Source: Crambe crambe (taxonomy: Eukaryota > Porifera > Demospongiae > Poecilosclerida > Crambeidae). Taken from it: a stretch of DNA of 64,000 nucleotides. The position numbers and the translations under genes were made by a program. Position 1 is the stretch's first letter, and the number at the start of each line of letters is the position of its first letter. The notes under the pieces are model-generated. The model made no database searches, was not told the origin of the DNA, and saw nothing but the letters and a program-made list of their open reading frames with translations. Below are positions 1 through 64,000 of this stretch, piece by piece. Location of the stretch: positions 5,332,001-5,396,000 of the forward strand of contig OZ004588.1 in assembly GCA_963924555.1 (NCBI GenBank), written 5' to 3'.

Positions 1-519
1 GTCTCCACTGCCAACGGGACAAAGAGGTACTGATCTCCTAAGTTTGAATATTTGACCTTCTTCTTGTGTTCCGCTTCATTAGCCACATTTCGTGCTTCAA
101 GCAGCCAGGCTGACGTGCAATATAGAAAAAGTGAAGTCCCATACCAAAGGCAAAGGGTGACTCCATCAGGTCTCTTTCCGTCACTTCTACTGATTCCACT
201 TGGTTCTAATTTAGATGGGATTTTTGCAGATGATAAAGATCTTTTTATCAAGGCATTGATGGAACTATGCCTCAAATGTCTCCCCTAACTCTTTCTGCAG
301 TGGCAAGGACATCTACAGGGGAACCACAGTGACTACAGAGATGAGGTAACAGGCCAACAGCAATTCTAATGGTGTCATCATCAAGTCTCAGTCCAAGACA
401 CGATACTGGCAACGCATGTAGCCATGCCCCAGACTCCTTTTTAGTAGCAGCTAGCAAGCGAGCCCTGAATCACATGTCCAAAAAGGTGGTTTAGGAATAA
501 TTGATTTTTTACCTTACAT
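1..519. other. No recognisable gene
   Basis: Short open frames occur on both strands but none resembles a known family or shows a convincing exon boundary pair. I see nothing that can be supported here. Confidence 0.5.
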
Positions 520-940
520 AATATATCAGGGTATACTGATCAGGAATGTATGATCCCTTTGCTGCAAATTTCATGTCAGGGGAACACATATCACTGATCA
601 GGGGTATGTGTTTCCCCTGCTTATTTCTTCACAAAAAGAAATATCAGGTCATTATAGCTAATTGATTTTATCCTATGTCAGGCAAGGGTATACACTGATC
701 AGGAATGTGTATTCCCTTTGCTGAAAATTTTATGTAAGGGGAACAATGTCACTGATCAGGGATATATGTTTCCCCTGCTTATTCCTTCAATAAAAGAAAC
801 CTCTAGTGAGGAATATTACCTTACATATATCAGGGTATATTGATCAGGAATGTATAATCCCTTTGCTGCAAATTTCATGTCAGGGGAACGCATATCACTG
901 ATCAGGGATATGTGTTTCCCCTGCTTATTCCTTCACTAAA
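520..940. repeat. Three-copy tandem repeat with embedded hairpin
   Basis: A unit of about 145-160 bp is present three times. Each copy contains a TGATCAGGAATGTATgATCCC-like stretch followed by an imperfect palindrome in which AGGGGAA is paired with TTTCCCCT around a TCACTGATCAGGG core (about 577-620, 736-776 and 880-924). The copies differ by scattered substitutions and small indels, so this is not a recent expansion. No coding potential is visible. It could be a fragment of a satellite-bearing transposon. Confidence 0.7.
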
Positions 941-2414
941 ATCTTATAATCAACAATTACTATAGCTAGTTATGATCTCTGGCCACAGTAGGAACTGTGC
1001 TGTAAGAAGACTGGTTATTTTAGTCTCCATCACTTCAAGTACGTTGCATTTCTTATTTGGAGACCAATTGCTCTTGAGTGCCTGGTTCTATAATCCTGCA
1101 TTATCACTCCTTGATAAAAAATTAATGTGTCTGGACTAGATGCAGCTATAGATACCTGAGATGACAGCAGTCATAGGCCAATTGCTATGGACAACAATCG
1201 CAGGACCAAATATTAAACATGACTGGTTACATGATACCTGTCAGAGAGAAAACTGCAACTAAAAAGCTGGCTAGGAGCTCTGATGCAGCGCTGCAAGCAA
1301 GAACCAAGGAAACATCCAGCCTGTGATGACCTTTGACCCCCCGTTGGGAAACATTCCTCCCTAGGGTTATATGTGCGGGGAAACACACAACCCGGGGAAA
1401 CAGAAATCACTGCAACAGCGGTCCACTTTTTTCATGGAAAAAACTGGACCCCTGGTCCAGTTTTTTCCCCGGTCCAAATTTTTCGTGACAGTACATATAA
1501 TGGGTTCTTGCACATAGTGAAATTACTTTGGAGCCTTAAATAGCAGGAACCAAAGACAGTAGGAAAGTTAACAGTCATAAGAAAGCAGAAAGATAGCTGA
1601 GAGCAGATGCAGTAGGTAAGGTAAATTAACAATCGTACTGGGAGCAAGAAAACCAACATGAGGGTACAAAGCTTGAGATTTATGATCAGCAGCAAGAGAG
1701 CCAAAAGCTACAAAGTCACAAGTAGTCCTGAGAAAGCATGTGTCAAGTATGTGGTTGCCTTATGGTTCATCAAGTGTGTGTATACTTATAGAACTTCTTT
1801 TGATTGGTGTGGTTATGTAGAGCATCAGCTAATAATTGTTGAATTAAGAGGAATTAAAGAATGGATTAAGAGATCCAGACATTATCGTCTATCTTCGTTC
1901 AATAATAGCAGTGGCACATTTTCTGGAAGGAGTGAGTGTGAACCTTATTAACTGCAAGTGTCAGCATGGGAATGCTACATTACAGTCTACAGAATCTTTT
2001 TTCCATCTCTGTGACTTGTTATCAGGTATATGAGCATGCTATAAATTATAGCAGAATAAGATCCTGTATTAGTGTATAGCTACCAGTAATCATAACTCCA
2101 TAGGTTCTCAGAGGTTTGAAAGTGTTATTGGGTTTTGGCTGTTGGGTGTAGCCAGGTAAAAATCTCTTCAGGCATGGTTCAAGGTTGAGGTGAAAAGGAA
2201 TTTTGATCACTTCTTCTGACAGTGACTTTATACAGTATGCACAATTAGTGGCACTACTTCAGTGCATGGTTGTAGAAACCTCACATGTAGCTACTAGCTA
2301 GCTATTATTGTACATAATTATAATAAATTTAATTCGCAATTCAGATAAGCTACAATAGTAGCAGTAAGTATAATTGTTTCTATACACATGTAAAAAGAAC
2401 TTTAGACAGTTAAG
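941..2414. other. Non-coding region with transposon-end remnant
   Basis: No supported gene. Around 1434-1470 a near-perfect palindrome is centred on CTGGACCCCTGGTCCAG, and it is followed by CCCCGGTCCAAATTTTTCGTGACAG, which closely matches the right end of the transposon at 34063-35120. I read this as a remnant of the same element family. A 97-codon plus frame at 1658-1951 has no family resemblance. Confidence 0.45.
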
Positions 2415-2790
2415 TCACAACTCGTTTGCTGTGAGTCCGAATTCAGAATTAACAGCGAATACGAGATCATCCATGTGACTATCAGATGAGAAGTGTTCTA
2501 TTCCCACTGTGACAGGTTTCTCAAAGTAAGAAGAGCTCTCAATAGTGTAGACTCCACTCACAAGTTTGGTGGCATAAGGGAGTATAAACTGACCAGAAAT
2601 AGCAGCTTTGACTCTTAAAACACACTCACGCTTGTACAGAGATAAGGCATATCCTGGAAAGTTCATCCTGAAACCATGGTCTTCCCAGACATGTGTGGTG
2701 GGTTCTTGCCTGTAATGAACTGATGCTTCTCCAAGAATATCAAGCCCACTTAGGCTCTGAGACTCTCGGAAGCATCTATTAAGGTGTATG
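2415..2790 (-). pseudogene. ZU5-Death gene copy A, truncated 3' part
   Basis: Reading on the minus strand, this contains the ZU5 domain core (VKAAISGQF, EKPVTVGIEHFSS, HMDDLVFAVNS) and then jumps directly into the last residues of the Death-domain exon (FGLTANEL then TGA). Compared with copies B-D, about 1.3 kb holding the rest of ZU5, the two middle exons and most of the Death domain is deleted. The junction keeps the reading frame, so a short ZU5-only protein is possible. The 34-nt exon and the following intron are also rearranged: read in phase 0 from TTAATAG the frame meets TGA, whereas an internal TCTCAG acceptor would keep it open. Probably a pseudogene, but a translated truncated form cannot be excluded. 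Confidence 0.7.
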
Positions 2791-2799
2791 AGTCAGGAA

Positions 2800-5490
2800 A
2801 TATACGTAGAATAACTTACTTTCTGCACGAGAAAATCACATTCAGCACACACAAAATAGATACTGAGTTAAAGTGTATGAGTCAGGAAATATAGAGTAAC
2901 TTACTTGCTGAGGAAATTACATTCAGAACACATAATTAAGAATCAAGAAAATTAATATAGAGTAACTTACAGGCTGAAAAATCACATTCAGCACATACAT
3001 AATAAAGGCTATGTTGAAGTGTATGAGTCTGGAAATAATAGGATAACTTACTTGCTGAGGAAATTACATTAAGGACATATTGAATATGCACAATAGAAGT
3101 TATATTGAAGTTATGAGTCAAAAAATATAGAGTAACTTAGAGGCTGAAGAATCACAAATTGAGAGTTTAAGTCAGGAGATGTAGACTAACTCACTTGCTG
3201 ATGAAATTACATTCAGCATACATGTACATTGAGGCTACTTTGAAGTGTAAGAGTCAGGAAATACGTATAGAGCAACTTACAGACTGAGAAAATCACAACA
3301 CATATTGAATATGCATAATCAAGGTTATGTTGAAGTGCATGAATCAGGAAATATAGAGTAACTTACAGACTGAGAAAATCACATTCAACACACACCAAAT
3401 AGAGTGTGTTTAACATACAATCAACATGAATATTGTGTTGAGCTTTATGAGGAAATACATGTAGAGTAACTTACAAGCTGTGGAAATCACATTCAGCACA
3501 CAATGAATATGCAAAAATTATAATTATATCCAGTGAGTGTTGAAGTGTATACGAGTCAGTAAAATATATAGAAGCTGAGGAGATCACATTCAACATAAAA
3601 TGGATGAAGTATACGAGTTAGAGTAACTTACCTTAGGAAAGTAACTTACTCCCTGAAAAAATCACATAAGCACACATAATGTATGAGTTAGGAAATATAG
3701 TTGAATGTAAACTGAGGTAACTTACAGACTGAGGAAGTCACAGTCAGCATGTGCATGTGCATAATAATAGTCGAGATAAAGTGTATGAGTCAGGAAATTT
3801 AGAATAACTTACATGCTGAAAATGTCACATTCAGCACATGAATATGCAATAATAGAGGTTAAGTCAAAGTGTATGAGTAGAGTAACTTACTAGCTGGAAA
3901 TCACACATTCAATATACATAACAGAGATCAAGTTGAAGTGTATGGGTAGACATACACACATTGAATATGCATGATAGAGGTTAAAGTGCACGAATCAGGA
4001 AATATAGAGTAACTTACCACCTGCATGTTCAGCACACATTGAGAGGTAGAGTTAAAGTGTATGAGTCAGGAAATTTGAGTAACTTACATCCTGAGGAAAT
4101 CACATTCAGCACACATTGAATATGCATAATAGAGGTCAAGTTGAAGTGTATTAGTCAGGAAATATAGAGTAACTTACAACCTGAGGAAATCACATTTGGC
4201 ACACATTGATTTGAAGTGTATGAATCAGCTAGGAAATATAGAGTAACTTACTCTGGCCTGAGGAAATCACATTTAGCGAACATGCATAACAGAGGTCAAG
4301 TTAAAGTGTATTAGTCAGAGTAACTTACAGACTGAGGAAATCATATTAGTAACTTACTCCCTGAGAAAATCACATTTAGCACACAATGAATATGCATAAT
4401 AATTAAAGGTTGAGTTAAAGTGTGAGTCAGGAAATATAGAGTAACTTACAGACTGAGGGAATCACAGTCACATTGATAAGTGTAATAGTCGAGATAAAGT
4501 GCATGAGTCAGGAAATTTAGAATAACTTACATGCTGAAAATGTCACATTCAGAAGATGAATATGCATAATAGAGGTTGAGTTAAAGTGCATGAGTCAGGA
4601 AATATAGAGTAACTTACGGGCTGGAAATCACACATTCAATATACATAATAGAGATCAAGTTGAAGTGTATGTATAATAGTCATTGAGTCAGGAATAATAG
4701 GGCATGAGAGAGGTTGATATGAATCAGGTAATATAGAGCAACTTACCACCTGCACGACACATTGAGAGGTATAGAGTTAAAGCGTATGAGTCAGGAAATT
4801 TGAGTAACTTACATCCTGAGGAAATCGCATTCAGCACACATTGAATATGCATAATAGAGGTCAAGTTAAAGTGTGAGTCAGGAAATATAGTAACTTACAG
4901 GCTGATTATCAAGGTGTATGAATCAGATAACTTACAACCTGAAGAAGTCACATTAATATGAGTCAGGAAATTTAGAGTACTAACTTACATGCTAAAGAAG
5001 TCACATTCCACACATGAAAGGTCATGTTAAAGTGTATAAGTCAGGAAATATAGAGAAACTTACAGGCTAACCAAGTCACACAGCACAAGTAACTATGCAT
5101 GATAGAGGTCATATTAAGTGTATGAGCCAGGAAAATAATAATAGAATAACCTACCGGCTTAGGAAATCACATCCAATCCATCAAAATATGCAGGATTGAA
5201 TCAAAGTGTATGAGTCAGGAAATATAGAGTAACTTACAGGCTGAGGAAATTAACATTCAGGACACATTGAATACGCATAATTAAGAAGTGTAAATATCGA
5301 GTAACTCACCACCTGCATGTTCAGCACACATTGAATAGAGGAGTTAAAGAGTATGAGTCAGGAAATTTGAGTAACTCACATCCTGAGGAAATTACATTCA
5401 GCATACATTGAATATGCATGATAGAGGTCAGGTAAAGTGTATGAGCTAGAGTAACTTACAGACTGAAGAAGTTAACTTACTTTCTGTAAT
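2800..5490 (-). repeat. Microexon-type repeat array A
   Basis: Degenerate units of about 60-110 bp. On the minus strand most units read acceptor (TTTCCTCAG or variant), three bases, donor (GTAAGTTAC or variant GTGAGTTA). I count about 33 usable units. The enclosed codons are varied (Gln, Pro, Ser, Leu, Gly, His, Val, Asp, Lys) and none is a stop. At about 4250 the exon is six bases (GCCAGA, Ala-Arg). One unit near 3125 has a broken donor (CTAAG), and one near 3637 has AG directly abutting GTAAG with no bases between. The intron interiors differ from unit to unit far more than the splice-site ends do. It lies between exon 1 (5899-5916) and the ZU5 exon of copy A. Confidence 0.8.
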
Positions 5491-5898
5491 TAATTTGGAA
5501 CGCCTTATTATTATCTGATGCAGTGTGTTTATGCTAACGAAATTCATTTTCAATTCTGAAGATAGCTACGAATAATATGTAGCCATTTAATTAGACCTAT
5601 AGCCTATAGTCTGCTATCAAAATTACGTATAATTCTCAACCATACTGTGTTACTGTGTGCTGGGGGGAGTGAAATTTGATTGCTCTAGCATTCATGGCAT
5701 CCTATAATGGAGTGGTAACCTTTAGCTACCACTTGTTACACTGATAGGAGAGTCATCTCTGATCATGGTCTGATTGAGTGACCACATGAGGCTATGGGGA
5801 AATCACCATTGCTCTGTGATTGTGAAAGACTGACTTCATTAATATTTTCAGCTTGTTTGAAAGAAAAGGTTTCCCATGCACCAGAGAAATATACTTAC

Positions 5899-5916
5899 CC
5901 TTGTTGGTTCACTCAT
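5899..5916 (-). CDS. Copy A first coding exon (MSEPTR)
   Basis: On the minus strand ATG is followed by five codons (Ser-Glu-Pro-Thr-Arg) and then the donor GTAAGTATA, giving a phase 0 exon of 18 nt. It is homologous to the 15-nt exons at 16154, 26815 and 52049, and has one extra Thr codon. The short length explains why it is invisible as an open reading frame. Conservation of the ATG and the donor across four copies supports it as the real start. Confidence 0.7.
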
Positions 5917-6072
5917 ACTTCCTCCGGATATCTTCTGCTACGATATCTTGATAGCTAGACTTTACGCGCGCGCAACTAGCTAGTTTGTAGTTGCTGATGG
6001 GAGAATCGTGGATTATTTTTACACAATGTCATTTGTTTTACAGTGTATAGCTAGCTACTCATATTTGGAGAC
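5917..6072. promoter_or_regulatory. Candidate bidirectional promoter, copy A / GT92
   Basis: Only 156 bp separate the divergent ATGs of copy A (minus) and the GT92 gene (plus). The interval contains TTTACGCGCGCGCAA at 5961-5975. Exactly the same 15-mer occurs upstream of copies B (16218-16232) and C (26902-26916), 45-73 bp from the start codon each time. CpG-rich alternation is rare in this AT-rich window. A shared core promoter element is inferred; transcription start sites are not visible. Confidence 0.5.
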
Positions 6073-7602
6073 ATGAATCTGGATCAACTGCCATGGAAGA
6101 AAGCCTTTTTTCTCCTGCTCTGTTTCATAAATGTATTGTTCATCAGCTTTTACTTTTACAAACCTTCACCATCAACTGACCCTGTCAAAGAGATTGGTTC
6201 AGGGAAGAAAACAAGTGTGGAGAAGATAGAGTTTATGTCAAGGTTGACTAGTTCTGTAGTTCCCCTGCAATCGCAAAGTAAGCTTACTAGTATAGGAGGT
6301 AAGGATGGTCATGGTGATAAGACTACACTATCAATGAATGGAAGTAATACGACAGTCAAAGGTGCTCCAAGACCATATGTGAAGGATGATAAATCCAGTG
6401 GTAAACTCGAGCTCACTAAGCTTCATTGGACTTCACTCTATGGCAAAGGTGAAGAGGATAGTTATCACTTTTTCGCTGCTTACTATGATGGTCGAGCATC
6501 AGCTCCTGATAGACCAGCTGTGATTGTGCTTGGTTATGTCAGGAGAAATGTCACTGCTATAAAATTGTATTGTCTCTTCAAATTTACAAATGGAAGTGAG
6601 ACTTGTTTAGGGCAACCTGCAGAAGAAAAGATTGTAAACTGCCAAAGGACACATCTGCGAGGCAAGAGTTTTCATTACTATTGTAAGATGAACACAACTG
6701 AAGAGCCTCCAATTTCCATAAGGATGAGCACTAAGAGCAGTTGTGAACTAGTGTCCAATTCAGGGGAGATACCAGTACAGAATCGTCTTAGTGGCGCAAA
6801 TGTCAAGGTGAAGAAATTTGGGGTGTGTGTAGGGGGACCAGTGGTACAAGAGGATAATACTATTCTCCAAAAACTTGTCCAATTCATTGAAATGAACCGA
6901 GTCCTAGGTGCTGAAGTGATTTACTTCTACATCAATCAGATGCAGATAAGCTCTGATGTTCTGAAGTATATACTGAAACATTACTCCTCTGATATAGTCC
7001 GTGTGATTGAGTGGAAGAAATTTAACAAGAAGGTTCCTTTACATTACTACGGCCAGCTCCTAATCATGAGTGACTGTTTGCTGAGAAATATGTATGAAGT
7101 TGAGTACTTAGTAATAAATGACCTTGACGAGATTATCCTGCCTGTAGGGCATGATAATTGGACAGAGATGTTAAATTTCAATGGGAGCTGGAGATATGCT
7201 AGTTACACATTTCAAAATGCATTTTTCTATGAGCGTCATTCTTCCCCACCAGTGAGACAACCTCTACGAAATTGTACTATGAATTTACGAATCCCAAATT
7301 ACTTTACAAGTACTAATAGAGTTCAATGTTTTCCGGGATATAAGTATCGGACGAAATTTATTGCAAGACCTAGATTTGCATTGCTACCTATCATTCATAC
7401 TTTGTGTACTAGTATCGCTGGATACGTCAGATCTTACAACATGCCTGCTGAAGTTGGCATTAATGCCCACTATAGGTTCAAGATCCCCAGGGACTGTATG
7501 TACACCACAAAAAAGAAAACTATTCATCAAGATAATGTGGCAATGAAGTTTGCCAACAGAGTCATAAGAAAAATGTGTTTAACTGAGACAAAATTGAAAT
7601 AA
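6073..7602 (+). CDS. Glycosyltransferase family 92 protein (type II membrane)
   Basis: Single-exon gene of 509 codons. Residues 12-29 form a hydrophobic segment after a short cytoplasmic tail with KK, a signal anchor typical of Golgi type II glycosyltransferases. A Ser/Thr-rich stem with several N-glycosylation sequons follows (for example NGSNTT). From about residue 249 the sequence matches the GT92 (DUF23) family: KFGVCVGGPVV, then LVQFIEMNRVLGAEVIYFY, and the acidic metal-binding type motif DLDE at about residues 348-351 within YLVINDLDEIILP. Family members add galactose to glycans, in C. elegans (GALT-1) to core fucose; the substrate here is unknown. It is head-to-head with copy A of the ZU5 gene. 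A broken paralogue lies at 29625-32352. Start chosen because the anchor segment follows directly. Confidence 0.88.
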   Translation: MNLDQLPWKKAFFLLLCFINVLFISFYFYKPSPSTDPVKEIGSGKKTSVEKIEFMSRLTSSVVPLQSQSKLTSIGGKDGHGDKTTLSMNGSNTTVKGAPRPYVKDDKSSGKLELTKLHWTSLYGKGEEDSYHFFAAYYDGRASAPDRPAVIVLGYVRRNVTAIKLYCLFKFTNGSETCLGQPAEEKIVNCQRTHLRGKSFHYYCKMNTTEEPPISIRMSTKSSCELVSNSGEIPVQNRLSGANVKVKKFGVCVGGPVVQEDNTILQKLVQFIEMNRVLGAEVIYFYINQMQISSDVLKYILKHYSSDIVRVIEWKKFNKKVPLHYYGQLLIMSDCLLRNMYEVEYLVINDLDEIILPVGHDNWTEMLNFNGSWRYASYTFQNAFFYERHSSPPVRQPLRNCTMNLRIPNYFTSTNRVQCFPGYKYRTKFIARPRFALLPIIHTLCTSIAGYVRSYNMPAEVGINAHYRFKIPRDCMYTTKKKTIHQDNVAMKFANRVIRKMCLTETKLK

Positions 7603-9104
7603 TTATTTATGAGCTTTTGGCATATGTACCCCCTAAAACAACAACAATAACAATAACAACAACAACAACAATAACAACAACACTTTTTTTCTTACTTTAC
7701 ATACTATTTCAATTTGTAGGCACTTCATAGCTTCATTTTTGTCATCTTAGTATACTACCATCATAGAAATCCAAAAATCATTGCAAATAATTCAGCTGAT
7801 CGATCAGCTAGGCTGGTGGGATACTCCTTATGCAATGTTGATGACCTTTACCCATTGATATAGTTCCATGATTTTTTTTTGTCTGCTGAGTATGGTTCTC
7901 ACTCATCTGCTTGCAATAAAGCCAGTTGTGTAGCACAACTTCATTTTTTTGACTTTCTATGTGGTTTACCCTTGGAAAAAAGAAAAGAAAAAATCTTCAG
8001 CCCTACAAATATCGATTATGCTCACCAATCAATGCTAAATGGAAGTGCTGACCCTCAGTGCACGCATAAGGCACAGTAGTTAGGTCTGCTGTTACATGGA
8101 GCTACATACAATGGTATTAATATAATTCTGTGTGTTTGTTTGCAAGGGAAGTGAGCCACCTTCTAGTAGGGGGTTGATTACTATACACGTATGTTCTTCT
8201 TCTTCCATCTGGTGCGATAGTGTGATATCATCAGCTAAAGCTATGCTTGCCATAATGCTTTGTATTTCATCTCTCATAAGAGATCATTGATGAACTGGAG
8301 GCACGATCTATCAAATTGGCATGTATACACCACAGTTTATTGACACATTTCATATTCTCATTTTGAATCCCCAACAATCATCAGTGCATGCATGTGGACT
8401 TTCTGGAGATGGCCTAATGACTGTACAGATATACTCTATAAGCGCATGCAAGACATGTAGCAGCTAGCTGATGGCTGTACATAAGTTGAGCAATATGCTC
8501 ATACATGGAGTAGCTTGTTAGTTCACTATTCTGTTGCTCTACACGTAGACACAGCTCATCTTGCATTGGTGTAGTCTTGTGCAGCCATATAAATCTGGAC
8601 TAGCATTAATAGGCTGTAGGGTCTGGACTATCAGATGAGTAGACTAGATGAGATAATGAACTATGGTGGTATAGTGTGAGTTAGAAGCTGCAGATCTTGC
8701 ATTCTTTCTGGAATAAGAGAGTGTCATATATTGTTAAGGCCGAAATTGAAGTGTTCTGATCATTACTGGCTGCATAGTCAATGTAGCAGATACATAGACA
8801 CTGAGTACTATAACCCTTGTGTTTGCACTGAGGGTTAATAAGCATATTTGGGTATCATTGTTTTTCAAGACAACCACATACCAATAAATACCTTGTTGAA
8901 GAAATGAAGACACTTAAACAATGTCAAGAAGATGTAGTTGTGCAATTGGAGTATTTTTTGGTAAGGGTCATTGATATTGACTTATACTAAAATGTACTTT
9001 TTTGAGCAATGGCTGAGAAATTTTTGGCTCTAGGTATAAGAGCAAGAACATTTTATTTTTCTACATACGGTTTGTGTCTTGATCTTAGATATTTATATTT
9101 GCAG
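7603..9104. other. Intergenic, duplicated at 32.4-33.9 kb
   Basis: Begins with an AAC/AAT microsatellite (7638-7682). Much of the rest (for example TCTGCTTGCAATAAAGCCAGTT and the GGAGCTACATACAATGGTAT block) recurs at 32385-33880 downstream of the GT92 pseudogene, which shows that the GT92-to-tetraspanin block was duplicated as one piece. The AATAAA at about 7915 could serve as the GT92 polyadenylation signal. No gene is supported. Confidence 0.6.
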
Positions 9105-9878
9105 GCATGCTATAAAGATGGTCTTCACAACACCAGTATATTCCATTTGGGAAAGAGTGTATGTATCCTTCGAATAATGCTCAATCTTGTCAGAAATGTA
9201 ATCCTTGTTTCAATGAGTGGAGAGATTCAGTGAACTCGGGGTTAAAGGTGGCAGGTGCACTCAGCTTGATTTTCAGCTTCACTCAGGCAAGTGTAGTAAC
9301 TGTAGTACTTATATTCTTGGAGTGGTGGTCACATGCAGCAGTGCTTCCCCAATAGTTGTATGTGACAGTCCCAGGTATATTATTTAGCTTTCTCATAATT
9401 ATGCTCTGATGAATTTGTTCCAAACGTTACTTTTGTGTTGATGTTAGACTATCTCTACACCAAATTTCAAGACCATGAGCCAAAGTAATTACTTGTGGGA
9501 CTGTTACCATCTAGTGTGTGCATGCATGTGCATGTGTGATATTAATTATTATGTACCTACTCTGCATGTGCATGTATGATGCACTGTATATACTTTCATT
9601 ATTACATTTAATTGTTAAAAAATGCCAAGTTCTGGAATGCTATAATCAGGAAGCCTCTTATTTTAACTCTTTCCCCAAATGATAACACTTTACTGCTGCC
9701 AAAAGTGTCCACATTAATAGGTTCCACTGGTAAATTAACAAGTTTATGGATTTTGAAATTTATGAAAATCTACATCTGCATCTTTTTTTTTGTTTCCCTA
9801 TAGATTGCGGGCATCATTCTCACATTCAGATACAGAAATCTCAAGGACCCTAACATCAACCCTGGGGACCATCTTTAG
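9105..9878 (+). pseudogene. Tetraspanin 3' exons, decayed copy 1
   Basis: Exon 9105-9286 follows a TTTGCAG acceptor and encodes a tetraspanin large-loop end and fourth membrane segment (SCQKCNPCFNEWRDSVNSG, then LKVAGALSLIFSFTQ). Exon 9804-9878 follows CCCTATAG and encodes IAGIILTFRYRN plus a short cytoplasmic tail ending in TAG. The donor between them is CAG|GCAAGT, a GC-AG intron. Compared with the copy at 61322 the first exon has a one-base deletion and a small insertion that put CYKDG and the Cys-rich part in different frames. No upstream tetraspanin exons with membrane segments 1-3 are visible, so this is a 3' fragment. Confidence 0.72.
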
Positions 9879-10215
9879 TTTAGTTAAAGAAATGCCCGAT
9901 GTATCCCTCAATCAAGTTCAAATTTTATTGAGTCAACTATAAGTTTATTTTCTTTTGCTAACTGCCTTTGGTGGTCCATAAGCCGTTGAGTGCATGAGGC
10001 ATTACTTGATGTAAATCAGAAGGCTCCTTTATTCATGGCTATAGCTATTGATGTGTGGCTTGTCTGAATTAGGTACACTGTATTGGGAAGAAAACATATT
10101 TCATTGGCTGGTACAACTTAGTATCAAGTATATATTATCAGAAGGGATTGTAAAAAAAAAAAAAAAATTATATATATAAATACAGAATAATTATTATAAT
10201 AGATATCCTGATAAC

Positions 10216-11789
10216 TTAAAGAGTCAATAAACTTGCTGTGAGTCCGAATCCAGCCTTATCCACAGCTGACTTGAGAGCTGACAGAGTAGCATAAGATGTG
10301 CTGCCCCTGGCATCCCTAGGGGCCCATTGCAGCCAAGATGCAAGCATGTCGCTGAGGTAACTCTTTGGTGCTCCAGTAAGGAGTAATGGCTTTGCTTGTA
10401 TGGCATTCAGCTCTTCGGGGAGAAAGCCAAGGTGCTGTCCAATGGTTTGCCATTGTGATGCATGGGGATTCAACTGCTCGCATATTTTGCCATGGTCCAG
10501 TGGTGTGGTGGGACTCAGAGGGGGATCTGCATAATCAGTTGCTATAATCATAAATCCATGCAGTAATCTGATGTGTAGGTTAGGTACTTTATAGTACTGA
10601 CCTTTATTAGGCTTATCCATAACCATCATGAAGTAATTGTGTGGCTGCCTTGCTCCAATAAGTTTCAACTCATAATGTAAATCAGATGATTCTTCACTTT
10701 GTATCCACTTGAGACGAAGTTTGCAGAGAGGTGGCCATCCACCGGCAAATTCATCGACTTCACTTTTCTTTATCTAAAAGATCGTGTGGAGACATGACAA
10801 CAACATAGATAGCTAATAGTGCATAATATTATGATATGATCTAAATTATAAATGATGCCCTACCCCAGGATGTGCTAATGGTAGCAAGGTCCATCCAGGT
10901 TGTATTTCTACTCCTTCTTTTAGAAGTTCCTCTGGAAGATCAAGTTTGATCTCCCTGCCAGAAAACTTCACACCCTGGTGAGCAAGTGATGTAACTGAAA
11001 CTCCTTCATCTGAAAAGTATTTCTTCAAGTGCTATACAAAAAGAAGAAATCATGTGCTAGTTAGATATATCTATTTTCTTTCTTAGCCAAGTAGAGGGAA
11101 CTGCATCTGGAACATATTACAATAGATACACAGCTAACGTATGACAATTACCATTTTAAAAAAGTTCAGCATCTTTCAAAATCGCAAAGTAGATATCCCA
11201 GTTGTAGTGGGAAGAAAGTTCATAACTATTGAGAGAAGCACAGTATCTGTTTTCCACAAGTAAAAGACGTAGCTTTCTTCTGAGAATAGCAAATATCGAG
11301 AAGTACTGCACATTTATTTCCCCGAAATTTTCACCAGCAGGAAAAATACCACCACGCATTTCTTGGAAGGTATAAGGAGGTTTGTAATCAGAATTAACAG
11401 CGAATACGAGATCATCCATGTGACCATCAGATGAGAAGTGTTCTATCCCCACTGTGACAGGTTTCTCAAAGTGAGAAGAAGAGCTCTTGATACTGTATAC
11501 TCCGCTCACCAGCTCAGTAGCAGCAGGGAATACAAATTGACCAGATATAGCAGCTTTGACTTGTAAAACACACTCACTCTCGTCCAGAGATAAAGCGTTT
11601 TCTGGAAAGCTGATCTTGAAACCATGGTCTTCCCAGACATGTGTGATGGATTCCTGCTTATAAGGAATTGATGTCTCTCCAAGTACATCAAGTCCAGAAA
11701 GATCTGTTTTTTCAATAAAAAGTAATTTAAATAGCTATATAGCTAGTGAGCTTACCACAAGATGCAGGTTCTGAGACTCTTGGTGGCAC
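10216..11789 (-). pseudogene. ZU5-Death gene copy B, 3' exons (frameshifted)
   Basis: Exons on the minus strand: 11756-11789 (34 nt, VPPRVSEPASC), 11152-11703 (ZU5), 10864-11031 (HLKKYFSDEG), 10602-10773 (EVDEFAGGW to DKPNKG) and 10216-10526 (Death domain, ending SLLTL). Splice sites correspond base for base with copies C and D. The ZU5 exon is 552 nt instead of 551 because of an extra T in a T run, which changes the end to ELF followed by TAA just before the donor. The normal message would therefore stop after ZU5. The Death-domain exon is still open over its whole length (WQTIGQHLGFLPEEL, MLASWLQWAP, ALKSAVDKAGFG), so the damage may be recent. Confidence 0.78.
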
Positions 11790-12245
11790 CTACAGTACAT
11801 TATGTTGATAATGGTTGGTAGATGATAGCTATTGAGTGAAGTTATTAGTTGATAAAAGATATTATTAGGGCAATATAATTAAAATTTAATTATGGAGAAT
11901 AATAACAAAATCATATTCCACACATAATAATGCATAAGAGGTTGAGGAAATCACATTTTGAATATACACGATAGACAGTATAAGAGTCAGGTAACTTACT
12001 CCCTGAGGAATAACATTCAGCACACATTGAATATGTACGTATAATAGAAAGAAATTATTAGGAATAGCTATATTAAAACTTACATGCTGAGAAAATCACA
12101 TTCAGCACATTAATTATGCATGCATTGTAGAGGTCAAGTTAAAGTGTACAAGTCAGGAAATATAGAGTAATTAACTTACAACTTGAGAAAATTGCTTTCA
12201 GCACACATTGATGCATAATAGAGGTCAGAAACTTACACTCACATT

Positions 12246-12783
12246 TACCGTAAATCGGGAAATTTTCGCGTAAAATAGCTTCACGTTTTATTTTTTCGAT
12301 GTGTTTATTATTCGTTTTTTGAATCCCCCGCGAATTATTTTCAACGATGAAAATTTCGCTACTATATCCAGGGCGGCAAGTGCTATATAGCGTAGTTCCA
12401 GATCACTTATAAGCTTACTGTGTTCGTGGCTACCATGTGTACCGTGACATGTGGAATGCCAGTCTAGGTGAAACGCTAGAGTGTGAGGGAGCCAACAAAT
12501 GGAAAGGACAGGTATGGGGTGGCAGTGAAAAAATCAGGTACTATCGAAGCGAAAGAAAATCTAACTCTGCCTCCACTTCACAATTCGCTCAAGCAATAGC
12601 CGGAAGACCATCCTTCTGCTGAAGAGAGACTGTAAGCTAGCTAACTAGCTAGCTAATAATACGCAACCGTATATTTTCAATGTTTTAATAATCTGTTGTA
12701 GAAAATATTTCACGTGTTTAATTTTCGATGTTTGAGCCAACTGCGAATTATTTTTAACAGCGAAAATTTCCCGATTTACAGTA
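12246..12783 (+). mobile_element. Inverted-repeat transposon with captured gene fragment
   Basis: The ends are inverted repeats of about 24 bp with one mismatch, reading TAC(C/T)GTAAATCGGGAAATTT inward. Inside, the plus strand encodes VRGYHVYRDMW, NASLGETLEC and further residues, ending in TGA at 12622. The GYHVY motif resembles the start of HIRAN-like domains that are frequent in sponge and cnidarian proteins, so this is probably a captured exon. No transposase is present. The element sits directly against a microexon donor of array B and removes that unit's acceptor. A non-autonomous element is the simplest reading. Confidence 0.68.
12418..12622 (+). pseudogene. HIRAN-like exon fragment inside transposon
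   Basis: Open frame VRGYHVYRDMWNASLGETL followed by a shortened remainder rich in Lys, Arg and Ser. The first part matches the remembered pattern of HIRAN-like modules (Gly-Tyr-His-Val-Tyr, then Gly-Glu-x-Leu-x-Cys). The usual downstream AVAV-like strand is absent, so the domain is incomplete. The identification rests on motif memory only. Confidence 0.4.
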
Positions 12784-15081
12784 GTATATAATTGTTTAAA
12801 ATTTTTATAGCTATTATGATAGAGTAACTTACAGGCTGAGAAAATCACACATTGAAGATGAAAAAAGAAGTTAAGTTAAAGTGCCAGTGTATGACTCACA
12901 GAAGCTTACAGCCTGAGGAAATCACATTCAGCACACATTGAATATGCATAATAGAGGTCAAGTTAAAGTGTATTATGAAATACAGAGTAACTTACAAACT
13001 GAGGAAATCACATTCAGCACACATTGAATAATAGAGGTCAAATTCAAGTGTATGAGTCAGGAAATATAGAGTAACTTACAATCTGAGGAAATGACATTCA
13101 GTACAAATTGAATACGAGTCGAAGTGTATGAGTCAGGAAATATAAGAGTAACTTACATGCTGAGGAAATCACATTCAGCACACATTGAATGTACATGATA
13201 AAGGTCAAGTTAAAGCGTACGAATCAGGAGGTATATTGAAACTTACAAACTGAGGAAATTACATTCAGTACACATTGAATATGCATAATAGAGGTTGAGT
13301 TAAAGTGTGAGTCAGGAAATATAGAGTAACTTACTCCCTGAGGTAATCACATTCAGCACACATAGAAAATGCATAATAGAGATTGATTTAAAGTGTGAGT
13401 CAGGAAATATAGAGTAACTTACAATCTGAGGTAATCACATTCAGCACACATTGAATATGATAATAGAGGTCAAGTTGAAGTGTATTAGTCAGGAAATATA
13501 GAGTAACTTACTCCCTTAGGAAATCACATGTAGCACACATTTAATATGCATAATAAAGGTTGAGTTAAAGTGTGAGTCAGGAAATATAGAGTAACTTACA
13601 GACTGAGGAAATCACAGTCACATTGATAAGTGTATGAATAATGAATAATAGTCGAGATGAAGTGTATGAGTCAGGAAATTTAGAATAACTTACATGCTGA
13701 AAATGTCACATTCAGCACATGAATATGCAATAATAGAGGTTGAGTTAAAGTGTATGAGTCAAGAAATATAGAGTAACTTACGGGCTGGAAATCACACGTT
13801 CAATATACATAATAGAGATCAAGTTGAAGTGTATGTATAATAGTCATTGAGTCAGGAATAATAGGGCATGAGAGAGGTTGATATGAATCAGGTAATATAG
13901 AGCAACTTACCACCTGCACGACACATTGAGAGGTATAGAGTTAAAGCGTATGAGTCAGGAAATTTGAGTAACTTACATCCTGAGGAAATCACATTCAGCA
14001 CACATTGAATACGTATGAGGTCAAGTTAAAGTGTTTGAGTCAGGTAACTTACTAGCTGAGGAAATCATATTCAGCACACATTGAATATACGTAGGTCAAG
14101 TTAAAGTGTTTGAGTCAGGAAATATACAGAAACTTACTCGCTGAGGAAATAACATTCAGCAGAGATCATATCAAAGTGTATACAAGTCAAGTAACTTACA
14201 ACCTGAAGAAGTCACATGAATTACATATGCATTAGTTAAAGTGAATGAGTCAGGAAATTTAAAGTAACTTACTATCTGAAGAAGTCGCATTCAGCACGAG
14301 AGATTGAGTTAAATCGTATAAGTCAGGAAATATAGAGTAACTTACTTCCTGAGGATCAAAACACAGAATAATCATGACTCAGGAAAAAAAGAGTAACTTA
14401 CTTCCTGATGTTCCTGATGAAATAATTACACACAACATACAGTCATAGAAAGTAAATCAGAAAATGGTGGGACAGTATACAAATTAACTTACATCTTCAG
14501 GTGGCTAGAGATGAGGAACCATATACGTACATAAGTTGGCAATAAATAGTTTTAGGAAGACTTTCATTATGCCATTAAGTATAAGAGTCAGAGGAACTTA
14601 CTTTCTGCAAAGATAATAGAAGAGGTGAAATCAATTACATAGAAAGTAACTTACTTCCTGAAGTCAATCACATGTTAGAAGGCATACAAATTGAATAGGA
14701 AGTTGAACAGAAAGTGGTGAGACATTATACAAACCAACTTACATCCTTAGGTGGCTAGAGATAAGAAACCATGTTAGGTTATTTATAGCAAATAAAAAAA
14801 AAATTCATCCAAGTTTGAGGTATAAATAATTATGAGTTAGAGGAACTTACTTCCTGCAGAGATGATATAGAAGAGGTGAAAAATCAGTTATATTATTTGG
14901 ATGGAGATAACTTACTTCCTGAAGAAATTATTCATCACACATGATATGGATAACATAGAAGTACATAGAAATGGAAAATGACATCATATGCAAAACTAAC
15001 TTACATCTTTAGGTGGCTAGAGATAAGGAGCCATGCGATACGTAAGGTTTTGATGATTGGGTGTATGGGGGGAAAAATACA

Positions 15082-15086
15082 AAAAA

Positions 15087-15141
<55 letters not shown>

Positions 15142-15142
15142 A
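15082..15142. repeat. (AAAT)n microsatellite
   Basis: About 15 AAAT tetramers. The same microsatellite occurs at 25727-25790 at the equivalent place in copy C, so it predates the B/C duplication. Confidence 0.9.
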
Positions 15143-15669
15143 GTAAAATTAACTACATGTAGTAAAGATTAATCCAGAATTCACATATAATGAAGGAGCA
15201 TCAATCTGAATAGGATGATCATTTATTATCATAGTTAGTTAGCAAAACCTTATGTTCTTAAGGAACTTTAGGGAGAGATGGTATCTCTTTGATGGGTCCA
15301 ATAAGTCTAAGACTACACTGCTGATTGATCCTTGATATACTAGAGGAATGCAAATATTAAGCATTGTGGAGCAAATGTGCTGCTCAGTTTACCCAAAGTT
15401 GTCACAAAAAGAAGCTTTAGCATGTGCATTTGCCCCATGCCAATTTCCATTTAGAAATTACATAATTAATTTTATACTGTTGGGGGGGATGAAATCTGAT
15501 TGCTCTAGCATTCATGGCATCCTATAATGGAGTTACCTACCACTTGATTACACTGATAGGAGAGTTATCTCTGATCATGGTCTGATTGAGTGACCACATG
15601 AGGTTATGGGGAAATCATCTATGATTGTGAAAGACTGGCTCAGTAGCTAATAAGCAAAACAGCAGCAGC

Positions 15670-15701
<32 letters not shown>

Positions 15702-16153
15702 AAACAAAGGCCATATTATATGGGGTGGAGAGTGGGGGGGGGGGGGGGGGGGTTGATTGTTGAGACTGAAGTTGGTATTCTAATGGCTGCTAGATGTAAC
15801 AAATACATAAATACGTGCACACAGAGACAATTGAGTACTATCTTGATTTTTGGCTAAATTAAAGCTTTTTTCAGAAGGCTTGATTTACACAACCTATACT
15901 TTAATTATGCCACTCACTGTTGCTACTACATGTGTACAATAAACTTCACACACATATTTGATAATAATTTGCACACGTTCTTAGCCAGTGACTTGATAAT
16001 TACCTATTATAATTTTTTGTGTAGTAGCAGACCTTGTGCCTTATAATATGCACTGAGGGTTAGCACAGACTTCATTAATATTGTAATGCTTCTGCTTTTT
16101 TGAAAGAAAAGGTTTCCCATGCACCAGCCACACTCTTGAGAAAATATACTTAC
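15143..16153 (-). other. Intron 1 of copy B, with microsatellites
   Basis: Lies between the PPKD exon and exon 1 of copy B. It contains (AAC)n at 15662-15702 and a G run at 15733-15753. A block with GAGAGTTATCTCTGATCATG is shared with 26.2 kb (copy C) and, diverged, with 5.75 kb (copy A). The last 60 bp before exon 1, including GGTTTCCCATGCACCAG, are conserved between copies. No additional exon is evident. Confidence 0.6.
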
Positions 16154-16168
16154 CCTTGGTTCACTCAT
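16154..16168 (-). CDS. Copy B first coding exon (MSEPR)
   Basis: ATGAGTGAACCAAGG followed by the donor GTAAGTATA on the minus strand: five codons, phase 0. Identical in sequence and context to copy C exon 1. TTTACGCGCGCGCAA lies 50 bp upstream. Confidence 0.72.
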
Positions 16169-16545
16169 ACTTCCTCCTGGGATCCCACGATGTCTTGTGC
16201 TTGCTCTGCTGCAAGAGTTTACGCGCGCGCAAACAGCTACTAATTATCCGCGCCGCATGATCATGCGCAGTATAGGCAGTAGCTAAAACTCTTAGTAATG
16301 GCTGGGGTTGTGCAGCTGTCTCATTCACTGTAAGGTACATAAGAGTGCAAATGCAATATAAATTCCTGTTGGTGGGAGTTACCTAAGCTGTGGTGCTTAC
16401 AATGTGAGAGATTGGTAGTTTCTGATAGTTTTTGAAGTTCATTGTGGGGTCAGTCTTGTCACCAACTCTTTTTTTGATTATTATGGATCCGCTGCTACAG
16501 GCATTAGAGGAATCTGGTCTTGATCTTTTGGTGATGGTGGTGGTT
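16169..16545 (+). promoter_or_regulatory. Upstream region of copy B with shared GC motif
   Basis: Contains TTTACGCGCGCGCAA at 16218-16232 and then, on the plus strand, a short ATGGCTGGGGTTGTGCAGCTG stretch that is also found, diverged, at 27031 upstream of copy C. This may be the remnant of a divergent plus-strand partner comparable to the GT92 gene next to copy A. No intact plus-strand gene follows. Confidence 0.4.
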
Positions 16546-16803
16546 TTATGCATGTAGTGCAGATGATATTAGGAGTTTTACATCCTCCCTTGAGAGGCAG
16601 ATTGATTTGTTGAAGTGCTTGCTGTGTATACCCTCCCCTGGAACAGTCCATAAATAACTGCAGTGTTTGCAATACTTAGGTACCATGTGCTGATTCCGAA
16701 ACAGTTTCCCATGATACAGTCTTCCATATTCAAGGTATGCATGTGCTGATTCTATAGCTATCAAAGTACTCCTGTGAATCCTAATAGTTATCGAGTCCAG
16801 CAA
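16546..16803 (-). pseudogene. Unidentified coding-like fragment
   Basis: An 85-codon minus frame with ordinary amino-acid composition (RIHRSTLIAIESAHAYLEYG, then WTVPGEGIHSKHFNKSICLS). I do not recognise a family. A short part around TTATGGACTGTTCCAGGGGA recurs at about 28110 next to another degraded ZU5-Death fragment, so it is probably an exon remnant that travelled with the duplication. Confidence 0.3.
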
Positions 16804-16970
16804 TATTGTATAGCTAATAGCTAGCCAGCCATTTTAATTCACACATTATTGTCTATTAAGGTAAAGTGGGATAATTACAAGGGTGGTCACTGTAAAAAAA
16901 AAAGATATTCCAGTTGCCCCGCCTTACCTTATAAAAATAGCTATTAGGGGCATTTTTTGCTAGATGCAAA

Positions 16971-17269
16971 GGCGGATCCAGAGGGGGGCAATGGGGGCGA
17001 TTGCCCCCCCCCCCTTTTGCCATGAAAAAAAGGTGTGGCACTGACCTACTTCGGTGTGTGATTAGCTATGTAGATTGAATATTTCAGCTGCTTGGTTTTA
17101 AGTTAGATTTCTTTTATGAAACTGCATCAGTAGTTTATTCATTTGCATACTAGATCCACAGCAAATGGGTGGTGATTAGTTTCGTGAACCTGCGCGCGTA
17201 AGGTCTGGTTCACGAGACGATAACCACTAGTAACCTTTGCCCCCCCCTTTGTCAAATCCTGGATCCGCC
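16971..17269. mobile_element. MITE with GGCGGATCCAG ends
   Basis: The left end reads GGCGGATCCAGAGGGGGG, and the right end is its inverted counterpart ending CCTGGATCCGCC. Poly-C/poly-G tracts lie just inside both ends. About 299 bp with no coding capacity. This TGGCGGATCCAGG type of end is familiar from small non-autonomous DNA transposons in many animals. It is inserted among ZU5-Death remnants. Confidence 0.75.
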
Positions 17270-17314
17270 ACTGAGATGTACTTATAGCTAGCTATAGCTA
17301 GATAATAAGTGACC

Positions 17315-17640
17315 AATGTCTTGCCATGCATATAAATAAGGATTCAACTCTTCATTATTTGACATGGTGCAGTGGTGGGATATCTGGACCAATAAGAAGC
17401 AGGTTCTATACTCTTGGAAGGATCTATGTACTTTAATAAATCCTGCTACCATGGACAAATATAGATATAGATCGATAGCTTAATTACTTGCTGGAGCTAC
17501 GTATGTTAAAATGGTTGGCATTCATATGAGCCAGCAATAATCACAAGCTAATGCTAAATTGTAACTTACTTCCCATACTTTAATAATAGTATGTAGAAGA
17601 AATTGAGTGTAAAAAGTCATTAAAATCACAGCAACTTATA
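17315..17640 (-). pseudogene. Degraded ZU5-Death copy, fragment 1
   Basis: On the minus strand: a remnant of the Death-exon start (17340-17390, with a deletion through the CEQL region), a remnant of the 34-nt VPPRVSEP exon (about 17392-17437), then a microexon-like unit near 17485 (CCAG, CAA, GTAAT) and another near 17565 that has lost its acceptor. ZU5 and middle exons are missing. This mirrors the fragment at 28080-28570. Confidence 0.5.
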
Positions 17641-17879
17641 CTTCAAATGCATGCATTATTAAGGGAGTGTGACCAATTAATATCAGCATGAAAGCATGTT
17701 GGAGAAATTAATGGTTAGCTACAAACTACCCTATAGCCATGTAATATAGTTAATGAAAAAAATGGTCAGTAAGTGACTTGAACCCAGAACTTTATTAGAA
17801 GGGAGTGTAATAAAGTTTCATACGTAGAAAATACAGAATGGTAGCTAGCTAGATTGTAGTTCATAGAAAAAACACGGAA

Positions 17880-18360
17880 TGGTTGCTGTGTGTCCAAATC
17901 CAGAGCTGACTTGAGAGCTGGCAGAGTAGCATAAGATGTGCTGCCCCTGGCATCCCCATGCAGGGGCCCATTGCAGCCAAGATGCAAGCATGGCACTGAG
18001 GTAGCTCTTTGGTGCTCCAGCAAGTAGTAATGGTTTTGCTTGTATGGGACTCAGCTCCTCAGGGAGAAAGCCAAGGTGCTGTCCAATGGCTTGCCATTGT
18101 GATGCATGGGGACTCAACTGTTCGCATATTTTGCCATGGTCTGGTTGTGTTAGTGGGAGATATATAGCACTGTTGGATCCTGCATAATCAGTTGTTATAA
18201 TGTGTAGGTTAGGTATTCTATCTCTCAGATAGTACTGCATGGCCTAGCTTTATTAGGCCATCATGAAGTGATTCTTTTCCCCCAATGATTATTTAGTTCA
18301 TAATATAAATCAGATGATTCTTCACTTTGTTGAAGTCAAGTTTGCAGAGAGGTGCATTGC
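17880..18360 (-). pseudogene. Degraded ZU5-Death copy, fragment 2 (Death domain)
   Basis: Encodes a recognisable Death domain (WQAIGQHLGFLPEEL, YLSAMLASWLQWAP). A 4-bp insertion in the APGDARGS region (about 17957) shifts the frame, so the last helix is out of frame. Upstream, remnants of the preceding exon (around 18290-18350) break off abruptly. No ZU5 exon or array is attached. Confidence 0.7.
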
Positions 18361-19008
18361 CATCATCAGTAATTGCATGGACACTGCATGTGCATTATCT
18401 AGTTACCAAATGATAGAGCAGGGGATTGAGTGAGTAAAAGTGTATACAATTCGTGACTGACATGTCATTAGCCATTGCTTTTTTAAACAGTTCCACCTTT
18501 TCCACTGGACCTCTTGACCTAGTTCAGTAGTGTAGCCTCTGTCGGACTATGATCAAATTGCAGTGTCTACGGACCTGGTACTGGTTCCAAATATTCTTGA
18601 GCTTAAAGTGCCAGTCTTGAAATTTGAACTCTGCCCACTCTTCCGCCCTGTCTACTATCTATGGTTATGCATTCTAGAGTCTTAAATATGGGTCTGACTT
18701 TGAAGAAATGGCTGATGATAATAATTGCTGCTGCAATTATAGATATACGTATACTGATGGTATTCCTCGATAATTCATTGAAAGTTCGAAGTTAACTAGC
18801 TATATTTGTCACAATTATTTTTCTTAAAAAAAAAGCATAGCTACTGTTATTCAAATTAATATAAAACCCTTTCCTGCTGCCTTTGATAGTAGCTAAGTCA
18901 TAAGTTCACATATTACTATACACACAGTTGCCAATGAAGCATAATATTAATTTAGATAAGTTAATTAGTAGCAAGAAAGGATATATGTACATAACTAATA
19001 ATATTAAG
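18361..19008. other. Intergenic, nothing recognised
   Basis: No supported gene, RNA or clear transposon end. Confidence 0.5.
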
Positions 19009-20687
19009 TCATAACTCGCTTGCTGTGAGTCCAAATCCAGCCTTATCAACAGCTAAAGAGAGAGCTGGCAGAGTAGCATAAGATGTGCTGCCCCTGGCAT
19101 CCCCAGGGGCCCATTGCAGCCAAGATGCAAGCATGTTGCTGAGGTAACTCTTTGGTGCTCCAGCAAGGAGTAACGGCTTCGCTTCTATTATATTCAGCTC
19201 TTCGGGGGAAAAGCCAAGGTACTGTCCAATGTCTCGCCATGCGGAGGCATAGGGATTCAACTGCTCACATATTTTTCCATGGTTTGGTCGTGCAGTGCGA
19301 GGAGATATTTCTCGATTAGCACTGTTGGATTCTGCATAATCATTGTCAAGAGCTATTGTTAACAGTTGTTATTATTATTTGAAATCCAGTAATCTGATGT
19401 GTAGGTTAGGTACTCTATCTCTCAGATGGTGCTGACCTTTATTAGGCTTATTCATAACCATCATGAAGTAATTATGTGGCTGCCTTGCTCCAATTAGTTT
19501 CAGTTTGTAATATAAATCTGACGACTCTTCACTTTGCATCCACTTGAGACGAAGTTTACAGTGAGGTGGCAATCCACTGGCAAATTCATCAACTTCAGCT
19601 CTCTCTATCTAAAAAATTGTGTGGAGATGTGACAACTCAATTAGCCTCGTTCCCAGGCCTTCCTCTCTCACCGAAGAGAGAGAGTAAGGCCTGGGAACCA
19701 ACTCAATTACATACGTATAATGAATGCACAGATTATGTATATACAGTATACATGACATGATGATGCAATCATTAACCTACCCCAGGATGTGCTAATGGTA
19801 GCAAGGTCCATCCAGGTTGTATTTCTTCACCTTCCTCTGGAAGATCAAGTTTGATCTGCCTGTCAGAAAATTTCACACTCTGGTGAACTGAAATGCCTTC
19901 ATCTGAAAAATATTGCCTCAAGTGCTACAGTGAAAGAAATTACCTATGTGCCTATTATTTCATAATTTTATAACTATATTTAGAGAATTTTATCTGAAGA
20001 GACCTTTAATACATGATATAGCTACCTACACATTAGACCCAATTGCATTACGTACCGTTCTGAAAAGTTCAGAATCTTTCAAGATTGCAAAGCAAATGTT
20101 CCAGTTATAGGGGGAAGAAAGTTCATAACTATTAAGAAAAGCACAGTATCTGTTTTCCACAAGTAAAAGGCGTAGCTTTCTTCTGAGAATAGCAAATATC
20201 GAGAAGTACTGCACATTTATTTCCCCGAAATTTTCACCAGCAGGAAAAATACCACCCGGTATTTCTTGGAAGATATAAGGAGGTTTATAATCAGAATTAA
20301 CAGTGAATACAAGATCATCCATGTGACCTTCAGATGAGAAATGTTCTATTCCCACTGTGACAGGTTTCTCAAAGTGATAAGAAGCGCTCTTGATACTGTA
20401 GACTCCGCTCACCAGCTCAGTGGCAGGAGGGAATACAAATTGACCAGAAATAGCAGCTTTGACTTGTAAAACACACTCACTCCTGTCCAGAGGTAAAGCG
20501 TTTCCTGGAAAGCTAATCTTGAAACCATGGTCTTCCCAGACATGTGTGATGGGTTCTTGCTTGTAAGGAATTGATGTTTCTCCAAGAACATCAAGTCCAG
20601 AAAGATCTGTTCTTCCAATAAAATAGTAATTAAAATAGCTATAGTGAGCTTACCATAAGATGCAAGTTCTGGGACTCTTGGCGGCAT
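19009..20687 (-). CDS. ZU5-Death domain protein copy C, 3' exons
   Basis: Exons on the minus strand: 20654-20687 (34 nt, MPPRVPELASY), 20056-20606 (ZU5, 551 nt), 19781-19924 (144 nt), 19437-19608 (172 nt) and 19009-19331 (Death domain, ending TASEL and TGA). All phases agree: 34 nt gives phase 1, 34+551 returns to phase 0, and 172 gives phase 1 into the Death exon. ZU5 shows the HVWEDHGFKISFPGNAL start, EKPVTVGIEHFSS and HMDDLVF. The Death domain shows WRDIGQYLGFSPEEL, YLSNMLASWLQWAP and AVDKAGFG. The third exon carries two in-frame 12-nt deletions relative to B and D. Such ZU5 plus Death combinations (UNC5, PIDD and ankyrin relatives) act as cytoplasmic adaptors in apoptosis or signalling; the partner here is unknown. 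The upstream part of the protein is encoded in array C and exon 1. Confidence 0.8.
19646..19700. mobile_element. Small palindromic element in an intron of copy C
   Basis: GTTCCCAGGCCTTCCTCTCT is followed after a few bases by its inverted counterpart ending AAGGCCTGGGAAC. It lies in the intron between the 19437-19608 and 19781-19924 exons. Short GGCCTGGGTACGAGGCTAG stretches at 34602 and 36604 appear related. A hairpin MITE remnant. Confidence 0.55.
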
Positions 20688-20729
20688 CTACATTATGTTG
20701 ATAATGGTTGGCATTGGTATTATATGAAA

Positions 20730-23700
20730 AACTTACTTCCTGACGGTATAACTGTGTTCATTTGAGTTGAAGTTCATGAGCCAGGAAATAATTCATAACC
20801 AATGATAAACGACAGAGAATAACTTACTTCCTATAGAAATTAATAGTGGTCAATTAATTATAGAGTAACTTACAGGCTGAGGAAATAGAATATGGTTGAA
20901 AATAAGTATAAGAGTCAGGTAACTTACTCCCTGAGGAAATCACATTCACACACATTGATGGATGTTGATTTACAAATCAGGAAATATAGAGTAACTTACA
21001 GGCTGAGGAAATAAAAGATTGGTTATAATAATAGAGGTTGAGTTAAAGTGTATGAGTTAGAAAGTAACTTACTTCCCAATGAAATCCCTATCATTCAGCA
21101 CATTGAATATGTAATGAGTGAATGAAGCATGCACATTAAGCACACATAGAAAATGCATAATAGAGGTCAAGTTAAAAGTGTATAGACTAGGTTATAATTA
21201 CCATCTGAGGAAATCACATTCAGCACATATTGTCATTTGAATATGTCAAGTTAAGTCAGGAAATATATATAAACTTACTTGCTGAGGAAATCACATTCGG
21301 CACACATTGAATATACATGATAAAGAGTTGAAGTGTATACAGGAAATTTGAGTAACTTACTTCCTAATGAACTCGCATTGAATATATATCATAGAGGTCA
21401 AGTTAAAGTGTATGAGTCAGGGAATATATAGTAACTTACTTCCTGAGGAAATCACAAGTTAAAAGTGTATGAGTCAGGGAATATATTATAGTAACTTACA
21501 TTCTGATGAAATCACATTGAATGCATAATAGAGGTCAAGTTATAAGTCAGCAAAAGTAGAACAACTTACATACTGTATAAATCACATTCAGCACAATGAA
21601 TATGAGGTTAAGTGTATGTGTCAGGAAATATAGAGTAACTTACAAACTGCGAGTCAGAGTAACTTACACGCTGAAGAAATCACATTCAGCACACATTGAA
21701 TATGCATAATAAAGTGTGAGTCAGGAAATATAGAGTAACTTACAGCCTGAGGAAATCACATTCAGCACACATTGAATATGCATAATAGAGGTCAAGATCA
21801 AGTGTATGAGTCAGGAAATATAGAGTAACTTACAACCTGAAGAAATCACATTCAGCACACATTGAATATGTATAATGGAGGTTGAGTTAAAGTGCGAGTC
21901 AGAGTAACTTACACGCTGAAGAAATCACATTCAGCACACATTGAATATGCATAATAAAGTGTGAGTCAGGAAATATAGAGTAACTTACAGCCTGAGGAAA
22001 TCACATTCAGCACACATTGAATATGCATAATAGAGGTCAAGATCAAGTGTATGAGTCAGGAAATATAGAGTAACTTACACTGTTCTGAGGAAATCAGATT
22101 TAGCAGATATTGAGATTTAGCACACATTGAATGTAAATTGAGGTAACTTACAAACTGAAAAAAGTCACATTCAGCACATGAATATGTATGATAGAGGTTG
22201 AATTAGAGTGTATGAGTCAGGAAACTGAGTGACTTACGCTCTGGAAATCACACATTCAATATACATAATGGAGAAGATCAAGTTGAAGTGCATGCATATT
22301 ATGTCATTGAGTCAGGAATAATAGGGTAGATGAAATCACATTTAGTACACATTGAATATGCATAATAGAGGTGAAGATGAAGTGTATGAGTCGGGAAATG
22401 ATAAACAGAAACTTACTTCCTGAGGAAATCACATTCAGCACACATTGAATATGTATAATAGAGTGTATGAGTCAGGAAACAATGAACAGAAACTTACAGA
22501 CTGAGGAAATCACATTCAGCACACATTGAATACACATAATAGAGGCTTCAAGTTAAAGTGTATGAGTCAGGGAATATAGAGTAACTTACAACCTGAAGAA
22601 ATCACATTCAGCATACATTGAAGATGCAATAGAGGTCAAGTTAAAGAGTGTTTGAGTCAGGAAACGTACAGAAACTTACTATCTGAGGAAATCACATTCA
22701 ACACACATTAAATACGCAAAATAGAGGTCAAGTTCAAGTGTATGATAAACAGAAACTTACTTGCTGAGGAAATCACATTCAGCACACATTGAATATGCAT
22801 AATAGAGGTCAAGTTAAAGTGTATTATGAAATACAGAGTAACTTACAAACTGAGGAAATCACATTCAGCACACATTGAATAATAGAGGTCAAATTCAAGT
22901 GTATGAGTCAGTAACTTACAATCTGAGGAAATGATATTCAGTACAAATTGAATACGCATAATAGAGGTCAAGTCGAAGTGTATGAGTCAGGAAATATAAG
23001 AGTAACTTACAAACTGAGGAAATTACATTCAGCACACATTGAATATGCATAATAGAGGTTGAATTAAAGTGTGAGTCAGGAAATATAGAGTAACTTACTC
23101 CCTGAGGTAATCACATTCAGCACACATAGAAAATGCATAATAGAGATTGATTTAAAGTGTGAGTCAGGAAATATAGAGTAACTTACAACCTGAGGAAATC
23201 ACATTCAGCACACATTGGATACACATAATAGAGGTTAAGTGGAAGTGCATGAGTCGGGAAATTTGAATAACTTACAGGCTGAGGAAATCACATTCAGCAC
23301 ACATTGAATAAGCATAATAGAGGTTGAGTTAAAGTGTGAGTCAGGAAATATAGAGTAACTTACTCCCTGAGGTAATCACATTCAGCACACATTGAATATG
23401 CACAATAGAGGTCAAGAGGTCAAGTTAAAGTGTATGAATCAGTAAGAGATAAAGACGAACTTACAGCCTGAGGAAATCACATTCAGCACACATTGAATAT
23501 GCACAATAGAGGTCAAGAGGTCAAGTTAAAGTGTATGAATCAGTAAGAGATAAACAGAAACTTACAGTCTGAGGAAATCACATTCAGCATACATTGAATA
23601 CGTTAAAGTTGCATGAGTCAGGAAATATAGATTAACTTACATACTGAGGAAATCACATTCAGCACACATCGAGTGTGCATAATAGAGGTCAAGTTAAAGT

Positions 23701-25660
23701 GTATGAGTCAGGAAATATAGAGTAACTTACTTCCTGAAGAAATCACATTCAAGCACACATTGAGTGTGCATAATAGAGGTCAAGTTAAAGTGTATTAGTC
23801 AGGAAATATAGAGTAGCTTACTTCCTGAAGAAATCACATTCAGCACACATTGAATATGCATAATAGAGGTTGAGTTAGTGTGAGTCAGGAAATATAGAGT
23901 AACTTACTTCCTGAGGAAATCACATTCAGCACACATTGAATATGCATAATAGAGGTCAAGTTGAAGTGTATTAGTCAGGTTAACTTACACACTGAGGAAA
24001 TCACATTCAGCACACATTGAATATGCATAATAAAGTGTGAGTCAGGAAATATAGAATAACTTACGGACTGAGGAAATCACATTCAGCACACATTGAATAT
24101 GCATAATAGAGGTCAAGTTGAAGTGTATTAGTCGGGAAATATAGAGTAACTTACTCCCTTAGGAAATCACATTTAGCACACATTTAATATGCATAATAAA
24201 GGTTGAGTTAAAGTGTGAGTCAGGAAATATAGAGTAACTTACAGACTGAGGAAATCACAGTCACATCGATAAGTGTATGAATAATGAATAATAGTCGAGA
24301 TGAAGTGTATGAGTCAGGAAATTTAGAATAACTTACATGCTGAAAATATCACATTCAGCACATGAATATGCAATAATAGAGGTTGAGTTAAAGTGTATGA
24401 GTCAAGAAATATAGAGTAACTTACGGGCTGGAAATCACACATTCAATATACATAATAGAGATCAAGTGTATGTATAATAGTCATTGAGTCAGGAATAATA
24501 GGGCATGAGAGAGGTTGATATGAATCAGGTAATATAGAGCAACTAACCACCTGCACGACACATTGAGAGGTATAGAGTTAAAGCGTATGAGTCAGGAAAT
24601 TTGAGTAACTTACATCCTGAGGAAATCACATTCAGCACACATTGAATATGAGGTCAAGTTAAAGTGTTTGAGTCAGGTAACTTACTAGCTGAGGAAATCA
24701 TATTCAGCACACATTGAATATAGGTCAAGTGAAAGTGTTTGAGTCAGGAAATAATACAGAAACTTACTCGCTGAGGAAATAACATTCAGCAGAGATCATA
24801 TCAAAGTGTATACAAGTCAAGTAACTTACAACCTGAAGAAGTCACATGAATTACGTATGCATTAGTTAAAGTGAATGAGTCAGGAAATTTAAAGTAACTT
24901 ACTATCTGAAGAAGTCACATTCAGCACGAGAGATTGAGTTAAATCGTATAAGTCAGGAAATATAGAGTAACTTACTTCCTGAGGATCAAAACACAGAATA
25001 ATCATGACTCAGGAAAAAAAGAGTAACTTACTTCCTGATGTTCCTGATGAAATAATTACACACAACATACAGTCATAGAAAGTAAATCAGAAAATGGTGG
25101 GACAGTATACAAACTAACTTACATCTTCAGGTGGCTAGAGATGAGGAGCCATATACGTACATAAGTTGGCAATAAATAGTTTTAGGAAGACTTTCATTAT
25201 GCCATTAAGTATAAGAGTCAGAGGAACTTACTTTCTGCAAAGATAATAGAAGAGGTGAAATCAATTACATATGGATAGAAAGTAACTTACTTCCTGAAGT
25301 CAATCACATGTTAGAAGGCATACAAATTGAATAGGAAGTTGAACAGAAAGTGGTGAGACATTATACAAACCAACTTACATCCTTAGGTGGCTAGAGATAA
25401 GAAACCATGTTAGGTTATTTATAGCAAATAAAAAAAAATTCATCCAAGTTTGAGGTATAAATAATTATGAGTTAGAGGAACTTACTTCCTGCAGAGATAA
25501 TAATATAGAAGAGGTGAAAAATCAGTTATATTATTTGGATGGAGATAACTTACTTCCTGAAGAAATTATTCATCACACATGATATGGATAACATAGAAGT
25601 ACATAGAAATGGAAAAAGACATCATATGCAAAACTAACTTACATCTTTAGGTGGCTAGAG
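20730..25660 (-). repeat. Microexon-type repeat array C
   Basis: About 56 units with acceptor, codon, donor on the minus strand. Seventeen or so amino acids are represented (including Tyr, Cys, Thr, Asn, Phe, Ala, Arg) with no stop. One exon is six bases (AACAGT, Asn-Ser, at about 22075). Three 12-nt PPKD/PPED exons sit at about 25118, 25376 and 25640, each followed by two single-codon exons as in array B. The conserved parts are the donor GTAAGTT, the acceptor TTTCCTCAG and the TGCTGAATG motif about 18 bases upstream of it. A few units (for example 21063, acceptor lost) are damaged. The array separates exon 1 (26815) from the ZU5 exons of copy C. Confidence 0.82.
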
Positions 25661-25726
25661 ATAAGGAGCCATGCGATACGTAAGAGAGGTTTTGATGATT
25701 GGGTGTATGGGGGGAAAAATACAAAA

Positions 25727-25727
25727 A

Positions 25728-25778
<51 letters not shown>

Positions 25779-25790
25779 AATAAAATTAAA
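25727..25790. repeat. (AAAT)n microsatellite
   Basis: About 15 tetramers; positional equivalent of 15082-15142 in copy B. Confidence 0.9.
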
Positions 25791-26302
25791 CTACATGTAG
25801 TAAAGATTAATCCAGAATTCACATATAGTGAAGGAGCTGAATAGGATGATCATTTATTATCATAGTTAGTTAGCAAAACCTTATGTTCTTAAGGCTAGGA
25901 AGGAACTTTAGGGAGAGATGGTATCTCTTTGATGGGTCCAATAAGTCTACACCACTGATTGATCCTTGATATACTAGGGGAATGCAAGTATTAAGTATTG
26001 TGGAGCAAGCGTGCTGCTCAGTTTACCCAAAGTTGTCACAAAAAGAAGCTTTAGCATGTGCATTTGCCCCATGCCAATTTCCATTTAGAAATTACATAAT
26101 TAATTTTATACTGTTGGGGGGGGGGGGGGGGATGAAATCTGATTGCTCTAGCATTCATGGCATCCTATAATGGAGTTACCTACCACTTGATTACACTGAT
26201 AGGAGAGTTATCTCTGATCATGGTCTGATTGAGTGACCACATGAGGTTATGGGGAAATCATCTATGATTGTGAAAGACTGGCTCAGTAGCTAATAAGCAA
26301 AA

Positions 26303-26365
<63 letters not shown>

Positions 26366-26814
26366 AAACAAAGGCCATATTATATATATGGGGTGGAGAG
26401 TGGGGGGGGGGGGGGGGGGTTGATTGTTGAGACTGAAGTTGGTATTCTAATGGCTGCTAGAAAATACATAAATACGTACACACAGAGACAATTGAGTACT
26501 ATCTTGATTTTTGGCTAAATTAAAGCTTTTTTCAGAAGGCTTGATTTACACAACCTATACTTTAATTATGCCACTCACTGTTGCTACTACATGTGTACAA
26601 TAAACTTCACACACATATTTGACAATAATTTGCATACGTTCTTAGCCAGTGACTTGATAATTACCTATTATAGTTTTTTGTGTAGTAGCAGACCTTGTGC
26701 CTTATAATATGCACTGAGGGTTAGCACAGACTTCATTAATATTGTAATGCTTCTGCTTTTTTGAAAGAAAAGGTTTCCCATGCACCAGCCACACTCTTGA
26801 GAAAATATACTTAC
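25791..26814 (-). other. Intron 1 of copy C
   Basis: Nearly colinear with 15143-16153. It contains a G run at 26117-26131, AGC/AAC repeats at 26303-26365 and a second G run at about 26402-26419. No exon is supported within it. Confidence 0.6.
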
Positions 26815-26829
26815 CCTTGGTTCACTCAT
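26815..26829 (-). CDS. Copy C first coding exon (MSEPR)
   Basis: ATGAGTGAACCAAGG plus the donor GTAAGTATA on the minus strand. The upstream minus frame stays open into the 5' leader, but the ATG shared by all copies is the better start. TTTACGCGCGCGCAA lies 73 bp upstream. Confidence 0.72.
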
Positions 26830-28079
26830 ACTTCCTCCTGGGATCCCACGATGTCTTGTGCATGCTCTGCATGTGCATGCTCTGCATGTACGCTGCAAGA
26901 GTTTACGCGCGCGCAACCAGTACTAATAATTATTATCGTATATCCGGGCCGCGCACGATAGAACTTGAAGCATGCGCAGTATAGGCTGGAGCCATATTTT
27001 TACTAGTACTACCATGGTACTACTCTTAGTTATGGCTGGGTTTGCAAGTTTATTGTGCAGCTGTCTGAAGTCAACGCCCGTACTACACAAGTGGAATTTG
27101 CCCAGAACTGAACACCTCCTAGATTTGAAATAGCTGTAAGCGTTAATATCTCATGGGATCATTGGGATGCCTTTTCAATGGCAATATAATAAGGTAGTTA
27201 AGGCAATAAGGCAGTTAACTAACTTAGCAAGGTCCAACCCCTCGCCTTTAATGTAATGCTGAATCAGCAAGTATCTGTGATCTCATGTGTAATCATCAGA
27301 TGTTTTTCATTTACTGTAAGGTAAGAGTGCAAATGCAAAGTAAAATTAATTCCTGCTGGTGGGAGTTAATGATACCTCAGCTGTGGTGCTCAGCTACAAT
27401 GTGAGAGATTGGTAGGGTCAAGCATAACGGTCGAGTGTTTGATGACAGAGGCCCTGATGTTAATCTTGACCTTGATAGTATTACTGTATGTGGAGGAAGG
27501 GAAATAGCTACAGTGAAAATTGGATTCAGCACTGGTCAGATTAACTCAGGTGAGCCAAACTGGCCTAGGTTGCTTTGGGCATGGATTCAGCTGCTATGAA
27601 TGTGTTAGCAAGAAAGCTGGGAATGTTGCTTCAGCTACGATGTATGGAGTCTGTCAACCTTCCAAGAATATCGTAGTTTGGAGGAGGAGTTTGGGATTGC
27701 CTTCACTAATAGTCTGTTAAGTAAAGGAGAGGATCACGTTTTGAAGAGTGAGATGATGGAGGCTACGGAAGCTGGACTGGACTATATGCTATTGAAGAAG
27801 TGTTCTGGTCATCGTGGACATACATTGAGAGGGGAGTTGGATGGCAACATCTTTGGGAGACCACTCTGGCCTTGGAATAGCAAGCTGTATAGTCCTTTAA
27901 CAGGCTGGCTTGCAAGACTGATCAGAAGTTCAATAATTAGCAGGGGCAGATCTAGGAATGGTCCCCCCCCCCCTCCTAGATTGTTCACTATGATTAGCTA
28001 TACTTAACTAGTTACAATAAAAATGTGGCTTACAGGCTAATTACTTGTATATAGTCTACTCTACAAATGTGATTAGCTT
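26830..28079 (+). other. Upstream region of copy C; unidentified coding-like remnant
   Basis: Holds the shared GC motif at 26902-26916. Between about 27420 and 27920 the plus strand has open stretches with ordinary composition in more than one frame (for example VNLDLDSITVCGGREIATV and SEMMEATEAGLDYMLLKKC). They are interrupted by stops and I do not recognise a family. Near 27945-27985 is a CAGGGGCAGATCTAGGA plus C-run block that looks like one end of a MITE related to 16971-17269. Confidence 0.35.
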
Positions 28080-28570
28080 GCAGCTGCTCTTGCAGCCCCT
28101 GTAGCCTCCCCTGGAACAGTCCATAAATAAATGCAGTGTTCTCGCCATGCAAATGAGTAAGGATTCAACTCCTCATTATTTTGCCATGGTGCAGTGGTGG
28201 GGTATCTGGACCAATACTAGTGGTTTCTGCAGAAAATAAATTCGCTACTATAGCTATCAGCTCAGCAATATAATTATTATGATACTAATACTGGTAGAAG
28301 ATTTTTAATAGCAATTCAGCTAGTATACTTGTAGCTATAGCTATTAGACCATAAGAAGCTGGTTCTAAGACTCTTGGCAGCATCTACGTATAAAATTATT
28401 AATAAATCCAATAAATCCTGCTACCATGCATGGACAGAGAAGATAAATCAATAACTTACTTACTGGAGCTATGAAATGGTTGGCATTCATAATGAGCCAG
28501 CAATAATAATCACAAGCTATAGCTACCTAATACTAAATTGTAACTTACTTCCTATACTTTAGTATGTAGA
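28080..28570 (-). pseudogene. Degraded ZU5-Death copy, fragment 3, with a stop-codon microexon
   Basis: On the minus strand: a remnant of the Death-exon start (28160-28215, ELNPYSFAWRE-like, out of frame), a remnant of the 34-nt exon (about 28350-28390, with SLGS replaced residues) and two array-type units. The unit at about 28455 reads CCAG, TAA, GTAAG, so the enclosed codon is a stop. This is the only stop I found in any unit, and it lies in a clearly dead copy. Confidence 0.5.
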
Positions 28571-29221
28571 GTATAAAATTAGTCACTTACATTATTAAGG
28601 GAGTATCAGCATGAAAACATATCGGAGAAATTAATGGTTATACAAACTACATCCCTAGCCCTAGCCATGTACGTATGTTATATATAGTTATAAGTTATTG
28701 ATTGATAGCCACTGTAATTATTAAACCTTGTTTTTCCCAAAATAGTGTTCAGGCCTGGGCCTGAATGGCCTGACCTGTTCCACCGCCTATGATTTTGTAT
28801 GCATGCAGTGACAGGCAAGCCAGGTTAATACTCCAATAAACAGCAAGTCATTATAATCATATGACACAAGTGGTATGTGTATATAGCTACTATGTTGGCA
28901 TGATATACACAGATATTTCTAGATTTGATAGCCTAATACTTATATAGACTAAAAAGGGTTAGTGATGACACTTCTTTCCCTGATATACCCCCTCTACATA
29001 ATAGAAAGAAGGCCAGTAAGTGATCAGTGATGGCACTTAGATGCTATGATCACAATTTGTATAGTCAGTGAACCCCTAGCTACCAAAATTTACCCACATG
29101 AAATTCCAATCTTTACTATAGGTTCACGAACAGGGGGGGATCTAGCATTGTAAACCATACTGCCTCTGTGGTTGTGGTATAACCTATTTATAGCCTTATT
29201 TGGGCAAACAGATATCACCCT

Positions 29222-29372
29222 GACATGGATTGCAGTGATCTTGCAACATGAAATTCAGAGCATCAAACCAAAATTTACATAACTTCCTTTTAAGCCCAAC
29301 TCTAAAGCCACAATTCAAAAGGAGATTATGTAAATTTTGGTTTGGTGTTCTGAATACTGCAATCCACTGTAT
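29222..29372. mobile_element. Foldback MITE
   Basis: GGATTGCAGTG followed by CAAACCAAAATTTACATAA on the left is repeated in inverted orientation on the right (TTATGTAAATTTTGGTTTG then CTGCAATCC). Arms are about 55-65 bp with mismatches. No coding capacity. Confidence 0.65.
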
Positions 29373-30317
29373 CATTATCACCCTGTGGTAGTGCCTGTAC
29401 TAGAAATAGGAGAGCTTCACAAGTACAAGTAGGCTATAAATTCAGTTACTCAACTACTTGACATGTCTCTCTTTCTAGCTATCACTGTAAAAATAAATGT
29501 GTGCATTTTTAGGTTGTCTGAGTTGCAAAATTGCAACTCAGATAGCTAATCTAAAAATGGGTTGTTTGTACACATTTGTTTTTTAATTGCAAACTCAGAT
29601 AAGTTATTTTTACACATTTGTTTTAGCCTTTTTTCTCCTGCTCTGTTTCATAAATGTATTGTTCGTCAGCTTTTATTTTTACAAACCTTCACCATCAACT
29701 GATCCTGTCAAAGAGATTGTTTCAGGGAAGACAACAAGTGTGGAGAAGATAGAGTTTATGTCAACGTTGACTAGTTCTGTAGTTCCCCTGCAATCGCAAA
29801 ATAAGCTTATTAGTATATAAGAGGTAAGGATGGGCATGGTGATAAGACTACACTATCAATGAATGGAAGTAATATGATGATCAAGGTTGCTCCAAAACCA
29901 TATGTGAAGGATGATAAATCCAGTGGTAAACTCGAGCTCACTAAGCTTCATTGGACTTCACTCTATGGCAAAGGTGAGGAGGATAGTTATCACTTTTTCC
30001 CTGCTTACTATGATGGTTGAGCATCAGCTCCTGATAGACCAGCTGTGATTGTGCTTGGTTATGTCGGGAGAAAGGTCGCTGCTATAAAATTCTTCAAATT
30101 AAAAAATGGAAGTGAAATTTGTTTAAAGCAACCTGCAGAAGAAAAGATTGTAAACTGCCAAAGGACGCATCTGCGAGGCAAGATTTTTCATTACTTTTGT
30201 GAGATGAACACAACTGAAGAACCTCCAATTTCCATAAGGATGAGCACTAAGGGCAGTTGTGAGCTAGCGTCCAATTCAGGAGAGATACCAGTACAGAATC
30301 GTCTTAGTGGCGTGAAT

Positions 30318-30915
30318 GGTACCATAAAAAGTAAAAAATTTTAAACGTCCATATCTTCATTATGCTACCCCCTATAAGCTTGATTTAGCTTTCCAATAGT
30401 GTACTTAGTTACAACTTTACACCCCCCCGCCCCCCCCCATATATGGAAGACCTGACATGACCTCAGAAATTAAAAAAATTCTTTAAAATTACCACATACT
30501 TAGGAGGCCTTTGATACTCCTATCATAGCTTCTATGGGCCTAGCTGCTTTAAGTGAGTGATGATGGGATTTCAAGGGGGGGGGGGGGGTATGGCATATGA
30601 AGGGAGATGTAATTTCACATTTACCTTTTTTTTTGGAACCATACCCCCCATCACTCACTTAAAGCAGCTAGGCCCATAGAAGCTATGATAGGAATATCAA
30701 AGGCCTCCTAAGTATGTGGTAAATTTTAAAGAATTTTTTTAATTTCTGAGGTCATGTCAGGTCTTCCATATATTGGGGGGGGGGTGTAAAGTTGTAACTA
30801 AGTACACTATTGGAAAGCTCTCAAAGAGAGCTCTCTTTTGAGACCTAAATCAAGCTTATAGGGGGTAGCATAATGAAGATATGAATGTTTAAAATTTTTT
30901 ACTTTTTATGGTACC
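30318..30915. mobile_element. Foldback element inside the GT92 pseudogene
   Basis: The two halves are inverted copies of about 270 bp, each starting GGTACCATAAAAAGTAAAAA at the outer end, with a C/G-run region between. Comparison with the intact GT92 gene shows it interrupts the codons for the SGANVKVKKFG region. The target duplication cannot be defined because the flanks have diverged. Confidence 0.82.
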
Positions 30916-31583
30916 GTCCACCCTTGGTGAAGAAATTTGGGGTGTGTGTTGGGGGACCAGTGGTACAAGAGGATAATACTATTCTCCAAAAACTTGTCCA
31001 ATTCATTGAAATGAACCGAGTCCTAGGTGCTGAAGTGATTTACTTCTACATCAATCAGATGATCTGCTCCGATGTTCTGAAGTATATACTGAAACGTTAC
31101 TCCTCTGATATAGTCCGTGTGATTGAGTGGAAGAAATTTAACAAGAAGGTTCCTTTATATTACTACGGCCAGCTCCTAATCATGAGTGACTGTTTGCTGA
31201 GAAATATGTACGAAGTTGAGCACTTAGTAATAAATGACCTTGATGAGATTATCCTGCCTGTAGAGCATGATAATTGGACAGAGATGTTAAATTTCAATGA
31301 GAGCTGGAGATACGTATGCTAATTACACATTTCAAAATGCATTTTTCTATGAGTGTCACCCTTCCCCACCAGTGAGACAACCTCTACATAATTGTACTAT
31401 GGATTTACAAATCCCAAATTACTTTACAAGTACTGAGAGAGTTCAATGTTTTCCAGGATATAAGTATCGGATGAAATTTATTGCAAGACCTAGAATTGCA
31501 TTGCTACCTATCATTCATACTTTGTGTACTGGTATCGCTGCATATGTCAGATCTTACAACATGCCTGCTGAAGCTGGTATTAA

Positions 31584-32213
31584 GGGTGCTTGCAATAGCA
31601 ATGCCTGTGCTTCTATTTCTAGAGTTTGAAAAGGTTGTCCTGCACTTATACTGCAGCTAGTCAGATAATTTTATAGTCTTATCTTCAGATAGGATCAATC
31701 TACACACTATGTAATAGTTATTAAGAGGGGGTGGGGCATGGTGTGGCTAAAATACCCTAAACCATAAAATTTTGACTACCTCGTACATCTCAGGAACCAA
31801 TAGTTGGAATCAGCTCATTTTTTGCATGCAGCTTTCATAAGCCAAGGTGATCAACGTAACAGTTCGTTTTTTTCTATATCTAGCCTAGACTTTTCAAATC
31901 ACAAGGTTGGGCATGAAAAAATAAGAAAAATAATATTGAAATTCAGAAAAACTCAATGTTATGTTGTAGAATACAGATAAAAGGTGTCTGAGAGAAAAAA
32001 TTATCCAAGTAAGTCCAACAGTTCCTGAGAATTACAGGCATTAGCAAAACTGTTCATAGCACCCACGAAAATTAGGCAATTTTTAAAATTTTTGGTGTGT
32101 GTGGTAGTGACATGGTACTGTATAGCTAGAATATTTTGCTTACTGCTGCTCTAAACAGCTCTGGAGTTATACTCCCCTAGCAACCATGCGTGGGCGGAGG
32201 GTTGCCAGCACCC
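31584..32213. mobile_element. TTAA-target non-autonomous transposon
   Basis: Against the intact gene, 630 bp are inserted after TTAA. The left flank is TTAA and the right flank TCAA (one substitution). Ends are inverted: GGGTGCTTGCAA and GGGTGCTGGCAA. A TTAA target duplication is characteristic of the piggyBac superfamily. No transposase frame is present. Confidence 0.72.
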
Positions 32214-32352
32214 TCAATGCCCACTATAGGTTCAAGATCCCCAGGGACTGTATATACACCACAAAAAAGAAAGCTATTCACCAAGATAATGTGGCAATGA
32301 AGTTCGCCAACAGAGTCATAAGAAAAATGTGTTTAGCTGAGACAATTAAATA

Positions 32353-33881
32353 ATAACTCTTGGCTCAGTTCTGGATATGTACCCCCAAAACAACAACAAC
32401 AATAACAACAGCAACAACAACAACAATAACAACAAACACTTCTTATTTTTACATAACTATTAATAATCTATTTAATTAGCAGGCACTTTAGAGCTTCATT
32501 TTGGTCATTTTAGTACTTACTACTATCATGGAAACCCGCAATTGCATAGAAAACACATAGTTCTGCTAGGTTGGTGGGACACTCCTTAAGAAAACAAATA
32601 GTTCTGGTAGGCTGGTGGGACACACGTAGAGGTATTCAATGTTGATGACCTTTACCCATCAATAATTATACTTCCATGATTTTTTTCTGTCTGCTGAACA
32701 AGGTCCTCACTCATCTGCTTGCAATAAAGCCAGTTTTGTAGCACAGCTTCATTTTTCGACTTTGTGCATGTGGTTTTCCCTTGGAAAAACCAATCAATGC
32801 TAAATGGAAGTGTTGACCCTCAGTGCACACATCAGGCACAGTAGTTAGAAGGTCTGCTGTTAGCTACATGGAGCTACATACAATGGTATCAGTATAATTG
32901 TGTGTATTTGTTGGCAAGTGAAGAGAGCCACCTACTAGCTAGTAGGGTGTTGAATGAGTGGCACTACATACACGTACATTCTCCTGGTTCCATCTGGTGC
33001 CATATTAATTGTGATGTCATCAGCTAAAGCTTTGCTTGCCATAATGCTTTGTATTTCATCTCTTACATGTGATCACTAATGAACTGGAGGTTTCATTTTG
33101 AATCATCTATCAAATTGGCATGTATACACCACAGTTTATTGACAAGAAGAATCCTCAACAATCATCAGTGCCTGCATGTGGACTTGCAAGCAAGACATGT
33201 AGCAGCTAGCTGATGGCTGTATAAGTTGAGCAATATGCTCATACATACACAGCTCTGCCTCATCTTGCATTGATCTAGTCTTGTGCAGCCATATAAATCA
33301 GGACTAGCACTAGGTTGTAGGGTCTGGACTATCAGATCAGATGAGTAGAATTGAAGTACAGTGGTATAGTGTGAATTAGCTAGGAGCTGCAGATCTTGCC
33401 TTCTTTCTGGAATAAGCGTTTATCCTAAAATTAAACACTGGAGAGTGTCATCTAGACATAAGTGCTCTGATCATTACTGGCTGCATAGTCAATGTAGCAG
33501 ATACATACACTGAGTACTAACCCTTGAGCTTGCACTGAGGGTTAGCAAGCATACCTTGATATCATTGTTATTCAAGGGCAACCACATACCAAGTAGAAAA
33601 TAATAAATACTTCGTAGAAGAAATGAAGATACTAAACAATATCAAGAAGTGTAAGTGTGCAATTGGAGTATATTTTGGTATTAAAGGGTCATACTACATG
33701 TAGCTATTGGGTAAGGGTCGTCGATATTGACTTATGTGCTGCTTAGAGAAAATGTAGACTATTTATTTATTTATTTATTTTTGAGCAATGGCTGAGAAAT
33801 AAATATAATTTTTGGCTCTTCTAAAATAGGTATAAGAGCAAGATTTTCTACATACGGTTTGTTAGATATTTATATTTGCAG
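32353..33881. other. Intergenic duplicate of 7.6-9.1 kb
   Basis: Starts with an AAC/GCAAC microsatellite (about 32388-32435) and continues with the diverged counterpart of the region after the intact GT92 gene. A short TTTA microsatellite is at about 33762. No gene is supported. Confidence 0.55.
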
Positions 33882-35893
33882 GCATGCTGTAAAGATGGAC
33901 ACCAGTCACATTTCATTTAGGGATTGGTGGATTCATACTCAATCTTATCAGAAATATAATCCTTGTTTCGATGAGTGGAGATATTCAGTGAACTCGGGGT
34001 TAAATGTGGCAGCTTGATTTTCAGCTTCACTCAGGCAAGAGTAGTACTTATGCAGTAGTGCTGTCATGCCATATTTGGTCCTGCTAGATCTGGTCCATGA
34101 GGACAACATATGGCAGCCATATTTTGTCCTCATGGACCAAATCTGGTTGCAATATTTGTCCCCTCTTGCCATATTTTGTCCCCCAATAATTATCCCCTTA
34201 TTTTTTGTCCAGACCTATTACAATTTCATCCAGACAATTATAGCTACATGTAAGCAGTTATATTTTGCTCGGACAAAATATAGCTAACTGCTACATTCTG
34301 TATAATGCTCAGACATTTTTTTATCTGGACGATTACAAATAACAGCTAGCTGTCAGTTAAATCACATGCACATATAAAGTAGCTAACTAAGTTTTGCAGC
34401 TGGCTATTTCTGCAATATATGCAGGGCATTATCATGTGAGATTCAGTTATTCTACCAATGGCAGTGTGCAAACTTTATAAGTGAAATTTATTGTACAAAC
34501 ATTTTAATTTTAATTTGTACCCTTCACAAAAGACATGGCTAGTTAGCTACTCCACTGAATTCTTGGAACTGAGACAGGATCCACCGCCCCACGAAAAAAG
34601 CGGGCCTGGGTACGAGGCTAGAACCATATATGAATGAACCATGTATGAATTCTGAAGACTTCTGCTAATGTATAGCTATTAGCTAGCTAACTAGCTATCT
34701 AGCTAGATATATGCTTGTTGTTGTTGTTGTTGTTTTGTTGTTTTTGTATGACCCTACCAACTTGTATTGGAAGCTGATATGGCTACTTTATACAGACAAA
34801 ATATGGCCACTGGACAACAATATGATAACTTGGTCCCCTCCAGACATTAGCTAGAGCACAGATGATAAAAACCAGAGTTGGTATGGAGGGGTTTGACTTG
34901 TTGGTTGTTGTGATAGCTGACTGTGTTACCCAGAAGACTGCATGTAGTGTAGCTATTATAGCTAATGCATGCAAAGAGGTCAATCAGGGAAAAAATAGCA
35001 CAGCTTTATTGAAGAGCGGCTTTGTTCTCAAGAGGACAATTTATGGCAGTGCCGGACAAAAAATTGCGAATTTTTGTCCGCCCCGGATAAAATATTTCCC
35101 CGGACCAAATATTTCGTGACAGTGCTCACACAACTATCACCCTTATATAGAAAGTGCTCAGACAGGTCATTGATTGCTTCCCCAATAGTTATATGTGACA
35201 GTCCCAAGTAGAATTAAATATTTCTCAAGTATGCTCTGATGAATCAGTTACTTTTGTGTTGATGTTAGACTATCTCTACACCAAATTTCAAGACCATGGC
35301 CACTAATAGCCAAACCTATTACTTGTGGGACTGTTACCATCTAGTGTGTGCATGCATGTGCATGTGTGATATTAATTATTACGTACCATCATTTTCTAGT
35401 GTGTGTGTATGTGTGTAGCTAGCTATGTGCATGTGTGATGTCAATAATAATCCACCATACTTTTGTTATTACATTTAATTGTTTAAAATTGCCAAGTTCT
35501 GATATAATGATGGGACTTTTCGATGTGAATTCCCTGGAATGCTGACACCTCTACATCTTTTTTTACTCTGTCCCCAAATGACAGCACTTGTAGCTATACT
35601 CTTTACTGCTGCCAAAAGTGTCCACATTTAAAAGTTCCACTTACAGCGGGCCTTTTACTGGTCAAATGTTGCTTTGGTCTGACATAATACTGCACTTAGG
35701 AATTCCCATGGTCTGACATTTTGTCAGATCATTTCAAAAGAGTTATAATCTTCATTGCACTGGATAGTATAAATTAACAAGTTTGGTGCCGCCATCAAGT
35801 CATTATTTGTTTCCTTAGATTGCGGGCATTGTTCTCACATTCAGATACAGAAATCTCAAGGACCCTAACATCAACCCTGGGGACTACATCTAG
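33882..35893 (+). pseudogene. Tetraspanin 3' exons, decayed copy 2
   Basis: Exon 33882-34034 (after TTTGCAG) has deletions in the Cys-rich loop but keeps SVNSGLNV and the end FSFTQ. The donor is again CAG|GCAAGA. The last exon 35819-35893 (after TTCCTTAG) encodes IAGIVLTFRYRN and the same tail, ending TAG. The intron has been enlarged by the transposon at 34063-35120. Confidence 0.7.
34063..35120. mobile_element. DNA transposon remnant in a tetraspanin intron
   Basis: Ends are inverted repeats: GTCATGCCATATTTGGTCC on the left and GTCACGAAATATTTGGTCC on the right (complement). The hexamer AGTGCT flanks both sides (34057-34062 and 35121-35126), and it is present once in the uninterrupted intron of copy 1 (about 9338). 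Several internal palindromes use TGGTCCATGAGGACA-like motifs. No transposase was recognised. Confidence 0.72.
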
Positions 35894-36193
35894 ATCAGTT
35901 CATGATTAATTTTTAAAAAATCCCTAGCTGGAGTCAACTATAACCGTCAATTTTATTTTCTTTTGCTATGTAAATATTATGCTACCTTTGGTGGTCCATA
36001 AGCATGGAACGTAGTGGCACTACTTAGCTACTGTAAATCAGAAGGCTAGCTCCTTTGTTCCCAGTATGTAATGGCTATATTGATGTGTAGCTTATTACAT
36101 GGTATTTCATTGGCAGGTACAAAAAAGATCGTAAAAATGTTTTATAGAAATGGTTATCATATTTTTGTAAACGACTATAACTATCTTGATAAC

Positions 36194-37831
36194 TTAAAGA
36201 GTTAATAAACTTGCTGTGAGTCCGAATCCAGCCTTATCCACAGCTGACTTGAGAGCTGGCAGAGTAGCATAAGATGTGCTGCCCCTGGCATCCCCAGGGG
36301 CCCATTGCAGCCAAGATGCAAGCATGGCACTGAGGTAGCTCTGTGGTGCTCCATCCAAGAGACTTGGATTTGCTCGTATTGCATCCAGTTCTCCAGGTTT
36401 AAAGCCAAGGTGCTGTCCAATGGCTCGCCATGCAGATAAATGGGGATTCAACTGCTCACATATTCTGCCATGGTCAGGTTGTGTAGTGTGAGATATTTCT
36501 TGACTAGCACTGTTGGATTCTGCATTCAGCACAGTTGTATACAATAGTTGCTCGAATTCCAGTAATCTGATGTGCATGCTATATACTTAGCCTTGTTATA
36601 TAAGGCCTGGGTACGAGGCTAGCTATTATACTAACCTTTATTAGGCTTATCCATGACCATCATGAAGTAATTGTGTGGTTGTTTTGCTCCAATGAGGTTC
36701 AATTCGTAATGTAAATCAGATGATTCTTCACTTTGCATCCACTTGAGATGAAGTTTGCAAAGAGGTGGCCATCCACCAGCAAATTCGTCGACTTCACTTC
36801 TCTTTATCTATAAAATTGTGTGGAGACCATGACAACAAAAATAACATCATAGATAGCATATGACATGATAGTGATGCCCTACCCCAGGATGTGCTAATGG
36901 TAGTAAGGTCCATCCAGGTTGTATTTCTACTCCTTTTTTTAGAAGTTGCTCTGGAAGATCGAGTTTAATTTCCCTGCCAGAAAATTTCACACTCTGGTGA
37001 GCAAGTGATGTAACTGAAACTCCTTCATCAGAAAAGTATTTCTTCAAGTGCTATAATACAAAGAAGAAATCATGTGCTAGCTAGCTGTATCTATTTTCTT
37101 TCTTAGCCAAGTAGCTACAAAGTGAGGGAACTGTATCTGGAGAGACCTCCAGTGGAACTTGACACACTATAATTAGAGATGATAGAGACAGCTATGACTA
37201 TTACCGTTCTGAAAAGTTCGGAATCTTTCAAGACTGCAAAGTAGATGTTCCAGTTATACTGGGAAGAAAGCTCACAATTGAGAGAAGCACAGTATCTGTT
37301 TTCCACAAGTAAAAGGAGTAGCTTTCTTCTGAGAATAGCAAATATCGAGAAGTGCTGCACATTTATTTCCCCAAACTTTTCACCAGCAGGAAAAATACCA
37401 CCATCTATTTCTCGGAAGGTATAAGGAGGTTTATAATCAGAATTAACAGCAAATACGAGATCATCCATGTAACCATCAGATGAGAAGTGTTCTATCCCCA
37501 CTGTGACAGGTTTCTCAAAGTAAGAAGAAGAGCTCTTGATACTGTATACTCCGCTCACCAGCTCAGTAGCAGCAGGGAATACAAATTGACCAGAAATAGC
37601 AGCTTTGACTTGTAAAACACACTCACTCTCGTCCAGAGATAAAGCGTTTTCTGGAAAGCTGATCTTGAAACCATGGTCTTCCCAGACATGTGTGATGGGT
37701 TCTTGCTTATAAGGAATTGATGTCTCTCCAAGTACATCAAGTCCAGAAAGATCTGTTCTTTCAATAAAAATTAATTTAAATAGCTATAGTGCCTTACCAT
37801 AAGATGCAGGTTCTGAGACTCTTGGTGGCAC
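36194..37831 (-). CDS. ZU5-Death domain protein copy D, 3' exons
   Basis: Exons on the minus strand: 37798-37831 (34 nt, VPPRVSEPASY), 37205-37752 (ZU5, 548 nt), 36883-37050 (168 nt, HLKKYFSDEG to LAHPG), 36636-36807 (172 nt, EVDEFAGGW to DKPNKG) and 36194-36518 (Death domain, ending SLLTL and TAA). All frames are open and all phases fit. Domain order is ZU5, a UPA-like middle region, and Death (WRAIGQHLGFKPGEL, YLSAMLASWLQWAP, SAVDKAGFGL). The predicted role is a cytoplasmic Death-fold adaptor, by analogy with UNC5/PIDD/ankyrin relatives; partners are unknown. Upstream lies by far the largest microexon-type array (37.98-48.82 kb) and exon 1 at 52049. No membrane segment or signal peptide is seen. 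Confidence 0.82.
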
Positions 37832-37974
37832 CTAAATGTTGGTAGATGATAGCATGAAATAAGTAGCTATTGAGTGAAGTCATGAGATAATTATTAGGGC
37901 ATTAAAATTAATTATGGAGAATAATAACAAAATCATATTCCACACAATAATGCATAAGAGGTTGATGCTGATAT

Positions 37975-38780
37975 GTAAAGAAACTTACTTCCTGACGATA
38001 GGACTGTGGATTAAAGAGGTTCAGTCAAAATATAGATTAGGAAATTATAGAGAGCTTACAGGCTAAAGGAATTACATCATAGTGTTCGTTGGAGTTGAAG
38101 TTCATGAGGAAATAATCATAACATAAACAATGATAGATGACAGAGAATAATTTACTTCCTAAAGGAAAAAAAATATTTTGATGAATAATAATATAGAGGT
38201 TTAGAGGTTACTTTAGGTGAGTAACTTACACTCTGAGTCTGAGGAATCACATTTACTCCCTGAGGAATAACATTCAGCACACAAATATGTATAATAGAGG
38301 TTGAGTTCAGGAAAGGAAATCACATTCAGCACACAATAATAGAAGTCATGTTAAAAACGTATGAACTTGCAAATATAGAGTAACTGACATACTGAGGAAA
38401 TCACATTAAGCATACATTGTATATGCATATAAATAGAGGTCAAGTTAAAGTGTAAAATGATAAAAAGAAACTTACTTGCTGAGGAAATCACATTCAGCAC
38501 GCATTGAATATGTATAATAGAGGTCAAGAGGTCAAGTTAAAGTGTATGGAAATATACAGAAACTTACAGACTGAGGAGATTACATTCAGCACACATTGAA
38601 TATGGTTAAGTTAAAGTGTATGAGTCAGGAAATATAGATTAACTTACAGACTGAGGAAATCACATTCAGCACACATTGAATACACATAATAAAGGTCAAG
38701 TTCAAGTGTATGAGTCAGGAAATATAGAGTAACTTACATCCTGAGGAAATCACATTCAGCACATATAGAATATGCATAAA
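37975..38780 (-). repeat. Array D, degenerate 3' flank
   Basis: Nine diverged units before the homogeneous block. Codons on the minus strand are Glu, Pro, Glu, Ser, Tyr, Gln, Ser, Ser and Asp from low to high coordinate. Donors include GTAAATT and GTCAGTT variants. They resemble arrays A-C more than the homogeneous block next door. Confidence 0.72.
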
Positions 38781-41700
38781 GTGTATGAGTCAGGGAATAT
38801 ACAGAAACTTACCATCTGAGGAAATCACATTCAGCACATTATAGAATATGCATAAAGTGTATGAGTCAGGGAATATACAGAAACTTACTCTCTGAGGAAA
38901 TCACATTCAGCACATATAGAATATGCATAAAATGCATGAGTAAGGGAATATACAGAAACTTACTTTCTGAGGAAATCACATTCAGCACATATAGAATATG
39001 CATAAAGTGTATGAGTCAGGGAATATACAGAAACTTACTTTCTGAGGAAATCACATTCAGCACATACAGAATATGCATAAAGTGTATGAGTCAGGGAATA
39101 TACAGAAACTTACTTTCTGAGGAAATCACATTCAGCACATATAGAATATGCATAAAGTGTATGAGTAAGGGAATATACAGAAACTTACAATCTGAGGAAA
39201 TCACATTCCGCACATATAGAATATGCTTAAAGTGTATGAGTCAGGGAATATACAGAAACTTACTTCCTGAGGAAATCACATTCAGCATGTATAGAATATG
39301 CATAAAGTGTATGAGTCAGGGAATATACAGAAACTTACTTCCTGAGGAAATCACATTCAGCACATATAGAATATGCATAAAGTGTATGAGTCAGGGAATA
39401 TACAGAAACTTACCATCTGAGGAAATCACATTCAGCACATATAGAATATGCATAAAATGCATGAGTAAGGGAATATACAGAAACTTACTTTCTGAGGAAA
39501 TCACATTCAGCACATATAGAATATGCATAAAGTGTATGAGTCAGGGAATATACAGAAACTTACTTCCTGAGGAAATCACATTCAGCACATATAGAATATG
39601 CATAAAGTGTATGAGTCAGGGAATATACAGAAACTTACCATCTGAGGAAATCACATTCAGCACATATAGAATATGCATAAAGTGTATGAGTCAGGGAATA
39701 TACAGAAACTTACATTCTGAGGAAATCATATTCAGCACATTTAGAATATGCATAAAGTGTATGAGTCAGGGAATATACAGAAACTTACTTCCTAAGGAAA
39801 TCACATTCAGCACATATAGAATATGCATAAAGTGTATGAGTCAGGGAATATACAGAAACTTACTCTCTGAGGAAATCACATTCAGCACATAGTGAATATG
39901 CATAAAGTGTATGAGTCAGGAAATATACAGAAACTTACAACCTGAGGAAATCACATTCAGCACATATAGAATATGCATAAAGTGTATGAGTCAGGAAATA
40001 TACAGAAACTTACTCTCTGAGGAAATCACATTCAGCACATATAGAATATGCATAAAGTGTGTGAGTCAGGGAATATACAGAAACTTACTTCCTGAGGAAA
40101 TCACATTCAGCACATATAGAATATGCATAAAGTGTATGAGTCAGGGAATATACAGAAACTTACAATCTGAAGAAATCACATTCAGCACATACAGAATTCA
40201 CATTCAGCACATACAGAATATGCATAAAGTGTATGAGTCAGGGAATATACAGAAACTTACCATCTGAGGAAATCACATTCAGCACATACAGAATATGCAT
40301 AAAGTGTATGAGTCAGGGAATATACAGAAACTTACTCTCTGAGGAAATCACATTCAGCACATACAGAATATGCATAAAGTGTATGAGTCAGGGAATATAC
40401 AGAAACTTACTTCCTGAGGAAATCACATTCAGCACATACAGAATATGCATAAAGTGTATGAGTAAGGAAATATACAGAAACTTACTTCCTGAGGAAATCA
40501 CATTCAGCACATATAGAATATGCATAAAGTGTATGAGTCAGGGAATATACAGAAACTTACTTCCTGAGGAAATCACAATCAGCACATACAGAATATGCAT
40601 AAAGTGTATGAGTCAGGGAATATATAGAAACTTACTCTCTGAGGAAATCACATTCAGCACATACAGAATATGCATAAAGTGTATGAGTCAGGGAATATAC
40701 AGAAACTTACTTCCTGAGGAAATCACATTCAGCACATATAGAATATACATAAAGTGTATGAGTAAGGGAATATACAGAAACTTACTTCCTGAGGAAATCA
40801 CATTCAGCACATATAGAATATACATAAAGTGTATGAGTAAGGGAATATACAGAAACTTACCATCTGAGGAAATCACATTCAGCACATATAGAATATGCAT
40901 AAAGTGTATGAGTCAGGGAATATACAGAAACTTACTCTCTGAGGAAATCACATTCAGCACATATAGAATATGCATAAAATGCATGAGTAAGGGAATATAC
41001 AGAAACTTACTTTCTGAGGAAATCACATTCAGCACATATAGAATATGCATAAAGTGTATGAGTCAGGGAATATACAGAAACTTACTTTCTGAGGAAATCA
41101 CATTCAGCACATATAGAATATGCATAAAGTGTATGAGTCAGGGAATATACAGAAACTTACTTTCTGAGGAAATCACATTCAGCACATATAGAATATGCAT
41201 AAAGTGTATGAGTAAGGGAATATACAGAAACTTACAATCTGAGGAAATCACATTCCGCACATATAGAATATGCTTAAAGTGTATGAGTCAGGGAATATAC
41301 AGAAACTTACTTCCTGAGGAAATCACATTCAGCACATATAGAATATGCATAAAGTGTATGAGTCAGGGAATATACAGAAACTTACTTCCTGAGGAAATCA
41401 CATTCAGCACATATAGAATATGCATAAAGTGTATGAGTCAGGGAATATACAGAAACTTACCATCTGAGGAAATCACATTCAGCACATATAGAATATGCTT
41501 AAAGTATATGAGTCAGGGAATATACAGAAACTTACTTCCTGAGGAAATCACATTCAGCACATATAGAATATGCATAAAGTGTATGAGTCAGGGAATATAC
41601 AGAAACTTACTCTCTGAGAAAATCACATTCAGCACATATAGAATATGCATAAAGTGTATGAGTCAGGGAATATACAGAAACTTACTTCCTGAGGAAATCA

Positions 41701-44700
41701 CATTCAGCACATTATAGAATATGCATAAAGTGTATGAGTCAGGGAATATACAGAAACTTACCATCTGAGGAAATCACATTCAGCACATATAGAATATGCA
41801 TAAAGTGTATGAGTCAGGGAATATACAGAAACTTACCATCTGAGGAAATCACATTCAGCACATACAGAATATGCATAAAGTGTATGAGTCAGGGAATATA
41901 CAGAAACTTACTCTCTGAGGAAATCACATTCAGCACATACAGAATATGCATAAAGTGTATGAGTCAGGGAATATACAGAAACTTACTTCCTGAGGAAATC
42001 ACATTCAGCACATACAGAATATGCATAAAGTGTATGAGTAAGGAAATATACAGAAACTTACTCCCTGAGGAAATCACATTCAGCACATATAGAATATGCA
42101 TAAAGTGTATGAGTCAGGGAATATACAGAAACTTACTTCCTGAGGAAATCACAATCAGCACATACAGAATATGCATAAAGTGTATGAGTCAGGGAATATA
42201 TAGAAACTTACTCTCTGAGGAAATCACATTCAGCACATACAGAATATGCATAAAGTGTATGAGTCAGGGAATATACAGAAACTTACTCTCTGAGGAAATC
42301 ACATTCAGCACATATAGAATATGCATAAAGTGTATGAGTCAGGGAATATACAGAAACTTACTTCCTGAGGAAATCACATTCAGCACATACAGAATATGCA
42401 TAAAGTGCATGAGTCAGGGAATATACAGAAACTTACCCACTGAGGAAATCATATTCAGGACATATAGGATATGCATAAAGTGCATGAGTCAGGGAATATA
42501 CAGAAACTTACCATCTGAGGAAATCACATTCAGCACATAATAGAATATGCATAAAGTGTATGAATCAGGAAATATACAGAAACTTACTTCCTGAGGAAAT
42601 CACATTCAGCACATACAGAATATGCATAAAGTGTATGAGTCAGGGAATATACAGAAACTTACTCTCTGAGAAAATCACATTCAGCACATATAGAATATGC
42701 ATAAAGTGTATGAGTCAGGGAATATACAGAAACTTACTCTCTGAGAAAATCACATTCAGCACATATAGATATGCATAAAGTGTATGAATCAGGAAATATA
42801 CAGAAACTTACTTCCTGAGGAAATCACATTCAGCACATACAGAATATGCATAAAGTGTATGAGTCAGGGAATATACAGAAACTTACTCTCTGAGAAAATC
42901 ACATTCAGCACATATAGATATGCATAAAGTGTATGAATCAGGAAATATACAGAAACTTACTTCCTGAGGAAATCACATTCAGCACATACAGAATATGCAT
43001 AAAGTGTATGAGTCAGGGAATATACAGAAACTTACCATCTGAGGAAATCACATTCAGCACATAATAGAATATGCATAAAGTGTATGAATCAGGAAATATA
43101 CAGAAACTTACTTCCTGAGGAAATCACATTCAGCACATACAGAATATGCATAAAGTGTATGAGTCAGGGAATATACAGAAACTTACTCTCTGAGAAAATC
43201 ACATTCAGCACATATAGAATATGCATAAAGTGTATGAGTCAGGGAATATACAGAAACTTACTCTCTGAGAAAATCACATTCAGCACATATAGATATGCAT
43301 AAAGTGTATGAATCAGGAAATATACAGAAACTTACTTCCTGAGGAAATCACATTCAGCACATACAGAATATGCATAAAGTGTATGAGTCAGGGAATATAC
43401 AGAAACTTACTCTCTGAGAAAATCACATTCAGCACATATAGAATATGCATAAAGTGTATGAGTCTGGGAATATACAGAAACTTACAATCTGAGGAAATCA
43501 CATTCAGCACAAATCACATTCAGCACATATAGAATATGCATAAAGTGCATGAGTCAGGGAATATACAGTAACTTACCATCTGAGGAAATCACATTCAGCA
43601 CATATAGAATATGCATAAAGAGTATGAGTCAGGGAATATACAGAAACTTACTCTCTGAGAAAATCACATTCAGCACATATAGATATGCATAAAGTGTATG
43701 AATCAGGGAATATACAGGAACTTACTTCCTGAGGAAATCACATTCAGCACATACAGAATATGCATAAAGTGTATGAGTCAGGGAATATACAGAAACTTAC
43801 TTCCTGAGGAAATTACATTCAGCACATACAGAATATGCATAAAGTGTATGAGTCAGGGAATATACAGAAACTTACTTCCTGAGGAAATCACATTCAGCAC
43901 ATACAGAATATGCATAAAGTGTATGAGTCAGGGAATATACAGAAACTTACTTCCTGAGGAAATTACATTCAGCACATACAGAATATGCATAAAGTGTATG
44001 AGTCAGGGAATATACAGAAACTTACTTCCTGAGGAAATCACATTCAGCACATATAGAATATGCATAAAGTGTGAGAGTCAGGGAATATACAGAAACTTAC
44101 ACTCTGAGGAAATCACATTCAGCACATACAGAATATGCATAAAGTGTATGAGTCAGGGAATATACAGAAACTTACTTCCTGAGGAAATCACATTCAGCAC
44201 ATATAGAATATGCATAAAGTGTATGAGTCAGGGAATATACAGAAACTTACTTCCTGAGGAAATCACATTCAGCACATACAGAATATGCATAAAGTGTATG
44301 AGTCAGGGAATATACAGAAACTTACTTCCTGAGGAAATCACATTCAGCACATACAGAATATGCATAAAGTGTATGAGTCAGGGAATATACAGAAACTTAC
44401 TTCCTGAGGAAATTACATTCAGCACATACAGAATATGCATAAAGTGTACGAGTCAGGGAATATACAGGAACTTACTTCCTGAGGAAATCACATTCAGCAC
44501 ATATAGAATATGCATAAAGTGTATGAGTCAGGGAATATACAGAAACTTACTCTCTGAGGAAATCACATTCAGCACATATAGAATATGCATAAAGTGTATG
44601 AGTCAGGGAATATACAGAAACTTACTCTCTGAGGAAATCACATTCAGCACATAGAATATGCATAAAGTGTATGAGTCAGGGAATATACAGAAACTTACAC

Positions 44701-47700
44701 TCTGAGGAAATCACATTCAGCACATAGAATATGCATAAAGTGTATGAGTCAGGGAATATACAGAAACATACCTTCTGAGGAAATCACATTCAGCACATAT
44801 AGAATATGCATAAAGTGTATGAGTCAGGGAATATACAGAAACTTACTTCCTGAGGAAATCACATTCAGCACATATAGAATATGCATAAAGTGCATGAGTC
44901 AGGGAATATACAGAAACTTACCATCTGAGGAAATCACATTCAGCACATATAGAATATGCATAAAGTGTATGAGTCAGGGAATATACAGAAACTTACCATC
45001 TGAGGAAATCACATTCAGCACATATAGAATATGCATAAAGTGTATGAGTCAGGGAATATACAGAAACTTACTTCCTGAGGAAATCACATTCAGCACATAT
45101 AGAATATGCATAAAGTGTATGAGTCAGGGAATATACAGAAACTTACTTCCTGAGGAAATCACATTCAGCACATACAGAATATGCATAAAGTGCATGAGTC
45201 AGGGAATATACAGAAACTTACCCACTGAGGAAATCATATTCAGGACATATAGGATATGCATAAAGTGCATGAGTCAGGGAATATACAGAAACTTACCATC
45301 TGAGGAAATCACATTCAGCACATAATAGAATATGCATAAAGTGTATGAATCAGGAAATATACAGAAACTTACTTCCTGAGGAAATCACATTCAGCACATA
45401 CAGAATATGCATAAAGTGTATGAGTCAGGGAATATACAGAAACTTACTCTCTGAGAAAATCACATTCAGCACATATAGAATATGCATAAAGTGTATGAGT
45501 CAGGGAATATACAGAAACTTACTCTCTGAGAAAATCACATTCAGCACATATAGATATGCATAAAGTGTATGAATCAGGAAATATACAGAAACTTACTTCC
45601 TGAGGAAATCACATTCAGCACATACAGAATATGCATAAAGTGTATGAGTCAGGGAATATACAGAAACTTACTCTCTGAGAAAATCACATTCAGCACATAT
45701 AGATATGCATAAAGTGTATGAATCAGGAAATATACAGAAACTTACTTCCTGAGGAAATCACATTCAGCACATACAGAATATGCATAAAGTGTATGAGTCA
45801 GGGAATATACAGAAACTTACCATCTGAGGAAATCACATTCAGCACATAATAGAATATGCATAAAGTGTATGAATCAGGAAATATACAGAAACTTACTTCC
45901 TGAGGAAATCACATTCAGCACATACAGAATATGCATAAAGTGTATGAGTCAGGGAATATACAGAAACTTACTCTCTGAGAAAATCACATTCAGCACATAT
46001 AGAATATGCATAAAGTGTATGAGTCAGGGAATATACAGAAACTTACTCTCTGAGAAAATCACATTCAGCACATATAGATATGCATAAAGTGTATGAATCA
46101 GGAAATATACAGAAACTTACTTCCTGAGGAAATCACATTCAGCACATACAGAATATGCATAAAGTGTATGAGTCAGGGAATATACAGAAACTTACTCTCT
46201 GAGAAAATCACATTCAGCACATATAGATATGCATAAAGTGTATGAATCAGGAAATATACAGAAACTTACTTCCTGAGGAAATCACATTCAGCACATACAG
46301 AATATGCATAAAGTGTATGAGTCAGGGAATATACAGAAACTTACTCTCTGAGAAAATCACATTCAGCACATATAGAATATGCATAAAGTGTATGAGTCTG
46401 GGAATATACAGAAACTTACAATCTGAGGAAATCACATTCAGCACAAATCACATTCAGCACATATAGAATATGCATAAAGTGCATGAGTCAGGGAATATAC
46501 AGTAACTTACCATCTGAGGAAATCACATTCAGCACATATAGAATATGCATAAAGAGTATGAGTCAGGGAATATACAGAAACTTACTCTCTGAGAAAATCA
46601 CATTCAGCACATATAGATATGCATAAAGTGTATGAATCAGGGAATATACAGGAACTTACTTCCTGAGGAAATCACATTCAGCACATACAGAATATGCATA
46701 AAGTGTATGAGTCAGGGAATATACAGAAACTTACTTCCTGAGGAAATTACATTCAGCACATACAGAATATGCATAAAGTGTATGAGTCAGGGAATATACA
46801 GAAACTTACTTCCTGAGGAAATCACATTCAGCACATACAGAATATGCATAAAGTGTATGAGTCAGGGAATATACAGAAACTTACTTCCTGAGGAAATTAC
46901 ATTCAGCACATACAGAATATGCATAAAGTGTATGAGTCAGGGAATATACAGAAACTTACTTCCTGAGGAAATCACATTCAGCACATATAGAATATGCATA
47001 AAGTGTATGAGTCAGGGAATATACAGAAACTTACACTCTGAGGAAATCACATTCAGCACATACAGAATATGCATAAAGTGTATGAGTCAGGGAATATACA
47101 GAAACTTACTTCCTGAGGAAATCACATTCAGCACATATAGAATATGCATAAAGTGTATGAGTCAGGGAATATACAGAAACTTACTTCCTGAGGAAATCAC
47201 ATTCAGCACATACAGAATATGCATAAAGTGTATGAGTCAGGGAATATACAGAAACTTACTTCCTGAGGAAATCACATTCAGCACATACAGAATATGCATA
47301 AAGTGTATGAGTCAGGGAATATACAGAAACTTACTTCCTGAGGAAATTACATTCAGCACATACAGAATATGCATAAAGTGTACGAGTCAGGGAATATACA
47401 GGAACTTACTTCCTGAGGAAATCACATTCAGCACATATAGAATATGCATAAAGTGTATGAGTCAGGGAATATACAGAAACTTACTCTCTGAGGAAATCAC
47501 ATTCAGCACATATAGAATATGCATAAAGTGTATGAGTCAGGGAATATACAGAAACTTACTCTCTGAGGAAATCACATTCAGCACATAGAATATGCATAAA
47601 GTGTATGAGTCAGGGAATATACAGAAACTTACCTTCTGAGGAAATCACATTCAGCACATATAGAATATGCATAAAGTGTATGAGTCAGGGAATATACAGA

Positions 47701-48190
47701 AACTTACTTCCTGAGGAAATCACATTCAGCACATATAGAATATGCATAAAGTGCATGAGTCAGGGAATATACAGAAACTTACCATCTGAGGAAATCACAT
47801 TCAGCACATATAGAATATGCATAAAGTGTATGAGTCAGGGAATATACAGAAACTTACCATCTGAGGAAATCACATTCAGCACATATAGAATATGCATAAA
47901 GTGTATGAGTCAGGGAATATACAGAAACTTACCATCTGAGGAAATCACATTCAGCACATATAGAATATGCATAAAGTGTATGAGTCAGGGAATATACAGA
48001 AACTTACTTCCTGAGGAAATCACATTCAGCACATATAGAATATGCATAAAGTGTATGAGTCAGGGAATATACAGAAACTTACTAGCTGAGGAAATCACAT
48101 TCAGCACATACAGAATATGCATAAAGTGTATGAGTCAGGGAATATACAGAAACTTACTAGCTGAGGAAATCACATTCAGCACACATTGAA
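38781..48190 (-). repeat. Array D: 75-bp minisatellite of single-codon microexon units
   Basis: About 125 units, almost all exactly 75 bp. On the minus strand each unit reads TGCTGAATG (branch-point-like), TTTCCTCAG acceptor, three bases, GTAAGTTTCTGTATA donor, leaving 72-nt introns. The three enclosed bases are by far the most variable: I count about 53 GAA, 29 AGA, 19 ATG, 9 AAA/AAG, 5 ATT, 3 AGT, 2 TGG, 2 CTA and one each of GGA, AAT and GTT, with no stop. Elsewhere the unit varies at a handful of sites (for example TATAGAAT/TACAGAAT). A block at about 42430-44690 is repeated at 45215-47625 in the same codon order with two units added, so the array grew partly by multi-unit duplication. 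The long plus-strand frames through it are a by-product of 75 being 25 x 3. Confidence 0.88.
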
Positions 48191-48814
48191 TATGCAGAAT
48201 AAAGGTTGAGTAAAAGTGTAGGAGTCAGGAAATATAGAGTAACTTACAGACTGAGGAAGTCACATTCGCACACATTGAATATGCAAAATAGAGGTCATGT
48301 TTAAGTGTACGATTCAGGGAATATAATAATAGAGACTTACAGACTGAAGAAATCATATTCAGTACACATTGAATATGCATAATAGAGGTGTATGAATCAG
48401 GAAATACAGAGTAACTTACAGGCTGAGGAAATCACATTCAGCACACATTGAATATACAAAATAGAGGTCAAGCTTAAGTGTACAGGAATAATATATAGAG
48501 ACTTACAGACTGAAGAAATCACATTGAATATGCATAATAGAGTGTAAATATTCAGCACACATTGAACATGCATAATGGAGGTTGAGTTAAAGTGTGAGTC
48601 AGGTAATATAGAGTAACTTACAGGCTGAGGAAATCATATTCAGCACACATTGAAAATAGAGGTTGAGTTAACAGAGAGGCAAAAGTCATTTACGTAAAAC
48701 AGATACATAGAAAAGTAACTTACTTCCTAAAGTGATGATTAGAAGACATGATAATATAAGAGGTAAACAAGAAATGGTAAGAAAGTGTACAAACCAACTT
48801 ACATCTTTAGGTGG
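48191..48814 (-). repeat. Array D, degenerate 5' flank with PPKD exon
   Basis: Six diverged units (codons Ser, Ser, Pro, Ser, Pro, Glu from low to high coordinate) and then the 12-nt exon 48803-48814 (CCACCTAAAGAT, Pro-Pro-Lys-Asp) between a CTCTAG acceptor and a GTAAGTTGG donor. In the gene's own direction PPKD comes first after exon 1. Unlike B and C, only one PPKD-type exon is present. Confidence 0.75.
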
Positions 48815-51800
48815 CTAGAGATAAGGAGCCATGCAGATATGTAAGAGAAGTTTTGATGATCGGGTAGAGAGATAATATATACGGGAAAAAAAAGTGGTTC
48901 ATTCAACATAATATTAAATGATTATTGCACCCTTCAGTATGGAATACCATGATTTATTACACGCGAGCTGGGGAATATTTCCGAGGCCACATTATTTATC
49001 TATTCTATACTATAGCTCTCTAAAATGGACCTGGAGAGGTTCTCAGAGCGCAAGTGGTGAACTATAGGTTGATGAGACGAGGATGGTTCATCCCTTGAAT
49101 ATTCCTACTGGAAGCTCAGTAGACCTTTTAGTGTTCTCACTATCTTTATCATACAGCAATTTGTCAATTTCATCCTCGCTAACCTTACTGCCATTTCTCA
49201 GTCCACGAATTAAAACCATAGCAATAATTCATGCGCATGTAATACGAGTATTTATCACATGTCACATGGATCAATCAAATTGTCTCATTTTAGAGAGCTA
49301 TATGTATTATCATGAATGTTGATACCATAGTGGGTTTTATTTTGAGTGGCGAAAATTTTGTGGTTTTTTATGAATAACAAAAATTTAACCTACGAATGTT
49401 GATATACATAGAAATCTACCATGCCCCACAGTAAGTTATCAATCACTGCAGTGTCAAAACAACAACAACGACAACAAAAACAATAACAACAATCAAAACT
49501 TGTCTTCTAGATCCCCAAGACTCCCTATCAAGGATAGTATCATCTTCCTCTACAGTTCCAGTTAATTCACTGGTGAAAAATTGCTATGAAAGATTGTGGC
49601 CACAGATCGTACTCTAAGTATGATCACTATATCTGCTACCTCAAATGAGCTAGTCATAGTCACAACTTCTATACTTCTATGCTGCACAGGCATGGCAGCA
49701 CGTACCTGCCACTAGTAGGAATGGCATGGATTGCCCCATTGGACTAATACTTATTATGCTGGAAATTTTGTTACTGTATTTTCATGGTCATATTCAACAA
49801 TGAAAAATTACATGAAAATTATCCTGGTATAAAAAATAATAACAGGCAAGAAAATAAATTAACATGAATAACTCAATTTACAGTAGAGACTGGATTTATA
49901 GTGTAGGAGCAGATGCCATTTTATGCAGTGAAAATTCACATTATTCATGCACGAGTTATCAGAGAGCGCGATAGCGCTCTCTATGTAGGGATGACCTATG
50001 ACCCTATATAGGACTAATACTAAATGCAGTTGGATTTACTCAGAAAATAGTAAGTTGTAGCTGTTATGACTGCTTATCCTGTATTTTATGCACATTCTTA
50101 TCATGCAGGAGAATTTTGGAGACTGATACCCTCAACACAGAAGAGCAATAAAAGTGTGCATATTCATGATTTCTTATTCTTCATGTTCTTAATCATCATA
50201 TTCTTCATAATAATGGCACGATGTGGAGAAAAATTGGGCCGCGTTATGGCTATGTTCTATATATGAATGTGTAGCATTTTACCCCGACTAGTGCAGTGTG
50301 GCATCGGTTTAGCCTCTAGTTCACTCAGAAAAAAAGCCGCTCTCTTAGTACAGGGACTATACAACAAAGAAATTGAACATAACGCGCATGCGTAACAAAC
50401 GATAGTATAGTTGCCATGACTCTCGAAGCAAAAAGCCATTTCGACCATAGAGATAGAGCAGAATAATATAGTCAGCTCTAAGCTAGCTATTACTAGCTAG
50501 AACTGTAAGGACAGCGTGTAAATTTTGAATGGTAGACCTAAGCTTACTCGAGCTCATAATCTGCCAGTGAGTTGTGCATTATTTAGAAACGAAAGCAGGC
50601 TCCCTAGCCTGCCCTAGCCCTTCTCCCTTCTTTTATCTATGAGCTCAGCTAGTTAGAAGATTTTAATTCAGGCTTGGTTGTGATCCAGGATTGCAATACA
50701 AGAGCTATGAAAATTGAATTTCATGAAACAAGAACAGCTACAGTTACCTTGCCTCCTTCCCCTACCACTCTATGAACCAGCATAACAATTAATATTAAAA
50801 ACAGTTATAATAAGGAGGAAAAAAAACACTAACTACTTCCTACTGAACAATAATCATAACAAGCAGCTATAATGAGGTATTCATAATAGATGCTCTAAAG
50901 ACCTCCTGCAAAAAGAATTCTATTAAAAAAAAAGAGAAAAGAAACAAGTAAAGAAAAAAACATTTATTCTAATAAATGAAGGTGATGTAGGGATGACTAG
51001 TTAACTGGTCAAAAAAGAGTTGGAACAAGAGCTGAATAGATGACTGCAAGGATGAAGTTGAATCCAGGTGCAGTCACTAGTGTGACGTACCCACATTCGA
51101 CTTCATCCTTGCAGTCATCTATTCAGCTCTTATTCCAACTCTTTTTTGACCAGTTAACTAGTCATCCCTACATCACCTTCATTTATTAGAATAAATGTTT
51201 TTTTCTTTACTTGTATAATTATGTGATGACCCCTTATCAGCGATCAGAATGTTTGAATTATCTCATTTTGGAACTGAGCAATACATAATATTTCGTGTTA
51301 AAAATAATTCATGTAATAAAGTTAAATAATTAGTTTCTGTACAATGTAATAAGCTTTAAGACATTTCATACAGGAAGAAGTGTTTTTAACAACTGAAATA
51401 GAAGCAAATTAAAGTACTAATTTTCATTAGATAATAATTCTCTTTTGTTGTCATAGCTACTTGTAATTAGCTTTTTGTACAAGGTGATTAATTTTCGTGC
51501 GATTAATTTTCTTGTTGAACATGACCATGAAAATAAATGAATAATGTAGATCATTATTTATGTATAATGGAATGTTCAAGCAACCTTGTAATAATAAAGT
51601 GGTGACCATTTACCACTGTGGTGAATGATAGGGATATTATCATTGATTGTGGGTCTAGCTAGTGTTCTTGATTTTTATCAGGAAGTAGCTATAGAGCCCT
51701 TCAAAACTATATTATGTAGAAGTAACTAGCCACTGTATAAGATAGCTACATGGAGAAAAAAAAGACAGCCGAGGTCCGAGGTCCAATGTTGGCTCATTTT

Positions 51801-52048
51801 CTGAGCTTTTAAACTTCCTTGTACCCCACACCAATCACCTTTGATCCCTAAACCGAGAAAGGCTGACTATGTACAATGCATAATAACTTATTAAAACAAC
51901 AAAACCTTGGCCATGATAGCTAACATTTTATTTGGAGTATTATAATTCCAAACTCTATAGCTAATAAAAGCCACCATTGATTTATTCTGGCTGGTAGGAA
52001 AAATGCAATTTTATGGCTATCCAGCCACACTGAAGTAAGCTTACTTAC
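48815..52048 (-). other. Intron 1 of copy D
   Basis: No supported exon. It contains an AAC-rich microsatellite (about 49456-49495), the foldback element at 50944-51213, and scattered AT-rich sequence. It shares little with intron 1 of copies B and C apart from the first bases after the donor. Confidence 0.5.
50944..51213. mobile_element. Near-perfect foldback element
   Basis: Two inverted arms of about 115 bp (50944-51058 and 51099-51213) flank a loop of about 40 bp. The outer ends read ACAAGTAAAGAAAAAAACAT and its complement. The arms are nearly identical, so the insertion or gene conversion is recent. No coding capacity. Confidence 0.85.
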
Positions 52049-52063
52049 CCGTGGTTCAGTCAT
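52049..52063 (-). CDS. Copy D first coding exon (MTEPR)
   Basis: ATGACTGAACCACGG and then the donor GTAAGTAAG on the minus strand: phase 0, five codons. It is homologous to MSEPR of B and C, with synonymous and conservative changes. It lies about 3.2 kb upstream of the PPKD exon. The KDZ transposon begins less than 100 bp further upstream, so the promoter of copy D may be altered relative to the other copies. Confidence 0.68.
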
Positions 52064-52177
52064 AGTTAAATCTCTTTCCTAGGGATCTGCACTGTACACC
52101 TTTAAGCTTTCGCAAGCACGATGTTTGAGTATGCGCACGCGGCCACCCGGTTCGGAAACTTTTCTGCAGTAGACTAC

Positions 52178-52304
52178 AGCGGTTTTCCAAAATCTTGCAA
52201 CTGCAGAAGCCAGTCACATGATCGATATGAGCAATCTGACCAACCAGTTCGCTCCAATCACTTCCGCTTTCCACTTTCCTGTTGCAAGGTTTTGGAAAAC
52301 CGCT
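52178..52304. mobile_element. 127-bp MITE nested in the left end of the KDZ element
   Basis: Its inverted ends are AGCGGTTTTCCAAAA and CTTGCAAC with one mismatch in 24 bp. It splits the left inverted end of the KDZ element exactly between GACTAC and TACTAG, which are contiguous in the right end. The uninterrupted partner defines the insertion precisely. Confidence 0.75.
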
Positions 52305-52696
52305 GTACTAGTACAAAGGTGAAAACCCAGACTACTTCAATACTGACGTCAGGATTCTTCACTTAACCCTTTCCATTCTTGCCACGTGGCTCCATTGATT
52401 GTGAAGCTGGTATAGGGACTGTGGGACTGCTTGTTCTGTGCTTCTGGGAGTGTGGGACTGCTTAGTAGCTGACCAGGTGATGGACAGTGACAACAGTGAC
52501 AGTGAAGATGAACAAGATGGAGCCAAAGGCTAGAGAGCTTTGTAATGGGCAGCCATTCCCTAAGGATGTTGTGGCAGTTCTAGACTCTTTTTATGAAAGA
52601 GGAATGACTGGATGGGGGCAGAAGCACTCTTCAAGTTTAGATGAAGTGATGGAGATCACAGGGTTGAGCAACAGTCAACTAAAGGTAGAATTTAGG

Positions 52697-52910
52697 GAGG
52701 TGTGAGGGGTGGCATGAGAGGGATGAGAGGGGTGCAAGGGGTGGCACGAGAGGGTAGTGTGTGAGGGGTGGCATGAGAGGGATACGAGGGGGGCATGAGA
52801 GGGGTGTGAGGGGTGGCATGAAGTGGGGGCATGAGAGGGGTGTGAGTGGTGGCATGGGAGGGTGCGAGGGGTGGCATGAGAAGGGTGAGAGGGGTGCAAG
52901 GGGTAGGTGT
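52697..52910. repeat. G-rich minisatellite in intron
   Basis: Irregular repeats of GTGAGGGGTGGCATGAGAGG-like units between the donor at 52685 and the acceptor at 52948 of the homeodomain-like gene. Strongly strand-asymmetric (G on plus). It produces overlapping His/Pro/Ser-rich shadow frames on the minus strand. Confidence 0.85.
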
Positions 52911-54159
52911 GGTACTTGTCTCATGTCATAGGTGCTTACTTTTTATAGAATTGGATTCGGAGGAAAAATATGAAGCGAAAAGCGATAGAAATTGAAGGTG
53001 ATGAGGAGAATGCTCTGCCAATTTCCAAAAGGAGAACTCCATGGGTTCATTATTTGAAAAAATTTGCTCAATCTAATGGTGAGTTACAGTAGCTCTGTTC
53101 ATACTTATGTTTAGTACATTTTTCATTGTGCAGAGGGAAGGAATGCCATAGCTAAAAATCCTGGAGAGCTTAACAAAAGAGCCAGTGTTAAGTATGCCAC
53201 TCTATCACTTGAGGAAAGAATGAAGTTGGACGGTGAGATAGAGAATGAACCACTACATAAGCTAACAAAAAGAGAGGTGGTTAGATGTGGAGAAAGAATC
53301 TTCAAGAAAATGGACAAATTGGTAAGAATACAGTCCTTGTAGAGACCATGCCATTGTTTGTCATGACACTGGTGCATGTCCATATAGTGAGGGAGAAGTT
53401 ATCAGAACACCAATGACCAAGAAACCATGTTAATGTTCAGATTATTTTTCAATGGCAGAGCTATTGGATTCTAATTAACACATGCCAGAAATACCATTGT
53501 AAGCAAGGGTCTACTGTAGTCTCAAGGGGAAGTAGCAGAGAGGTCTGGGATCATGCGTAAACTATTTTGGGGTTTACAGTAGAACCTTAACTATACGGAT
53601 CCTATGGGACCAGCACCAGTCCATATTATCTGAAACCTCCGGTGCCGTCCATTAGATTGCATGCTGTATGCAGGATCACCAGACCCCTATGCATTTTCAT
53701 ATAAGGGGTGTGGCACACGATAACCATTCACTTGACTTTTGTTTAGTTCAATGACTTGGATGAACTGGGGTACTATGGCTTCTCCATTGGGTTTTACGGT
53801 AACAAGACTGAACTTGTTGGTACAAGGAGGACACTAACATGTTTTGATTGTCAACTAATTGAATATTTACATGCAAAGATCCTTGCAGGTGACTATAGAG
53901 TTTAGGGTTATAGTAGAACCTCAAACTTATGAAATTATTATAGGAAAGTAACTATTTCAGTATACCGAACATTTCAGTATTCCAAGTACCCTCTGGTCCC
54001 AAAGTGGTCATTATTACTGGACTTGTTTTGTGTATTACACAGCTAATCCGCCACCTGTTGACAATCAGCTTCCTCCACACTCTAGATCTACAGCTCTGTC
54101 CAGCATTAACCCTCCTCCATCCAAAAGTACTCCTTTATCTGGGGTCAAAACTCCAACTT

Positions 54160-54590
54160 CATCTTCCAAGGTCGCCTCTAAGGTTAAGACGCCACCCTCT
54201 GGCTCCCGAGTCAATGCTCCGCCCTCCACCTCCAAGGTTGCCTCCAAAGTCAATGCTCCGCCCTCCACCTCCATGGTCATCTCCAAAGTCAATGCTATGC
54301 CCTCCAGCTCCAAAGTCAATACTTCGCCCTCCACCTCCAAGGTCACCTCCAAAGTCAATGCTCTGCCCTCCACCTCCGTGGTCATCTCCAAAGTCAATGC
54401 TACGCCCTCCAGCTCCAAAGTCGCCTCCAAAGTCAATGCTCCGCCCTCCACCTCCATGGTCACCTCCAAAGTCAATGCTCCGCCCTCCACCTCCATGGTC
54501 ATCTCCAAAGTCAATGCTCTGCCCTCCACCTCCTTGGTCGCCTCCAAAGTCAATGCTCCACCCTCCACCTCTGAAGTCGATAAACCACCC
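54160..54590 (+). repeat. Coding tandem repeat (Pro/Ser/Val-rich)
   Basis: Units of about 36-45 bp around AAAGTCAATGCTCCGCCCTC are repeated about ten times in frame within the cargo gene. Some units differ by loss or gain of whole codons, so frame was kept during expansion. All six frames are fairly open here, giving false long frames on the minus strand. Confidence 0.8.
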
Positions 54591-56447
54591 TCTTCTGCCG
54601 AGGCCAATGTTCCACTCTCTGCCTCTACAATCAAGACTCAATCCTCTGTCTCATCTCTTCGGTCTAATGAGGCACCCATAGTTATCAATTCAAGTAGCCC
54701 ATTAAAGGCTGACCCCAATGAATGTTTAAAGACCCCATACTTATTCAGAAGTGATTTAGAGGCACTAGTTGGAGAACGTTATTTAACTTGTCGTTTGATA
54801 GATGGTTGTATGGAATTATTGAAAGGTGTAAATGAGAAGATTCGCCTCGTGCTATATTGGCCACACTTCTTGTGCTATATTACACATACAGAGGATGGCA
54901 GTCGGTAACAAAGGATTTCGTGGGTGTGAAAGGAAATTTTGTACAGATTATTCATGTCAGGGGCAATCACTGGATTACAGTTTCAAACATAAACTGTTCC
55001 TCTAAAACGATTTATATATATGACAGCATGTATGCAGACATAGATCGTACTACTCAAAGAAAGATTTGTTCTATATGGAGGCCTCAGTGGCAATAATTAT
55101 GTGAAGTTTAAAATGGTAAATATCCAGTTGCAAACAAATGCCAGAGACTGGACTATTTTCGGTTGCTGTGGCAGCAGAGCTGGCCTCGATTGTGTACATG
55201 GGACATCTCGAAGATGCGATTCCACCTAAAACAAGGCTTAGAGTTGGGGAGGATTGAACCATTTCCTCTAAAGAGACCAAGAAGTACCCTTTCAGGCCAA
55301 GATATACTGCATCTGTCGAATGCCAAATGATGAAAATAAATCTATGGTGCAGTGTGACTTCTGCAGTTTGTGGTATCATATTGAATGTGTCAATCTATCT
55401 GAAGATCTATCAGCTAACATTAAATGGAAATGTCCAACTTATTATACTATATTATTATTCTACACTATTCTTGTTCTCATTAAGCTTACAGATTTGCTGC
55501 AACTTTTGAGTGATTTGTTTACGTTCCGTTACATAGCATAGCATGGGGATTGGGGGGTCCACCAAAGCTGGTCAAACTGCTAAAAACATTTGGTTAGCTA
55601 GTAGATGAAGAATGGTTGAATTATGACTTATAAGGACAGTGCCAATCTGTCTACAGCAACCACCTCTGGGCCAATGAAAGGTGTCAGGACTTTATACAGA
55701 GGTGAAAGTGAATGTCCATGCAGGCTCCATACTTGGCATGTAGTCTTAATAGTTGTATAATTACACTATACCTGAGTATCATGGTACTTTAATATGAAAC
55801 TCTGAAATTATAGTGCCCATTATAGTACATAGCTGCCCCGAAGTGTACTAATCTGTTGAAACTGCACTGTGTAATCAGGCCACCTCCTATAACAGCCAAC
55901 TTGTCTTGTCCCAAGGGGTGACCACTATAGACGTTGCACTCTAGTTTGCTTTATGTATGTATTACTTCATCATCACCACCAACACTTGATTTATGTGCTT
56001 CAGTGCATCACTGCTCATTTATAGACCCTCATATGTGGATATACACCTTTTCAGAGGACATCAAGTTCAAAACTTGCATGAAAGTTATCACTGATGAAAG
56101 CGTAGAGGCCAGGCCAGTGGGCATGATTACATCTTCATAAGCTCATATGCATTACATTGGATTGTGTACTGTTATACAACACAATCTGTCACTGTTGCAT
56201 GGTATGTAGTCTTCAAGGTGGACTCTCTTCAAGGTTTGCATTCATTCAGCTAACAAGAGGGATAAAACCATGGTTTCCCAATTGTGAATGAATGAACCTA
56301 TCCCAGTATGAAAATGAAAGAAAGGGATCAGCTATACTGGACACATTCCATTTCACAAGCTAATCAAGAAATAAAAAACAACAACAAAAACAACTGCTGG
56401 CACAACAAAAGTAGTTAGCTAACAAAAGTAGTTAGCTAGATGAAACA

Positions 56448-59400
56448 CTAGTATTCATCGTCTGAGGATGAGTTGGAATCACTGTCGAAATCATCATTGT
56501 CGTCTGGAAACACAGATTCATCATCAATTTCAGCTGATAAACTGCTGAAAAGGATTTTTGATTTCTCCAAATTGTATTCTGTCTCCCACATTGCTTTCTG
56601 CAAAAGAGACCTCAGACCTTGATTGTAGAATGTTTCATCAGACAGTGAATTCAGGTGCGTAGCCAGGATTTTATCATAGGGGGTGCTAGCAAGAAAAGAA
56701 ATATCCGCGCGATTACGCTCGGAAAATTTTTATCCAGCCACGCCCACTTTCCCACTAAACCGCGCCCACTTGATGCGACCTTTGAACTAATAGTAGCTAG
56801 CTATAGCGTTAGCAGAAGTAGTTAGCAAGAGTAGTTTTTACAGTTTAGCTTAATTTGAGCTTGGTGGATCTGGGAGAAAATTATTAAGTAAGTACGTAGA
56901 TCGTCTGTTAATAATTAGGTAGCTATTACACATCCGGTGCAGCTCAAAGGGGGTGCTCGAGCCCCCTGAGCCCCTCCCTGGCTACGCGCCTGATTGATCT
57001 GATTTTGTATGTATTTCTGCCTTTTGGCCCAATACAACTGCACACGTTGCCTTGAGGAGTACCATTTCTTCACTGGAACGTTTCATTAGAAGAAAAGCCT
57101 GGGCAATATTTTGTTGTACAGTCCACGGTATGCCCCTTTCAATGGTAGCTGTGTTCACCCGCTCCTTTTGCTTCCAGAAGTCAGAATAACACATCAATTA
57201 TGGTATAAGGTACACAATCTTGAATCTGACTATTTACAGCATTACATTCTTCCAAAAGTGTCCTTATTCTTCTCATCTCTTTTGAAATGCCCAACGCAAG
57301 CTTTTTAGCGATCTTCTGCCCATCTGTTAAAGTCAATGATTCATCATTACACAGACTGACAAGGCAGTTTTATTACTTACCAGCATACTTTGCCTTCATT
57401 TTTAATAAGTAGTGTCGCTTTATTATTGACGCCCACAGAGAAGATTCCAACTGACCCTGTCTATCCACCAAGAAACACTTTCTTGCATCAGCATACTGCT
57501 TATCAGTAGTGTGCCACCTTGTTGCTATACTATGCCTTCTCTCAAAATCAGCCAGCCTATTCTCGATACTATTGAGGTAGTTGAAATAATAAGTCACCTC
57601 TTAAGGATCAGGTGAATCACAGTAATTTGTATCAGGGTGATCTCTTAACCCTAGATGGGGTTGTTCACCAATTTACTTATATCCATTCAAAGGCCATTTA
57701 TTCGGAGGTTCAACTATACACACTAGATGGGCTGTAAAACCTTTGGGACTTGGTAACCCCTATAAGCCGGTCACCTCCCTATAATGGGTTCCACTGTACA
57801 CTTCTTTGCCTCAGTATAAATACATGTATACACCTGAATGGTTTATGGTTAACCTCGTGGTTACTTTAGTATTTCCATAAATGGTTAGTGCTTTGTTGAT
57901 AAACACACAGGTATGTACCTGAAAAATTTTTCTCGTAAGGATTTTCTGTCACTTGGGGAACTATTCATGAGACTTTCCCTATTTAAATATGCTGAGACAC
58001 AAGCATTATCATAATACAAGTTATTACCTAGTAGTATAGTAGGAATGCAACATGTGAAAGTAGTTCACATTCCATTCATCAGTAACTAGCAAAGATGCAT
58101 TCTTCTATAATAATGTCTTACGTATGGGTTCAGCCTTGTCATCTGCCACAATAACACTTCGTTCTTCAGTAATCCACTTTTCTACCATGGCATCGGATAT
58201 AGGGACTAGAGAAACCTATCTATAATACTCTTGTTCAGATAGTACCCTCAAATTACCTTCCACAGATGTTTTATTAGCACAATAATCCATCTTCATTTCT
58301 TTTGCTTTTTTCCATCTTCGAAGCAGCAAAGACTCTATGCACACCAAAAGGTAAATTTATGATCACTGCTTCTTATTTACTTACGCATGCGTTGTTTTGA
58401 ATAATGGCCATAAAACAGAAGAGCATGTGCTAGAACATCTATCCTATGTGAGGGTCTCATTTCTTTCGTCATTCGACTGAATCTTCGTAAGTATGACCAC
58501 AGCCTTTCCATGACCTCACCATCTGATAAGCCAATACCCTCACATCGTAAAGGGCTATAAACAACCTTGCAAGGAATTGAAAAAGTAAACAGAAACTACA
58601 CGATTATATTGCTACCTACCTGGCATGCTGCTTTATGCCCATATGCATGGAATGATGGTAGGGCAAGCTTGATCCTGTCTATGAGTGAGATTTCTTTCTT
58701 GTTTCTCAGGTGTTGAACTAGCATACATGCAATGTCATACATAATGTAGAGGCAGGAGGAATGTCATTTATAAGCTGCTGCAGCAACCACACTCCATAAG
58801 ATAACCTAATTAGTAGTACATTAAAGTTAGCCCTACATACCTACATACATAATTCTTCTATTACCTTTCCCCATGCTTGAGACTAATAAATAGCCGAGGA
58901 AATTCATGCCTACAAGCACATCCAAATAGAGCTGTTTCTTCTAATGCATGGTAGCGTTTGGATGACCTCAAGGCATCACCAGCCAAAAATTCACTACACA
59001 CCTTTAGTATTCTTCTGAATTAGAATACAGATTTCTTAATATTCATACCTTTGCAGGGGTTTTCCCCAAATTGTATGTTGCAACAAATTCGTCTACTGTG
59101 GAGAAAAATATATCACCGTGCAGGGAATCTCTAACACTTCGCCCTGCTGACTTCTTCCTTGGGAGACCAAACAGTGCGTCCGTAGACAGTACACAAACCC
59201 CTGACTCCTGAATAAGGTAAACCTATATTGATACTCATACATTTCAACCTTTGTTACTTACAGTTGGACATGCTGGACAGATATTACCCATATCTAAATC
59301 ACTGCAAGCAAACTTTAAATGTCTGAGTTCCACTTTGAGGTACCTCACTTGGCCTGCAAACACAGTTACATAAACATTACAATACTTACCTGTATTCTTC

Positions 59401-60413
59401 AAAACAATCAATCATTGAGGAATATATGTTCTTTCGCTATTCAAAGCAAAAAAAAGGTCAATGCACACGGCGTAGTCAATTGTGTACTCACTTTTATGAC
59501 TAAATGAGGACATTTAAATTGAAAGGCCTTACAAAGATCCTTCAGAGCGACTTGACACTCCAACAGCAAGGCCTCAGCCCAGTCAAGTAGATCAAATGAG
59601 AACACTATGTGGGGATGATGTGGTGTAGACGGCCATAGACGAGCTCGTACAAGAGTGAGTACCAGGGGTTCACAAGAACAATACAGAAAATTAATGTTAT
59701 GTTCATTACCTAAAATTGTCAGAAATACTTTATATGTTAGCAAAGCTGTACATTTATACACACCATTGGCATCAATACAACAGAGAGTTGTAGATAAAGG
59801 TGACATACACTCATGAGGTATTCTAACATCAATCTTTCTGTCTTGAATAATCACTGGTTTAAACATTCCTTCCTAAATTAAACAGATGGTAGATAGAGCA
59901 CATGTCATGGACTTTACTAACCTCCCACACTTTACCAGTATGTAACAATCCAACTTTAGAATGTGCATCACTGAAACACTGAGCACAATAGTAAGCCCAG
60001 GCCGCACAGTCAACACAACAATATTTAGCCTCTGCCGAGCACAAAATACATCCTTGTCCAAAAGGCATACCACTGCATTCCACTGCCACCTGTCTCAACG
60101 AATCTCTAATTGCTCCCCATGCTGTAGCACTAGCCTTCTACTTTATCTCATGAAGACTAGGCTCTGTAATATTACTGGGGTTAGCATGGCCACATGTAAA
60201 ATCATGAATGAAAGTTTCCTCCAAAGGGGTGCAGGAAGATGCTTGGGACACTAATGAGAAAGATAAGTGCACAGTTACATTACTCTCACTGCAGTTTAGC
60301 ATGCACGATAAAGGGTGTATCGAGCTATGATACTCTGAGGACATGCAGCTGTCTATAATGCTAATAGATGGTGAATAGCACCATATTATTGTATAGCCAG
60401 ACACTTCATACAC
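56448..60413 (-). pseudogene. KDZ transposase (interrupted)
   Basis: Multi-exon minus-strand gene. A Cys-rich N-terminal cluster (59859-60098: CILCSAEAKYCCVDCAAWAYYCAQC) is of the CxC type associated with KDZ transposases. Downstream exons carry FGCACRHEFPRLF (about 58880), YDIACMLVQHL (about 58730), LALPSFHAYGHKAACQ (about 58640) and CEGIGLSDGEVMERLWSYLR (about 58520), the RNase H-like core with acidic residues in the D and E blocks. The C-terminus is an acidic tail (DDNDDFDSDSNSSSDDEY) ending in TAG at 56448-56450. The exon before it is cut by a 341-bp MITE at 56652-56992, after KSDQ. The first exon (60138-60413 region) is uncertain. Confidence 0.75.
56652..56992. mobile_element. MITE with GCGTAGCCAGG ends inside the KDZ transposase
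   Basis: Left end CAGGTGCGTAGCCAGGATTT; the right end is the inverted counterpart CCTGGCTACGCGCCTG. Internal sequence is non-coding. Minus-strand coding sequence is recognisable on both sides (HTKSDQ before, NSLSDETFYN after), so it was inserted into an exon. Confidence 0.8.
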
Positions 60414-60867
60414 GTCCTTTTCTTTTAGAAATCTTGAGGATGTACTTCATGGAGCGTTTGTAGGTGCAAAATTACATGAGCTGAAATTTCAGCTCTTCAC
60501 CATTACTGCAATGAGATTAGTCACTGGACTCCTTTGTGTGAGACTATGAAACATGGCAGGTACATTAGCATTACTTGTATGGCTAATTTACACATTTTGC
60601 CATCTGTATAGCTACCCTCGCCACTTCAGCTCAATACACCCTTGCATACCAGGCTCTTCCTGTGCTTCCTGTGGGACAAAACACAGACCTCTCAACCTGC
60701 CATCTATTCGGGTGAGATTCGTCATCAGCGCAATATAAAATGTGTATTTAAAGAAAACCATAAAAAAGAGTAGTATTTCTCTCCATAGAAGTAATACAAA
60801 TGAATTGAGATTTTGGGAGTGAGAAAAGAGTGAATCTCACTCCAAAAGAGCGAGTGAGAGGCCTGGT

Positions 60868-61050
60868 TTAAACAGTGTCAGTACCTCTCTCAGTTCCCTC
60901 CACAAGCCTACACTCTTTGATTTGTCCCCTTGAAATGGTAGCCTCTTGAGTGAATCCAGCACTTCTCTTTGTCACCTTGAAGGAAGGCAGCTTGTACTTC
61001 ATGTGAGCAGCCATAACCATTGGTCTTTCTGCTGAGCTTGCGCACTTCAA
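60868..61050 (-). other. Unidentified coding-like fragment near the KDZ right end
   Basis: A 60-codon minus frame (KYKLPSFKVTKRSAGFTQEA, then ISRGQIKECRLVEGTERG) with balanced composition. No family recognised. It may be an upstream exon of the transposase or remnant cargo. Confidence 0.25.
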
Positions 61051-61321
61051 GGGGTTAAACTAGAGTGCTAGACCGTAAAACCTTGCAGAATTATTTGAGT
61101 GCTTGGGTTTCACCTTTGTACTAGTAGTCTACTGCAGGAAGGTTTCCGAACCAGGTGACTGAATAGTGCTGCTTAGAGAAAATGTACCTTCACTGGACTA
61201 TCTGTTGTTTTTTTTGAGCAATGGCTGAATATTTGGCTCTTCTAAAATAGGTATAGGAGGAAGAATATTTTATTTTTCTACATACGGTTTATGTCTTAAT
61301 CTTAGATATTTATATTTGCAG

Positions 61322-61492
61322 GCATGCTGTAAAGATGGTTTGCATAACAGCAGTCATATTCCATATGGGGAGTGCATGATTCATACTCAATCTTGTCAGA
61401 AATGTAATCCTTGTTTCGATGAGTGGAGAGATTCAGTGAACTCGGGGTTAAAGGTGGCAGGTGCACTCGGCTTGATTTTCAGCTTCACTCAG
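61322..61492 (+). pseudogene. Tetraspanin exon, copy 3 (truncated by retrotransposon)
   Basis: Best preserved copy of this exon: CCKDGLHNSSHIPYG, then SCQKCNPCFDEWRDSVNSG and the membrane segment ending FSFTQ. The CC pair and further cysteines fit a tetraspanin large extracellular loop. Homology to the other copies stops exactly at the exon end (61492), where retroelement sequence begins, so the GC donor and last exon are missing. Confidence 0.7.
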
Positions 61493-61597
61493 TGAATACA
61501 TGGCGCAGGGCGCATGGCCCACCACAAAGAGGAAATAACATGACCAAGGGAGGAGCATACTTCAAATTGGGTCAAAGTACAATAAAGTGAGTGAACA
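61493..61597 (-). repeat. Candidate LTR of the BEL/Pao element
   Basis: The interval between the tetraspanin break and the pol stop codon. On the minus strand a segment can be read from TGTTCACTC to ATTCA, so it begins TG and ends CA like an LTR. It is short (105 bp) and its partner is outside the window, so this is tentative. Confidence 0.3.
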
Positions 61598-61670
61598 TAC
61601 CGCCGGCCAAGACCGGATGGTCTTACAAAATAAAATAAAAGAAAGGAGAAGTGAAGAGAAAATGTTCAGT

Positions 61671-64000
61671 TCAATCATCATTCGGGAGAATCAATGCAAG
61701 TTTTGTGATGGGACGTGTGTAGATCCCATTGGCAGTTCTGATGGTTGCCACGCGTACCAAATTATCTTTTCCTGGGTGAACTTCGATTATACGAGCCAGG
61801 GGCCATTTAGTAGATATAGGAGAATCTTCATGAATTACAACCAAATCACCAGGCTGAAGGTTTCGGGTAGGGCATCGCCATTTGTTGAAACAGCCAAGTT
61901 GGGAGACATATTCAAAGGACCAACATTTCCAGAAATGTCTGAGCAGATTTTTGCATAGCTGCCAACGCTTGAGCAGAGAGATAGACTCACTTGGGGTCAT
62001 TTCTGGTAGAGCCATCAATGATTTGCCAATGAGAAAGTGACCAGGTGTGAGTGCCTCGATTCCGTCATCATCGTTGGGAAGTGGAACCAGGGGTCTGCTG
62101 TTGAGGCAAGCTTCAATTTGCATGAGTAGAGTAGAAAGTTCTTCATAAGTTAGTTTGACATCACCTAGGATCCGTCTGAGATGAATCTTCGTCGACTTGA
62201 CAGCTGCTTCCCATAATCCACCAAAGTGGGGTGCATGTTGGGGGATGAACTTCCAATTGATCTTCTTATCACTGAGGTACTTGCCGACATCATCTTGAGT
62301 GGATTGTTGTTGTAGGAATCGATAAAGTTCCTTGATTTCTCGGGAAGCTCCAGTGAAGTTAGTTCCATTGTCGCTCCATATTAGTGAAGGGAGACCGCGT
62401 CGAGATATGAAACGTTTCAGGCAAGCAATGAAGGCTTCTGAGGTGAGATCAGTCACCAATTCGAGATGGACTGCCTTGACTGAGAGGGAGACGAACACAC
62501 TGATGTAAGCCTTAACTACGGTCGGCTTACGCACATATCCATACTTGATTAGTACTGGACCAGCATAGTCGACTCCAACTTTGTCGAATACCGAGCCAGG
62601 CGTGATCCGTTCAGCAGGGAGCTGTCCAAACATTTGAGGTTTGGGTCTTGCTGCATATCTACGACAAGTAATGCATTTCCTAGTAACAGATCTTATCACC
62701 TTCTGGCCACTAACAATGTGATATCGTCTGGAGAGAGAGGCAGCGAGCAGAGTAGGACCTACATGCAGTAGCCGCAAATGTTCATCACGGATCATCAAGC
62801 GAGTGAGAGGGTGTTTACCATGTAGTATGGTGGGGTGCTGAGACTGGTAAGACGACATCTGTGAGAGTTGTTTTCTGCCGCCTACACGGAGAATATCCAA
62901 TGAATCAATGAAAGGTTGTAGCTAGAGGCAAAAGTGAACTTGACGAGGAGAGCCTTTGCTTTCCTTGGAGTGACTTCAGATCAGATTGGAAATGAGCAAC
63001 CTGAATGACCTTGACCCAGTAGCTCTCTGCTGATTGCAATTCAGAAGTTGTGAGATGAGCCTTGCTTCGTTCCACAGGATTCTTGTTTTGAGAGTTTTGA
63101 ATGAAACGAATTATCCATGCAGTAAGGCGTTTCAGGTGGTCAAAGCTGGAGAATTTGTCAATCGGAATGATTGGTGTGAGATTTTGAGTAAGTACAAGTA
63201 GTGACACTTCACTTACTTCTACTTCTGGTTGATTGGGAGGGAGAGGTAATCTCTCAGGCCAACTAGAGGATGGTTCCTTAAGCCAGGTAGGTCCATTCCA
63301 CCAGAGAGGGTGATTGATGAGCACAGAGGGGTAGAGGCCTCTAGATGCGCAATCAGCAGGGTTGTCTGCTGAGCGAACATGTCTCCATTTGTCTGGAGGG
63401 ATGAGATCGACTATGGTAGAGATCCGGTTGCCAACATAAGTCTTAAAACGTCTAGGACTTCCATCCAGCCAATTTAGTACAATCGTGCTGTCAGTCCAGG
63501 CATGTACATGGGAGAGGGGGACGTTAAGAACTTGTCTTACATGGTGAATGAGTCGAGCTAGCAGTTGGGCTCCACATAGCTCTAGACGAGGGATAGTCAG
63601 CCGCTTGATGGGTGCTACTTTGCTCTTAGACATTACCAGCGAGATGTGAACATGGTTGGAGGTATCTGTGATGCGTAGATAGATCACAGCTGCATATGCA
63701 AGCTCAGAGGCATCCGAGAAACCATGGATTTCCATGGAGAGTACCTGAGATTCCTTCTTAAAGTAGCAGCGGGGAATTTCCCTTTGAGAGAGTAGGTGTA
63801 GCTCCATCCTCCATTGCAGCCAGGCGACCTGAATACTTTCAGGTACAGAGTCATCCCAGCCAACCTTGAGTTCCCAGAGCCGTTGCATGAGGATTTTAGC
63901 CATGACAGTGGAGGGAGAAAACCAACCCAGAGCATCAAATGTTTTCGCAATATCTGAGACGAGGCCACGCTTTGTTAGGGTCTCCATTTGTGTGGGAGAG
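61671..64000 (-). pseudogene. BEL/Pao retrotransposon pol, 3' part (frameshifted)
   Basis: In coding order: a segment 62905-63987 with the Pao-type region between RT and integrase (KTFDALGWFSPSTVMAKILM) and RNase H motifs (GFSDASELAYAAVIY, AWTDSTIVLNWL, SADNPADCASRG). It is followed by 61671-62900 with an integrase: an HH-CC zinc motif ending CITCRRY, catalytic blocks VGVDYAGP, IWSDNGTNF and GGLWEAAVKSTK, and the C-terminal DUF5641-type region. The two parts are out of frame at about 62915-62925, apparently through a 4-bp GCTA duplication. The RT, gag and 5' LTR lie beyond the window. Transposition enzymes of a resident retroelement; this copy is defective as written. Confidence 0.85.

Follow-up and report, generated by a model that had tools for sequence, protein, structure and literature searches.

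Tandem arrays of single-codon microexons as a putative gene architecture in the sponge Crambe crambe

A stretch of 64,000 nucleotides from Crambe crambe (the window; assembly GCA_963924555.1, contig OZ004588.1) raises the question of whether a gene might be assembled, over part of its length, from exons of a single codon each. The preliminary description of this stretch had proposed such a gene, here called copy D, in which about 140 units, each consisting of an acceptor, three bases and a donor, separate a short first exon from the gene body. The layout of copy D and of three neighboring copies in the window is given in Table 1.

Table 1. Features of the microexon genes in the window (unit counts in copies other than D, e.g., B and C, include a few GAT triplets that merely close a PPKD exon)
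Feature	Position in the window	Strand	Remarks
Copy D, exon 1	52049..52063	-	MTEPR, phase 0; matches copy F (86% over 156 nt)
Copy D, 12-nt exon	48803..48814	-	PPKD, CCACCTAAAGAT
Copy D, array	37989..48726	-	137 single-codon microexons
Copy D, 34-nt exon	37798..37831	-	VPPRVSEPASY(D)
Copy D, main exon	37205..37752	-	ZU5-like in the preliminary description; no confirmation from Pfam, PDB or fold
Copy D, exon	36883..37050	-	joined frame open
Copy D, exon	36636..36807	-	joined frame open
Copy D, last exon	36194..36519	-	contains stop codon; Death-domain-like (Pfam E=0.0065, below cut-off)
Copy C, array	20737..25654	-	54 AG-NNN-GTRAG units and PPKD exons; main exon about 20616-20062
Copy B, array	12000..15016	-	27 AG-NNN-GTRAG units and PPKD exons; main exon about 11701-11174
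Copy A, array	2820..5483	-	31 AG-NNN-GTRAG units; main exon truncated (possible pseudogene)

Most of the proposed layout was borne out. Exon 1 (reading ATGACTGAACCACGG followed directly by GTAAGT) and the 34-nt exon lie where they had been placed; between them, 137 AG-NNN-GTRAG units were counted (48726 to 37991), and the joined model comprises 144 exons, close to the 145 or so that had been suggested. All neighboring introns were found to be in phase 0, as claimed: the frame MTEPR-PPKD-137 codons-VPPRVSEPASYD... stays open through to the stop codon, and 561 codons result when the array codons are joined to exon 1 and PPKD on one side and to the 34-nt exon and four further exons on the other; 141 of the 561 (the 137 units and PPKD) come from such small exons. 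The introns are less regular than the 72 nt first assumed, since this length holds exactly for 103 of the 136 gaps in the array while the rest differ, all gaps falling between 68 and 243 nt. The core of the array (about 38.7-48.2 kb) is a 75-bp repeat, flanked at both ends by older units of 80-90 bp, and nested higher-order duplications are present. The strand bias within the window is pronounced, with 249 matches to AG-NNN-GTAAG on the minus strand vs 4 on the plus strand, and 216 vs 0 for the longer motif TCAG-NNN-GTAAGT. No Rfam match was obtained anywhere in the window.

The length of the presumed exons is strikingly uniform. In the spectrum of [CT]AG-N(k)-GTAAGT over 264 kb of C11, both strands included, 512 matches have k=3, followed by k=12 (25 matches) and k=15 (13 matches), and no other k between 0 and 30 exceeds 9. 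With the donor relaxed slightly to GTAAG, 20 cases of k=12 on C11 are of the PPKD type, and 16 of them encode exactly PPKD. The exon length in the arrays is divisible by three, and the units are in phase with the flanking exons. Throughout the 143-Mb assembly, TCAG-NNN-GTAAGT forms 513 tandem pairs with gaps of 52-82 nt and 2811 with gaps of 83-113 nt, these genome-wide counts being lower bounds, while the reversed pattern yields none in either gap class. Units of 4 nt form no tandem pairs in either class (reversed controls, 2 and 20), and those of 2 nt, for which gaps of 83-113 nt were covered, form two (reversed control, 6). Most of the pairs with the shorter gaps (360 of 513) fall in the 264-kb region of C11; of the 385 on the minus strand, 233 lie there and, among the matches listed, 90 lie on C1. 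Of the 2811 pairs with the longer gaps, 16 belong to the C11 region and, among the matches listed, at least 100 to C1. On the strength of the length spectrum and the missing stop codons, chance or a plain satellite was rejected as the origin of the arrays.

The array of copy D is one of nine, of 24-137 units each, in the 264 kb of C11 that include the window; seven are oriented along the minus strand and two along the plus strand. Each of the nine is followed by a member of one exon family (GLDVLGETS...). Among the 28 pairs formed by eight of the nine copies, dN/dS of the main exon ranges from 0.22 to 0.69 (copy A was excluded because of its truncation), which indicates that the exons behind the arrays on C11 are coding and under constraint. 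The predicted junction of the 34-nt exon with the main exon finds confirmation in copies G and H, where the two are fused in a continuous frame without the intron. The beginning of the gene is less uniform. The MTEPR exon was found in two of the nine copies, D and F (C11:5429205), and not in the other seven; in copies C, G, and H, the exon following the array opens with ATG, so translation could begin there, 3' of the array.

Stop codons are avoided in the three-base units. As the first triplet of a tandem pair, TAA and TGA occur in none of the 513 and none of the 2811 genome-wide pairs, and TAG is likewise absent from the 2811 pairs with gaps of 83-113 nt. None of the 504 units scored on C11 is a stop, TAG included, compared to 23 expected from base composition; this count omits three matches at 28036-28551, one of them TAA, that lie outside arrays of at least 10 units. 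None was found among the 162 units scored on C1 (loci L029-L031), compared to 26 expected. As the units are related by duplication, these counts are not independent; restricted to unique units, the figures become 0 of 330 on C11 (13 expected) and 0 of 106 on C1 (16.5 expected). The cleanest case is the absence of TAG. When preceded by CAG, TAA and TGA add an overlapping GTRAGT donor, and constraint on splicing alone could thus purge both, an explanation that does not extend to TAG: on C1, 17 are expected and none is seen, although GAG (40), AAG (6) and T as the first base are common. Copy D by itself provides weak evidence of stop avoidance, with about 4 stops expected and a probability of 0.015 of finding none. 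The single stop among the in-register rows described below, a TGA in copy E, is accompanied by CAA instead of CAG at the acceptor.

Retention of the splice sites was assessed in units located by their intron cores, with the splice sites themselves left out of the search; rows whose cores lie 12 bases apart were taken as in register. In copy D (131 of 134 rows in register), no mismatch affects either AG (0/262) or GT (0/262), vs 2.1% in the cores. In the remaining eight arrays on C11 (216 of 301 rows), mismatches amount to 4/432 in AG and 3/432 in GT vs 6.4%, and on C1 (176 of 189 rows) to 2/352 and 1/352 vs 7.4%. If the upstream core alone is used and a small shift permitted, AG-3 nt-GT is recovered in 133 of 134 units of copy D and in 252 of 266 units of the other eight arrays, the remaining 14 of the 266 being dead or rearranged. 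A strict acceptor-only test on these eight arrays, with neither shift nor downstream core, gave 20/532 AG mismatches vs 4.3% (P=0.32; P=1 with looser cores), with no excess conservation in either form. This null result reflects mostly one-base shifts and rearranged remnants, yet it weakens the argument from the acceptors. An internal control is offered by the C1 introns, in which an antisense AG-CAT-GTAAG is nearly invariant at two loci (59/64 and 68/72; 14/22 at a third): the sense triplet ranges over 21 codons, whereas the antisense CAT is near-constant.

The arrays on C1 appear to accompany another gene family. At C1:8138001-8146000 (L029), an array is directed toward an open frame of 670 amino acids with Pfam matches to Roc (6.6e-7) and COR-A (1e-15), both above the cut-off. 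Genome-wide, COR-A has at least 150 matches (all of the 150 candidates scored, from 339 in all). The position of the arrays was compared with that of 28 minus-strand Roc-COR genes in C1:8.14-9.37 Mb, using the 90 minus-strand pairs among the matches listed. For 15 of the 28 genes, a listed pair lies no more than 10 kb away in the 5' direction, and for none in the 3' direction; within 30 kb, the numbers are 20 and 15, respectively. The distance between array and Roc-COR gene is thus loose. In a circular-shift test with a 5-kb window, covering the 28 COR genes and 8 ZU5 genes, 11 cases were observed vs 6.4 expected, a number reached in 405 of 10,000 shifts, which is only suggestive of closeness. 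Within the 5 kb downstream of two C1 arrays, Pfam places a ZU5 match; one of these two arrays contains 27 codons without a stop, and a gene shared by array and ZU5 is putative.

The identity of the protein encoded by copy D is less clear than its exon structure. The gene had been labeled a ZU5-Death adaptor; of the two domains, Death is represented by a match below the threshold (Pfam E=0.0065, 17 bits, cut-off 22.6), and ZU5 could not be recovered, as Pfam reports none in copy D at E-values up to 0.01. None of the 64 ZU5 matches in the genome falls inside the 264-kb region of C11, and a search of PDB sequences with copy D returned nothing at E-values up to 1. For the main exon, AlphaFold produced from an alignment of only 3 rows a model with a pLDDT of 29, which is unusable. 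The label is therefore weakly supported and is retained here as a possibility.

Among the other contigs of the assembly, C119 (19,532 bp) is mitochondrial; in the 13.8 kb examined, it contains the gene orders atp8-atp6-cox3-cob-atp9-nad4 and nad6-nad3-nad4L-cox1-nad1, with TGA read as Trp. The names of these genes are presumed from recognition of the proteins, cox1 alone being assigned by Pfam. An atp9 gene in the mitochondrial genome of an animal suggests a sponge, most likely a demosponge.

Within copy D, the array codons differ much more than the introns around them. In 103 of the 125 core units, those spaced exactly 75 nt apart, diversity per site amounts to 0.53 for codons and to 0.026 for introns, and one identical intron follows 32 units that carry 8 different codons among them. 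Such diversity hinted at hypermutable codons, an idea countered by a near-exact duplication in copy D that spans 20 units, in which one codon (2 nt) differs vs 4 of 1452 intron sites. Since most array-to-array alignments are in arbitrary register, which overstates codon change, the rates were taken from comparisons judged by us to be in true register (three between arrays, and the duplicate in D). These four give 8 differences in 126 nt of codons vs 69 in 3521 nt of introns, a 3.2-fold excess (P 0.005); addition of B vs C (14/66 vs 56/1954), otherwise left out, gives 22 of 192 vs 125 of 5475, a 5-fold excess. Between C and F, codons differ at 6 of 48 sites and introns at 49 of 1610, with a dS of 0.138 in the main exon; dS of the gene body ranges from 0.08 to 0.22. 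On the simplest reading, the codons would evolve at about the synonymous rate, with the introns restrained by constraint or exchange; as codon divergence is close to the dS of the gene body, diversifying selection on the array codons is possible but not needed, least of all in a strong form.

Composition is coherent within each array and differs among the copies (chi-square P 8e-22, with units that are not independent): copy D is rich in E/R/M, G in S/V, and H in S/E/G, its later part being rich in S/G/F/Y. Some codons at the array ends are kept between copies (e.g., EEDEKEEIVRLD in B and C, and YNEEQPGPEE in C and F), where the introns are similar too. Synonymous choice is fixed in each family, with GAA, TCT, and CCT on C11 and GAG, TCG, and CCG on C1; because the two families fix different codons, codon bias was given up as a proof of translation.

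In sum, a single-codon microexon gene is supported by the uniform exon length, the avoidance of stops, the preserved splice sites and the frames that stay open downstream. The observations are of 3-nt exons of uniform length in phase 0, free of stops, with retained acceptors and donors, located 5' of open exons. At the level of sequence, support is strong for a gene with about 140 phase-0 microexons of one codon each, and likewise for the eight nearby arrays and those on C1. We conclude that the array units probably are real coding exons of one codon, spliced in phase 0; we infer that the arrays would be transcribed and their codons included in the mRNA. As a whole, the data are probably explained by tandem duplication of an intron plus a codon, with splicing codon by codon into an N-terminal tail. 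An intron and a one-codon exon would have been duplicated in tandem between a short first exon and a conserved gene body. The pre-mRNA would be spliced by intron definition, which suits such short introns (mostly about 70-115 nt), adding one codon at each step. As a donor situated 3 nt from an acceptor can hardly be occupied jointly with it, introns would probably be removed sequentially and exons frequently skipped. The product would be a low-complexity N-terminal tail of roughly 25-140 residues with copy-specific composition. On another chromosome, the same architecture would have been amplified ahead of Roc-COR genes, and the tail may modulate an immune-type adaptor or a GTPase. The claim that any subset of units could be skipped without breaking the frame agrees with their predicted phase 0 and freedom from stops, which makes heterogeneous mRNAs probable.

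Accepting the exons as real leaves two views of the tail. Subsets of exons might vary between cells or individuals and thereby provide variable recognition tails, a special case of the explanation above that can be likened to Dscam1 or to schistosome micro-exon genes, and that seems possible though unlikely. In Dscam1-type genes, large exons stand in tandem arrays and one is chosen per cluster; the likeness thus lies in tandem exon duplication that enlarges an immune-type repertoire, and the difference in the size of the exons and the single choice. Units that keep every subset open agree with variable tails, and so do the excess of codon over intron diversity in copy D (including eight codons over one intron), the different composition of the arrays, and the Roc and COR-A domains of the second family; the codon change in true register, near dS, speaks against them. 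Taken further, thousands of one-codon exons ahead of immune-type adaptors and Roc-COR GTPases might act as a codon alphabet, each mRNA with its own in-order subset, and generate a somatic repertoire for self/non-self or microbe recognition, which is rather doubtful. The other view, a serious candidate somewhat short of an even chance and also compatible with codon-by-codon splicing, holds that the arrays are a constructive neutral by-product: unequal exchange would enlarge them, the codons would merely avoid stops, and the tail would be filler. Codon divergence near dS and the nested duplications in D fit this view, as do the family-fixed synonymous codons, which look like a founder effect; less easily accommodated are the coherent composition inside each array and the array-end codons kept between some copies, although the introns are similar there too.

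The two remaining explanations dispense with single-codon exons as such. The repeat could be a non-coding satellite with splice-like motifs, or be limited to an intron of the 5' UTR; strong tandem repetition, the ATG directly behind the array in three copies, the chance occurrence of antisense AG-CAT-GTAAG in C1 introns and the negative acceptor-only test would all be compatible with this, but the avoidance of stops, the exact length of 3 nt, the retention of AG-3 nt-GT in units located by the intron core and the absence of an Rfam match in the window make it very improbable. Alternatively, the units could be recursive-splicing (ratchet) points, at which a long intron is removed stepwise and the three bases are incidental. 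Recursive splice sites indeed have a similar acceptor-donor layout; known ratchet points, however, are of zero length (AG|GT), whereas here three bases would stay in the mRNA each time. As these leftover bases avoid stops, a ratchet of this kind would itself be coding, and this reading is very improbable.

Full-text searches of openly licensed PMC papers yielded none on arrays of 3-nt exons, as judged by titles and the openings of abstracts. Among the nearest known parallels in architecture are the schistosome micro-exon genes (MEGs). According to the cited sections, their microexons are under 36 bp, with 26 of 33 symmetric in MEGs 26-32 (PMC4671649), and small symmetric exons make up most of the coding region (PMC4350168, PMC4671649). 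As described there, they resemble the sponge arrays in having small symmetric exons centrally, longer exons on the flanks, and frame-safe skipping; they differ in that the array exons here are nearly all exactly 3 nt long, number up to 137 per gene and are separated by near-identical tandem introns. In the MEGs of these accounts, the 5' exon encodes a signal peptide, while exon 1 of copy D encodes, by eye, MTEPR only, followed by PPKD; moreover, microexons account for 141 of 561 codons in copy D, not for most of its coding region. The phylum and the protein families are different as well.

Splicing of exons as small as 1-3 nt has precedents. Cited passages describe single microexons of 3 nt or less in Drosophila homothorax (PMC7392893), Drosophila troponin T and mouse Ncam (PMC8042270), and RPS24 (PMC11162997), and 1-nt exons in plant APC11 and VPS55 (PMC8831610). 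Like the present arrays, they indicate that such exons can be spliced; in these accounts, they stand alone or next to one or two further microexons rather than in arrays. Two 3-nt exons are described for Dactylellina lipS (PMC5639578), more than one per gene as here, but two rather than over a hundred. With respect to the protein families, sponge Death/TRADD-N proteins and AP-GTPase-COR conflict proteins are described as lineage-specific expansions in marine invertebrates, including Amphimedon (PMC8195603); the parallel to the genes considered here would lie in such an expansion of domains of the apoptosis/immunity type, and the cited sections of that work mention no microexon arrays.

If confirmed by transcripts, the array of copy D would be the densest exon array known to us, and no smaller symmetric exon would be known to us in bulk use. 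It would probe how far intron definition and the crowding of splice sites can go, with sites 3 nt apart more than 100 times in succession, and would represent a protein segment that evolves residue by residue through unequal exchange. Gene finders and RNA aligners very probably miss such arrays, so similar genes may hide elsewhere. For sponges, confirmation would reveal a hitherto unrecognized source of diversity in what are probably innate-immune families.

Large clusters of genes encoding ZU5 and/or COR-A domains occur elsewhere in the genome, on C3 (7.48-7.83 Mb, plus strand), C5, C8 and C9 in the search of the whole assembly. A genome-wide search for pairs of tandem TCAG-NNN-GTAAGT units with a gap of 52-82 returned 128 pairs on the plus strand, none of which lies at the C3 clusters, since the 264-kb C11 stretch (127 pairs) and C1 (one pair) account for all of them. 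On the plus strand of the three C1 loci with arrays (L029, L030, and L031), an antisense AG-CAT-GTAAG is found within the introns, and is near-constant in two of the three; it is probably a single chance match that was multiplied along with the repeat.

A few candidate exons of six nucleotides (GCCAGA, AACAGT, and AATAGT) are also located within the arrays. A long inverted repeat sits within the first intron of copy D. The contig C119 (L033 and L034) is a mitochondrial genome of the demosponge type, with atp9 present.

Coordinates of repeats, 6-nt exon candidates and the copy A main exon
Feature	Position	Strand	Remark
Inverted repeat, MITE-like	window 50960-51240		inside copy D first intron; seen by eye
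Minisatellite, G+C-rich	window 52699-52903		upstream of copy D exon 1
Tandem repeat, 39-bp unit, ~9.6 copies	window 54209-54571
6-nt exon candidates	window 4257; window 22084; C11:5423905	(-)	between CAG and GTAAGT
Main exon, copy A	window 2792-2415	(-)	truncated

The truncated main exon of copy A ends in a different C-terminus, SEFGLTANEL, and the copy is possibly a pseudogene. The C11 and C1 arrays mostly use one codon per amino acid, and the preferred codon differs between the two families: GAA, TCT, and CCT are favoured in the C11 arrays, whereas GAG, TCG, and CCG are favoured in those of C1.
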